Of a DNA stretch of 35,810 nucleotides, positions 1 through 35,810 are shown piece after piece. The number at the start of each line of letters is the position of its first letter. Positions within the stretch are counted from its first letter, which is position 1. The notes below the pieces were generated by a model, which saw only the letters and a list, made by a program, of their open reading frames with translations, was not told where the DNA came from and ran no database searches. The translations under genes were made by a program, and so were the position numbers. Origin of the DNA: a virus; IMG/VR virus record IMGVR_UViG_3300046467_001379, positions 1 to 35,810 of that record; one strand, written 5' to 3'.

Positions 1-63
1 GAAGCCTATGATGTGTTTGATGAAGAGCAAATGGCTTGTGGGGCAGTGATTAGTTGTGCATAG
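1..63 (+). pseudogene. 3' fragment of a reading frame cut by the phage left end
   Basis: An open frame enters from the left edge in frame 1 and reads 20 codons (EAYDVFDEEQMA, then CGAVISCA) before TAG at 61-63. If the phage begins at 37, the first 12 codons are flanking sequence and the last eight plus the stop are phage sequence, so this would be a host gene truncated by insertion. Too little is left to name the protein. It could also be a chance open frame. Confidence 0.35.
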
Positions 64-210
64 GGATAGTGTGAAGAAAGAGAGTACATTATCTATCACT
101 AGGCTAATGATATCAAGGGTTAAGCATATTTGGCGGCGCTGGTTATGCACGAATAGATTTTGAGCAGGAATGATTAATATTGATATGATTGCGGTGTTTA
201 ATTGTGCATA
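37..210. repeat. Left phage end with transposase-binding sites (attL; L1, L2, L3)
   Basis: L1 is at 46-62; read on the minus strand it is TATGCACAACTAATCAC. L3 is at 194-210; on the minus strand it is TATGCACAATTAAACAC. Both point the same way relative to the end and match the right-end sites at 15-16 of 17 positions. A weaker copy in the opposite orientation (L2, TATGCACGAATAGATTT) lies at 144-160. L1 sits 10-26 bases from the terminus, exactly as R1 does on the right. In Mu the A protein binds three such sites at each end to build the transpososome; that role is inferred here from position and symmetry. Confidence 0.8.
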
Positions 211-259
211 AGTGAGGATAGTTTGATAGGCGTTTAAACGATGTTTAAAGAATGATTAA

Positions 260-286
260 GGGCAGCCGTGATGGTTGCCCTTTTTT
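260..286 (+). terminator. Intrinsic terminator guarding the left end
   Basis: GGGCAGCC at 260-267 pairs with GGTTGCCC at 273-280 around a 5-base loop (one G-U pair) and is followed by six T. It faces rightward, so it would stop transcription entering from flanking DNA before it reaches the repressor region. Read leftward the hairpin could also serve the gene ending at 298, but the T-tract on that side is poor. Confidence 0.7.
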
Positions 287-297
287 GTGGGCGTTAT

Positions 298-534
298 TTA
301 GAGATTAGGTTGGCGCTCAGTATTGACGCGGAAAGGTGTTGAGAGGGCGTATGTAGTGTTTACGCTAAAACCTTGGTATTGCTCAACCCACTTCGCTACT
401 CCTACTAAACCTAGATGTTTAAGTAGAGCAACATGCGTTGTAGGCTTTATATCAATACTGCTAATAATGAAGCCCTCTGATTCTTTAGCCTTTAATATCG
501 TGGCATCTAGCTGCTCAATGATTGACTCTGACAT
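298..534 (-). CDS. Small leftward protein of unknown function, probably expressed in the lysogen
   Basis: This 78-residue protein is not recognised. It has no membrane segment or cysteine motif; it reads as a mixed alpha/beta soluble domain with a threonine- and asparagine-containing tail. The ATG start is preceded by AAGGGG seven bases upstream on the minus strand. A promoter candidate of its own (562-590) lies just upstream. It is the gene nearest the left end and is transcribed in the same direction as the repressor, away from all lytic genes, the usual place in temperate phages for lysogenic conversion or superinfection-exclusion cargo. Function is inference only. An antisense frame at 323-562 is a shadow. 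Confidence 0.7.
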   Translation of the reverse strand: MSESIIEQLDATILKAKESEGFIISSIDIKPTTHVALLKHLGLVGVAKWVEQYQGFSVNTTYALSTPFRVNTERQPNL

Positions 535-561
535 AGTAGGCCCCTTGTTATGTATGGGCTA

Positions 562-590
562 AGTATAGCACTGCAATCTGGCACCGTCAT
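562..590 (-). promoter_or_regulatory. Candidate leftward promoter for the 298-534 gene
   Basis: On the minus strand ATGACG (585-590) and TATACT (562-567) are separated by exactly 17 bases. Transcription would begin near 556, giving a leader of about 20 bases that contains the AAGGGG ribosome site. No operator-like TTTAC repeats overlap it, so it may escape the phage repressor. Confidence 0.45.
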
Positions 591-610
591 CAATGTCGGT
601 ACCAGAAGCG

Positions 611-1303
611 CTAGTCAGGCAGGTCATAGCTTGCATGGATGACTTGGCCGCAGATTTCGATGTTTGTGGCTTCCATGTCGGCCTTTGTGATGTCTAGCGG
701 ATCATAGAACTTGTTGTCGCTGATGAGCCTGAGTCCGCCGCCAATGAGCCACTGGATGCGCTTGACGTAATGCCTATCCTCTATACGGATGACGTAGACC
801 TTGCCGTCTAAGGGCTGGGTGTGCTCGCGGTTAATCACGACCACTGCGCTCTCTGGGATGGTGGGCGTCATTGAATCGCCTTTGGTGAACAGTGCTGCTA
901 ATGACTTGGCATTAAGACCGCGAGCCATTAACCAGTGCTTGCGAAATGCGAGATGCTTGGTGGCTGTGGCTTCACCTAGACAAACCGCGCCATTACCAGC
1001 ACTGACTTCTATGTCATACGCTGGGATGTAGGCATATTCGTCATCGGGTTTATCAACAGTATAGTTCGCTTTTGAAGAGCCAGCCTTTGAATCATTTTCA
1101 TCGCCGAATATTAAATACTGAGGGGTTACACCGTATTCCCTTGCCAGCTTTCCTATGGTCTCAATAGAGGCTTCCCTACTACCAGTTTCCCACTGTTGTA
1201 AGGTTGTAGTGCCAACATCAGCATAATTCGCAGCCTTCTGTCTAGAATACATACAATCTTCTCTAGCAATCCTTAAGCGTTCGCCAATTTCCACTCTATT
1301 CAT
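611..1303 (-). CDS. Phage repressor, XRE-type HTH plus S24 (LexA/CI) peptidase domain
   Basis: This 230-residue protein should keep the prophage silent and be inactivated by RecA-stimulated self-cleavage. Residues about 5-62 form a Cro/CI-type helix-turn-helix (TTTLQQWETGSR). Residues about 90-228 are an S24 domain: Ser144 in GDSMTPTIP and Lys181 in HYVKRI form the expected Ser-Lys dyad, and Ala102-Gly103 in VSAGNG is a plausible cleavage bond. The ATG is preceded by GAGGAA. It is divergent from the ner-like gene across a control region full of operator-like repeats. The Mu repressor itself is a different family without S24, so this phage should be SOS-inducible; this is inferred. Confidence 0.92.
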   Translation of the reverse strand: MNRVEIGERLRIAREDCMYSRQKAANYADVGTTTLQQWETGSREASIETIGKLAREYGVTPQYLIFGDENDSKAGSSKANYTVDKPDDEYAYIPAYDIEVSAGNGAVCLGEATATKHLAFRKHWLMARGLNAKSLAALFTKGDSMTPTIPESAVVVINREHTQPLDGKVYVIRIEDRHYVKRIQWLIGGGLRLISDNKFYDPLDITKADMEATNIEICGQVIHASYDLPD

Positions 1304-1427
1304 GATACTTCCTCAGTAGTAAATCTCTTTACAGTTAAAAGACCGTAAACAGTAAAAAGATAAACTTTTTAATTTACTTTTTACTGTTAATTTAATCCTA
1401 TATTTATCAACTACTTACTCCTATAGT

Positions 1428-1457
1428 GTTATATTTCCTCTATAATTTAACCGTAAA
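1428..1457 (-). promoter_or_regulatory. Candidate repressor promoter (Pc), weak
   Basis: On the minus strand TTTACG (1452-1457) and TATAAC (1428-1433) are 18 bases apart, pointing toward the repressor gene with a leader of roughly 115 bases. The -35 box lies within an operator copy, which would allow autoregulation. Other A/T-rich boxes in the region are almost as good, so the choice is uncertain. Confidence 0.3.
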
Positions 1458-1471
1458 GTGTATTTATACTG

Positions 1472-1500
1472 TTTACAGTTAAACTCTTTACGGTTATACT
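1472..1500 (+). promoter_or_regulatory. Early promoter (Pe)
   Basis: TTTACA (1472-1477, five of six to consensus) and TATACT (1495-1500) are separated by exactly 17 bases. Transcription would start near 1507, leaving about 26 bases before the ner-like ATG, with the ribosome site AAGAGG at 1519-1525 in between. Both boxes lie inside operator copies, so repressor binding should shut the promoter directly. Confidence 0.7.
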
Positions 1501-1532
1501 GGTCGCATACAGTCACTAAAAGAGGTAAGCGA

Positions 1533-1766
1533 ATGCACACAAAAGAAGTTAAAAAAGAAGCGCCTAAAGATTGGCATAAAGCCTTCATAAGCGCTGCTCT
1601 AAAAGAAAAAGGTACTAATTTATCAGCACTGGCTGAGGCAAACAATTATTCCCGTAACGGTTTGCGCAATGCTTTGTATCGTCCATATCCCAAGGCTGAA
1701 AAGATAATAGCCAAGGCTCTTAATGTTGAGCCTGAAGATATATGGCCTAGTCGCTATGGTTTGTAA
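1533..1766 (+). CDS. ner: Ner-like / Nlp-family DNA-binding regulator
   Basis: This 77-residue protein is one helix-turn-helix domain of the Nlp/Ner type: KDWHKAFISAALKEKG at the start, LSALAEANNYSRNGLRNAL as the recognition region, and EPEDIWPSRY at the end, all typical of Mu Ner and host SfsB/Nlp. The ATG at 1533 is chosen over an upstream in-frame start at 1458 because AAGAGG lies eight bases before it and the upstream start would lie before the early promoter. It is the first gene of the early operon, 11 bases before transposase A. In Mu, Ner turns down early and repressor transcription; the same role is likely. Confidence 0.88.
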   Translation: MHTKEVKKEAPKDWHKAFISAALKEKGTNLSALAEANNYSRNGLRNALYRPYPKAEKIIAKALNVEPEDIWPSRYGL

Positions 1767-1777
1767 GGAAGTCTGTA

Positions 1778-3760
1778 ATGCAAGTATTAGATTGGTATAC
1801 AGCCCAGCAAATAGCTGACTCCGACTTGAGTAGTTTACCAAATACTAAAGCTGGTGTCATTAATCGGGCAAAAAAAGAATTGTGGGTTAACCGTAAACGG
1901 TCAGGTCGTGGCGGTGGTAAAGAATATTCATTTAAAGATTTGCCTGCTGACGCACAAGCAGAGATTAAAGCAAAGGCTTACAAGGCTTTGATGCCGAAGC
2001 AGTCCCCAAAGGCGCAACGTGATATCGCGGTGATGTCTAATCGCAATATCGACACGCTAGACAGCGACCAACGCGCCACTGCTGATGCTCGTCTGCGTAT
2101 GACTTTGCTGGTCGGTCAATACGAAGCGTCAGCTGGTGGCCGTACTGCTGCTATCAAGCTGGTGTCTGAGATGAGCCGCGATGACGCATTGCCTGTCGAT
2201 GAAACCACGGACTATAACGCTGTGTGTGCTACTGCACTGGCGAAGAGTCGCGGTAAAGCGGGTGTCGGTGTGCGCCGGTTGCACCAATGGTGTATCGATG
2301 CGGACAAATGCGAGACGCCTACCGAACGCTTGGCAGCACTTGCGCCACAAAAGCAAGGGCAACCAATTATTAAACCGACACGTATGGAATGGCTGCCTGA
2401 TTTTATGGCGGTGTATCGCAATACCAACGGGCTGAGTATGGCTGAAGCGTATCGCACCTTTGAGCTGTCATATGGCGCAAAGCATGGCGCGGACGCAGTC
2501 CCCCACTATGACGCGGTACGACGCGCAATGGATAAGATGCCGAAATATGTGCGCGAATGCGGCCGCTTAACTGGCGCCAGTATGAAGGCGCTTAAGACTT
2601 ATGTGAAGCGCGACTGGTCAACGCTGGTCAATAACGACATTTGGACGGGTGATGGTCACAGCTTGAAGATGAAAGTGCGCCACCCTGACCACGGACAGCC
2701 GTTCACGCCTGAGCTGACTTTGATAATGGACACCGCTAGTCGCTATATCGTTGGCTGGTCGATGGCTTACTCAGAAAATCAGTTGGCTGTTGGTGATGCG
2801 CTGCGTTATGCGATGACTCGCCACGGTATCCCTGCGATTTACTACTCGGATAATGGTAGCGGTCAGAAGAATAAGACGTTTGATACAGATGTCATCGGTG
2901 TGTTTGCGCGTCTTGGTGTGCATCACGAGACTGGCATACCAGGGAATCCGCAGGGTCGCGGCATCATTGAAAGGGTTATGAAGACGGTCGCTCAGAAAAT
3001 CGCGCGTCAGTTTGAAACGTATCACGGCCCGAATGTCGATAGCGATACGCATCGCAAGATTAGCACTGCAACGGCAAGCCTTGCCAAAGCGGAGTCTGAA
3101 GGTCGCGAAGTGCTGACGCCAAAGCAAGCTTGGGCAAAAGGCAAGCTGCCTGACTGGAACCAATTACTCGATGTGACTGAGGCTGTCATCAGCTGGTACA
3201 ACAACGAGCATCCGCACACAGCTATCGGCAACGTGACCCCAGCAGCGATGCGCCAGCATATCTTTAACGGTATGGATGCGGCCGACATTATCCCGCTGAC
3301 TGAGGTTGAAGCTCGCGATATGTTCCGCCCTGTGGTCACTCGCAAGGTGCAACGCGCTTGGCTCACGGTCTATAACAATGAGTACTGGCATCAGGCGCTT
3401 GAGCCGTGGGATGGCAAAGAGGTTGATATCTTTATCGATCAGCACGATGCCGCGACGGTCATCATACGCGCTAAAGATGGTAGCTATATCTGCGATGCGA
3501 TTCTGGATGGCAATAAACGTTTGGCATTCCCTGAAACGCTGGTCGAACGCACCAAGCGTCAACGTGCTGAAACTCGTATCAAGAAACTGGATGAGAAAAG
3601 AGCACAGGCAATCGCTGAGACACGTCCAACGCTGGAGCACGAAAAGGCGCAGACGCTCAATGAGCTGCTGATGCCAACCACCGTGACACCAGTCGCTAAA
3701 AAAGAATATGCGATGTTTGAGATCGACTTAGATACCGCTAATAAAAAACAAGCTAAATAA
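1778..3760 (+). CDS. A: Mu-type DDE transposase A
   Basis: This 660-residue protein is close to Mu A (663) in length. Residues about 1-60 form the Mu-type winged HTH that binds internal enhancer sequences. The catalytic core follows, with Asp292 in WTGDGH, Asp358 in YSDNGS and Glu398 in GRGIIERV as the DDE triad (D-65-D-39-E by intervening residues), and QGRG just before the glutamate as in other Mu/retroviral-type integrases. The C-terminal part is lysine-rich and probably contacts the B protein. It cuts and joins the phage ends into target DNA for integration and replicative transposition. It follows the ner-like gene in the early operon. The D-to-E spacing is shorter than in Mu A. Confidence 0.97.
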   Translation: MQVLDWYTAQQIADSDLSSLPNTKAGVINRAKKELWVNRKRSGRGGGKEYSFKDLPADAQAEIKAKAYKALMPKQSPKAQRDIAVMSNRNIDTLDSDQRATADARLRMTLLVGQYEASAGGRTAAIKLVSEMSRDDALPVDETTDYNAVCATALAKSRGKAGVGVRRLHQWCIDADKCETPTERLAALAPQKQGQPIIKPTRMEWLPDFMAVYRNTNGLSMAEAYRTFELSYGAKHGADAVPHYDAVRRAMDKMPKYVRECGRLTGASMKALKTYVKRDWSTLVNNDIWTGDGHSLKMKVRHPDHGQPFTPELTLIMDTASRYIVGWSMAYSENQLAVGDALRYAMTRHGIPAIYYSDNGSGQKNKTFDTDVIGVFARLGVHHETGIPGNPQGRGIIERVMKTVAQKIARQFETYHGPNVDSDTHRKISTATASLAKAESEGREVLTPKQAWAKGKLPDWNQLLDVTEAVISWYNNEHPHTAIGNVTPAAMRQHIFNGMDAADIIPLTEVEARDMFRPVVTRKVQRAWLTVYNNEYWHQALEPWDGKEVDIFIDQHDAATVIIRAKDGSYICDAILDGNKRLAFPETLVERTKRQRAETRIKKLDEKRAQAIAETRPTLEHEKAQTLNELLMPTTVTPVAKKEYAMFEIDLDTANKKQAK

Positions 3761-3769
3761 GGAATAGGT

Positions 3770-3997
3770 ATGAGTATTGAGACAGTTATTGAGCCGTTGT
3801 GTATGGCTGACACTTTGATAGTTAAGGTTGCGCATAAGCAGCGCCGCTCAGTCAGCATGAACTTTAAGACAGGTAGCTCGCGCTCAAAGTTACACGATGT
3901 TTTTGAATTTATATATGAAGCAGATGGACGCGAGGAAAGCGTGCAAATACCTAAGCGCCTTTATAACGCATTAGTCGCTTTTCAAAACCCACAATAA
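3770..3997 (+). CDS. Small hypothetical protein between A and B
   Basis: This 75-residue protein is not recognised. The ATG follows a GGAATAGGT stretch that offers a modest ribosome site. The middle is basic (HKQRRSVSMNF, SSRSK) and the C-terminal half reads as beta-strand followed by helix (KRLYNALVAF). It sits in the tight interval between transposase A (9 bases upstream) and the B protein (18 bases downstream), so it is co-transcribed with the transposition genes; a role in transposition is possible but not shown. Confidence 0.7.
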   Translation: MSIETVIEPLCMADTLIVKVAHKQRRSVSMNFKTGSSRSKLHDVFEFIYEADGREESVQIPKRLYNALVAFQNPQ

Positions 3998-4015
3998 TAA
4001 ATAAGGATATCAAAT

Positions 4016-4891
4016 ATGAGCATTGAATTATTAAAGCAGCACATTGAAGCCACAACCCTTAGCCAGTCACAAGTCGCCGCGCAGTTGGGCAAATCTCCTG
4101 CAACGATTAACCAGTACCTGCAAGGCAAGTACAAAGGCGATGTCGAAAGCATCAATAAGGCGGTCACTGAGTTGGTTGAGCGTCACAAAAGCAAGTCAAC
4201 TGATCTGTCTAATGCTTTTATCGAAACGCCAATGGCACACCGCACAATGCAGAGCTGTATGTTTGCCCACGCTATGAACGATATGCAGCTCATCATCGGT
4301 GAAGCAGGACTGGGCAAGACGATGGCACTAAAAGAGTATGCCGCCCGCAATAGCAACGTGGTGATGCTGGAAGTTGATCCGACGTTTAGCTCTAAAGTCC
4401 TACTGGCTGAAATCTGTAATGCCCTAGGCGTAACGGCTGGACGCAACAACAACGCGATGATGACAGCGGTGATTGAGAAGTTAAAAGGCTCTGACCGCTT
4501 ACTTATCATCGATGAAGCGGAGCTGCTGACACTGAACTCGCTTGAGATACTGCGCCGCATCCATGACAAGGCTGGCATCGGTATTGTCTTGGCTGGTATG
4601 CCGCGCCTACGTGCCAATCTGCGCGGTGCGCGTGGACAGTATAAGCAAATCTATAGCCGTATCGGCATGGTGCATGACCTCAAGATGCGTCTGCCTGTCG
4701 AAGACATCGCAATGTTTTGTGAGTCGGCACTGGGTACAGCTGAATTTAACGAGACATTAAACAAGGTTTCAGGCGGCAATGCACGACGTTTAAACAAGCT
4801 GCTGCGCGGTATCAATCGTATGGCTGTACTGAATAAAGCGCCAGTCAATAAAGACATGATCGACCAGTTTGCCGACCGATTGATTGACTAA
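4016..4891 (+). CDS. B: Mu B-like AAA+ ATPase, target DNA selection protein
   Basis: This 291-residue protein matches Mu B (312) in plan. Residues about 1-60 carry an HTH (LSQSQVAAQLGKSPATINQYL). The AAA+ module has Walker A GEAGLGKT at 95-102 (Lys101) and Walker B LLIIDEAELL with Asp166-Glu167; a C-terminal helical part follows (SGGNARRLNKLLRGI). In Mu, B polymerises on DNA with ATP, delivers target DNA to the transpososome, activates A and gives target immunity. It lies directly after A in the early operon and precedes a row of small early genes. Confidence 0.95.
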   Translation: MSIELLKQHIEATTLSQSQVAAQLGKSPATINQYLQGKYKGDVESINKAVTELVERHKSKSTDLSNAFIETPMAHRTMQSCMFAHAMNDMQLIIGEAGLGKTMALKEYAARNSNVVMLEVDPTFSSKVLLAEICNALGVTAGRNNNAMMTAVIEKLKGSDRLLIIDEAELLTLNSLEILRRIHDKAGIGIVLAGMPRLRANLRGARGQYKQIYSRIGMVHDLKMRLPVEDIAMFCESALGTAEFNETLNKVSGGNARRLNKLLRGINRMAVLNKAPVNKDMIDQFADRLID

Positions 4892-4904
4892 AAAGGAGTT
4901 TGAG

Positions 4905-5273
4905 ATGTCGAAGTTAAGTAAAGAGCAGATTAAGCGCATAACAGATACCGCCTCTATGTTTGACGGTGTAAGGCTGATGTGTGATGGCTACAAGATTAGG
5001 CTGCAAGATCGGTTGATTGGACGGCAGGTACGAACACAGCTTTTTGTCAACGGTAGCATTCAAGGCAAGTGGTTTGTTCATCCTGAAGATCACGCTGAAA
5101 TTAAGTTTTATAGAGAGCGGTTTATGTATATCAAGAAAAGCCCGTACAGCAAGAAGAAAGAAGCGATTGAGACCATACGTCACGCTGACTTTGCCAGTAT
5201 CGGTCAAGCCTTGCGACACTTAAACACCGTCTGCGATAGCGTTGAGGTTATTGAGGAGAACGATTGTGAGTAA
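4905..5273 (+). CDS. Hypothetical early protein
   Basis: This 122-residue protein is not recognised. The ATG at 4905 is chosen because AAGGAG lies seven bases upstream; a TTG at 4884 in the same frame overlaps the B gene and has no ribosome site. The protein is strongly basic in its middle (RERFMYIKKSPYSKKKEA) and acidic at the end (VEVIEENDCE). It overlaps the next gene by eight bases, which indicates translational coupling. Its position corresponds to the kil/gam interval of Mu, but no Gam-like or Kil-like sequence is visible. Confidence 0.7.
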   Translation: MSKLSKEQIKRITDTASMFDGVRLMCDGYKIRLQDRLIGRQVRTQLFVNGSIQGKWFVHPEDHAEIKFYRERFMYIKKSPYSKKKEAIETIRHADFASIGQALRHLNTVCDSVEVIEENDCE

Positions 5274-5481
5274 GCGAATTAATCCGTTTAAGAAACACTT
5301 TTGTTTTACCTGTCCTGTTTGCAATGAGGATTTGATTGTAGAGCCAGGAATGCCGCCTTCAGGTGCTATGGATTGCTATGTGGGTATGACGTATTGCTTG
5401 GAATGTATGACACGTCTTGAGCTGAATTATGAAAAGTCATCTAACAGTGTAATTGCAACGGTCAAGGAGTCAAAAAAGTGA
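5266..5481 (+). CDS. Small zinc-ribbon-like protein
   Basis: This 71-residue protein starts at GTG 5266, with AGGAG seven bases upstream; an earlier ATG in frame lies inside the preceding gene without a ribosome site. Two CxxC pairs (CFTCPVC near residues 12-18 and YCLEC further on) suggest a single zinc-binding ribbon. It overlaps the genes on both sides by a few bases. Small zinc ribbons occur in many phage early operons, often as regulators or partners of larger enzymes; its role here is unknown. Confidence 0.65.
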   Translation: MSKRINPFKKHFCFTCPVCNEDLIVEPGMPPSGAMDCYVGMTYCLECMTRLELNYEKSSNSVIATVKESKK

Positions 5482-5927
5482 ACACTAAAAAAATCCTAAT
5501 GGCAAAGATTCATATCGCCAAAAAAGACCTTGGCTTGGACGATGACACTTACCGCGATGTGCTGTGGCGCGTCACTGGTCAGCGTAGCTGCAAAGATATG
5601 ACCATTGCCCAGCTGCAAGACGTGGTGAAAGACATGGAAAAGAGCGGATTTAAGCCAAAAGCTGCGCCAAAGCATGGCAAAAAGCCGTCAGTCGTCGGCA
5701 AGCGTGAGCCACTAATGGGCAAAATCCACGCCATGCTGACCGATATGGGGCTGCATTGGAACTACGCACACGGCATGGCGGACAGCATGTTTAAGATTAA
5801 GCGTCTGCAATGGCTCAATGACTCGCAACTGTACAAGCTGACGCAAGCCCTGAGCGTGCATCAGAAGCGTGAAGCTAAAAAAGCGGCCTCAAATGAACGC
5901 AAAAAAGCAGAACCTGAACGCAAATGA
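5478..5927 (+). CDS. gemA: GemA / Mu gp16-like protein (DUF1018 family)
   Basis: This 149-residue protein has the gp16/GemA signature: an N-terminal MAKIHIAKKDLGLDDDTYRDVLWRVTG region, a lysine/proline linker, then a second helical part (MGKIHAMLTDMG, FKIKRLQWL, LTQALSVHQKR). Start GTG at 5478 overlaps the previous stop and has AAGGAG nine bases upstream. In Mu, GemA modulates host gene expression and DNA topology in the late-early phase and precedes mor, as here. The last codons run through the first of three 31-bp-spaced repeats (see 5891-5983). Confidence 0.85.
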   Translation: MNTKKILMAKIHIAKKDLGLDDDTYRDVLWRVTGQRSCKDMTIAQLQDVVKDMEKSGFKPKAAPKHGKKPSVVGKREPLMGKIHAMLTDMGLHWNYAHGMADSMFKIKRLQWLNDSQLYKLTQALSVHQKREAKKAASNERKKAEPERK

Positions 5928-5983
5928 ACGCAAACCTGTAATACAAGCGCGCAAATGAACGCAAATTGATGAACTTTTAATAT
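5891..5983 (+). repeat. Three iterons with a 31-bp period
   Basis: AAATGAACGCAAA occurs exactly at 5891-5903, 5922-5934 and 5953-5965, so the copies are 31 bases apart, close to three helical turns. A partial copy (TGAACGCAAA) at 5915-5924 adjoins the second one. The array covers the end of the gp16 gene and the gap before the Mor-like gene. Same-face spacing suggests a protein-binding array controlling the downstream activator gene; no binding protein can be named. Confidence 0.6.
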
Positions 5984-5997
5984 TTTTGGGGATATAG

Positions 5998-6444
5998 ATG
6001 AACGATCAAATGATAGATGCGCTAGTCGATGAGCTAAAGCCTGAGTTGCTGCCTGACATCATCGTCAATATCAGTGATTTGATTGGCTATAAAGCGACAT
6101 TGAAGCTGGTTGAAGCGTTTGGCGGTATCAAGTTTGCAATGCCAAGCGGTCAACGCGAAAGCAAGTACTTTGATGCGCTTATCAACGCAGTCGGCAATGA
6201 AGCCGCGCTGACGCTCACGCAAAACTATGGCGGTGAGCTGATCTATATCCCCTGCTGCCATGCTGCGTTTATCCAATTGCGTAATACAGAATTTAGACAA
6301 GCAGTAACGCGGGCGGTGGCTGGCGGCGAGGTGCAAACAGCGGTGATACATCGTTTGGCCTCGCAATACGGCTTTACTGAGCGCTGGGCTTATAAGGTCT
6401 TGGCTGCCGAAGCTGCTATCTACCAGCTCGATTTATTTAACTGA
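5998..6444 (+). CDS. mor: Mor/C-family transcription activator of the late genes
   Basis: This 148-residue protein belongs to the Mu Mor/C family. The N-terminal half is the dimerisation part (DIIVNISDLIGYKATLKLVEAFGG and a GELIYIP strand); the C-terminal half carries the HTH (AVIHRLASQYGFTERWAYKVL). The ATG is preceded by GGGGA eight bases upstream. Mor and C bind promoters lacking a good -35 box and recruit RNA polymerase. Only one family member exists in this genome, and three promoters with a shared 24-bp upstream element and no -35 box lie ahead of the late blocks, so it is the likely activator of all three; that link is inference. Confidence 0.9.
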   Translation: MNDQMIDALVDELKPELLPDIIVNISDLIGYKATLKLVEAFGGIKFAMPSGQRESKYFDALINAVGNEAALTLTQNYGGELIYIPCCHAAFIQLRNTEFRQAVTRAVAGGEVQTAVIHRLASQYGFTERWAYKVLAAEAAIYQLDLFN

Positions 6445-6458
6445 TTATTTAACTGATT
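6435..6458 (+). repeat. Perfect 12-bp tandem duplication after the Mor-like gene
   Basis: ATTTAACTGATT is repeated at 6435-6446 and 6447-6458. The first copy contains the stop codon of the Mor-like gene, so the second looks like a slippage duplication of the gene end. Confidence 0.6.
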
Positions 6459-6492
6459 TTAACGGATTTAATACGACTAAAAGGTGATGACA

Positions 6493-6909
6493 ATGACGAT
6501 GACAATGAAGAAAACCGATATGCAATCCGCTGCTGCCGACGCGCCAGTACTACCAACCCGTGACAACTACCGCCACGGCATAAACAAGCTGCGCGGGCAA
6601 ATCGACTGCCCTGTACTTAGTGCGGATGAGCAAGCCATGGCTGATGATCTGCGTGAGTTTGACTGGTCTGCCCAGTCGGCTAGTTTAGCCGCGCAAACGC
6701 CCAAGCGTCCGACGGTCAGCGATTATCTCAAAAAGCAGTATCAAGCCAATATGCTCGCTCGTTATCCCAACTTTGAAGCGACGACTGAGAACGACATCGC
6801 CATGCTAAAGCACAAAATGGATCAGATGTTTGTCTTTAACACAGTCATTACTATGCTGCTGGGAATACTGCTGGTGCTTGGATTTTGGCTGATATTTTTG
6901 ATGGCTTAA
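6493..6909 (+). CDS. Small membrane-anchored hypothetical protein
   Basis: The protein of about 138 residues has a soluble N-terminal portion (RDNYRHGINKLRGQI, LSADEQAMADDL) and one strong C-terminal membrane segment (VFNTVITMLLGILLVLGFWL), suggesting a tail-anchored inner-membrane protein facing the cytoplasm. Several alternating ATG codons open the frame; 6493 is chosen because AAGG lies eight bases upstream, but 6487 or 6499 are possible. The function is not recognised. It is the first gene after the activator in the accessory part of the early operon. Confidence 0.65.
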   Translation: MTMTMKKTDMQSAAADAPVLPTRDNYRHGINKLRGQIDCPVLSADEQAMADDLREFDWSAQSASLAAQTPKRPTVSDYLKKQYQANMLARYPNFEATTENDIAMLKHKMDQMFVFNTVITMLLGILLVLGFWLIFLMA

Positions 6910-6929
6910 TAAATAAGAGGATAAGGATA

Positions 6930-7382
6930 ATGCTACTAAAAAATAATGTAAAACCTGAAAGCGACATCACTGCCGCTCAAGCGACGGCATGGTTAAAGAA
7001 AAACCCGCATCGCACAGCTGAGTGCATGACGGGCAAACTGGCACCAGACAGTGTTATTTGCAAACTGCGGCGCTCTACTAATAACGCTTGCGCCAAGCCG
7101 CATCCTGACACGCTTATGGATAGTGCAGGTCGCCGCATGAACCCAACCGCCGCTCGCTATACCAAAACAATACGTGCTATCGAGTCAAAGTTAAACGCTG
7201 CCAAAGTCATCACGCATGCTGACTTCGACGGTTATAGCACACCGATCATCGTCAAGATGGTCAAACAGCTACGCGATAAAGGCTGTGATGTGCTGACGCT
7301 CACCAGATTGAACAAAGCCGTCGGTTGGTGCCTTGCATCGACTGTACTAGACAACCAAGAAATTAACCAAAAAGGAAAATAA
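6930..7382 (+). CDS. Hypothetical early protein
   Basis: This 150-residue protein is not recognised. The ATG at 6930 has AAGGA just upstream; the longer open frame into the previous gene is a shadow. The N-terminal region reads like a small helical domain (ITAAQATAWLKKNPHRTAECMTGKL). The C-terminal half (FDGYSTPIIVKMVKQLRDKGCDVLTLTRLNKAVGWCLA) may be a winged-helix-type fold. It ends two bases before the DUF3164 gene, so the two are likely translated together. Confidence 0.65.
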   Translation: MLLKNNVKPESDITAAQATAWLKKNPHRTAECMTGKLAPDSVICKLRRSTNNACAKPHPDTLMDSAGRRMNPTAARYTKTIRAIESKLNAAKVITHADFDGYSTPIIVKMVKQLRDKGCDVLTLTRLNKAVGWCLASTVLDNQEINQKGK

Positions 7383-7384
7383 CC

Positions 7385-8083
7385 ATGAATAATCAAGATT
7401 TATTAAGAGAGCAAAACATCGCTAGCACCCCGCCACAGTTGACGCCAGTATCAGTAGATACGCCAACGTTAGAAGATGCTGCTGCTCGCACCTTTTATAT
7501 GCAAAACGCCAAAGGCCATCTAATCCCTATTGATAAGGTCAAGCCTATCGACAAGTTGCGTGACGAAGTCGTGAAAGACATGATCGCTATCGCTGTCAAA
7601 CAACGTGCTGATATGCGCCTCGCTAAAAACAAGCTGTTCGATGCGTTTAATGAGTTTGTCGCACTATCAGCGCAAGAGTATGACGTGCAAATGGGTGGTA
7701 AAAAAGGCAATACAACGTTGCTCAGCTATGACGGTCAGTACAAAGTACAAGTCGCTGTCTCTGAAAATATCGTCTTTGATGAGCGTCTGCAAGTCGCTAA
7801 GCAGCTCATTGATGAGTGTCTGACTGAATGGACGCAGGACAGCAACGACAATATCAAAGCCCTTATCAATCAAGCGTTTCAGGTCGATAAAGAAGGCAAA
7901 GTCTCAACTGGCCGTGTGCTTGCGCTACGTAGTCTGGATATCAACGATGCTAAATGGGATCGTGCGATGGATGCCATTAGTGATGCTATCCAGGTGACCG
8001 ATACCAAAGAGTACATCCGCTTTTATGAGCGTGATGAGGCTGGTGCTTATCATCAAATCTCGCTTGATTTTAGTAATGTGTGA
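7385..8083 (+). CDS. DUF3164 family protein
   Basis: This 232-residue protein matches the pattern of DUF3164 proteins seen in the early regions of many Mu-like phages: LIPIDKVKPIDKLRDEVVKDM, a helical body with FDAFNEFVALSAQEYDVQMGGKKGNTTLLSYDGQYKVQVAVSE split across residues about 80-125, and a C-terminal ALRSLDINDAKWDRAMDAI. Function is unknown. Its constant place between the transposition genes and the lysis genes suggests a role in replication or host takeover. It is probably cytoplasmic, with no membrane segments. Confidence 0.8.
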   Translation: MNNQDLLREQNIASTPPQLTPVSVDTPTLEDAAARTFYMQNAKGHLIPIDKVKPIDKLRDEVVKDMIAIAVKQRADMRLAKNKLFDAFNEFVALSAQEYDVQMGGKKGNTTLLSYDGQYKVQVAVSENIVFDERLQVAKQLIDECLTEWTQDSNDNIKALINQAFQVDKEGKVSTGRVLALRSLDINDAKWDRAMDAISDAIQVTDTKEYIRFYERDEAGAYHQISLDFSNV

Positions 8084-8090
8084 GGTGGGT

Positions 8091-8582
8091 ATGTCTACTA
8101 AAAATGAACAACGCGCCGTTATCTTGAGCGCAGATGAACATGTTGCTGTTATGGCTGGTGATAAAACGCAACATAGAATTATATCTGCAAAGTCTCTTGA
8201 TGAGTTGCTAGATGATGATATTGACTTTGTGATGTTTGATGACGAAGGTCGTAGGAATGTACATCTCTATAGCTGCCCTGTTGGAGAGTTTGGAGATCAG
8301 TTTGTTCCCTTGGGTGTAAAGGGTATGCACTCACTTGAAAGCTTGCCCTTGAAGATTACTGGTATACGGATTGAGAATTTACAAGATATATCTCATAAGG
8401 ATGCAGTAGCTGAAGGAGTGCATCATTTTGAGATTTCTGCTCGACTGCGTGACCAAGAGTTGTCTGTTGCTCAAATCGTATTCTCTCGTCATTGGGACGT
8501 TGTTCATCCAGATAACGACTGGGACTCTAACCCAATGGTATTGGTCATTGAATTTGAAAAGGTAATAGCTGATGAGCATTAA
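8091..8582 (+). CDS. Phage ASCH-like domain protein
   Basis: This 163-residue protein resembles the common phage family that begins with a PILFSxxMVxAIxxGxKTQTRR-type segment and ends in WD.NP.VWVIEFxxI. Here the counterparts are AVILSADEHVAVMAGDKTQHRII, SCPVGEFGDQF, ITGIRIENLQDISHKDAVAEG and DWDSNPMVLVIEFEKV. ASCH domains bind RNA or modified nucleotides; the phage members have no proven role. Start ATG 8091 follows GAGGTG; the longer frame back into DUF3164 is rejected. The match is divergent (TQHRII in place of TQTRR). Confidence 0.6.
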   Translation: MSTKNEQRAVILSADEHVAVMAGDKTQHRIISAKSLDELLDDDIDFVMFDDEGRRNVHLYSCPVGEFGDQFVPLGVKGMHSLESLPLKITGIRIENLQDISHKDAVAEGVHHFEISARLRDQELSVAQIVFSRHWDVVHPDNDWDSNPMVLVIEFEKVIADEH

Positions 8583-8787
8583 AACCGTTATTTTTGCCAA
8601 AAATGGCAACGGTATCGATAGCATCAAAATCGATACAGCTCGCAGCATGATATATCAGGGTTGTCGTCAATTACCGCTCATATCAGGACTTAAATATCGA
8701 TTTAAGGGTAAAAGTGGCAACCGTATCGAGTATGGGAGCAGTGACGGCTATGTCGAAATACAGGCTGATATCAAAACGATCAATTAA
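8572..8787 (+). CDS. Small hypothetical protein
   Basis: This 71-residue basic protein is not recognised; it reads as beta-strand rich (KTVIFAKNG, GLKYRFKGKSG, GYVEIQADI). The ATG overlaps the end of the ASCH-like gene by 11 bases, with AAAAGG upstream, indicating translational coupling. It belongs to a run of very small overlapping early genes. Confidence 0.6.
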   Translation: MSIKTVIFAKNGNGIDSIKIDTARSMIYQGCRQLPLISGLKYRFKGKSGNRIEYGSSDGYVEIQADIKTIN

Positions 8788-8797
8788 GGGGAATTGT

Positions 8798-8965
8798 GTG
8801 GAAGATAAAGAGCTAGACCTCGATGTGTACTGGCATGAACTAAAACGCCTTGGTACGGCGCATGGTGAAAACATCTGGGATAAAGAAGCTTGGTGTGAGC
8901 CGTTTTATGAGGGCAAAACCGCTGCTGATGCTTTTTATGAAGAGTTTCCAGAGCATAAAAAATAA
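8798..8965 (+). CDS. Very small acidic hypothetical protein
   Basis: This 55-residue acidic protein starts at GTG 8798, with AAGGGG six bases upstream; a longer frame beginning at 8714 lies inside the previous gene and lacks a ribosome site. It is rich in Trp, Tyr and Glu (DVYWHELKRLG, EAWCEPFYEGK, FYEEFPEH). It is not recognised. Its compact acidic, aromatic composition is typical of small phage inhibitors, but nothing specific supports that. Confidence 0.55.
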   Translation: MEDKELDLDVYWHELKRLGTAHGENIWDKEAWCEPFYEGKTAADAFYEEFPEHKK

Positions 8966-8972
8966 GGCGGAC

Positions 8973-9272
8973 ATGATGAAAAGACAACAGCATGATCCAA
9001 ACGCAGCGCCACGACGTATCAAAAGATACATCAAAGTGCTAAACAGCCGCCTCAATGAACACGGCATCATCGTCCGCTTTGAGCGTGAAACCCGTCATAT
9101 CGTTATTTGTAGACCCGCTTCAAGACAAGGCGATTGCAGCGTTTACTTAAGCGAAGTCAGGTACAAAAAGCTGATGCAATTAAAAAACGCTGATTTGGCG
9201 GCGTATTTTAAAGCCTGGCATCGTGAAAAAACCATTCATCAACTATCAAAAACGACAAGGAAAGCATCATGA
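8973..9272 (+). CDS. Basic hypothetical protein
   Basis: This protein of about 99 residues is strongly basic, with arginine/lysine clusters at both ends (RRIKRYIKVLNSR, KAWHREKTIHQ), suggesting nucleic-acid binding. Two adjacent ATG codons at 8973 and 8976 follow AAGGCGG; either may be used. It is not recognised. It overlaps the next gene by four bases (ATGA). Confidence 0.6.
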   Translation: MMKRQQHDPNAAPRRIKRYIKVLNSRLNEHGIIVRFERETRHIVICRPASRQGDCSVYLSEVRYKKLMQLKNADLAAYFKAWHREKTIHQLSKTTRKAS

Positions 9273-9664
9273 GACTAGAAGAGATTAGGGAAATAGCGAA
9301 GTTGCAGGACATGAATACATATCTAGTAAATATGGATAGTATCAATGACGATATCGAACTCATATTTGAGATGAAAGTTGATATGCCTTATCAGTACTGG
9401 ATTGAAATGCACCAGTTTTATATGGGGCATGAACAAAGTCTTAGGGAGTGCGGCGGTGATGTTATAAGACGCGTCATCAAGTTTTATGGTCAAAGGATTA
9501 TTGAGTATCTCGCGGATGGCAAGCCTTGGAGTACACGAGGCGTCAATCAGATGCTTGATGAGGTTGAAGGTTTGGTTGGCACTAAGTTTATCACTGTCAA
9601 CGTTATTGAATTTGAATTCGATTATGAGATAGCAACCAATTATCAAATTAAATCAAAAGGATAA
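9269..9664 (+). CDS. DUF2528-like phage protein
   Basis: This 131-residue protein resembles DUF2528 proteins of Mu-like phages in layout: a strand-forming N-terminus, a helical YWIEMHQFYMGHEQSLRECGGD-type segment spread over residues about 43-65, VIKFYGQRIIEYLADG, and a C-terminal GLVGTKFITVNVIEFEFD. The function of the family is unknown. The start ATG overlaps the preceding gene's stop and follows AAGGAAAGC. The HU gene starts four bases after its end. Confidence 0.55.
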   Translation: MRLEEIREIAKLQDMNTYLVNMDSINDDIELIFEMKVDMPYQYWIEMHQFYMGHEQSLRECGGDVIRRVIKFYGQRIIEYLADGKPWSTRGVNQMLDEVEGLVGTKFITVNVIEFEFDYEIATNYQIKSKG

Positions 9665-9668
9665 AACT

Positions 9669-9944
9669 ATGAATAAGCAACAATTAATCAAAGACATGGC
9701 TACTAGCGCTGGCATCTCTCAAGTCGCCGCTAAGGCTGCCTTGCAATCGTTCCAAGATAACGTCATGTTCGCGCTCTCCGATGGTGAAGATGTCGTGCTA
9801 GTCAACTTCGGTACGTTTAAGACAAGTCAGCAGCCTGCGCGAATAGCACGTAATCCTGCCACTGGTGAAGCTGTCAAAGTTCCTGCCAAAAAGCGCGTGA
9901 GCTTTGTCGCGGGTAAGGGCTTAAAAGAGGCGGTTAACTTATAA
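9669..9944 (+). CDS. HU-family DNA-bending protein encoded by the phage
   Basis: This 91-residue protein has the full HU/IHF fold: N-terminal helices (MNKQQLIKDMATSAGISQVAAKAAL), the VVLVNFGTFKT strand, and the DNA-inserting arm with the hallmark RNPATGE followed by VKVPAKKRVSFVAGKGLKEAV. HU bends DNA and is required to assemble the Mu transpososome; a phage-borne copy could serve that step or help packaging and late transcription. The stop codon lies inside an 18-bp perfect palindrome (9933-9950) and a terminator follows. Confidence 0.95.
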   Translation: MNKQQLIKDMATSAGISQVAAKAALQSFQDNVMFALSDGEDVVLVNFGTFKTSQQPARIARNPATGEAVKVPAKKRVSFVAGKGLKEAVNL

Positions 9945-9950
9945 GTTAAC
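9933..9950. promoter_or_regulatory. Perfect 18-bp palindrome over the HU stop codon
   Basis: GTTAACTTATAAGTTAAC is identical to its own reverse complement and includes the HU stop codon. It could be an operator for a dimeric protein, possibly autoregulatory, or a small hairpin. No partner is known. Confidence 0.45.
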
Positions 9951-9981
9951 TAACCATTAAGCCGCATTTAAATCATCATAA

Positions 9982-10007
9982 AGGCTGGCATTGAGCCAGT
10001 CTTTTTT
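9982..10007 (+). terminator. Intrinsic terminator after the HU gene
   Basis: AGGCTGGC (9982-9989) pairs with GCCAGTCT (9995-10002) around ATTGA, with one G-U pair, and the stem runs into a tract of six T. It probably reduces, not abolishes, transcription into the HNH pair downstream, for which no separate promoter is obvious. Confidence 0.65.
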
Positions 10008-10029
10008 ATAACCAAATTGGAGTAATACT

Positions 10030-10284
10030 ATGTCAAAGGATCGCAGCATAAACGCCTTAAATGGCCATCTGCATGACCAGCTCGAACGCCTCTTAAATCC
10101 CGACTTAGAAGGTGAAGCTGTCGAAGTCGAAATCAAGCGTAGTAAAGTCATCACCAGTCTATCAGCACAAATCATCGATGGTGAGCGCGTCATCAACGAA
10201 CGAGCCAGAATCATAGCAGAATATGCGCCAGAGCGATTGGTTGATACACTCATGCCAAAGGGGATCACCAATGCAGGGTCGTAA
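10030..10284 (+). CDS. Conserved phage hypothetical protein upstream of the HNH gene
   Basis: This 84-residue, mostly helical protein (INALNGHLHDQLERLLNPDL, VEIKRSKVITSLSAQIIDGERV) resembles small proteins often found beside HNH endonucleases and packaging genes in Acinetobacter/Pseudomonas Mu-like phages. The ATG follows TTGGAG eight bases upstream. It overlaps the HNH gene by 14 bases. Function is unknown; a role as the endonuclease's partner is suggested only by coupling. Confidence 0.65.
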   Translation: MSKDRSINALNGHLHDQLERLLNPDLEGEAVEVEIKRSKVITSLSAQIIDGERVINERARIIAEYAPERLVDTLMPKGITNAGS

Positions 10285-10864
10285 CCATCGCGCCATCCCG
10301 TATTCAGATGCTGAACTCAACTGGATAGAAACCCATCAAGTCGGTATCAGTCGCAAAGACCTAGCGCTTAAGTTCAACGCCACATTCAAGCGTGAGCTTA
10401 GTGCGGATAATCTCGGCGGACTGTGCAAACGTAAAAAATGGGAAAATGGACTGAATAACGTCTTTACTGAATGTCAAGCGTCTTGGAATAAAGGCACTAA
10501 AGGTCTGACTGGTCGTAACAGAACGACGTTCAAAAAAGGTCAAGTGCCGCATAATCGTAAGCCGATTGGACATGAGTACAAAAACACGCAGGGCTATATC
10601 ATGATTAAAGTCGCGGAGCCTCGCAAATTTGAGCTGAAGCATCGCCACGTTTGGCAGCTTGAGCATGGCCCTATACCAGCGCGGCATGTCATTCGGTTTT
10701 TGGATAACGACCGTACCAATTGCAGTCTTGATAATCTTATTTGTGTGCCGGTCGAAGTCAATGGTAAAGTTAATAGTCGTGACAAGCGCTTTGCAGATGA
10801 TGTCGGTATCAATAAAGCGGTACTGCTGACTGAAACCCTCAACCATCATATAAAAAACAGATAA
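10271..10864 (+). CDS. HNH endonuclease with N-terminal DNA-binding domain
   Basis: This 197-residue protein starts at ATG 10271 after AAGGGGA. An N-terminal HTH-like part (YSDAELNWIETHQVGISRKDLALKFN) is followed by a basic W-NKGTKG and FKKGQVPHNRKPIG region, then the HNH core: KHRHVWQLEHGPIPARHVI (His124, His126) and FLDNDRTNCSLDNLICV. This is the HNH_3-type phage endonuclease. Such enzymes may assist terminase cutting or act as homing-like nicking enzymes. It is the last early gene and is followed by a strong terminator. Confidence 0.88.
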   Translation: MQGRNHRAIPYSDAELNWIETHQVGISRKDLALKFNATFKRELSADNLGGLCKRKKWENGLNNVFTECQASWNKGTKGLTGRNRTTFKKGQVPHNRKPIGHEYKNTQGYIMIKVAEPRKFELKHRHVWQLEHGPIPARHVIRFLDNDRTNCSLDNLICVPVEVNGKVNSRDKRFADDVGINKAVLLTETLNHHIKNR

Positions 10865-10880
10865 CCAATGCACCCACCAA

Positions 10881-10916
10881 AACCCGCTATCAGTGCCCAC
10901 TGACAGCGGGTTTTTT
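10881..10916 (+). terminator. Strong intrinsic terminator ending the early region
   Basis: A 15-bp stem with one mismatch (AACCCGCTATCAGTG at 10881-10895 against CACTGACAGCGGGTT at 10898-10912 or adjoining bases) closes on a very short loop and runs into TTTTTT. It separates early genes from the first late promoter only six bases downstream. Confidence 0.85.
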
Positions 10917-10921
10917 AATGC

Positions 10922-10969
10922 CTACCTGAACCGCATCATCTAACCGTATTGACCCTCTCTACTCATAAT
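10922..10969 (+). promoter_or_regulatory. Late promoter P1 with 24-bp shared activator element
   Basis: The element CTACCTGAACC...CATCTAACC at 10922-10945 is identical in all 24 positions to copies at 18072 and 23736. It ends 18 bases before CATAAT (10964-10969). The place of a -35 box holds the end of the element and no TTGACA-like sequence, as expected for a Mor/C-activated promoter. Transcription would begin near 10976 and read the lysis, packaging and portal genes. Confidence 0.8.
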
Positions 10970-11001
10970 GGCCTTACATCAATTATTGATATGAGCGTGT
11001 T

Positions 11002-11790
11002 ATGTCTGATCTAAATATCGTCGAAGAGCGTACGCAGTTTTTTGACTGGCTGCGCTATCAGCAACCCGAAAAATCACTGACTCAAGACAATGTCGATGCC
11101 GGTCATACACTGCTACTGAAATTTCGGACTGACGAGCTGCAAGAGCTGCTGATTCGCATTGGTCTTGCGCACCCGCCTGTACTGCTTATCCCAAATTCCA
11201 ATCCGCCAAAAGTACAGCGCGATGACATCATTATCGCTGCTGACCGTATCAATGTGCCTGCGGCTCAAATCAAAGCGCTGTCTGATGTGGAGTCGCCCAA
11301 AGGTGGATTTAACCCTGATGGCACGCCCAAGATTTTATTTGAGCGTCATAAGTTTTATCAAGCATTGACCGAGCTTAACTGGATCACCAAGCGTGACGAA
11401 ATGCGAGAAAAATACCCTGATATTTGCCATCCCAATCCAGGCTCATACAACACGCGACCGCAGTACGAAAAACTAGAAATCGCTGCAACGCTGAACTGGG
11501 ATGCCGCGCATGAATCTGCATCGTGGGGCTTTGGTCAAGTTATGGGCTTTAACTGGAAGTCGCTCGGCTACGACTCTGTGCGTGATTTTGTCACGCTGAT
11601 GTATGCATCAGAAGGCTGTCAGCTCGATGCGGTCTGTCGCTATATCAAGGTTAATAATCTAGATGATGAACTGCGCCGTAAAGACTGGGCTGGTTTTGCA
11701 AAAGGTTATAACGGTAAGAAATATCGCATCAATAAATATGATACCAAAATGGCGACGGCTCATACGCAAGCCAAAAAGAATGGGTGGTAA
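11002..11790 (+). CDS. Endolysin, N-acetylmuramidase family (DUF3380)
   Basis: This 262-residue protein has the N-acetylmuramidase pattern: a small N-terminal part (residues 1-75, possibly cell-wall binding), then DVESPKGGFNPDGTPKILF followed by ERHKFY, with Glu97 as the likely catalytic acid. The rest of the lysozyme-like domain includes ASWGFGQVMGFNWKSLGY and FVTLMYASEGCQLDAVCRYI. It cuts peptidoglycan at the end of infection. No signal peptide is seen, so export through a holin is expected; a holin candidate follows immediately. First gene after late promoter P1. Confidence 0.88.
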   Translation: MSDLNIVEERTQFFDWLRYQQPEKSLTQDNVDAGHTLLLKFRTDELQELLIRIGLAHPPVLLIPNSNPPKVQRDDIIIAADRINVPAAQIKALSDVESPKGGFNPDGTPKILFERHKFYQALTELNWITKRDEMREKYPDICHPNPGSYNTRPQYEKLEIAATLNWDAAHESASWGFGQVMGFNWKSLGYDSVRDFVTLMYASEGCQLDAVCRYIKVNNLDDELRRKDWAGFAKGYNGKKYRINKYDTKMATAHTQAKKNGW

Positions 11791-11792
11791 GT

Positions 11793-12008
11793 ATGAATAT
11801 TAAACCAGTAGAAAACTGGCAGCAAGGCTGGAAATGGCTTAGTAATTGGGCGTTTGTATTGGTGGTGTTTCTCGCTACGACACCATTGCCACCTGAGCTG
11901 CTCATGATGTTGCCCGAAGAAAACCAAAAGTATGTGATCGCTATCGTCGCATTCGCGGGGTTAATCCTGCGGTTTGTCAATCAATCAAAAAATAGGACAT
12001 GGTCATGA
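11793..12008 (+). CDS. Holin candidate, small two-span membrane protein
   Basis: This 71-residue protein has two membrane segments (NWAFVLVVFLATTPLP and YVIAIVAFAGLILRFV) joined by a short loop and ends in a positively charged tail (NQSKNRTWS). Size, topology and position directly after the endolysin fit a class II-type holin, which would form the hole that releases the endolysin. Start ATG 11793 follows GGTGG; an in-frame start at 11784 lies in the endolysin gene. The stop overlaps the next start (ATGA). Confidence 0.7.
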   Translation: MNIKPVENWQQGWKWLSNWAFVLVVFLATTPLPPELLMMLPEENQKYVIAIVAFAGLILRFVNQSKNRTWS

Positions 12009-12229
12009 GTCTTGAAGATATTGCAATACAGATCATAGATTTGACCGATGAGGACTTTGTGGCGATGGAGTCAGAATGCTTGAACCAAGCCAATTATCAC
12101 CATCCGTTAAAGCCTGCAACCACCGCAAAAGTGCGCAAGTTGGGTCAACACAATATGAAGACCTTAAAACTGCTTAAAGAGCTGCAATTGCATATGGCTG
12201 AAGCCGAGAAAATGGAAGTCGAGCTATAA
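12005..12229 (+). CDS. Small hypothetical protein of the lysis block
   Basis: This 74-residue protein is soluble and helical with an acidic start (IQIIDLTDEDFVAMESECL) and a helical end rich in Leu, Lys and Glu. The start at 12005 is preferred over 11999 because AGGA lies seven bases upstream. It overlaps the holin candidate by four bases. It is not recognised; its place between holin and zinc-finger gene is typical of late-operon small proteins in Mu-like phages. Confidence 0.6.
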   Translation: MSLEDIAIQIIDLTDEDFVAMESECLNQANYHHPLKPATTAKVRKLGQHNMKTLKLLKELQLHMAEAEKMEVEL

Positions 12230-12230
12230 C

Positions 12231-12452
12231 ATGGACGATCTCATCGATAAAGCCAACAAACAAGCGCAGCTTAATCTTGATGCAGCATTGGCAGCAGCTC
12301 GTCTTAAGACGCAAGCACTGACTGCCAATGATGTCACGGACTGCATCGAGTGCGACAAGCCTATCGGTGAGCAGCGCAAGCAATATATGCCATCTGCCAC
12401 TCGCTGCATCCCTTGTCAAAACGAGTATGAAGTATGGGAGCGTAGACAATGA
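12231..12452 (+). CDS. TraR/DksA-type C4 zinc-finger protein
   Basis: This 73-residue protein has the TraR/YbiI layout: a helical N-terminal arm (DDLIDKANKQAQLNLDAALAAARL) and a C-terminal zinc finger CIEC...CIPC (residues about 38-62). TraR-type proteins bind the secondary channel of RNA polymerase and mimic DksA plus ppGpp. A phage copy in the late operon could shift host transcription during late infection. It overlaps the next gene by four bases. Confidence 0.85.
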   Translation: MDDLIDKANKQAQLNLDAALAAARLKTQALTANDVTDCIECDKPIGEQRKQYMPSATRCIPCQNEYEVWERRQ

Positions 12453-12733
12453 CTGACACGTTAATTATGTTTGCCCTCGCAACGGTAGTGACATTGGTAT
12501 CCACCGTGTTTTGGCGTTGGGTCAGCTCTATCAGTCATACACAGGATAAAAATGGTGCTCAGATTGATGAAGTGGCCGCAGACGTTGCCAATCTCAAAGC
12601 CGAGGTATACCGCGACTATCAAAGTAAAACTGAGTCGCATCGTGACAATGCACAAATCATGGACATGCTGCGCGAGATTAAAGATAACGTCACGCGCTTG
12701 GGTGACAAAATGGACAAAAAGGCGGACAAGTAA
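12449..12733 (+). CDS. Membrane-anchored coiled-coil protein (DUF2730-like or spanin-like)
   Basis: This 94-residue protein has one N-terminal membrane span (LIMFALATVVTLVSTVFW) and a charged helical remainder with heptad-like spacing (IDEVAADVANLKAEVY, IMDMLREIKDNVTRLG). In Mu-like phages a DUF2730 protein with this form sits between lysis and terminase genes; an inner-membrane spanin (Rz-like) has the same topology. No lipobox Rz1 frame was seen inside it. The start overlaps the previous stop (ATGA). Confidence 0.65.
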   Translation: MTDTLIMFALATVVTLVSTVFWRWVSSISHTQDKNGAQIDEVAADVANLKAEVYRDYQSKTESHRDNAQIMDMLREIKDNVTRLGDKMDKKADK

Positions 12734-12734
12734 T

Positions 12735-12989
12735 ATGCCAAATCAGCAACAGCATTTTAATAAGCAAGCCGCACCTGATGCCACTCAAGCACCTGATGAG
12801 GTCATGCAGCTACTGGGTGATATCAAAGCACAAAATCAGACGATGATGCAGCAGTTTGACACGCTAGAGACCAATATTAGCAAACGTGCCACGATGGCGG
12901 GAGCAATGGCCGGGGCTTTTACCGGCGGCGTTGGGGGTACTGTCGTCAGCGTCGGCATAGAGCTTATCAAAGCTAAGTTTGGGGGCTGA
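12735..12989 (+). CDS. Small protein with glycine-rich C-terminal hydrophobic segment
   Basis: This 84-residue protein starts at ATG 12735 after AAGGCGG. The N-terminal half is polar and helical (EVMQLLGDIKAQNQTMMQQFDTLE split over residues 22-45). The C-terminal half is a glycine-rich hydrophobic stretch (GAMAGAFTGGVGGTVVSVGI) that could insert in the membrane or pack as a glycine-zipper. Unrecognised; it may be a second holin-type or antiholin-type protein given its position. Confidence 0.6.
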   Translation: MPNQQQHFNKQAAPDATQAPDEVMQLLGDIKAQNQTMMQQFDTLETNISKRATMAGAMAGAFTGGVGGTVVSVGIELIKAKFGG

Positions 12990-12990
12990 G

Positions 12991-13491
12991 ATGGCGCATT
13001 CGCAAGCGACAAAAGATGATCTACGCAAAAAATATATCTTTGATGGCCTATCGCTAACAATGGCGGCTGTCACAACTGATGTCGGCTATGCAACCGCACA
13101 GCGCTGGAAAAACCAAGCAGCTGATGCAGGTGACGACTGGGACAAAGTCAAAGTTGCACACACTATGGCGGGTGGCGACTTAGAAGACATATCGCGGCAA
13201 ATCTTGACCGACTTTATCATCCAGTTTAAAGCGACGATGGAGTCTATCAAAGCCGCTGATGATATCGGACCAGGACAGCGTGTTGAGATGCTGACCAGTC
13301 TGGCTGATGCCTACAATAAAACCGTCGCCTCAAGCCGTAAGCTGCTACCTGAGACCTCTAAATTAGCGGTGGCGCTGCAAGTACTGGAGCTGCTCGCAAA
13401 GTATATCCAAGAGCACAAGCCTGATCTGCTGATTGAGTTTATGGATGTGCTCGATCCGTTTGGTGATTTGATTGCTAAGGAATTGAAGTGA
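12991..13491 (+). CDS. Small terminase subunit-like protein (DUF1804, Mu gp27 type)
   Basis: This 166-residue protein matches DUF1804 proteins that precede the large terminase in Mu-like phages: KDDLRKKYIFDGLSLTMAAV, then a helix-turn-helix-like YATAQRWKNQAADAGDDW, and helical LEDISRQILTDFIIQF. The HTH would recognise DNA at the left phage end for packaging. Start ATG 12991 follows GGGGG; an upstream TTG in frame lies in the previous gene. The stop overlaps a 30-codon ORF (13488) that leads to the large terminase. Confidence 0.8.
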   Translation: MAHSQATKDDLRKKYIFDGLSLTMAAVTTDVGYATAQRWKNQAADAGDDWDKVKVAHTMAGGDLEDISRQILTDFIIQFKATMESIKAADDIGPGQRVEMLTSLADAYNKTVASSRKLLPETSKLAVALQVLELLAKYIQEHKPDLLIEFMDVLDPFGDLIAKELK

Positions 13492-13580
13492 CCGACTTTG
13501 AAACCAAGCTACTAGAGCGCTTAAAGACTATCGGTAACCAGCTGTCATGGATTGGCCTCTGGTTATTTATCATTTGCTAA
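13488..13580 (+). CDS. 30-residue membrane microprotein candidate
   Basis: GTG at 13488 overlaps the previous TGA (GTGA) and is preceded by AAGGAA five bases upstream. The frame reads MTDFETKLLERLKTIGNQ, then LSWIGLWLFIIC and TAA: an amphipathic charged helix followed by a short hydrophobic end. It fills the gap between the two terminase genes. Translation is suggested only by the coupling and ribosome site. Confidence 0.45.
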   Translation: MTDFETKLLERLKTIGNQLSWIGLWLFIIC

Positions 13581-13598
13581 AGACGTGTGCGGGATAAT

Positions 13599-15221
13599 AT
13601 GAAAAACAAAGAGTTTGCTGATCGTCTCAAGGATATTGCCCGTGCGCTGCAAGCGGACATCGATGCGCATTGCAATGACTGGGACAATGATCCTGCTGTC
13701 ATTAAAGAGCGTGTCGCTAAAGTCAATGACACCGTCACAGGCTTTGAATACTTTGTCACGCATTACTTCCCACATTACCTGCGTAACCCAAGCCAATCGT
13801 ATCTGCACCAGTATCTATTTGCTCGCTTACCGCAAATTCTATCGTCTGAGCGCTCAGAGCTTGATGCTCTGGCCGCGCCGCGTGGTGAGGCAAAATCCAC
13901 CATCGTCACACGTCTATTTGCCTTGTACTGCGTCGTCACTGACCAAAAGAAATACATCGGCATCATCAGTGACAGCCTTGACCAATCTGCTGAGTTTTTG
14001 CAAGCCATCAAAACAGAGCTTGAGGTCAATCCGCGTATCAAGACTGACTTTCCAAAAGTACATGGTGCCGGTCGTATTTGGCAGTCGTATACCATCAATA
14101 CCGCCAACAGCATCAAGATACAGTGTGCCGGCGCTCGCAAAAAAATGCGTGGTTGGGTTTACGGGGCATATCGTCCTGACCTTGTGCTGCTCGATGATTT
14201 GGAAAACGATGAGAACGTCGAAAGCCCTGACCAGCGTGACAAGCTAGAAAGATGGCTAAAGCGGACACCGCTGAAACTGGCAGCGGCTGGCGAAAAGATG
14301 GATGTGGTCTATATCGGTACCATCTTGCATCATGACAGCGTACTCAATCGCATCCTGAAGAATAAGGGCTGGACAACACGGGTATTCAAAGCACTGCTTG
14401 AGTGGCCCGATAACATGAAGCTGTGGGATGAATGGGAAGCTATTTACCACGACGAAGGCGAAGCGGCCGCCATTGCGTTTTATCACAAGCATAAGCGCAA
14501 GATGGACAAAGGCGCTGTGGTGTCGTGGGATGCACGCCCCATCCTTGAGCTGATGATTATCCGTGCGCGTGATGGTCATGGTAACTTTGACAGCGAGTTG
14601 CAGAACGACCCTGCGGCTGGCGAAGACTCACCCTTTAGTGATTCAATTAACTACTGGCGTGAGCTGCCTGCGGGACTGGTTTACTTTGCCGCGCTCGATC
14701 CGTCATTGGGGAAAAAAGGTGCTAAACGTAAGCGTGGCGACCCGTCAGCCATCATTATCGGTGGCTATGACCGACTGCACGGCAAGCTGTATATCGTACT
14801 GGCAGACATCCAAAGGCGCACCCCTGACAAGATCATATCAGACGTCATTCGCTACCAAAAAGAATATAACTGTCTTGGCTGGGCGGTTGAAGCCGTGCAG
14901 TTTCAAGAGTTTTTGCGCACTGAAATCGTTAAACGCTCTGCCGCTGCTGGTGTCCATGTGCCTGCTATTGCCGTCCATCCGCATAACGACAAGATATTAC
15001 GTATTACTGCATTGCAGCCACACATGGAAAACGAGCTGCTGCTATTGCATCACAAGCAAAAGACGCTGATTGCACATTTTACCCATTTCCCCAAACACGA
15101 AAACGACGACGGCCCTGATGGGACTGAAATGGTCTGGAAGCTTGCGACCAGCTTTGCCCGTGCGAGTAATGCGCCAGTACAAGCGTATGATGTGCCCCAG
15201 CCAAGCCTGTACCACTATTAG
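13599..15221 (+). CDS. Large terminase subunit (Mu gp28-like packaging ATPase-nuclease)
   Basis: This protein of about 540 residues powers DNA translocation into proheads and cuts the DNA. The ATPase domain has a Walker A-like PRGEAKST (Lys99) and Walker B LVLLDDLEND (Asp199-Asp200). The C-terminal RNase H-like nuclease begins with FAALDPSLG (Asp367) and GDPSAIIIGGYD. The start at ATG 13599 is preferred; a GTG 12 bases upstream is possible. In Mu-like phages packaging starts inside flanking host DNA and proceeds headful, so virions carry variable host ends. The portal gene follows 15 bases later. Confidence 0.93.
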   Translation: MKNKEFADRLKDIARALQADIDAHCNDWDNDPAVIKERVAKVNDTVTGFEYFVTHYFPHYLRNPSQSYLHQYLFARLPQILSSERSELDALAAPRGEAKSTIVTRLFALYCVVTDQKKYIGIISDSLDQSAEFLQAIKTELEVNPRIKTDFPKVHGAGRIWQSYTINTANSIKIQCAGARKKMRGWVYGAYRPDLVLLDDLENDENVESPDQRDKLERWLKRTPLKLAAAGEKMDVVYIGTILHHDSVLNRILKNKGWTTRVFKALLEWPDNMKLWDEWEAIYHDEGEAAAIAFYHKHKRKMDKGAVVSWDARPILELMIIRARDGHGNFDSELQNDPAAGEDSPFSDSINYWRELPAGLVYFAALDPSLGKKGAKRKRGDPSAIIIGGYDRLHGKLYIVLADIQRRTPDKIISDVIRYQKEYNCLGWAVEAVQFQEFLRTEIVKRSAAAGVHVPAIAVHPHNDKILRITALQPHMENELLLLHHKQKTLIAHFTHFPKHENDDGPDGTEMVWKLATSFARASNAPVQAYDVPQPSLYHY

Positions 15222-15236
15222 CGATAAGGATAAATT

Positions 15237-16727
15237 ATGTTTGGCATAAAACCCAAAAAGCAAAAGGTTGACCAAAAGACGCTTTATGTCGCTTTTGATA
15301 CTGCGCTTGAAAGCAGCGACGCTGTCAGTGCCGACGTGCTACTACAAGAGACCGGCAAGACCCGCCAAGAGCTGCTCGATGCGGTCATGGCAGACGATGA
15401 GGTTATCAGCTGCCGCGAGGATATCGAAGGCGCTATCAGTGCTGCTGCGTGGCGAATTTGGGGCGAAGACGTCAATGAAGATGTGGTCAATCGGCTTTAT
15501 CGCATCATACGCCGCTTGCATAATGACTTTGCCGCGCTTGCTATCCTTGCCAAGTTTAACGGTTATGCCGTCGCTGAATACGTGTTTAAAAAAGAGCCTG
15601 ACGGATTTTTGACACTACACAGTTTATTGTCCAAAGACGGTGAGCTGGATAACTACACGCCCATGCGTGATGGCTCGATGCAGCTCAAAACCGAAGAAGA
15701 TAGCATTGAGATCAATCAAATTATCAAGTACCTGGTGCTGACCAGCAAGGCCGTTCCCGCGCGCCCTGCTGGTGAGTTGATGATTGTCCGTGCCTATCCT
15801 GCCGTGGCGCTGCGTCGCCGTGAATGGGCGTATGCTGGGCAGTTTATCGCTCGCTACTCTCAGCCGTATGTCGTCGGCACACAAGGCGCTGATGGCGTCT
15901 TTGGCACAACGCTGGGTGACTTTACCAGTAAGATATTTAGTTTTATCAATGGTGGCGCTGCCGGTATCGGTAAAGACGACAAGATCGAGATGCACCAGCT
16001 GTCAGGTGACGGCTCAGCGTTTGAATTATTTGAGCGCCTTGCCAATAGACGTATCCAAAAGCTGCTATTAGGCCGCGTCAAGACCAGCGAGCTATCAGCA
16101 GGCAGTCGAGCGGCTCAAGAGACCGATGACGAGGCACGCCAAGACCGAGTGATGTCATATCTTGGGCTGATGACCCGTGGTATACAGCACGCCATCGATG
16201 CCATTATCGCGGTCAATCAAGCGTGGGGTCTACCGATTAATGCCCCGCAAGGCATTTGGTTTGAATATCCTATCGTCAAAAAATTCAGCAAAGATGAGGC
16301 AGAGATTGACGCGAAATACGTCAGCACGGGTCAAGTAAGGCTGACTAAACAGCGACTACTCAATGTCGGCTACGAAGAGTCTGAGTTTGAGATTATCGAT
16401 AATGTGGTACCAGTTCCGACGCCCGTACCGACGACACAGCAAATCCTTGACCAGCTCTCACTGCAATATAAGCTCTCTCAGAATCTACCGACGATCATCA
16501 CTGACCCTGCGACTGCCGACGATATCGAGCAAGAGCGCGGCTTGATGAAGTCCAAAGTTGAAGCGTTGCTATCATTGGTCAATGACTGCAAAGATTACAG
16601 CGAGTTTGAGCGCAAGCTGTCTGCTCTGCAACTGCCTGACGACGGCGTGGTAGCTGACTTAGCTGATTTGCTGACTGCAACGTTTGTCGATGCGCTCATC
16701 GATGATAAGGATAACAAAAATGCCTGA
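15237..16727 (+). CDS. Portal protein (DUF935, Mu gp29-like)
   Basis: This 496-residue protein has the DUF935 portal pattern: helical LQETGKTRQELLDAVMADDEVISC, WRIWGEDV, FNGYAVAEYVFK, then RREWAYAGQFIARYSQPYVVG over residues about 195-215 and TDDEARQDRVMSYLGLMTRGIQ later. It forms the dodecameric ring through which DNA enters and to which the tail attaches. ATG 15237 follows AAGGA. The 3' end overlaps the gpF-like gene by eight bases. Confidence 0.92.
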   Translation: MFGIKPKKQKVDQKTLYVAFDTALESSDAVSADVLLQETGKTRQELLDAVMADDEVISCREDIEGAISAAAWRIWGEDVNEDVVNRLYRIIRRLHNDFAALAILAKFNGYAVAEYVFKKEPDGFLTLHSLLSKDGELDNYTPMRDGSMQLKTEEDSIEINQIIKYLVLTSKAVPARPAGELMIVRAYPAVALRRREWAYAGQFIARYSQPYVVGTQGADGVFGTTLGDFTSKIFSFINGGAAGIGKDDKIEMHQLSGDGSAFELFERLANRRIQKLLLGRVKTSELSAGSRAAQETDDEARQDRVMSYLGLMTRGIQHAIDAIIAVNQAWGLPINAPQGIWFEYPIVKKFSKDEAEIDAKYVSTGQVRLTKQRLLNVGYEESEFEIIDNVVPVPTPVPTTQQILDQLSLQYKLSQNLPTIITDPATADDIEQERGLMKSKVEALLSLVNDCKDYSEFERKLSALQLPDDGVVADLADLLTATFVDALIDDKDNKNA

Positions 16728-17595
16728 TGCTTATACTGATGCCAACTTTGATATCTTGCCAAACTTAGAGGCAATCAAAGCCTTTAACACTAAGATGATC
16801 GGCTCAAGCTTTAGCTATCTGGATGTGCTCGCTCATGAGCACGCTGTCGCCTTTACCGTCGCAAAGATGATGGACATGGATATGCTGTCTGAAACCAAAG
16901 ACGCTATCAGCGCGGCACTAGAAAATGGCACAGACTTTCGTGACTTTCAAAAACGCCTAAAACCTTACATGATGAGTAAAGGCTGGTGGGGCGAGCAAGT
17001 CATGAGTGACCCTATCGATGGCTCTATCCAAAAAGTACAGCTGGGCAGTACGCGCAGACTGCGCACGATATATCAGACCAATCTGCATACGGCATACGCG
17101 GCTGGGCAATGGGAACGTATCCAGCAGTCCAAAGACGCACTGCCATACTTGCAATATATGCCGTCACTAGCGACTCGTAAGCGCGACGATCACAAGCAGT
17201 ACTACGGCATCATCAGACCTATCGACGACCCAATCTGGCAGCAGATACTACCGCCAAACGGATATGGCTGTCTGTGCTGGGTCAAGCAGCTGACACGCAA
17301 ACAAGCGGAACGCGCTGGCGGTGTGACCGAAGATAAAGACGTCGAATATGAGGAAGTCGAAAACCCACGCACTGGTAAAAAGGAGCAAGTACCGACTGGC
17401 ATCAGCTTAAGCTTTGCGAGTAATCACGCCAATCGGCTTGGCTCGCTACTGAATATCGCTGAAGAGAAGCACGGACGCGACTTTAGACAGCAGCTCATAC
17501 CACAGCTCGCGGATTATATGCAGCGTCTGCTAGAAGCTGGACTGGTCGATATGATAAAAGATGATCCGAGGTTTGCAGCGTTGTTGCCAGAGTAA
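16720..17595 (+). CDS. F: Head morphogenesis protein, Mu gpF-like (minor head protein)
   Basis: This 291-residue protein carries the Phage_Mu_F signature: RTIYQTNLHTAYAAGQWERI, LPYLQYMPSLATRKRDDHKQ (residues about 145-165), and the conserved PPNGYGCLCWVKQLTRKQ with its cysteine pair. Such minor head proteins assist prohead assembly and may be ejected with DNA. ATG 16720 lies inside the portal end, following AAGG. It is shorter than Mu gpF (427) and lacks the long N-terminal part, as seen in many D3112-like relatives. Confidence 0.9.
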   Translation: MPDAYTDANFDILPNLEAIKAFNTKMIGSSFSYLDVLAHEHAVAFTVAKMMDMDMLSETKDAISAALENGTDFRDFQKRLKPYMMSKGWWGEQVMSDPIDGSIQKVQLGSTRRLRTIYQTNLHTAYAAGQWERIQQSKDALPYLQYMPSLATRKRDDHKQYYGIIRPIDDPIWQQILPPNGYGCLCWVKQLTRKQAERAGGVTEDKDVEYEEVENPRTGKKEQVPTGISLSFASNHANRLGSLLNIAEEKHGRDFRQQLIPQLADYMQRLLEAGLVDMIKDDPRFAALLPE

Positions 17596-17642
17596 TGCAG
17601 ATGGTTTATATTGGACTGAATGATATGAGCTAAGAGGTGGTG

Positions 17643-17828
17643 ATGAGTAATTTCGTATTCTACGGTCAAGGCATGGAGGCTGATGAAACTAACGACATAA
17701 AAGTCGCCCTTGATGGTGATTACATAGAGTTGCAGGATGATGGTTGTATATACGCACTAATACCGATAGAGAAATGGCAGAAGCTAAGAAGTGATATTGA
17801 TGAGCGATTAGCGAAAGGGCTGCGTTAA
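17643..17828 (+). CDS. Small acidic protein in the gpF-protease interval (candidate anti-defence cargo)
   Basis: This 61-residue acidic protein (13 Asp/Glu against 7 Lys/Arg) is not recognised. ATG 17643 follows AAGAGG six bases upstream. It lies between the minor head gene and the protease/scaffold block, alone, and is followed by a terminator. In D3112-like Pseudomonas phages, anti-CRISPR genes occupy a comparable slot among head genes. No HTH aca-type gene adjoins it, so the link rests on position, size and acidity only. The sequence IPIEKWQKLRSDIDERLA forms a predicted helix. Confidence 0.65.
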   Translation: MSNFVFYGQGMEADETNDIKVALDGDYIELQDDGCIYALIPIEKWQKLRSDIDERLAKGLR

Positions 17829-17883
17829 AAAACATCGAACATATACCTCATAACTCCAGATTAAAGCCCAAACCTATCAAAAT

Positions 17884-17910
17884 AGCCCGCTCATCGCAGT
17901 GGGCTTTTTT
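17884..17910 (+). terminator. Intrinsic terminator ending late block 1
   Basis: AGCCCGCT (17884-17891) pairs with AGTGGGCT (17898-17905) around CATCGC and leads into a run of six T. It stops transcripts from P1 after the small acidic ORF and before promoter P2. Confidence 0.85.
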
Positions 17911-17952
17911 ATGCCTGTCGTTTATGCGCCTGTGTCTATAACTTAGATAGCG

Positions 17953-17970
17953 TTTAACACCCGTTTAACG
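17953..17970 (+). repeat. Dispersed intergenic motif, copy 1
   Basis: TTTAACACCCGTTTAACG here matches TTTAACACCCATTTAACG at 19651-19668 at 17 of 18 positions. Related TTTAACG/CGTTTAA words also lie in other intergenic gaps. Purpose unknown. Confidence 0.5.
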
Positions 17971-18071
17971 TCTCGACTACGCGCTTTTAACATCGCCATC
18001 ACGTCATTACAGCAAATATTAAGCAAAACGGCTTAAATCGCAAATAACAGCCGTTTGTATTTTATGCCTAA

Positions 18072-18119
18072 CTACCTGAACCGCATCATCTAACCATATT
18101 TAATGCCGCTCATCATAAT
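18072..18119 (+). promoter_or_regulatory. Late promoter P2 with 24-bp shared activator element
   Basis: The 24-bp element at 18072-18095 is identical to those of P1 and P3, and CATAAT (18114-18119) lies exactly 18 bases after its end. P1 and P2 also share TATT just downstream of the element and a G after the -10. No -35 box is present. It would transcribe the protease/scaffold, capsid, Acb2-like, connector and tail-tube genes. Confidence 0.8.
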
Positions 18120-18182
18120 GAGACTTTATCGACACTCTTTATTTTACGTTGTCGCGATTTTACTCATTAGCTGGACGTCATT

Positions 18183-19169
18183 ATGCCAAAAGACCACAAA
18201 AAGCCAAATATCTATCTGCTCTCTGAAGTCAATGTCGCTGATGCCCCTGCTGATGCGGATAAGTCGTTGCCGCGCAAGTTCAGTGGTGTCGCCAACTCTG
18301 GCAAGCCATTTAATCACTATGGCGAGATGGTCGTCGTTGACTTAACGGACATCCAATACAAGTCAAACGTCCCTGCGCTATTGCTGCATGACCGTGCCCA
18401 ACGTGCCGGATTTGGTACGCTCAGCGTCACAAATAATCAATTGCTCATCGATGGCACGTTGCTAGATAACCAGTTCGGCCGCGATGTCGCTGACGATTCG
18501 GATGCTGGATTCCCTTGGCAGATGTCTATTCATGTTAACGCTAATAGCATGACAGAGCTTGGGCAGAATGAAAAAGCAACCGTCAACGGTAGCGAGGTCA
18601 CTGGCCCACTCGTTATCCTCAAAAATTGCAGCGTCTCCGAGGTATCGTTTACCCCTACTGGTGTAGATGACGAAACCTCTGCCATCGCTCTAGCAGATAG
18701 CGGAATACCTAACTCATCAACTCCTCAACCCAATACGCAAAAGGACACCACCATGACTCCTGAAGAAATCGCAGCACTACAAAAGCTTGCCGCTGACCAA
18801 GCTGAAGAGATTAAGACTCTTAAAGAAGAAAAAGCCGAGCTTGAGAAAGAAAAAGCCGAAGCAGAAGCCGAAGCAAAAGCCGCTGCTATCGATGCGCAAT
18901 TATCACAAGCAGGCTTTACCAAAACTGAAGACGGCAAAGCATGGAACGGTGTCGGTACAGCGACGGTCAATATGCTGCTGTCTGCCAGTCCTGAAGATGC
19001 CAAAGCAATGATCGGTGATCTGCGTGCGCCAAATACGCAAGACAATGTGCCTGAGTATCTACTAGGTGAGCAGCACAAGCCCAGTAACGGTCAAGAGCGT
19101 CAGCTGTCTAGCAATCCGATGTTAGCCAATGCTGAAGCACGCGCCGCCGAGGCAAAAAACTATATCTAA
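18183..19169 (+). CDS. I: Phage protease with fused scaffold (Mu gpI-like)
   Basis: This 328-residue protein has an N-terminal prohead-protease part (residues about 20-165): VPALLLHDRAQRAGFG supplies the histidine region, PWQMSIHV a possible serine, and CSVSEVSFTPTGVD the closing strand motif. A linker leads to a C-terminal scaffold (residues about 191-328) with a long charged helix (EEIKTLKEEKAELEKEKAEA and repeats of Ala/Glu/Lys). It shapes the prohead and then digests the scaffold. An internal start at 18753 probably makes free scaffold. First gene after P2. Confidence 0.85.
   Translation: MPKDHKKPNIYLLSEVNVADAPADADKSLPRKFSGVANSGKPFNHYGEMVVVDLTDIQYKSNVPALLLHDRAQRAGFGTLSVTNNQLLIDGTLLDNQFGRDVADDSDAGFPWQMSIHVNANSMTELGQNEKATVNGSEVTGPLVILKNCSVSEVSFTPTGVDDETSAIALADSGIPNSSTPQPNTQKDTTMTPEEIAALQKLAADQAEEIKTLKEEKAELEKEKAEAEAEAKAAAIDAQLSQAGFTKTEDGKAWNGVGTATVNMLLSASPEDAKAMIGDLRAPNTQDNVPEYLLGEQHKPSNGQERQLSSNPMLANAEARAAEAKNYI
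18753..19169 (+). CDS. Z: Nested in-frame scaffold protein (Mu gpZ-like internal start)
   Basis: Inside the protease gene, AAGGA stands eight bases before ATG 18753, in the same frame, exactly where the scaffold domain begins. This would yield a 138-residue protein (MTPEEIAALQKLAADQAEE onward) identical to the protease C-terminus. Mu I/Z and lambda C/Nu3 use the same arrangement. Position and ribosome site are seen; expression is inferred. Confidence 0.55.
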   Translation: MTPEEIAALQKLAADQAEEIKTLKEEKAELEKEKAEAEAEAKAAAIDAQLSQAGFTKTEDGKAWNGVGTATVNMLLSASPEDAKAMIGDLRAPNTQDNVPEYLLGEQHKPSNGQERQLSSNPMLANAEARAAEAKNYI

Positions 19170-19182
19170 TTAACGCATGGCA

Positions 19183-19208
19183 GGCGCTGGCAAACGTCCA
19201 GCGTCTTT
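19183..19208 (+). terminator. Weak hairpin after the protease gene
   Basis: GGCGCTGG (19183-19190) pairs with CCAGCGTC (19198-19205) and is followed by only three T. It is more likely an attenuator or mRNA-protecting hairpin than a full terminator. Confidence 0.35.
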
Positions 19209-19242
19209 GATGGCTTAAACGATTAATCACTTAAACAACAAA

Positions 19243-19270
19243 TTTATCGAACCCTATTTATCGAACCCTA
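19243..19270 (+). repeat. Perfect 14-bp tandem duplication before the decoration gene
   Basis: TTTATCGAACCCTA occurs twice in direct succession (19243-19256, 19257-19270). The second copy runs into the AGGAG ribosome site of the next gene. It looks like a recent slippage duplication in the leader. Confidence 0.7.
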
Positions 19271-19280
19271 GGAGCACCCC

Positions 19281-19622
19281 ATGCCCAATGAACATTACGT
19301 CACGATTGGCGATATCTTAAAGTCCGAAGCGGATCGCAGCAATCGCATCGCTATCCCTGCCGCTGTCGGCACCAAGACTGGTGCGCTGGTCAAATATACC
19401 GAGCGCAACGAATATCTATTTGCGTTGACTGACGAAACCAACGGCGAAGTACTGGTACAACCGCATAACTGCACCGTGTTTTTGGGCAGTATTCCACAAG
19501 CCAATATCGACACGACGTTTACCGACGAAGAAGGTCTAGTGCCACTGACAGTCGCGACGCTAAAAACCCAAGGTGACTTGTACGGCATCAAGTATGTCGG
19601 CACGCCAATGGCTACTGTTTAA
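19281..19622 (+). CDS. Putative head decoration protein
   Basis: This 113-residue, strand-rich protein (GALVKYTERNEYLFALTDE, GEVLVQPHNCTVFLG) lies between the protease/scaffold and the gpE-type capsid gene, the place where lambda-like phages encode gpD. Good AGGAG ribosome site nine bases before the ATG. Family assignment is by position, size and general character; I do not see a decisive motif. Confidence 0.5.
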   Translation: MPNEHYVTIGDILKSEADRSNRIAIPAAVGTKTGALVKYTERNEYLFALTDETNGEVLVQPHNCTVFLGSIPQANIDTTFTDEEGLVPLTVATLKTQGDLYGIKYVGTPMATV

Positions 19623-19650
19623 AAGCCTTTTAACGCAATACTAAAACTGA

Positions 19651-19668
19651 TTTAACACCCATTTAACG
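19651..19668 (+). repeat. Dispersed intergenic motif, copy 2
   Basis: TTTAACACCCATTTAACG lies just ahead of the capsid gene's ribosome site and matches the copy at 17953-17970 with one difference. Confidence 0.5.
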
Positions 19669-19691
19669 CAAGTCTAAACCTAGGAATGATT

Positions 19692-20681
19692 ATGCCTTTA
19701 TCCAATGAAAGTCAGTATGGCGTCGTGCCAATGACCGAGGCAATTAACAAGTTGCCTGCCAATCCCACTATTATTCGCGAGCTTGGACTGTTCAAGCCGC
19801 AGTACGAAACCACAACCTCTGTCGCTGTCGAAGTGAAAAACGGCGTATTAACGCTAGTCAAAGCAGTGCCTCGCGGTACGCCTGGTGAGCCTGTAAAAAC
19901 CAACCTTGGCAATCGTCAAAGCTTTGAGATGTTGCATCTGCCTAAGGATGATGTCGTCCGAGCTGATGATGTGCAAAACGTGCGCACCTTTGGCGGTGGC
20001 AACAAAGCGCAAACAGTCGCTGAAAAGGTCAACGACAAGCTTGCTGATATGAAGTCCGATATCGAATACACCCGTGAGCATTTAATGCTTGGTGCGTTAT
20101 CAGGCAAGATTTTGAACGCTGACGGCGACCCTATTATCGATATCTATGAGCGCTTTGGGTTAACTCGCCAATCCATTAACTGGAACTTATCGGCTACCAA
20201 TGGCAATGTTGGATCGATGATTGATAGCGCCGTGCGTAACTTAAGCAAAAAGCGTGGCGGTGAGCCAGTCAATGGCTGGATCGTGCTGTGCTCTCCAACG
20301 TTTATGGATGCGGTTATTTACCATAAGACCGTTACCGCTATCTATGAGCGTTACCAAGAAGGCTCTGCCTATCGTAGCGGCGATACGAGCGTCGGCTTTG
20401 AACATAAAAAATTGAAGTTTATTAACTACGATCATGTGTTTGAGTCTGGTCTACAAATCACAGAAGGCGAAGCGATTATTTTGCCAGCTGGTACTAAGAA
20501 CACGTTTAAAGAGTTCTTTGCCCCTGCGGATAAATCGTCCACGGTCAACACCAAGGCATTAGCGTACTACGCGAGCCGTGAGCCATTGGGTCATGACAAA
20601 GGCTGGAGTCTTGAGGCGCAATCTAACCCATTGCCATTGTTGCTACGTCCTGAGCTGGTCGCTACGCTAAAAATGACCTAA
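19692..20681 (+). CDS. Major capsid protein, lambda gpE family
   Basis: This protein of about 329 residues fits the Phage_cap_E family: MTEAINKLPANPTIIRELGLF at the start, the VAVEVKNGVLTLVKAVPRG strand region, LPKDDVVRADDVQNVRTFG, and the C-terminal EPLGHDKGWSLEAQSNPLPLL with RPELVATLKM. It builds the icosahedral shell. ATG 19692 is preferred over 19686 because AGGA lies six bases upstream. Mu itself uses gpT, a different capsid family, so the head genes here combine Mu-type assembly factors with a lambda-type shell. Confidence 0.92.
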   Translation: MPLSNESQYGVVPMTEAINKLPANPTIIRELGLFKPQYETTTSVAVEVKNGVLTLVKAVPRGTPGEPVKTNLGNRQSFEMLHLPKDDVVRADDVQNVRTFGGGNKAQTVAEKVNDKLADMKSDIEYTREHLMLGALSGKILNADGDPIIDIYERFGLTRQSINWNLSATNGNVGSMIDSAVRNLSKKRGGEPVNGWIVLCSPTFMDAVIYHKTVTAIYERYQEGSAYRSGDTSVGFEHKKLKFINYDHVFESGLQITEGEAIILPAGTKNTFKEFFAPADKSSTVNTKALAYYASREPLGHDKGWSLEAQSNPLPLLLRPELVATLKMT

Positions 20682-20697
20682 TCACTTAGCTTAAACC

Positions 20698-20722
20698 CCT
20701 TGGCTGGCAGTGCTGGTCAAGG
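20698..20722 (+). terminator. Imperfect hairpin after the capsid gene
   Basis: CCTTGGCTGGC and GCTGGTCAAGG can pair around AGT with several G-U pairs; only a short ATGTTTTA follows. It is at most a weak terminator or an mRNA-stabilising structure behind the highly expressed capsid gene. Confidence 0.3.
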
Positions 20723-20757
20723 ATGTTTTACCCAAATAATTACACAAGGTAAAGACC

Positions 20758-20982
20758 ATGAGTGATGATAAACCAAAAGTTAAAGGCTATCGCCAGCTGA
20801 CAGACGCTGAGATTGATGCCATTAATAAAATTAAAGCAAAAGCTGAAGAAGTTGGCAACTTGGTTGAGCAGCTACAGATGTCTGGCGGCTTAGACCAACG
20901 CGCCATTAATATCGGCAAAACTGAGCTACAAACTGGCTTTATGTGGCTAACACGCGGTATTGCCCAGCCTGACAGTTTTTAG
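20758..20982 (+). CDS. acb2: Acb2/Tad1-like cyclic-nucleotide sponge (anti-CBASS / anti-Thoeris)
   Basis: This 74-residue protein has the compact family pattern: KGYRQLTDAEIDAINKIKAK, a middle helix AEEVGNLVEQLQ, and the C-terminal DQRAINIGKTELQTGFMWLTR followed by GIAQPDSF. Acb2 proteins of phages form hexamers that soak up cyclic di- and trinucleotides and so block CBASS; Tad1 relatives bind the Thoeris signal. The gene lies between capsid and connector genes in the late block, with AAGG upstream of the ATG. Recognition is by sequence pattern from memory, without a search. Confidence 0.75.
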   Translation: MSDDKPKVKGYRQLTDAEIDAINKIKAKAEEVGNLVEQLQMSGGLDQRAINIGKTELQTGFMWLTRGIAQPDSF

Positions 20983-20990
20983 GACTGACC

Positions 20991-21422
20991 ATGATTACAT
21001 CACAAGATCTAATCGACCGCTTTGGTGAGACCGAAATAGCAAAGCTGACAGACAGAGTGAGTTATCAAGTGATTGATGCAGCTGTCGCGGCAACCGCTAT
21101 CAAAGACGCGGAAGGCGAAGTCGCAGGGTATCTGCGTGCTGCTGGCTTAGTCAGCAAAGACGCTTTGGGTAATGTCGTTTATCGTAATGGCGCTGATCTA
21201 CCCTCTGATTTAGCACTGCATACGTGCAATATTGCTCGCTACAACCTGTACGACAATGGCGTCACTGAAACGGTCGAAAAGCGCTATGACGATGCGATCA
21301 AGTGGCTCGATAAGGTCAAAAAAGACCCGACGATGCTCACTGGGCCTATCGCTGAGCAGCCAACGGCGAGCGGTGGTATCAGCGTCATACCAAATCCGGT
21401 ACCGAATATTTACCAGGACTGA
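20991..21422 (+). CDS. Head-tail connector, DUF1320 (Mu gp36-like)
   Basis: This 143-residue protein shows the gp36 pattern: MITSQDLIDRFGETEIAKLT at the start, a central helical DAEGEVAGYLRAAGL, and LHTCNIARYNLYD followed by VEKRYDDAIKWLDKV. It is the Mu-type adaptor that joins portal to tail. It begins eight bases after the Acb2-like gene and ends two bases before the next. Confidence 0.9.
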   Translation: MITSQDLIDRFGETEIAKLTDRVSYQVIDAAVAATAIKDAEGEVAGYLRAAGLVSKDALGNVVYRNGADLPSDLALHTCNIARYNLYDNGVTETVEKRYDDAIKWLDKVKKDPTMLTGPIAEQPTASGGISVIPNPVPNIYQD

Positions 21423-21424
21423 TT

Positions 21425-21874
21425 ATGCAAATCAATGTCGATAGTCAATTGCCAGAGCTGCGTGACAAGGTTGGCGAGATTTATCTCAAGCTGAATGGCG
21501 ACTTAACACCGCTTATGCGTGGCGTCGCTGCCGTCATTGAAAACAGCAGCCGTGACAGATTCCGCACCAAGACCGCGCCTGACGGCAGTACATGGGCAGA
21601 CCTCAAGCCATCTACTCTCAAAGCTAAAAAAGGTCGCGGTAGTAAGATGGTTGAATATGGCGACTTGATGCGCTCTATCACTAGCTACGCCAATAGCACG
21701 TCGGCAGTAGTCGGTACAGATAGACCGTACGCCAAATATCACCAAACTGGCACGAAGAATAGCGACGGCTCTGAACGTATGGAAGCCCGTCCGATATTTG
21801 GCATATCAGTCGATGACCGTACCGACGTGCTGGACTTAATGAACGACTTTATGGCAGGAGTAGTCAATGGCTAA
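21425..21874 (+). CDS. G: Virion morphogenesis protein (Mu gpG / P2 gpS family)
   Basis: This 149-residue protein has the family hallmarks: RFRTKTAPDGSTWADLKPST, YGDLMRSITSYANSTSAVVGT and YAKYHQTGTK, then PIFGISVDD. It acts at the head-tail junction or tail completion stage. It overlaps the gp37-like gene by eight bases. Confidence 0.9.
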   Translation: MQINVDSQLPELRDKVGEIYLKLNGDLTPLMRGVAAVIENSSRDRFRTKTAPDGSTWADLKPSTLKAKKGRGSKMVEYGDLMRSITSYANSTSAVVGTDRPYAKYHQTGTKNSDGSERMEARPIFGISVDDRTDVLDLMNDFMAGVVNG

Positions 21875-22340
21875 TGTACCGGCATGGAACGACAACGCCT
21901 TGGCGTGCTATCCATATGTGCTTGAGCGTTTACGGGAAGTATCGCAAGTTAAACGTGTGCTAGAAGCTGCTGACTTTGCAGCCATTAGCGGTGCTCAGCG
22001 TAAGCAAGTCCCGCTCGATGGTGCGGTCTATCTCATCTTGGACGGTTATACGCCAACCGCCAGCAATGGCAAAGGACGTGAGCAGCTGATTGAGATTGGC
22101 TTTAGTGTGATATTGACCAAGCAGCAATTTACGCCAAACCCTGCGTCGGATGATGTCGGCAAGACGCTGACCGCGCTATCAAAAGCGCTACAAGGTTTTG
22201 ATCCAAGCGATGCGCAAGGCCGTGCGTTGGTGACTGATCCATTCGAGTCGCGTCCACCACTGCCGATCCAATACGAAGATGGCTTTGCTTTTTTCCCGCT
22301 GCGCTTCACTGCTGAAGTGGCCATTTTATCAGACAACTAA
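21867..22340 (+). CDS. Tail terminator-like protein (DUF1834, Mu gp37 type)
   Basis: This 157-residue protein begins inside the gpG-like gene. It has a helical start (YVLERLREVSQVKRVLEA), a strand region with DGAVYLILDGYTP and EIGFSVILTK, and a C-terminal YEDGFAFFPLRFTAEVAI. Order and fold pattern fit Mu gp37, a likely tail terminator that caps the tube. Assignment is supported mainly by position between gpG and tail tube. Confidence 0.7.
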   Translation: MANVPAWNDNALACYPYVLERLREVSQVKRVLEAADFAAISGAQRKQVPLDGAVYLILDGYTPTASNGKGREQLIEIGFSVILTKQQFTPNPASDDVGKTLTALSKALQGFDPSDAQGRALVTDPFESRPPLPIQYEDGFAFFPLRFTAEVAILSDN

Positions 22341-22352
22341 CAAGGATTTATT

Positions 22353-22445
22353 ATGTACGACTTCTTTCGCTACGTACCGCATTACAGCAAAATTGCACAT
22401 AATTCGCGTAACAATACGCGCACTAAGTCTCAGCGCAAAAAGTAA
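22353..22445 (+). CDS. 30-residue basic microprotein candidate
   Basis: ATG 22353 has AAGGA six bases upstream. The frame reads MYDFFRYVPHYSKIAHNSRN, then NTRTKSQRKK and TAA. It is aromatic at the front and very basic at the end. It occupies the gap between the gp37-like and tail-tube genes, where Mu has the small gene gp38, but no similarity is claimed. Confidence 0.5.
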   Translation: MYDFFRYVPHYSKIAHNSRNNTRTKSQRKK

Positions 22446-22512
22446 TACAACCCTAAGTTAATCAAACGTTAACCAAGCATTAAACGACATTTAAACGACA
22501 AGGAATACGATC

Positions 22513-23253
22513 ATGGCACAACGAGGTAAGAAGTATAGCGGCGACTTGTACGCTCGCAAACACGGCACGATGGATGGCTTTATCTTAGTGGGTAATGTCA
22601 CTGAGCTATCGACCAGTAAAGACTCTGACAGCGACCAACTGACCAGCACCGGTCGCGGTGAGTATGGCGAAGTCATCGAAAACGAAAGTATCCCTGGTCC
22701 CACTGAACTGGCTATCAAGTTTAATACTTTTGATAAGACGGCAATGGCGCGAGTCATGATGGGTGAAGCGATTGACCTATCGACCACGCCTGTTGTATTT
22801 GCGGATGAGCCTCTGACCGTCGGTCTGAATTGGCTAAAGCTTGCCCATCGTGATATCGATGAGACGCAGCTGGTATTGACTGATTCGACCGATATCGTTA
22901 TTGATGCTAGTACTTACAAGGTCAACCCTCGCTTGGGCATGATTCAGTTTACGGCTGATAGCACGCTCGAGCCGGGCGCTGTTATTACGTATAGCGGCTC
23001 AACAGTTGGCTCAGCAGGCTATCAGATTGATGCAAACACGCTCACGTCTTTACCGCTTGAGATGTACTTGGATGGTAAAGACCGTATCTCTGGTCAAGAT
23101 GGCATCTTGGACATGCCACACGCTGAATTGTCTAGTGATAGCGATATCAACTGGTTTAGCGACGACTGGTGGGAAGGTGGTTTATCAGGGCCGCTCATCA
23201 AAGACACAGGCAAGCCAACGATGCGCTTTACCGAGTACAAACTCGCGCCGTAA
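22513..23253 (+). CDS. Tail tube protein (siphovirus major tail protein)
   Basis: This 246-residue, strand-rich protein is consistent with lambda gpV-type tube subunits with an added insertion domain: GFILVGNVTELSTSKDSDSD, GPTELAIKFNTFDK, then an inserted LVLTDSTDIVIDASTYKVNP beta region, and a closing SLPLEMYLDGKDR with ALSS-type strands. ATG follows AAGGA eight bases upstream. No sheath gene follows, so the tail is non-contractile. A strong terminator lies 30 bases after its stop, ending late block 2. Confidence 0.8.
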   Translation: MAQRGKKYSGDLYARKHGTMDGFILVGNVTELSTSKDSDSDQLTSTGRGEYGEVIENESIPGPTELAIKFNTFDKTAMARVMMGEAIDLSTTPVVFADEPLTVGLNWLKLAHRDIDETQLVLTDSTDIVIDASTYKVNPRLGMIQFTADSTLEPGAVITYSGSTVGSAGYQIDANTLTSLPLEMYLDGKDRISGQDGILDMPHAELSSDSDINWFSDDWWEGGLSGPLIKDTGKPTMRFTEYKLAP

Positions 23254-23281
23254 GTCTGATAGCTATATGAATTAAGCATTA

Positions 23282-23327
23282 CCCAAAGAGCAGTAGACAA
23301 ATTTTGTTTACTGCTCTTTTTTGGGTT
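23282..23327 (+). terminator. Strong intrinsic terminator ending late block 2
   Basis: AAAGAGCAGTAGAC (23285-23298) pairs with GTTTACTGCTCTTT (about 23306-23319) around an A/T loop, with one G-U pair, and extends into TTTTTT. ACCC/GGGT further out can lengthen the stem. It is well separated from the small membrane-protein gene that follows. Confidence 0.9.
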
Positions 23328-23351
23328 ATGATGCGATATTACTTTACCGAT

Positions 23352-23357
23352 TATACT
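23352..23357 (+). promoter_or_regulatory. Possible -10 box for the 23373 gene
   Basis: TATACT lies 15 bases before ATG 23373, but no convincing -35 box is present and the resulting leader would be only about 10 bases. It is listed because the gene is isolated by a terminator upstream and must be served somehow. Confidence 0.25.
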
Positions 23358-23372
23358 TTGAGGGCTGGGATT

Positions 23373-23735
23373 ATGAAGGGTCAGAAGGGTTTTACTTTTA
23401 TACATATATTAGGAATCGCTGTAGCTACAATCGTTCTTGCTATCTATATTTTTGCTGAAAAAAAACCGCTTGAAAAACCTCGAAGTGAGCAAGTGCAAGA
23501 GTTGTTTTTTGCTGATGGCTCTAATTATCAGTTAATCCAGTTAGTTAAAAAAAGCATGAATGATCCTGACTCATTTGAGCATGTTGAAACTAAATATGTG
23601 GATAACGGTAGCGGTGATGTCGTAATTTTTATGAAATTTCGAGGAAATAATGCTTTTGGCGCTAAAGTTTTAACTGAAGCAGTAGCTAATATTGATCCTG
23701 AGACAGAGATGATTACTAATTTAGTAACGAGGTAA
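23373..23735 (+). CDS. Self-contained membrane-anchored cargo gene (moron)
   Basis: This 120-residue protein has one N-terminal membrane span (FTFIHILGIAVATIVLAIYIF) after a short basic leader, then an exported domain with LVKKSMNDPDSFEHVETKY, a GDVVIFMKFRG strand and NNAFGAKV. The MxDPDSFEHV...FRGxNAFG pattern recurs in small accessory proteins of bacteria and phages whose function I do not know. ATG 23373 is preferred over 23304, which lies in the terminator. The gene is visibly A+T richer than its neighbours and sits between a terminator and late promoter P3. Superinfection exclusion is a reasonable guess. Confidence 0.75.
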   Translation: MKGQKGFTFIHILGIAVATIVLAIYIFAEKKPLEKPRSEQVQELFFADGSNYQLIQLVKKSMNDPDSFEHVETKYVDNGSGDVVIFMKFRGNNAFGAKVLTEAVANIDPETEMITNLVTR

Positions 23736-23783
23736 CTACCTGAACCGCATCATCTAACCACCAGCCGACCAAAGCACCACAAT
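23736..23783 (+). promoter_or_regulatory. Late promoter P3 with 24-bp shared activator element
   Basis: The 24-bp element at 23736-23759 begins directly after the stop of the membrane-protein gene and is identical to those of P1 and P2. CACAAT (23778-23783) lies exactly 18 bases further, matching CATAAT at the others in five of six positions. The start point would be near 23790, inside the left arm of the terminator hairpin at 23785-23810. It would transcribe the tail operon. Confidence 0.78.
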
Positions 23784-23784
23784 A

Positions 23785-23810
23785 ACCCTATCATTTGATG
23801 GGGTTTTTTT
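23785..23810 (+). terminator. Terminator hairpin overlapping the P3 start point and the tape-measure ribosome site
   Basis: ACCCTATC (23785-23792) pairs with GATGGGGT (23797-23804) around ATTT and leads into seven T, directly against the GTG start at 23811. Transcripts arriving from upstream would form it and stop, with GATGGGG also hidden. Transcripts starting at P3 begin within the left arm and should lack most of it, leaving GATGGGG free as ribosome site. Confidence 0.7.
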
Positions 23811-26800
23811 GTGGCTCAGAACTTTGAAACAGAACTCTTAATAAAAGCTGGTGTCCAAGGGTTGGAGACCATCGCCAAGCTCGCTTCTGAAATCGAAGCT
23901 GCTGGACTAGATGTGTCTAAGCTCAGCGAAGAAGGTCTGGCACTCAATAAAACCTTTAACGAGATTGACCAAAAACAAGGGTTGATTGATTTATTTCGCA
24001 ATCAAAAGCTAGCCGCTGTCGAGGCTTCAAAAGCCTGGCAAGACGCGCAAGAAAGCACCAAGACGCTCTCGCAAGAGTGGCAAGCTGCTGCGGTAAAAGC
24101 CGATGAGCTAAAAGCCGCAATGGAAGCCTCGGACGACGTCACCAAAGCGCAAAAAGATGAATACAAAGCCGCTGCCAAAGAAGTCGAAAACTATGCCAAG
24201 GCGCATGAGCAGTCTGTCATAGCTGCGGGCAAACTCAAAGACAAATACACCAATCTAAACGGCGAGCTAAGCGCGACCCGTCAAGCGATGGCAGATACTG
24301 GTCTGTCTACTACCGATCTCGCTGGTCAATCTGCCGAACTGTCAGCCCAAAGCGCCGCCGCGACTGAAGCCCTCGCAGAGCTGAATGCTGAAGCTGAAAG
24401 CCTGAGCGAAATCGCCAAAGCCAAAATTATCCTTGGTATCGAGACTGATGACGCGGCTCTAGCACAAATCGAAGAAATCAACCAAGCCTACGAGCTGCTA
24501 CGCGATAGCGGCACATTGTCTAGCTCAGAGCTAGCGGCCGCAACTGAAATACACACACAGCGGGTGCAAGAGCTAGAAGACAGCCTATCTGATGCCACCG
24601 ATGAAACGACCGACTTTGCAACCGAGCTTGGCAAGGTCACTGCTGCGGCTGGCGGATTGACTGTGGCCGTGCAGGCAGCAATGCAGTTCGAAGCAGCCAT
24701 GGCTGGTGTCAAAAAGACCGTTGATGGCTCACCAGAGCAAATCCAAGCCTTATCTACCGAGATTAAGCAACTATCGATTGATCTAGGCTTAAGCAGCGAG
24801 GCAGTAGCAGACATCGCGGCACAAGGCGGTCAGCTTGGCGTACCTATCGAGCAGCTCGGCGAATTTACTGAAATGGCGGGCAAGATGTCAGTCGCTTTCG
24901 GTATCTCAGCCGATGAAGCCGCTGAGTCTGCGGCACAGCTTGCCAACGTCTTTGGCATATCAATGCAGGACGTAGAAGCGCTCGGCGACGCCATCAATAC
25001 GCTAGGCAATAATACCGCTGCGACTGAGCCTGACATTATCAACTCAATGATCCGCATTGGTGGTACGTCTAAGCAGTTTGGACTGGCTGAAGAGCAAGCT
25101 GCTGCACTGTCAGCTGCTTTTATCGCTTTAGGCAAGACGCCAGAAGTCGCTGCTACTGCCGTCAATGGCTTGTTAACTAAGTTGCAAACCGCACAAGTAC
25201 AAGGCAAAGGCTTCCAAGATGCGCTTGACGGCATCGGACTGTCATCTGAGCAATTAGCAAAAGACATCAATGCCAATCCACAAGAAGCATTATCCAATTT
25301 CTTGGAGACATTGAGTGAGCTTGACGACCAACAGCGTGCTATCGCTACGTTTAAGCTGTTTGGTCAAGAGTACTCTGATGATGTCAATCTATTGGTCGGT
25401 AGCTTGGACACCTATAACGCCGCGCTGGGTCTGACTGCGGACAAAAACAAAACTGCTGGCGCAATGCAGACTGAGTTTGAAGCGCAGATGTCTACATCAG
25501 CAGCCAGTGCTGCACGCGCTGAAGCATCGCTCATGGCATTAACTCAAACACTGGGTCAGCACTTACTACCTATCGTTAGCGCGACTGCTAGTGGTGTCGC
25601 AGGCGTTGCGGGTGCGATTAATAGCTTTGCCGAAAGCTTTCCGATGGTCACTAAGCTGCTGGTACTGGTTGCCGGTGCTCAAGTAGCAATGGTTGCTCTC
25701 AAGAGTACGATTGCTCTAGCGGGTGCTGCTGGTGTAACGGCGGGCGCTAGTATCAGTGCTGGTATGACAAGAGCGACAACCTCAATACTAGGTGCAAATG
25801 TCGCAGCTGGTAGCTTAGCGGCACGTATGACCAGTCTTAGTGGGCTATTCGCTGTGGCGGCCGGATGGACGATTGGTACAGCCATCGGCGATAGTATGTA
25901 CGAAAACAGCTCAGCCGTACGCTCGTTTGGTGATGAGCTAGGCCGTGGCGTCGCTTATCTTGATGCGATTGTCACTGACCGCTCATTCGATGATGTGCGC
26001 AATAACTTTGAGACCAGCGCTGAGTCTGCTGCACGACTCGCTGAGACGCAAAAAAATGCTGTATCGGCAGCTGATGAATTAGTCATTGCTGAAGAAGCTG
26101 CTGCCAATGCTGCGCTAGAGCAAGCCGAAGCCAACCGCCAGTTGGTCAATGAAATATTGATTACTGAGGCAAACGTCAAGCAGATGACCAGCGCCCTCAC
26201 TGAAATGGCAGTGAATGGCGAGGCAAATAGTACCGCTTATAAAAATCTATCTAACGATCTGACAGAAACAAAAACTCGCCTAGAAGCGATGCATCTGGAA
26301 GCCAAAGCAAACAATCTTGGCGAGCTGCTCAAGTCTGACCTAGATCAAGCATCTGAAGCCTTTAAAGCCTTAGGTCTGGACGCGCAAGAATTTGCAACCG
26401 GTCTGAGCAGCAAGACGACGACTGCGCTAGCAGCATTTAGCGAAGTCGCCAAGCTCGCGGGCAATGACACAACCATGCTTGCCCGAGCTTATAGCGCGAC
26501 ATCAGAGCAAGTCGGCAACAACGTACAAGTCCAAGCCATGCTTGAGAAGCAATTGCTTGCATCTGTCAACGGTAACAGTCAGTTGGCCGCCGAGGTCAAG
26601 CGCGTCGCCATCGAGCAACGTAACGCCAAAAGCGCAGCAGATGAGCAAGCTGCGGCACTGTCACGCCTTGGCATCAGTATGGATGCTGTCAATAACGCCA
26701 TGAGTGCGTCAGGGCTTGAGATGGTTACCACGCTCAGAAGCGGTGTCGCGGCTATCAAAGAGCAAGCCACCAGTGCCGATGCTCTAAAAGTCGCGCTAAC

Positions 26801-28022
26801 TCAAGCGCTAGATACATCGATAGCAGCTGCCAAGACCAAGGCCGACTTTGAAGCAATCAATCAAACGCTAAGAGATGCGGGTGTCGCAGGCAAAGTCAAT
26901 GCTGACCAGATGAAGATACTACAAGCTGGTATGCAAGGCGGTGCAACTGCTGCCAAAACTGCTGCTGACGCGATTGCTGCACAAACCAACGCCTTATCTG
27001 CCAACACCTTAGCAAATACTTATAGCAGCAATGCTAGCAACGATAATGCAGATGCTAAAAAACGCCAAGCTGACGCGACCAACAAAGCCGCCGACGCGAC
27101 CGAAAAAGCCACCCAAAACGAGAGCGCCAGCCTTGCATTTATGCAGCAAGTCACCGGCGCTATCAAGACCAAGATTAGCGCATTGGAATCAATGGGCGCA
27201 ACCACAGAGCAGACGGATGCCGCTTGGTCGAAATTCATGGATAGCGTAGGGATATTTGAGGGTCGAAAGTTTTTAGGTATCCAAGACTTTACCAACAGTA
27301 TGAAGCGCGTCGATGAGGTCGTTACCTCGCAAGTGAGTAGCTTTGAAAATGCTAAAAACCGTGCCGATGAGATGACGCAAGCCTTGAGTGGTAGCGCTGT
27401 CACTAGCCGAGACCTTACGGATGCTCAGCACGCACTACGCCAAGCCACCAATGCCAACGTCCAAGGTCTTATCCGCATGGATGAGCAAACGCTATCCGGC
27501 TTGCAAAACGCTATTGATGGCGCTCGCCAACGTATGCAAGGCCTCACTGATGACGCAAAAAATACCGCTGACCAGTTAGAGGCGACACTCGCCAAGCTCA
27601 AAGGCAACGATGATAAAGCGCGTGAGATTGAGCAAAACCGCAAACTTGCAGACTTAGAAGAAAAGCGCCGTGAAGCTCGTAGCCGAGGCAATCGTGAAGA
27701 AGAAGCCGAGCTAAATCGTGCCTTGGATCTACAAAAGCAAATCAACCGCGAAGAAGAAAAACGCGCGCGCGAACAGGCACGCGAAGAGCAACAACGTGAG
27801 CAAGCTGCTCAAAATAGACAGTCTTCTAGTAATAACTCTAGCGCTAGTAACTCTGGTAATGGCCGTAATGCCAATAACAGCAATAGCGGCAACAATCAAA
27901 GCGCATCAGACGTTGCCGCAATGTGGGATGAGCGCATTGAACGCGCCAAAAAAGAAGCCGCCAAGCAAGCGGTAGATGACTTTATGAAACAACTAAAAGA
28001 CGAGGCTAAGAGACGCACATGA
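23811..28022 (+). CDS. Tail tape measure protein
   Basis: This 1403-residue protein sets tail length and is probably ejected with DNA. Residues about 30-260 form long coiled coils rich in Ala, Glu and Lys. The TP901-type core follows (residues about 285-480: MQFEAAMAGVKKTVDGSPEQ, LGLSSEAVADIAAQGGQLG, AFIALGKTPEVAATAVNGLL). Hydrophobic segments lie near 600-690 (VTKLLVLVAGAQVAMVAL). More coiled coil follows, then an Asn/Ser/Gly-rich linker near 1345 and a basic end. GTG start at 23811 uses GATGGGG. At about 0.15 nm per residue the tail would be near 210 nm. No tail-chaperone pair precedes it. Confidence 0.93.
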   Translation: MAQNFETELLIKAGVQGLETIAKLASEIEAAGLDVSKLSEEGLALNKTFNEIDQKQGLIDLFRNQKLAAVEASKAWQDAQESTKTLSQEWQAAAVKADELKAAMEASDDVTKAQKDEYKAAAKEVENYAKAHEQSVIAAGKLKDKYTNLNGELSATRQAMADTGLSTTDLAGQSAELSAQSAAATEALAELNAEAESLSEIAKAKIILGIETDDAALAQIEEINQAYELLRDSGTLSSSELAAATEIHTQRVQELEDSLSDATDETTDFATELGKVTAAAGGLTVAVQAAMQFEAAMAGVKKTVDGSPEQIQALSTEIKQLSIDLGLSSEAVADIAAQGGQLGVPIEQLGEFTEMAGKMSVAFGISADEAAESAAQLANVFGISMQDVEALGDAINTLGNNTAATEPDIINSMIRIGGTSKQFGLAEEQAAALSAAFIALGKTPEVAATAVNGLLTKLQTAQVQGKGFQDALDGIGLSSEQLAKDINANPQEALSNFLETLSELDDQQRAIATFKLFGQEYSDDVNLLVGSLDTYNAALGLTADKNKTAGAMQTEFEAQMSTSAASAARAEASLMALTQTLGQHLLPIVSATASGVAGVAGAINSFAESFPMVTKLLVLVAGAQVAMVALKSTIALAGAAGVTAGASISAGMTRATTSILGANVAAGSLAARMTSLSGLFAVAAGWTIGTAIGDSMYENSSAVRSFGDELGRGVAYLDAIVTDRSFDDVRNNFETSAESAARLAETQKNAVSAADELVIAEEAAANAALEQAEANRQLVNEILITEANVKQMTSALTEMAVNGEANSTAYKNLSNDLTETKTRLEAMHLEAKANNLGELLKSDLDQASEAFKALGLDAQEFATGLSSKTTTALAAFSEVAKLAGNDTTMLARAYSATSEQVGNNVQVQAMLEKQLLASVNGNSQLAAEVKRVAIEQRNAKSAADEQAAALSRLGISMDAVNNAMSASGLEMVTTLRSGVAAIKEQATSADALKVALTQALDTSIAAAKTKADFEAINQTLRDAGVAGKVNADQMKILQAGMQGGATAAKTAADAIAAQTNALSANTLANTYSSNASNDNADAKKRQADATNKAADATEKATQNESASLAFMQQVTGAIKTKISALESMGATTEQTDAAWSKFMDSVGIFEGRKFLGIQDFTNSMKRVDEVVTSQVSSFENAKNRADEMTQALSGSAVTSRDLTDAQHALRQATNANVQGLIRMDEQTLSGLQNAIDGARQRMQGLTDDAKNTADQLEATLAKLKGNDDKAREIEQNRKLADLEEKRREARSRGNREEEAELNRALDLQKQINREEEKRAREQAREEQQREQAAQNRQSSSNNSSASNSGNGRNANNSNSGNNQSASDVAAMWDERIERAKKEAAKQAVDDFMKQLKDEAKRRT

Positions 28023-28420
28023 GCTGGCAACTAAAACGCAATGACAATCAAGCGACCCTCAGTCTACACAACCAGTACTGGTGGTCGGACGAATACGGCT
28101 GGTCGTCACTCAAGCAGTCAGACCCTGTCTACACGCTGAGCGGTGCGATGGATATCCAGCAAGGCACGATGCTTGCCGGTCGTCCCATTACGCTTGATTG
28201 CAGCAAAGCCCGTATCAAGCGTATGGATGTCGAGACGCTACAAGACTGGACGATGGTGCCAGAGCTGACGATGACGCTCACGCACCCTGACGGACGGACG
28301 TTTGACGTTATGTTTACACGCCCGGCGATTAGCGATATCGATGCGATTAAAAACTACCGTGCTGGTGATGAGCAAGGCAACGATGCTTTCAAAGCCAACA
28401 TCCATTTATTGACCGTTTAA
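28019..28420 (+). CDS. Tail-tip protein of D3112-like type (hypothetical)
   Basis: This 133-residue protein overlaps the tape-measure stop (ATGA). It is beta-rich and aromatic (LHNQYWWSDEYGWSSLKQ, TLSGAMDIQQGTM, LTMTLTHPDGRTFDVMFTR). It occupies the place of the distal tail protein that follows the tape measure in siphophages (lambda gpM/gpL-like), but I do not recognise a family. The GWSSL-to-GxMxIQ layout suggests a small beta-sandwich. Confidence 0.7.
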   Translation: MSWQLKRNDNQATLSLHNQYWWSDEYGWSSLKQSDPVYTLSGAMDIQQGTMLAGRPITLDCSKARIKRMDVETLQDWTMVPELTMTLTHPDGRTFDVMFTRPAISDIDAIKNYRAGDEQGNDAFKANIHLLTV

Positions 28421-28464
28421 CCCACGGCTAACACCCTATTAAAAGCAGCTCAAAGGATTATTAA

Positions 28465-31400
28465 ATGGCAACTCCAGAAACCAAAATAGTACGCAGCGAC
28501 TTACAGTTTTTCCCATCCGAACGTCTGACAGACAATGACGATGGTGGCGGGATGCCGCTTGGCACACCCATCAGTGGCGAAGCCAACGAGCTGTTTAATC
28601 CGATATCATCTATCGCTAGGGTTAACGGTGGGTTTTATGCGCGGCTGATGTACGCAGGCGTACAGCGTGTCGATGATGAGCCGTTGATCGGTGCGTTTGC
28701 GGCGATTACTAAGCCACCCTCTGATCCTACTGTCAGCTATTTGATGTTTCCAGCGACTAAATTTGGCGAATTGCGCGAAGAGATTTTAGACCGTATCGAG
28801 GCGTATAACGTCGGCACGATACAGTCACGCATGACGCTACTGTCAACACAATCAAAAAACAGCCGCATTGTACAAGCGTATCAAAATGTCGGTGAGCCAT
28901 TGCCACTAATCGGTGACGTGTACTGTCTGACGCAAGATAAAGCGGGCTATCCGCAAGTTGAGCAGTATATTCAAGTCACCAATCTTGATAGTGAAGACCG
29001 AGAATTTACGGACGCAAACGGCAAAAAGTTTACTAAGACCGTGCTTAAAATCTCAACGTCAGGACGACTGAAAGCCGACTTTGTGGGCGTGGAATACCCG
29101 ATAGAAGGTTATGCTGATGCTCCTTGCAAGCTACGTGAGACGGGCATAGCGGATGCCGCGCAATATTACGGCGTTAAACCACTCGCCGCGCCCATTGTCA
29201 AAGATGAGCCGTTTTTAAAAATCCCGTCACTCATGGACAAGGTAGTGCCGACCAACCAAATCGAGCAGCGTTTGCGTGATTTGACCGCCGCAGGCCAACG
29301 GCAAACGCTATTTGATAGCGCACGTCCAGGCGCTGACGGTATCGTGTCACTAGGTATCAATAAGACGCATAACGCAGGGACTATCAGCAATATATATCTG
29401 GGTAATGCTGCAACACCGGGTAGTGTAACGCTCGACACAGCGGCGGGCGTAGCGACTGATAAGGGCGGCGTCATCAGCGTTGGCAGCAAGACGATCGGTT
29501 CAATTAATTACGGGCGCGGTGTGATGCTCATTAGTGAGCCGACGTTTAGTGCTCGCTTGAACAGCGTATCGTTTAGACCGTCGCTATCTGAGCAGCGCGT
29601 GTCTGATACCGACAGCATACCGGTTGCTATTAACAATCGTGGCTACACTTACGGCATCAATATCGATCCGCCACCCGCGCCGGGCAGCTTGCAAGCTAGC
29701 TATATGGCGCAGGGTAATTGGTATGACTTGCGCGATGACGGCACGGGTAATCTACGCGGCAGCAGTGAAGCGCACGGCGGCGGCACGGTCAGCTATATCA
29801 CGGGCAGCGCAGATATCGACTGCGGTGAGATGCCGGATGTCGGCAGCGCCATTATCTTTAGCTGGAGTACCCGCGCGCGCTATTACAATCGCGCAGGCGG
29901 TGTGGCAGATGCCAAGATGCTACTACAATTAGCGGATGATATTGATCCGTCATCATTGACACTCACTTGGAATGACGGCGCAGCAAAGACAGCTACCTCA
30001 GATGCCGCAGGCAATATAACAGGCGACTGGACGGGTAAGCTTGACGTACAGACCAATCAAATCCGCATCGATACAGGTGCTAATTTTAATCATCCGGCGG
30101 GTGTGTTGGATGTGGCCGCAAGCTACAGCAAGGGCGAGAAAAAAGCCAAAGAGTTTATCGCGCCGCTACGTGATGAGCTTGGCAAGATTAATCTAGATTT
30201 GGGCGACACACCAATTAAGCCAAACACCTTTAGACTGCGCTATAACCTATTGATTGTAGAGTTTGACGAGATATCCAGTATTGTGAACTTAGTTGATCCT
30301 TACAAAGTAATGCGCGATGACGGCGTGGGCAATCTGTTAGATGAAACTGGCGTCAACATGGGTACGATTGATTATGTGACCCGCAAAGTGCAATTCAACC
30401 CAGAAACGACGGTAAGTATTCCACGCCCAACATATAACTTTGTCAGCACAACTCAAGGCATTACAATAACCACCCGTCAATACTTTACCGGCTTTACTTA
30501 TCAGTCAGTCGGCGCTTTTATGCCCTATGACGAGTCAGGGAAAGTGGAAACGTGGTTTTATGATACTTCACCCACTAGCACAGTCACTGAGGCGCTGACA
30601 TCTGGCGATATTGAGATTGACTTGCTACCGCAGTTTGCTGAAGTCATCGCACCGTCCAGCCTATCTGTGGCATGGGGCGGCAGTCGCTACTTTGATCGTG
30701 CTGGCACAGTCTATACCAATCTTGATCCAAACACTGGCAGCGCAGACGTGGCGGGTACGATTGATTACAGTACAGGACGACTGACACTCACACGCTGGGA
30801 TTGGACGTCTGGTGCCGCGCCTAACATTATCTCGCTAGCCAGTAGCATCGACGGTAATCCCGTGGACGCGGTGACATTCCGCACCCCTAGCGCACCGCTA
30901 CAGCCGGGCAGTCTCAACGTCCGCGCTACGGGTATTGATGGCTCTAAGGTTAATATCACCGCTGACTTTGGCGGCGTTATGAAGTCAGCGCGTGTCGATG
31001 GTACGGTCGATGCCGAGTTTGGCGTGGCTCGCCTAAGGTTTGGCAAAATGGTCGCCGCCGCCGGTAACGAAGAAGAGCCGTGGTATAGCGTCGATGCGGT
31101 AGTCGACGGTCAGATATGGCAGCCGCTACACGTCTTTGCCGAGACTATTACGTATAACGCAACATCGTATAGCTATCTACCCATCGACTCTAATGTCGTC
31201 AAAATCGACACCGTACGACTACCACAAGACGGGCGCATCCCTATATTCCGTCGCGGCGACACCATCATCATTGGTAATCGCGTCACGACTGACATTGGCT
31301 CGGCGCACACAGGCGGTCAAACGGTCACGCTACCACGCGATGATGTCACACGTATCGCTGTCATGGACGCGGACGATAAGCAAGTCAATGCTGCGCTGTG

Positions 31401-32073
31401 GGATTACGACCTAGCTGCCGGCACAGTGACGTGGAAAACACCCCTTGATTTGTCGATGTATCAAATGCCGCTTAAGGTCATGCACGCGCAAGAGGAACGC
31501 AACCGTATCATCCAAGCCGACATCGATGGCACATTGACGCTACTGTTTGCGATCAAGCGCGATTATCCCATCGAAAATACCTACGTTTCCAGCGTATTGA
31601 TTGGCGGTGATCTGCAAGTGCGCGTCTCGATACCCTTTACCCAGCGCAATTGGAATAACAGATGGTCAGATGAGCCAGTGGGCGATCAGCTACTCAATAA
31701 GCTCAATCTTAAAGACTACCCGATGATTTTGACCGATGACGGCGCTATTAAAGAGCGCTGGATGATTGAGATGACGGGCACTGGTAACTTTGAGCTGTAC
31801 GGTGAGACACTAGGTTTTGTCATGCGCGACGATACCTTGACTGACCTAGCACCGATTAATCCTGCCACTGGCAAGCCTTACTTTACGCTACCTAAAGAGG
31901 CCTTTGGTGCTAATGCGCCGTGGGCAAGTCAAGATATTATCCGCTTTAATACATGGGGCACGTTGCTACCCATTTGGGTGCTGTGCGCTGTGCAACCCAA
32001 CCCAAACCCGCCGACGGGCACTGATGGCTATACGCAGTGCTTGTATGGTGATACTACCGAATTAACAGTTTAG
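28465..32073 (+). CDS. Large tail-tip structural protein with repeated beta modules
   Basis: This 1202-residue protein is not assigned to a named family, though proteins of this size occupy the same place in D3112/B3-type phages. The first 280 residues form a compact domain (FFPSERLTDNDDGGGMPLGT, YLMFPATKFGELREEILDRI). The rest repeats a short beta motif of the type GT(I/V)DYxTG: residues about 345, 440, 633, 764, 846 and 986. The C-terminal 200 residues (RDYPIENTYVSSVLIGGDLQ, RWMIEMTGTGNFELYG) form another domain. It is probably part of the baseplate or central tip. AAGGA precedes the ATG by nine bases or so. Confidence 0.8.
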   Translation: MATPETKIVRSDLQFFPSERLTDNDDGGGMPLGTPISGEANELFNPISSIARVNGGFYARLMYAGVQRVDDEPLIGAFAAITKPPSDPTVSYLMFPATKFGELREEILDRIEAYNVGTIQSRMTLLSTQSKNSRIVQAYQNVGEPLPLIGDVYCLTQDKAGYPQVEQYIQVTNLDSEDREFTDANGKKFTKTVLKISTSGRLKADFVGVEYPIEGYADAPCKLRETGIADAAQYYGVKPLAAPIVKDEPFLKIPSLMDKVVPTNQIEQRLRDLTAAGQRQTLFDSARPGADGIVSLGINKTHNAGTISNIYLGNAATPGSVTLDTAAGVATDKGGVISVGSKTIGSINYGRGVMLISEPTFSARLNSVSFRPSLSEQRVSDTDSIPVAINNRGYTYGINIDPPPAPGSLQASYMAQGNWYDLRDDGTGNLRGSSEAHGGGTVSYITGSADIDCGEMPDVGSAIIFSWSTRARYYNRAGGVADAKMLLQLADDIDPSSLTLTWNDGAAKTATSDAAGNITGDWTGKLDVQTNQIRIDTGANFNHPAGVLDVAASYSKGEKKAKEFIAPLRDELGKINLDLGDTPIKPNTFRLRYNLLIVEFDEISSIVNLVDPYKVMRDDGVGNLLDETGVNMGTIDYVTRKVQFNPETTVSIPRPTYNFVSTTQGITITTRQYFTGFTYQSVGAFMPYDESGKVETWFYDTSPTSTVTEALTSGDIEIDLLPQFAEVIAPSSLSVAWGGSRYFDRAGTVYTNLDPNTGSADVAGTIDYSTGRLTLTRWDWTSGAAPNIISLASSIDGNPVDAVTFRTPSAPLQPGSLNVRATGIDGSKVNITADFGGVMKSARVDGTVDAEFGVARLRFGKMVAAAGNEEEPWYSVDAVVDGQIWQPLHVFAETITYNATSYSYLPIDSNVVKIDTVRLPQDGRIPIFRRGDTIIIGNRVTTDIGSAHTGGQTVTLPRDDVTRIAVMDADDKQVNAALWDYDLAAGTVTWKTPLDLSMYQMPLKVMHAQEERNRIIQADIDGTLTLLFAIKRDYPIENTYVSSVLIGGDLQVRVSIPFTQRNWNNRWSDEPVGDQLLNKLNLKDYPMILTDDGAIKERWMIEMTGTGNFELYGETLGFVMRDDTLTDLAPINPATGKPYFTLPKEAFGANAPWASQDIIRFNTWGTLLPIWVLCAVQPNPNPPTGTDGYTQCLYGDTTELTV

Positions 32074-32082
32074 GAGAGAGAG

Positions 32083-32988
32083 ATGAGTTTTTTAAATCCA
32101 GTTAATGAGCCAGTATTACGCTTTAAAAGCACTGACGCAGGTGCGCCGCAAATCAACTATAACGCGCGCGTAGCAGGTGATGTTAAGACTGTGCTCAAGG
32201 CTTGCCTAGTCACAGGTTACGGCGATAAGGCAAGCGCAGGGTGGTCAATCGTCAACGAGGTCAATCATGTTGCTGAGTTTGTCAGTCCAGCTGTGGCTAT
32301 GAGCGACTATCGGTTAGGTATTGACGATACGAGCGCATCTAGTACGACTTGGTATTATCAGTATCAAAATGTGCGGAAAAACCCAAGCCTCAACGCCCCA
32401 ATCAAAAATTTTGGCAGCTATATTGATAAAAATCATGCAAGCAATGCGTGGCAGTTACTCGTAACCCAACGGGGTTTGTATTTTGTAGAAATATGCAAGC
32501 ACTCAGGTGGCGACGTATTAGTTGCTCGTATGACGTATTGGGGTATGGTTAAGTCGGCATTAGTTTCGGACGTTGGTGAAAATATATCTTGGTTTTGCGT
32601 TGGTTGGTGCGCACCACAAATTGATCCTAAAGCGTTTTTTGTTGATTTTAACACCAAGGCCCATACGAGACTAGGCGCTACATCATCACTTAAACCTGCA
32701 TCACTAGCGATTGAGTTGCTAAAAAATGGACAAGGGCGTGTTTTTGGCGAACAGGCGATTGATATAACATCAGAGTTGTATCTAATAACTAACGATAAGG
32801 TGGCGGCAAAGATGCCTGCTCTACATATATCAGAGGTTGCTATACTATCTGACTTATATGGCGTAAGGGATACGCAGATAGGCGCAAGGTCTTGCTTGTA
32901 TTTATGTCTATCGAGAGAGGTGACGATTAATGACGTAAAAAGATGGTCAACAGGCGCTATTATGCCTTTAGATTACTGGGAGTATTAA
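32083..32988 (+). CDS. Tail protein of unknown function
   Basis: This 301-residue protein follows the large tip protein by nine bases, with GGAGAG upstream. It is beta-rich and aromatic (TTWYYQYQNVRKNP, AWQLLVTQRGLYFVEICKHS, YWGMVKSALVSD). It reads like a receptor-facing or hub-decorating module; related layouts appear beside the hub protein of D3112-type phages. Its base composition is a little more A+T rich than the genes around it, which may mean recent exchange of an adsorption determinant. Not recognised by family. Confidence 0.7.
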   Translation: MSFLNPVNEPVLRFKSTDAGAPQINYNARVAGDVKTVLKACLVTGYGDKASAGWSIVNEVNHVAEFVSPAVAMSDYRLGIDDTSASSTTWYYQYQNVRKNPSLNAPIKNFGSYIDKNHASNAWQLLVTQRGLYFVEICKHSGGDVLVARMTYWGMVKSALVSDVGENISWFCVGWCAPQIDPKAFFVDFNTKAHTRLGATSSLKPASLAIELLKNGQGRVFGEQAIDITSELYLITNDKVAAKMPALHISEVAILSDLYGVRDTQIGARSCLYLCLSREVTINDVKRWSTGAIMPLDYWEY

Positions 32989-32990
32989 TC

Positions 32991-33326
32991 ATGCAAATAC
33001 TCGCAAACACATACACATCGCTATCCTTAGCACATAGCGGTTATATCGCAGGTAGTGGCGATGGCATTGTTACAGTACAAGGTAAACCTGCACCTCGCAA
33101 GATATCGCTGCTAGACGCGCAGTCGTTAGCGATTGAGACTACGCAATGGTCGCTCAATAACGGTCATTATGCTTTTTTTGGGCTTGATTGCAGCAAAGAG
33201 TATCTAGTGATGGCGCGTGACTATAAAAAAGAGTACGAGCCGTTTGTCTGGGATTATGTCAAACCTGCGGACGATTTAACTATCGTTGAACAACAAGCGC
33301 TATGGCAAGGGTTTCAACCGAAATAA
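32991..33326 (+). CDS. Small tail protein (hypothetical)
   Basis: This 111-residue protein starts at ATG 32991 after GGGAG; a longer frame from 32943 lies in the preceding gene. It has a beta-rich start (LAHSGYIAGSGDGIVTVQGK, PAPRKISLLDA) and FFGLDCSKEYLVMARDYKKEY, a layout that suggests a small carboxypeptidase-regulatory-like or immunoglobulin-like domain. It lies nine bases before the hub-like gene and is probably a tip component. Confidence 0.65.
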   Translation: MQILANTYTSLSLAHSGYIAGSGDGIVTVQGKPAPRKISLLDAQSLAIETTQWSLNNGHYAFFGLDCSKEYLVMARDYKKEYEPFVWDYVKPADDLTIVEQQALWQGFQPK

Positions 33327-33335
33327 GGCGGATAT

Positions 33336-35429
33336 ATGGCAAGCTCATTACAACTGCGGCTTGAGCGTGCTATCAGTGCTAATCGCTTATCGAGTGCGCT
33401 TGAGCTGCCGCTTGACCGAAAGCTAGGCGATTTATCACGCTATAAATATGTCTATGCTGATGCTTTACCGCTACGTCTTGAGCGCAGGATTAGCGAGCAG
33501 CCAGCGCCTAACGCTTTATATATGGCGCTCAGTCAGCCGCTTGGTACGCTTGCGCCTGTGCTGTATGTGACATCAAACGCGCTACCCTTGCCGCTATCAG
33601 TGCTGATTAGTGAGCAGCCGCCTAGTAATGCGCTACCGCTTGGATTGACTCGCAAACTTGGCACAGTCACGGGCGGTTATGTACCGCCTATCACGCCGCC
33701 ACCTGTTGATCCTGAAGAACCGACTGACCCAGAGCCGCCACCGCCCGAGTACGCGCCGCCCCTGACCGCGCTGGCATCCTATATCAGCAACGTGATTACA
33801 GGCGTCAGTAATATCAACCATTGCCGCGACTGGCGTCACGACGGGCATCACGTCGCAAATGACCGCGCGATTATGCGATTAGATGTGATTAACATCGCTC
33901 AGCGCTATGTCATGACTCAGCGCGGCTTGATAGCGATAGCTAACCCAAGCGCTACGCTGACATCACAAGTGTTTGAGTTAGCACGCGATGCCCGCATTAG
34001 TTATATCGCATTTATACCGATTTATAATGAGCGGCAATTTAAACACAGCTCAACGATAGGCTATACGCGCTATGCGAGCGTACATAGCGCAAAAGTCGCG
34101 CATTATCAGAAGTGTGAGACGTTACCGCTACAATCGGCGATTAACTACAGCGTCAGCGCAGGTCATAAGGTGCATGGCGTCGGTATTAGCAAATGCCAAG
34201 TGACAAAGATACAGCATGCGGTACAAGTGCCAGATCGTTATTACCCAATTCCTGAGCTACCACCTGTTAAGCCTGACAATGTTTGCAGGATTAGACCGCC
34301 CAGCAGTGCATTACCACTACGTATGGCACGTAGACGCGGCGGTCTGCTATCAAGTAATTTACCGCTATCATTGACGTGTTGGCATGATGATCCGCCACTA
34401 TCTATACCAAATTTAAGGAGTTACATCGTGCATAACGTCATTACAGCGACAATCGGCGGTATTGCAGTCGACTTACTATCATTTAATATCAAAACTGACA
34501 TGGATAGCTATTGTTGGCAAGGCAATATCGACATCACCGCCAAGGATTATGACAAAATTAAGCATAAGCTGGACGTACCACGCGGCTCAGAGCCGATGGT
34601 TATCGCTGTTGTTAATGGCAAGCCAATGGCTTTTATCGCAGAAGAGCAGCAACGCAGCCGCAAGTTTGCACAAAAGAGCTATAGCCTTTCTGGACGGTCT
34701 GTTACAGCACGTCTGGGCGCGGATTATGCAGTATCGCAAGGCGGACTGATTGACCAAGCGAGTTATGTTAGCCAAATTGTCGCGCAGCAGCTCAATGGGC
34801 TATCTATTAGCTTGCTAGATTGGGGTATTAACGACTGGTTAGTGCCAGCAGGCGCATATAGCGTCGCTAACAAGACGCCAATAGCCGTGATTAGCGATAT
34901 TGCCGCTGCTGGTGGAGGTTTTATCACAAGCGACCCATCACAAGCCACGTTGTCAGTCAAACCACGTTGGCCTGTCGCTGCTTGGCAGCTTGCAAGCGCT
35001 GCGCCTGATGTCATCGTGCCAATTGATGTTATAAGCGACATTAGCGACAAAAAACGCACGAATCCACGCTATAACACGGTGCTGTTAAACAGCGCCAGCG
35101 AAGGTGGTGAGGTTTACAGGCAAACACAAGGGCGTGACGCTTCTGCGCCCATCCAAGACCATCCTTTATATACTGATAGAGACGCAATAGTACCCGCAGG
35201 CACAGCTATAATGTCAGATAGTGGTATACATGGCGACTACACACTTAGAATGCGCTGGGCTGATAAGTACAACGTGCAACTAGCAGAGTTAGGAGATATT
35301 TGGCAGATTAATGACCCAGAGGGCGCATGGCGTGGCATTACTACGGGTGTTAGCGTCAGTATTGACCAGAGTAATGATGCGCCCACGGTATGGCAAACAG
35401 TCACTATTGACCGCTATTTGGACGTATAG
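33336..35429 (+). CDS. Tail hub-like protein with N-terminal 39-residue repeats
   Basis: This 697-residue protein has three parts. Residues 5-119 hold three 39-residue repeats of the type LPLxLExxISEQPxxNALxL...LGTL. A proline/glutamate linker follows (residues about 122-145: PITPPPVDPEEP, PEPPPPEYAPP). A middle domain carries another two short LPL half-repeats near residues 325-350. The C-terminal domain (from about residue 365) looks like a phage hub (FNIKTDMDSYCWQGNIDITA, VNGKPMAFIAEEQQ). An AAGGAG and in-frame GTG at 34428 mark the junction. It is likely the central tip/adsorption protein. Confidence 0.8.
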   Translation: MASSLQLRLERAISANRLSSALELPLDRKLGDLSRYKYVYADALPLRLERRISEQPAPNALYMALSQPLGTLAPVLYVTSNALPLPLSVLISEQPPSNALPLGLTRKLGTVTGGYVPPITPPPVDPEEPTDPEPPPPEYAPPLTALASYISNVITGVSNINHCRDWRHDGHHVANDRAIMRLDVINIAQRYVMTQRGLIAIANPSATLTSQVFELARDARISYIAFIPIYNERQFKHSSTIGYTRYASVHSAKVAHYQKCETLPLQSAINYSVSAGHKVHGVGISKCQVTKIQHAVQVPDRYYPIPELPPVKPDNVCRIRPPSSALPLRMARRRGGLLSSNLPLSLTCWHDDPPLSIPNLRSYIVHNVITATIGGIAVDLLSFNIKTDMDSYCWQGNIDITAKDYDKIKHKLDVPRGSEPMVIAVVNGKPMAFIAEEQQRSRKFAQKSYSLSGRSVTARLGADYAVSQGGLIDQASYVSQIVAQQLNGLSISLLDWGINDWLVPAGAYSVANKTPIAVISDIAAAGGGFITSDPSQATLSVKPRWPVAAWQLASAAPDVIVPIDVISDISDKKRTNPRYNTVLLNSASEGGEVYRQTQGRDASAPIQDHPLYTDRDAIVPAGTAIMSDSGIHGDYTLRMRWADKYNVQLAELGDIWQINDPEGAWRGITTGVSVSIDQSNDAPTVWQTVTIDRYLDV
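34428..35429 (+). CDS. Possible internally started C-terminal hub product
   Basis: In frame with the hub gene, AAGGAG (34415-34420) stands seven bases before GTG 34428. Translation from here would give a 333-residue protein (HNVITATIGGIAVDLLSFNI onward) corresponding exactly to the C-terminal hub domain. It may be a remnant of a once-separate gene or a second product. Seen: site and frame. Inferred: use. Confidence 0.4.
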   Translation: MHNVITATIGGIAVDLLSFNIKTDMDSYCWQGNIDITAKDYDKIKHKLDVPRGSEPMVIAVVNGKPMAFIAEEQQRSRKFAQKSYSLSGRSVTARLGADYAVSQGGLIDQASYVSQIVAQQLNGLSISLLDWGINDWLVPAGAYSVANKTPIAVISDIAAAGGGFITSDPSQATLSVKPRWPVAAWQLASAAPDVIVPIDVISDISDKKRTNPRYNTVLLNSASEGGEVYRQTQGRDASAPIQDHPLYTDRDAIVPAGTAIMSDSGIHGDYTLRMRWADKYNVQLAELGDIWQINDPEGAWRGITTGVSVSIDQSNDAPTVWQTVTIDRYLDV

Positions 35430-35438
35430 GAGTCACAG

Positions 35439-35666
35439 ATGAATCTATTAAGTCAGTTTGACCAATTATTCAGCCGTACTGAGCGAGGCGTTGCAAGGGT
35501 GACAGGACAGCGCGGCGGAGGTAAGTTGGTAGCTGAAACAGAGTCAGGAGCGACTATATTGCTTGATGGTGAGATGGAGACAGGCAAGAATATCTATTAT
35601 GACCGTGTGAGCAGCAAGGTCCTTGGTGAAGCACCTGATGTTATCTACTCGCAATATGGCGTTTAA
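35439..35666 (+). CDS. Last tail-operon gene, small hypothetical protein
   Basis: This 75-residue protein follows the hub gene by nine bases, with AGGAG upstream of the ATG. It has a helical start (LLSQFDQLFSRTERGV) and a beta-rich remainder (GGGKLVAETESGATILLDGE, KNIYYDRVSSKVLGEAP), consistent with a small OB-like or SH3-like tip component. Comparable small proteins close the tail operon in D3112-type phages. After it only the right phage end remains; no fibre-switch or DNA-modification (mom-like) gene is present. Confidence 0.75.
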   Translation: MNLLSQFDQLFSRTERGVARVTGQRGGGKLVAETESGATILLDGEMETGKNIYYDRVSSKVLGEAPDVIYSQYGV

Positions 35667-35692
35667 CTAGCATTTAAAGCCTGTATAATCGT

Positions 35693-35735
35693 AAGCGTTT
35701 AATATTGCATATCTATGCACAATTAAACGCTTTTT
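35693..35735 (+). terminator. Hairpin formed by R4 and R3, likely tail-operon terminator
   Basis: AAGCGTTTAAT (35693-35703) pairs with ATTAAACGCTT (35722-35732) around an inner segment with ATTGCATA/TATGCAC, and the right arm runs into a T-tract. It lies about 30 bases after the last tail gene and is the only terminator-like structure there, so the transposase sites would also end the tail transcript. Confidence 0.55.
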
Positions 35736-35794
35736 ATATTTTAAGCTATGCAAAACTAAATGCTTATTTATGCAAAACTAATCGCCGTTTTACA
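35693..35794. repeat. Right phage end with transposase-binding sites (attR; R1-R4)
   Basis: R1 TATGCAAAACTAATCGC at 35769-35785, R2 TATGCAAAACTAAATGC at 35747-35763 and R3 TATGCACAATTAAACGC at 35714-35730 are direct copies on the plus strand. R4 at 35695-35711 is a copy in the opposite orientation (15 of 17 matches to R3). The phage ends with ACA at 35794, nine bases beyond R1. R3 contains an exact 15-bp inverted copy of the left-end segment 196-210. These sites should be bound by transposase A. Confidence 0.85.
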
Positions 35795-35810
35795 GGTTAA
35801 AGTAGTTTAT

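Follow-up and report, generated by a model that had tools for sequence, protein, structure and literature searches.

Introduction

The closest described counterparts of the promoters analysed here are those of phage Mu, where the activator C acts at the late promoters lys, I, P and mom, all of which possess a -10 box while the -35 box is poor or absent (PMC4461284). Mor, the activator of the Mu Pm promoter, recognises 5-bp inverted repeats within a 16-bp element that is centred at -43.5 and takes the place of the -35 box (PMC4390567). In the three-stage cascade of Mu, two proteins of the Mor/C family act in series, with Mor activating Pm to yield C, which then activates the late genes.

The DNA analysed here (the window, meaning the whole stretch of 35,810 nt) represents a transposable, Mu-like siphophage of Psychrobacter which encodes a transposase, a transposition ATPase, GemA and a Mor-family protein. 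Other DNA-binding proteins encoded in the window are an S24-type repressor (611–1303), a Ner-like protein (1458–1766) and an HU-like protein (9669–9944). As in the C-dependent system of Mu, an activator of the Mor/C family is combined with promoters that have a -10 box and a poor or absent -35 box, and such a promoter precedes both the lysis unit and the head-protease unit (I in Mu). The window differs from Mu in that its three sites are identical while those of Mu differ from each other, in its word (CCTGA-N6-TCATC as opposed to TTAT-N6-ATAA), in a third unit that begins at the tape measure rather than at P, and in having no mom promoter. The phage element itself is thus an instance of known Mor/C-type promoter logic with a new word.

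Three identical elements precede late gene blocks

A 24-mer, CTACCTGAACCGCATCATCTAACC, occurs three times on the plus strand of the window (10922–10945, 18072–18095 and 23736–23759) without a single difference, exactly as had been stated in the original prediction, and in all three cases its end is separated by exactly 18 nt from a -10 hexamer (CATAAT at 10964–10969, CATAAT at 18114–18119 and CACAAT at 23778–23783). The number of copies expected in shuffled sequence is 0, no further match with up to 6 mismatches was found on either strand of the window, and there is no second repeat of this kind among all exact 15-mers of the window. The location just ahead of late gene blocks was also correctly predicted: the next genes, likewise on the plus strand and each the first of its late unit, code for the endolysin (an N-acetylmuramidase, 11002–11790), the head maturation protease (18183–19169) and the tail tape-measure protein (23811–28022).

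Exact copies of the element were found in three contigs of IMG/VR and in two genome records of Psychrobacter. A search of related prophages upstream of their lysis, protease and tape-measure genes had been proposed as a check, and there the element is indeed present: the three most complete relatives (P. aquimaris DSM 16329, the MAG CAJXUF and IMG/VR 3300020443_000089) have three copies each, ahead of the same three genes, with 0–1 mismatch and at a constant distance from the -10 box. The Mor proteins of these relatives share 97, 61 and 62% identity with that of the window, respectively, and despite this range the recognition helix FTERWAY[KT]VL is kept. A Moraxella-type locus (L084) has a related word, CCCTGAACCCCGTCATCTTA, before the endolysin, protease and tape-measure genes. 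The window word follows the activator rather than the host genus, as at least seven further Psychrobacter genomes have Mor hits but lack this word.

As the copies lie at the borders of gene modules and are identical within the window genome, they might be read as recombination or module-boundary sequences, or as recent duplications, devoid of any regulatory role. We rejected this reading, the probability of which we consider negligible, as the flanks differ between the three sites of a genome while those of each promoter match across phages. Furthermore, the three copies in the related genome G005 differ slightly from one another, the spacing of 18 nt to the -10 box is constant in the clade, and unrelated words occupy the same position in other clades. 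The conservation of the element, which according to the original prediction would represent an unusually strict regulon, is not unique: other clades of Mor phages keep near-identical words at 3–6 promoters.

The activator and its predicted mode of action

One protein of the Mor/C family is encoded in the window (5998–6444, plus strand), a predicted late activator with a C-terminal helix-turn-helix whose recognition helix reads TERWAYKVL. It matches phrog_836 (5.8e-30) and PF08765 (3.4e-13, with 50 bits against a cut-off of 24.9), and its profile matches the PDB sequences of Mu C (1.6e-5) and Mu Mor (4e-4). When the predicted structure (pLDDT 78.8) was used as a Foldseek query, none of the structure matches was significant and the best rows included no Mor/C entry; with VIA-align on the same candidates, the C-terminal domain of the model was weakly similar to Mu C 9l0x (Z 4.8), Mor 9l0y (4.2) and 1rr7 (3.8). 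No second ORF of the Mor/C family was found in the window, and the system is for this reason not classed as a Mu-type cascade. Unlike Mor of Mu, the Mor-like protein of the window appears to act directly on the late genes; no separate C protein was found.

The 24-bp element is very probably the operator of this single activator, to judge from its sequence, position and conservation. At the predicted site, a dimer of the activator would bind an imperfect 16-bp dyad (CCTGAACC/GCATCATC) centred at -43.5, replace a proper -35 contact and recruit the host sigma70 RNA polymerase to a promoter which, having only a -10 box and a very weak -35-like CTAACC, would otherwise be dead. One activator, made with the early genes, would in this way turn on three separate late units (lysis, head and tail tape measure). 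Binding, activation and start sites are here predictions made from the DNA and protein sequences.

Symmetry of the element

Within the 24-mer we found an imperfect dyad, CCTGA-N6-TCATC with an outer TA..TA, whose centre falls between positions 11 and 12 (in the lysis promoter, the arms are at 10925–10929 and 10936–10940). Three of the five arm pairs match, and 31 nt separate the centre from the -10 box; for clade A, the best dyad centre is at 31 nt with 6 of 10 pairs.

The original prediction had denied a dyad and had instead proposed two half-sites in direct orientation, TGAACC and CTAACC, 13 bp apart. Both hexamers occur in all three copies, and a clade whose core is different (L089, GGAAGTCGTTCCGTCTAAC) again has CTAAC at this edge. 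However, while TGAACC is kept by the relatives, CTAACC is not, its place being taken by CTTAYC in the Moraxella-type L084 and by CTAATC or GTGACC, i.e. [CG]TNA[CT]C, in DMS3. Among 17 distinct 24-mers, positions 5–10 and 16–20 are invariant and positions 1–3, 12, 14, 21 and 23–24 are the most variable (a contrast that is inflated by selection on the core pattern), so the half-sites of the dyad are kept while variation is concentrated at its centre (12, 14), at the outer edge (1–3) and at 21, 23 and 24. In agreement with this profile, the plasmid copies described below differ mainly at the dyad centre. Based on the comparison with DMS3 and L084, the variability of the 24-mer and the plasmid copies, and with a cross-clade dyad score that peaks at 31 nt (see below), we rejected binding to direct half-sites as very unlikely.

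The three promoters have a -10 box and no consensus -35 box. The latter part of the original prediction stands in this form only, as CTAACC (10940–10945 in the lysis promoter) occupies -36 to -31, which is the exact -35 position for an 18-bp spacer, and matches three of the six bases of TTGACA (T2, A4 and C5). That CTAACC may serve as a weak -35-like contact is offered as a suggestion only.

Other Mor-family phages carry their own words at the same position

About 40 Mor-family prophages from Moraxellaceae were compared with the phages Mu, DMS3, B3, SuMu, VW-6B and Kp4852-3, each prophage or phage being scanned for words that recur upstream of genes. Many of them carry a word of their own at the same promoter position. 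When all words were aligned on a -10 box that had been picked blind to symmetry, the dyad score was highest at 31 nt between the dyad centre and the first -10 base (combined z of 3.9 across clades). With the first -10 base at -12, this places the dyad centre at -43.5, as published for Mor on Mu Pm, with which the window also shares the 5-bp arms, the 6-bp spacer and the location in place of the -35 box. The dyad of Mu Pmom, TTAT-N6-ATAA, is also centred 31 nt from its -10 box. In some clades the dyad centre is at 30–32 nt. The loci L098–L103 have common GTGAATAATGAA words, yet no dyad was recognised at 31 nt. The repeat scans found no common word in L072, L075, L076, L078, L081, L083, L087, L095, B3 and SuMu; L073 and L083 were left out, as their repeats are on the opposite strand or in host genes. 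Overall, the Mor-family protein, the Mu-like position of the site and its recurrence in relatives at the same three genes strongly support the Mor/C-type late regulon that had been proposed from the window, with the exception of its direct-repeat symmetry.

Like the window, DMS3 (Casadabanvirus, from Pseudomonas) has a single Mor-family activator and a TGAACC-N4-TC word, GTTGAACCCCTTC, which is found at 10210 and 18985, upstream of the lysis genes and the protease and 31 nt before CACGAT and CACCAT. The DMS3 operator is a prediction and, unlike that of the window, shows two sites only, with none before the tape measure. Among viral contigs, 35 of 49 matches to the DMS3 word have A2 and T6 of a -10 box at 31 nt. 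A loose viral scan with CCTGAACCNCNTCATCT returned 115 matches, 12 with a -10 box in place; the others, where it is not in place, look like chance matches. For DMS3, which is widely used, and for a broad range of other transposable phages with a Mor-family activator, this provides a concrete and testable predicted operator of late transcription.

The word covaries with the recognition helix of the activator. Eight loci (L088–L091, L093, L094, L096 and L097) have activators with RWIR or RWVR, and in these GGAA-N4-TTCC, a perfect dyad in contrast to the imperfect one of the window, occurs at 46 sites in 160 kb, compared to 5 in 798 kb of the other loci (2.88 vs 0.06 per 10 kb; composition would give about 2 sites). 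Of the 46 sites, 93% have the A and T that mark a -10 box at 31 nt. Four of the eight loci (L088, L090, L091 and L093) had escaped the repeat scan and so serve as a test set. A left half of the [T]GAACC type is common to the window group (TERWAY), L084 (TERRAY), Kp/VW-6B (TDRWAQ) and DMS3 (SDRWIW). These data suggest a simple protein-DNA code, in which the type of recognition helix specifies the half-site word at one fixed promoter position. TTAT-N6-ATAA, which was predicted for L106 and L109 from their Mu C-like recognition helix, was not seen at their late genes.

In principle, the element could be read by a different regulator, either a host factor or one of the S24-type, Ner-like and HU-like DNA-binding proteins that the window encodes. 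This is extremely unlikely, given that changes in the word go along with the recognition helix of the Mor protein rather than with the host genus, and that the site lies at the position typical of Mor and C.

Terminator-like hairpins adjacent to the operators

All three operators of the window are accompanied by hairpins on the plus strand. A strong intrinsic terminator (10882–10911, with a T-run to 10916; z -6.5) lies just 5' of operator 1, and a weak terminator-like hairpin, AAACGGCT...AGCCGTTT (18026–18056; z -2.0), which is better formed in P. aquimaris and G005, lies 5' of operator 2. The third (23784–23805) is directly 3' of the -10 box of the tape-measure promoter, its 5' arm spanning the expected start; in a relative (G002) it is altered on both arms with pairing retained, i.e. 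by covariation. Terminator-like hairpins flank 48 of 67 sites, compared to 18 of 201 shuffled segments (mononucleotide shuffles), and in Mu Pm, too, a terminator sequence overlaps the operator region. We infer that these terminators insulate each late unit from upstream read-through. The hairpin at 23784–23805 would block read-through, while a transcript begun within its 5' arm would be unable to fold it.

Copies of the operator on Psychrobacter plasmids

The pattern of operator plus -10 box was scanned over 349 Moraxellaceae genomes. Besides phage promoters, the scan returned six other Psychrobacter loci (G040:C46, G072:C60, G088:C123, G025:C37, G050:C8 and G017:C1), which could not have been seen in the original prediction, as this was confined to the window. 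An additional match (G278) is inside a coding gene and was taken as chance. The six loci are on plasmid-like contigs, one of which (G017:C1) is plasmid 1 of P. cryohalolentis K5 (NC_007968). Genes for a relaxase, Rep, RelB/YafQ or restriction-modification are found in the neighbourhood (the Rep assignment for G050 was made by eye). The ends of two contigs match, as those of circular plasmids do. Both the operator and the -10 box match by sequence in all six loci, and about 90 nt 3' of the operator there is a small ORF with a good ribosome-binding sequence. The encoded peptides are hydrophobic and of membrane type, have 27–33 aa and belong to two families, one (MKNLKILSLILDIFATIVEIILLIDITPFL and relatives) at four loci and the other (MTLYDLAMLLINFGTLILTFCMLWHMT and one relative) at two; the relative of MTLYDLAMLLINFGTLILTFCMLWHMT matches Pfam Hol_Tox with an E-value of 0.0074, which is below the cut-off. 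Searches of the 349 genomes with the peptides only gave good scores only at the same loci, so that operator and peptide are coupled in 4 of 4 and 2 of 2 cases. At 1e-8, Mor hits are absent from all six genomes with these loci. Neither peptide 1 nor the cassette was found among PLSDB plasmids.

For this arrangement, a toxin triggered by a phage activator is the natural hypothesis. The cassettes could quite possibly, though we hold this view tentatively, be natural phage-sensing suicide devices, in which the late operator and the -10 box drive a toxin-like peptide. The late activator of an incoming phage would fire the plasmid peptide, causing cell death or arrest before progeny are released. 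A late promoter with a small gene could also persist after the loss of a prophage, and it is conceivable, if somewhat doubtful, that what is seen on the plasmids is a remnant of such a promoter together with an accessory gene of the phage, with no part in defence. Such an origin is at variance with the occurrence of two unrelated peptide families, with contigs on which no phage structural genes were seen and with the absence of peptide 2 from phage records. In addition, the arms of the operator are conserved while its centre is free, and the reading frame is conserved: G072 and G088 differ in ten codons, by changes that affect third or first positions only and six of which are silent.

The reuse of the operator on plasmids is the part that would surprise a specialist. 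To our knowledge, the sensing of infection via a borrowed phage late promoter is known only as an engineered design, namely a phage-triggered suicide cassette in Lactococcus where a promoter from phage phi31 is said to drive the LlaI restriction system. In that design, as proposed for the plasmids, a killing gene is switched on by a phage activator via a captured phage promoter; the plasmid cassettes differ in being natural, in involving another phage family and in coding for tiny hydrophobic peptides of putative function. Promoters of the satellite P4 respond to Ogr of P2, and there too a second replicon bears promoters that answer to the late activator of a phage; unlike in P4, no capsid-hijacking genes of a satellite were seen on the Psychrobacter plasmids. 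No paper on this operator or on these cassettes was found in the literature, which was covered mostly without subscription journals.

If the plasmid cassettes do work as suicide devices, they would represent a natural defence that borrows the phage's own late promoter. Escape via an altered specificity of the activator would not be easy, as the phage needs the same operator at three late promoters, and sensing by plasmids could also help to explain why the operator arms are nearly invariant.

Plasmid-borne copies of the probable late operator

Copies of the late operator carried by plasmids are followed by a conserved hydrophobic peptide of 30–33 aa (loci L069, L070:3722-3946 in G072:C60, L071, and L312 in G025:C37). 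In all four copies of this peptide among the 349 Moraxellaceae genomes, the operator lies about 90 nt upstream, and from sequence the plasmid-borne operator copies are predicted to drive expression of the peptide. A hydrophobic peptide of 27 aa (MTLYDLAMLLINF...), unrelated to this family, accompanies the same operator at two loci: L313 (G050:C8, near 3843-4056) and plasmid 1 of P. cryohalolentis K5 (L068, NC_007968; 7982 onward, reverse complement), where it is absent from the annotation and close to a BsuBI/PstI-type restriction system.

Predicted operators of other phages and prophages

The predicted late operators of phage DMS3 (L112, NC_008717) are the GTTGAACCCCTTC copies at 10210 and 18985, which are followed by CACGAT and CACCAT at 31 nt from the dyad centre. 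Eight Mor-family prophages (L088-L091, L093, L094, L096 and L097) each carry 5–7 GGAA-N4-TTCC sites within 20 kb, mostly about 66 bp upstream of genes, with a -10 box at 31 nt; in L089, such sites precede the genes for endolysin, portal, protease, tail tube and baseplate hub. The operator geometry is possibly different in Mor prophages L098-L103, where the dyad, if any, lies about 27 nt from the -10 box. GTGAATAATGAA words occur at 3–5 promoters in these prophages.

Sequences adjoining promoters and the Mor-family gene

In four examples, the 5' arm of a terminator hairpin begins within the -10 hexamer of a predicted activator-dependent promoter or immediately downstream of it (window 23784-23805; 3413 and 18415 in the Moraxella-type relative L084; 8971 in locus L113). 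Upstream of the tape-measure promoter, a strong terminator-like hairpin of 16 pairs (23285-23319) precedes the gene that ends at position 23735. Immediately upstream of the Mor-family gene, a repeated TGAACGCAAA motif (5889-5965), including CGCAAATGAACGCAA copies at 5919 and 5950, is possibly a control site for that gene.

Follow-up and report, generated by a model that had tools for sequence, protein, structure and literature searches.

Proteins of the Acb2 family soak up the bacterial alarm molecules that call for cell suicide, and the Acb2 hexamer has three dinucleotide and two trinucleotide sites. Three described members are of particular use for comparison here, namely p26/Acb2 of the PaMx33/41/43 type (PDB 8h2j, 8ixz; 93 aa), Acb2 of the Pseudomonas phage JBD67, a Beetrevirus (gp34, 108 aa), and Vs.4 of phage T4 (PDB 7uq2). 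In T4 Vs.4, cGAMP stacks on Y8 and F82 and receives hydrogen bonds and salt bridges from Y8, H11, K23 and R79, while formation of the hexamer requires L29, A66, A73 and A77 (PMC10097602). In the case of JBD67, an acb2 deletion mutant has been studied against CBASS, as cited in PMC13083879. The sponge Tad1 has the helical hairpin in common with Acb2 in the name of their Pfam family, but in Tad1 two helices come after a beta-sheet at the N-terminus, whereas Acb2 consists of helices only, and the binding of gcADPR has been assigned to Tad1 and Tad2, not to Acb2 (PMC12043709).

The window analyzed here is the whole of contig IMGVR_UViG_3300046467_001379 (35,810 nucleotides), a Mu-like phage of Psychrobacter that also encodes a Mu-type transposase, a B protein and a CI-like repressor. 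Within its late genes there is a small open reading frame which is a new, short Acb2 of a Psychrobacter transposable phage and belongs to the known family. We consider it very probable (about 0.9), from sequence and modeling, that its product would be a hexameric cyclic-nucleotide sponge directed against CBASS and made together with the capsid. The features of the region are the following:

15237..16727, forward strand: Mu-type portal gene of the late block (PF06074, E 5.4e-33)
19281..19622, forward strand: small gene upstream of the capsid gene, by its position a probable head decoration protein
19686..20681, forward strand: major capsid protein (Phage_cap_E, PF03864, E 3.8e-81)
20698..20722, forward strand: hairpin between the capsid gene and acb2 (11 pairs, loop of 3, then TGTTTTAC)
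about 20720..21020, no strand: tract (acb2 and the start of gp36) that, from the identity profile, was probably exchanged between phages
20758..20982, forward strand: acb2, predicted 74-aa cyclic-oligonucleotide sponge of the Acb2 family (PF24729, PDB relatives, AlphaFold2, Foldseek)
20991..21422, forward strand: Mu gp36-type head-tail connector gene (PF07030, Phage_Mu_Gp36, E 1.4e-24)
21425..21874, forward strand: phage virion morphogenesis gene (Phage_tail_S, PF05069, E 1.1e-24)
21867..22340, forward strand: tail terminator gene (PF23840, E 5.5e-21)

Family membership, fold and pocket of the 74-residue product

The gene starts with ATG, preceded by a ribosome binding site-like AAGG (20746-20749), and its translated product (MSDDKPKVKGYRQLTDAEIDAINKIKAKAEEVGNLVEQLQMSGGLDQRAINIGKTELQTGFMWLTRGIAQPDSF) matches the Pfam family PF24729 (Acb2_Tad1_hairpin) along the complete profile (1-58 of 58) with 63.8 bits (E 1.7e-17), the cut-off being 27 bits. 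JBD67 Acb2 belongs to the same family (E 3.4e-16). A single-sequence phmmer search of the PDB retrieved p26/Acb2 (8h2j, 8ixz) at E 8.5e-11 and T4 Vs.4 at 0.0066; when a ten-sequence profile was used, p26 was matched over its full length at 4.5e-27 and Vs.4 at 8.6e-6, and no Tad1 chain was matched. Relatives appeared in 527 phage records. The score against the family cut-off, the match to p26 and the number of phage records place the resemblance to Acb2 far from chance. The only other profiles matched were phrog_717 and phrog_29522, both labeled 'unknown function', and no structural family of the head or connector was among the matches. In public records, Acb2 of Beetrevirus bears the label 'NAD/FAD-utilizing enzyme' (L157 2495-2782, L158 2495-2821), and the record of one P. 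aeruginosa phage places an 'Rz-like spanin' over acb2, on the opposite strand (L159 2480-3175).

The AlphaFold2 monomer, modeled from 49 sequences (pLDDT 90.1), has helices at residues 16-41 and 47-69 and no strand, that is, the short N-terminal segment and two long antiparallel helices of an Acb2 protomer. Foldseek ranked Acb2 and Vs.4 chains exclusively in places 1-9, and VIA-align gave a Z of 8.4 against Acb2 and the same value against Vs.4. The fold by itself is not decisive, as helical hairpins reach middling scores and Z values of this size by arrangement alone; it is the agreement of the predicted fold with the sequence match that we take as decisive for the Acb2 family. The antiparallel beta-sheet that precedes the hairpin in Tad1 was not found in the model and there is no sequence left to form it, so that the protein, as modeled, is of the Acb2 type rather than a Tad1. 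A sequence-only reading of the window had proposed an Acb2/Tad1-like gene from the features YRQLT..INKIK, IGKTELQTGFM and a closing PDSF. All of these are present in the product, and the proposal was borne out by the family profile and the solved relatives, by the helical hairpin obtained from the structure prediction and by the residues of the pocket.

In the profile alignment, Vs.4 Y8, K23 and R79 correspond to Y11, K26 and R66, which preserve the core cyclic-dinucleotide contacts (an N-terminal Tyr and Lys and an Arg of helix 2). These three are invariant in the 49 homologues, as are E18, R48, T55, G60, M62, A69, P71 and F74, and are nearly so in 62 family representatives under 85% identity. 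The other Vs.4 contacts, H11 and F82, are replaced by L14 and A69, and p26 likewise has L and A at these places. Besides Y11, K26 and R66, p26 shares R48 (p26 R67) and the IAQPDSF end with the 74-aa protein; Vs.4 is only 23-27% identical and the position of R48 is absent from it. The closing PDSF is not universal in the family, as JBD67 Acb2 ends in IAQPEGC, with GC in place of SF. The main difference in size lies in the hairpin. The 74-aa protein is some 19 residues shorter than p26, all of them missing from the hairpin turn, and the hairpin of JBD67 Acb2 is about 34 residues longer.

A second peculiarity concerns a tryptophan that alternates between two places. Among the 62 representatives, 51 have W49 without W63 and nine W63 without W49, while none has both; the two with neither are one cut short and one of doubtful reading. 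The swap requires at least four changes on the tree (with rows L020-L023 left out). Position 49 carries the tryptophan in p26 and in JBD67 Acb2 (W/A at residues 49/63), whereas the 74-aa protein (A/W) and T4 Vs.4 have it at 63. Since residues 49 and 63 lie about four helical turns apart within one chain, our guess is that they mark a place where neighboring protomers of the hexamer touch.

These two peculiarities bear on the alternative that fares best, according to which the gene is an acb2 by descent but the allele, with its short hairpin and its tryptophan moved from 49 to 63, is inactive or has an altered ligand range. In this allele group the W49 next to R48 has indeed become A49, with W at 63 instead, and the ligand spectrum is known to differ between homologues (PMC12043709). 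On the other hand, the A49/W63 state arose several times and is also that of T4 Vs.4, which is active with W63 and no tryptophan at 49, so the change looks tolerated, and no other length is as common among the retrieved relatives as 74 aa. We therefore regard an inactive or altered allele as unlikely and retain the CBASS sponge as the preferred reading.

The late head block and the exchange of acb2 alleles

The forward block runs from the portal gene through a Mu F-like gene (PF04233), a protease (assigned by position), the small gene (19281..19622, for which no Pfam or PHROG match was found) and the capsid gene to acb2, and continues with Mu gp36, Phage_tail_S and the tail terminator, all tightly packed. 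The location between the capsid and connector genes that had been read from the sequence was thus correct, both flanks having clear family matches (PF03864 and PF07030, E values above). The ribosome binding site of gp36 (AGGA, 20981-20984) overlaps the stop codon of acb2 (TAGGA, 20980-20984), which means that acb2 is an integral part of the operon rather than just a neighbor of it. The region 15237-22340 combines Mu-type portal, F and gp36 genes with a capsid gene of the lambda E type, and an ORF of 1403 aa after the tail genes resembles a tape measure protein; on these grounds the phage looks like a Mu-like siphovirus. Further downstream, a protein of 1202 aa (28465-32073) matches phrog_6128 (unknown function) almost from end to end (1044 bits) and is, by position, probably a tail-tip protein.

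Between the capsid gene and acb2, the stem columns of the hairpin at 20698-20722 are fully paired in all six aligned sequences, and it is followed by a weak T run. No two-sided compensatory change was detected among these six sequences, and terminator-like or promoter-like sites were no more frequent in this region than in shuffles. It is possible that the hairpin acts as an attenuator or forms an mRNA 3' end, in which case it could lower the transcription of acb2 relative to that of the capsid gene.

JBD67, which like this phage is a Mu-like transposable phage, has the order major head protein gp32, gp33, gp34 (Acb2) and gp35, a head-tail adaptor (Phage_Mu_Gp36). Here too acb2 follows the major head gene and directly precedes the gp36-type gene, the difference being the extra gene (gp33) that separates it from the capsid gene. 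The same place directly before gp36 is found in the Beetrevirus phages SS2019XII and BR141c and in the Leptolyngbya phage Lsp-JY19. Some other phages have acb2 at a different place within the head or tail block, and in still others it stands among replication or early genes, for instance in Ac42, MQM1 and PaMx43, where the p26 gene is the last of the replication operon. A search of phage records for gp36 found nothing, and a tally of the PHROGs that neighbor 78 genes from IMG/VR loci gave a diffuse picture. The late head slot is therefore recurrent and, because acb2 already stands upstream of gp36 in the P. aeruginosa phage JBD67, where others have tested it, not new. It is consistent with production of the sponge alongside the capsid. 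Capsid mutants that escape CBASS (PMC10419184) suggest a possible link of the late slot to the capsid as a trigger of this defense.

All eight other contigs that carry this capsid gene have acb2 in the same slot. As these contigs were found by searching with the capsid and not with acb2, the gene is a stable component of this phage lineage. One copy (G093) belongs to a decayed prophage in which the frames of both capsid and acb2 are broken. The alleles themselves tell a different story from their neighbors. A prophage carried by Psychrobacter aquimaris DSM 16329 (L012) has an Acb2 96% identical to that of the window (93% for the copy in a Psychrobacter MAG). Along the alignment of this prophage and the window, nucleotide identity is 83-98% within the tract and about 55-75% on both sides of it; by gene, it is 92% for acb2 but 71% for the capsid gene, 66% for gp36 and 60% for Phage_tail_S. 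The converse is seen in a pair of relatives, L013 and L007, with identities of 91% (capsid), 93% (gp36) and 97% (Phage_tail_S) and only 73% in acb2. The tree of the neighboring genes pairs L013 and L007 with full support, the acb2 data reject this pairing (AU p 0.0007), and the neighboring genes in turn reject the grouping given by acb2 (p 1.4e-5). The acb2-only tree does not reject the four-phage group of the neighbors (p 0.20 and 0.36), and the case for exchange is made by the L013/L007 pair (p 0.0007) together with the identity profile. Between the window and L012, most changes inside the tract are silent (12 synonymous against three amino-acid differences). Since the neighbors are far more divergent, the identity is best explained by exchange, not constraint, with acb2 alleles apparently swapped as a cassette of about 300 bp independently of their neighbors.

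That the slot between capsid and gp36 accepts inserts is shown by another relative (L004 5738-6000), which has gained a small additional ORF (MEPIKCKTGKLKPLKHNGIKSEAIGILAVTILAITVVAINSK), hydrophobic over part of its length, downstream of the hairpin and ahead of acb2.

The conservation of the slot could also be read as that of a small protein of the virion or of head assembly which has reused the Acb2 hairpin fold structurally, given that acb2 sits in the head operon, is kept like a core head gene by all eight contigs with this capsid gene, and that the corresponding place in Mu is taken by gp35, whose function is unknown. We find this very improbable. The protein matched no head family, its relatives are found equally among replication and early genes (PaMx43, Ac42 and MQM1), the invariant residues are those that contact the nucleotide, and the allele has been exchanged independently of capsid and connector, unlike a part that needs to fit them. 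A sponge remains the preferred reading, and for it a more specific proposal can be made, although one we hold doubtful. There are two types of allele, A49/W63 with GKT and W49 with GAT, and the capsid-gp36 slot might be an exchange site at which they are swapped to match the CBASS nucleotides of the hosts, the shifted tryptophan marking a change in hexamer packing or ligand preference. What a specialist might not expect is that alleles are exchanged in a late slot which itself stays fixed, and that the tryptophan alternates.

Host CBASS and the proposed role of the sponge

In the P. aquimaris genome (G001; L038 6770-10653), PADLOC identified consecutive genes for an oligonucleotide cyclase, E1-E2, JAB and NucC, an operon of four genes that, judged by its gene content, is a complete type II-like CBASS (cyclase-Cap2-Cap3-NucC) with NucC as its effector. 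The CBASS operon and the prophage with the close relative of this acb2 are thus found in one genome, that of strain DSM 16329. NucC is activated by cA3, and Acb2 has been reported to sequester cA3 (PMC12043709). NucC of this type occurs in six Psychrobacter genomes (E below 1e-90). Among the 105 Psychrobacter genomes, a SMODS-type match was found in 16 and an Acb2-type gene in six. Co-enrichment of acb2 and the CBASS cyclase was not detected across the genus, one of the six acb2 genomes having the cyclase against 16/105 overall, and for this reason NucC-type CBASS is a plausible target of Acb2 in Psychrobacter and not a statistical association. Another genome of the genus (G074; L142) has a strong match to mCpol (E 5.6e-28, about 150 aa), which suggests a Panoptes-like system that would make Acb2 a liability; systems of the Panoptes type penalize a phage for carrying an Acb protein (PMC12657230).

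Under the sponge reading, the product would most likely assemble into the known hexamer of the family and would bind tightly, without cutting them, the cyclic di- and trinucleotides made by CBASS enzymes during infection, cA3 being probably the relevant ligand. The CBASS effector, which may be a phospholipase or a nuclease such as NucC, would then stay off and the cell would survive long enough for phage release. Being one of the genes translated in the late head block, acb2 should yield its protein at the same time as the capsid, when the phage grows lytically or a prophage is induced, and not while a lysogen is quiet. Action of Acb2 on prophage induction and not in lysogeny has been described (PMC12043709).

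The sequence-only reading had also suggested activity against Thoeris. A Tad1-type sponge that would sequester gcADPR and block Thoeris as well seems hardly credible, for even if both hairpins go under one Pfam family name (PF24729) and a ThsB-like TIR gene is present in 13 of the 105 Psychrobacter genomes, the 74-aa protein is a bare helical hairpin lacking the N-terminal beta-sheet domain that Tad1 itself carries, the profile search of the PDB gave no Tad1 chain, and gcADPR binding is a property of Tad1 and Tad2 (PMC12043709). A role in Thoeris is thus not indicated.

With these results, a group of transposable phages from the environment gains a well-supported member of the Acb2 family. The exchange of the acb2 cassette within an otherwise vertically inherited head block is a genetic sign of selection on the allele, and the alternating tryptophan provides a concrete pair of residues that may bear on ligand range or hexamer packing. 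A natural strain, P. aquimaris DSM 16329, makes the arms race testable in a single organism.

What the first reader, a model, noticed from the sequence alone, without database searches (positions are those of the whole stretch)
23736..23811. Terminator that blocks read-through but not its own overlapping promoter
The hairpin 23785-23804 plus seven T ends right at the tape-measure GTG. Predicted P3 transcripts start near 23790, inside the left arm, so they cannot form the stem, while transcripts from upstream can. The right arm carries the GATGGGG ribosome site, so upstream messages would also have it masked. This would be a compact insulation switch making tail synthesis depend on P3 alone.
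Basis: inference. Interest (0 to 1): 0.7.

Follow-up and report, generated by a model that had tools for sequence, protein, structure and literature searches.

The report
Phage start site inside a terminator
In this Mu-like phage the start signal for the last block of tail genes lies inside a transcription stop hairpin, so messages arriving from upstream should be stopped and silenced while messages started on the spot escape, and related phages of several bacterial genera share the design.

Summary
Observation confirmed: a 9-bp hairpin (23784-23805) plus T tract ends at the tape-measure GTG (23811). P3 is supported by comparison: a 25-bp box occurs three times (10921, 18071, 23735), each 18 nt before a -10. 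With the start at A23790 the box core lies at -50 to -35, like the Mor site of Mu (-51 to -36); the window encodes a Mor-family protein. The hairpin's left arm begins exactly after the -10, so P3 RNA lacks six of nine left-arm bases. The hairpin recurs in 12 of 12 P3-type promoters of Moraxellaceae phages (five stem types), 5 of 12 P1 and 0 of 16 P2, and at late promoters of Shewanella, Pseudoalteromonas and Pseudomonas phages. One relative has the terminator without ribosome-site masking, another the hairpin without a T tract. Best reading: a hairpin that only read-through RNA can form insulates the tail operon from a variable cargo gene. Read-through masking is known (T4 gene e); joining it to an intrinsic terminator at Mor/C-type promoters seems a new variant. 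Nothing was measured at the bench. Side result: the same promoter signature precedes tiny toxin-like peptides on Psychrobacter plasmids.

The parts
23735..23759 (+). P3 activator box (predicted Mor/C-family site), -55 to -31
   Evidence: Three copies in the window; conserved in relatives; position agrees with the Mor site of Mu Pm
23778..23783 (+). P3 -10 hexamer CACAAT
   Evidence: Same 18-nt spacing from the box in all three copies
23790..23790 (+). Predicted P3 transcription start (A, seventh base after the -10)
   Evidence: A in 33 of 41, T in 8 of 41 distinct promoters at this position; not mapped
23784..23810 (+). T2: intrinsic terminator hairpin 23784-23805 with T tract 23804-23810; its left arm is the P3 discriminator and first bases
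23797..23803 (+). Ribosome site GATGGGG in the right arm
   Evidence: Sequence; opening cost
23811..28022 (+). Tape measure protein gene, GTG start
   Evidence: PF10145 1.9e-36, phrog_28
23285..23319 (+). T1: strong terminator after the tail tube gene
   Evidence: dG about -20; core identical in relatives
23304..23332 (+). Possible cargo promoter: TTGTTT 23304-23309 in the T1 arm, 17 nt, TATGAT 23327-23332
   Evidence: Conserved TATGAT after T1 in relatives; not listed by the generic scan; inference
23373..23735 (+). Variable cargo gene, 120 aa, unknown function
   Evidence: No Pfam hit; phrog_3403 5.3e-11, unknown function
22513..23253 (+). Major tail protein
   Evidence: phrog_807 9.5e-28
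10921..10969 (+). P1: box 10921-10945 and -10 CATAAT 10964-10969, before the muramidase gene 11002-11790; terminator just upstream of the box
18071..18119 (+). P2: box 18071-18095 and -10 CATAAT 18114-18119, before the head protease gene 18183-19169; weaker terminator upstream
5998..6444 (+). Mor-family activator, the presumed activator of P1-P3
   Evidence: PF08765 3.4e-13, phrog_836 5.8e-30

Best explanation
P3 is a Mor/C-type late promoter whose discriminator and start site form the left arm of an intrinsic terminator, T2. RNA polymerase arriving from upstream, above all from the cargo gene's own promoter, copies both arms; the hairpin plus U tract stops it, and any RNA that gets past has the tape-measure ribosome site buried in the right arm. 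Polymerase recruited to P3 late in infection starts at A23790, copies only ATC of the left arm, cannot make the hairpin, and gives a 21-nt leader with a more accessible ribosome site. The result is a one-way insulator: cargo can be expressed in the lysogen without tail genes, and tail genes come on with the activator. Shown: anatomy, register, conservation, pair covariation, folding. Inferred: start site, activator binding, termination, silencing, timing.
For: Three boxed promoters with equal spacing; Mor-family gene in the window; box core at -50 to -35 against the Mor dyad -51 to -36. Hairpin starts at the base after the -10 in 12 of 12 P3 promoters, while 0 of 16 P2 promoters have one. Two stem pairs changed on both sides between the window and L001. 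Opening cost of the ribosome site 13.9-21.2 kcal/mol in read-through RNA and 1.5-7.2 in RNA from +7, 11 of 11 junctions. Same register in phages of other genera with other boxes. Variable cargo between T1 and T2 in relatives.
Against: No start, binding, termination or expression was measured. The window's own P3 RNA keeps some structure over the ribosome site (7.1 kcal/mol). Contig 2816332558 P3 has its ribosome site after the T tract, HS6 hairpins have no T tract: neither half is universal. In L141 one stem pair is broken. DMS3, B3, Mu and Kp ST405 have no hairpin ending at the TMP start. Many of the 12 P3 promoters are close relatives, so 12 of 12 is not 12 independent events.
Confidence: 0.75

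Rival explanations
1. T2 is only the terminator of the cargo cassette; its overlap with P3 and with the ribosome site is compact packing, and masking of read-through RNA has no function.
For: Cargo ends just upstream and its transcripts need an end. Contig 2816332558 P3 keeps the terminator without masking. Marinobacter phage AS1, annotated with a Q-type antiterminator and no Mor gene, also has a plain terminator right before a GTG at the tape measure gene.
Against: The exact register after the -10 in all P3 cases and at some P1 promoters without such cargo, and HS6 hairpins that lack a T tract but cover the start codon region, point to selection for a structure that only read-through RNA can make.
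Confidence: 0.17
2. The hairpin is an attenuator or 5' stabiliser of P3's own transcript, which would start upstream of 23784.
For: The structure is stable and conserved.
Against: A start before 23784 would fall inside the -10; +7 is A or T in 41 of 41 promoters, A in 12 of 12 P3.
Confidence: 0.04
3. The late RNA from P2 runs through T1 and T2 with the help of an antiterminator, and P3 is minor or unused.
For: The order tail tube, cargo, tape measure would allow one operon.
Against: A repeated promoter sits directly before the tape measure gene and the phage has a Mor-type activator. I did not make a full search of the window for antiterminators.
Confidence: 0.04

Closest known systems
T4 lysozyme gene e (also soc, 49, I-TevI) leader structures, review PMC3014915 (passages)
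   Same: Longer read-through RNA hides the ribosome site; RNA from late promoters that lie over the 5' strand of the structure lacks that strand and is translated
   Different: Here the same hairpin also has a T tract (terminator), the promoter is Mor/C-type, the protected gene is a tail gene, and the hairpin register is fixed to the -10
Phage Mu late promoters (C) and middle promoter Pm (Mor), PMC4461284 and PMC4287176 (passages)
   Same: Activator site just upstream of a weak promoter without a good -35; promoters before lysis and head protease genes
   Different: One Mor-family gene was found in the window; the third promoter heads the tape measure gene; overlapping terminator. No such hairpin ends at the TMP start of Mu
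IS10/Tn10 protection from external promoters (recalled, no paper found)
   Same: Read-through RNA folds over the ribosome site while RNA from the element's own promoter does not
   Different: A phage late promoter; here the hairpin is also a terminator
Moron/cargo cassettes in prophages (recalled; search listing only); accessory genes among the late clusters of Fc02, PMC9936078 (passages)
   Same: A variable gene between structural genes with its own terminator
   Different: Here the downstream terminator is merged with the promoter of the next late operon

Membership tests
Mor/C-activated late promoter (Mu type) | Mor/C-family activator encoded by the phage | tested here: met
   PF08765 3.4e-13, above cut-off; phrog_836
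Mor/C-activated late promoter (Mu type) | Conserved site at about -55 to -35 upstream of a weak promoter | tested here: met
   Core -50 to -35, block -55 to -31, if the start is at +7
Mor/C-activated late promoter (Mu type) | Dyad symmetry of the site | tested here: inconclusive
   By eye only TGA-N6-TCA in the core; no statistic computed
Mor/C-activated late promoter (Mu type) | Activator binds and activates | not testable with these tools
   Needs footprinting and transcription assays
Intrinsic terminator | G+C-bearing hairpin followed at once by a T tract | tested here: met
   dG -11.8, seven T
Intrinsic terminator | RNA 3' ends at the T tract | not testable with these tools
   Needs Term-seq or in vitro termination
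T4 gene e-type read-through masking | Ribosome site paired in longer RNA, more open in RNA from the near promoter | tested here: met
   In silico only: 21.0 against 7.1 kcal/mol
T4 gene e-type read-through masking | Promoter lies over the 5' strand of the structure | tested here: met
   Left arm starts at the base after the -10
T4 gene e-type read-through masking | Measured fall in translation of read-through RNA | not testable with these tools
   Needs reporters

The most novel reading that the evidence does not exclude
The same late-promoter signature has been captured as a phage sensor: on small Psychrobacter plasmids or plasmid-like contigs it stands before tiny hydrophobic, toxin-like peptides of two unrelated kinds, in genomes in which no Mor homologue was found. 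An infecting Mu-like phage's own activator would switch the peptide on and kill the cell before phage release: a natural phage-triggered suicide cassette, in one case next to restriction-modification and HEPN/DUF262 genes.
Probability: 0.3. Interest if true: 0.85.

Novelty: new variant of a known kind. Interest (0 to 1): 0.6.

Why it matters
It would explain how a temperate Mu-like phage can carry an expressed cargo gene in the middle of its tail genes without making tails in the lysogen, using about 75 bp. It gives a simple sequence rule (a hairpin arm starting right after the -10) for finding late promoters and insulators in phages without transcript data, and relatives that keep only one half of the device (terminator only, or hairpin without T tract) make its two functions separable by experiment. 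The box also led to plasmid loci that may be phage sensors.

Tried and rejected
Generic sigma70 scan: does not list P3, and the number of sites is at shuffle level. Terminator abundance: my scan is close to shuffle level, so counting hairpins says little. Search of annotated phages by DNA: no match. Promoter/terminator overlap as a term: 3 papers listed, none on the subject by title; a five-term search on intrinsic terminator, phage, overlap, ribosome site and read-through found no paper. Searches for IS-type protection found none, so IS10 is recalled. Phage-inducible suicide plasmids: no paper held all four terms.

Relatives without the design: DMS3, B3, Mu and Kp ST405 have no hairpin ending at the TMP start; MuM16-1 TMP has none either, only its two box promoters do; in VW-6B one of two box promoters has it. 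SuMu has a terminator before its amidase start, but I could not define a -10 there and did not count it. G308 was first read as a tape-measure junction; its ATG opens a five-codon frame and the gene behind it is another one. In one search G005_P1 also scored as overlapping (-9.3) without a real T run; I treat it as false, and one search gives -3.3 and no overlap there. In MuM16-1 P1 the 29 nt after the -10 do not fold better than shuffles (221 of 500 at least as stable), because there the -10 itself is in the arm.

Rows dropped before the counts: L009, L010, L130, L132, L134, L146, L147 and L166 as repeats of contigs or near-identical phages already counted, L008 kept for P2 only; the other hits, which by context lie in unrelated contigs, and L087 and L088, as chance. 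The P3 class was set by position (after the tail protein or before the tape measure gene), not by the hairpin. L119 (plasmid-like, other -10 spacing) is not among the 41 promoters. L141 (-7.8) is not counted among the 5 of 12 P1.

Full report
What is there. The window is a virus record (35810 bases) of a Mu-like siphophage: Mu transposase domains, Mu Gp36 and Phage_tail_S, a tape measure protein at 23811-28022 and a Mor-family late activator at 5998-6444.

P3 is supported by comparison. A 25-bp box occurs three times, only on the + strand, at 10921, 18071 and 23735; shuffles gave a mean of 0.00. Each is followed after exactly 18 nt by CATAAT, CATAAT or CACAAT. The three head the muramidase, the head protease and the tape measure gene. 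With a start seven bases after the -10, the box core falls at -50 to -35. In Mu Pm the Mor dyad is -51 to -36 and the Mor footprint -56 to -36 (PMC4287176, passages); C sites of Mu late promoters are also upstream of, or overlap, the -35 (PMC4461284, passages). Over 41 distinct promoters of this kind (36 phage, 5 plasmid or plasmid-like) the base at +7 is A in 33 and T in 8.

Register of the hairpin. In the 12 P3 and the overlapping P1 promoters the first paired base is the base directly after the -10. In phages of other genera the same holds for HS6 P1 and P2, MuM16-1 P2 and VW-6B P1; in MuM16-1 P1 the -10 is itself in the arm and the predicted start falls in the loop. Six of nine left-arm bases of the window hairpin are therefore upstream of the predicted start and cannot be in P3 RNA; what remains is ATC.

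Conservation. I compared promoters of Moraxellaceae phages and prophages found by tail protein and by box patterns. After removal of repeats: P3 class 12 of 12 with the hairpin, P1 class 5 of 12 (a sixth, L141, is weaker at -7.8), P2 class 0 of 16. Many of these are close relatives. Five stem types occur at P3 (AACCCTATC with GACCCTATC; GACCCTAGTA; CCCCTTAA; GCCCG; ACCGCTAT) and two at P1 (CCCCTTAAA; GCTCATAA); the first two share a core, and CCCCTTAA is shared by P1 and P3, so they are not all independent. Between the window and L001 two stem pairs change on both sides (T-A to G-C, C-G to T-A; read); in L141 one pair is broken. In one search (25 promoters) those without overlap mostly have a terminator just upstream of the box: all six Psychrobacter-type P1 and six of eight P2 (two have none). 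G004 P3 has both, the upstream one weak.

Beyond the family. Shewanella phage MuM16-1 has its own exact box twice and a terminator ending near the ATG in both places; Pseudomonas phage VW-6B has its box twice and the device at one; Pseudoalteromonas phage HS6 has hairpins in the same register at both of its related promoters but without a T tract. DMS3, B3, Mu and Kp ST405 show nothing of the kind at the tape-measure start.

Two functions. The cost of freeing ribosome site and start codon is 13.9-21.2 kcal/mol in read-through RNA and 1.5-7.2 in RNA from +7, in 11 of 11 junctions examined (8 of the 12 P3 and 3 P1); 21.0 and 7.1 for the window. The window's 7.1 shows that its site is not fully open, as it can pair weakly with the start of the coding sequence. 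Contig 2816332558 P3 has the terminator with its ribosome site after the T tract, HS6 has the hairpin without a T tract. What all share is a hairpin that only read-through RNA can make.

Why there. Between the tail protein and the tape measure gene lies a slot with changing genes: a small membrane-type protein here, lipoprotein-like and other small genes in L001 and L003, regulator-like genes in L012, a Dam-like gene in L014 (names by my reading of the translations); B3 carries a Com-like and a DNA methyltransferase gene at the like place. In the Psychrobacter phages the slot opens with T1 and a conserved TATGAT that may be a cargo promoter with its -35 in the arm of T1 (inference). T2 closes it. 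RNA-seq of the B3-like phage Fc02 shows three late clusters, the second apparently limited by a rho-independent terminator, with accessory genes among them (PMC9936078, passages). The simplest account is insulation of late tail genes from cargo transcription in the lysogen; I have no transcript data for this phage.

Known or new. Read-through masking with a late promoter over the 5' strand is known for T4 gene e, and masking also for soc, 49 and I-TevI (PMC3014915, passages). I found no description of its combination with an intrinsic terminator at Mor/C-type promoters in searches, nor in the listing on D3112-type phages; the library lacks most subscription papers. I call it a new variant of a known kind.

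A side result. The box with 18 nt and a -10 also stands on small Psychrobacter contigs of five genomes (L114-L118), and with another -10 spacing on a sixth (L119); these carry relaxase-, Rep- or restriction-type genes by my reading of the translations. One is plasmid 1 of P. cryohalolentis K5, where the neighbours are annotated as a type II restriction-modification pair, a HEPN-like nuclease and DUF262. Behind the promoter are unannotated 27-33 aa hydrophobic frames of two kinds; one resembles Hol_Tox PF16935 weakly and below the cut-off (E 0.0019 and 0.0074), the other has no hit. None of the six genomes has a match to the window's Mor protein, whereas six of seven genomes with the prophage do. 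The pattern had 0 control hits in 348 genomes. This could be a phage-activated suicide gene; it is untested, and descent from phage remnants or control by another factor is possible.

Noticed in passing
L114-L119; NC_007968.1 33193-33239 (- strand): The late-promoter box with its -10 stands before tiny hydrophobic frames (27-33 aa) on small Psychrobacter plasmids or plasmid-like contigs, in genomes without a Mor match.
   Followed up: partly
23285-23332: Terminator T1 seems to overlap a promoter as well: TTGTTT in its right arm, 17 nt, TATGAT, conserved in relatives with different cargo genes.
   Followed up: partly
L177 (HS6) upstream of 25355 and 14999, - strand: Hairpins starting right after the -10 and reaching the start codon but without a T tract: masking without a terminator.
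   Followed up: partly
L146 7475, L153 6385: A possible fourth, weaker promoter of the same kind (CTGAAC, TTCCCCT, CATAAT) before a gene that follows the tape measure gene in Moraxella phages.
   Followed up: no
about 5887-5945: The word GCAAATGAACGCAAA or close variants repeats several times just upstream of the activator gene (context lines).
   Followed up: no
L176 (Marinobacter phage AS1) 9650: A plain terminator directly before a GTG at the tape measure gene in a phage annotated with a Q-type antiterminator and no Mor gene.
   Followed up: no
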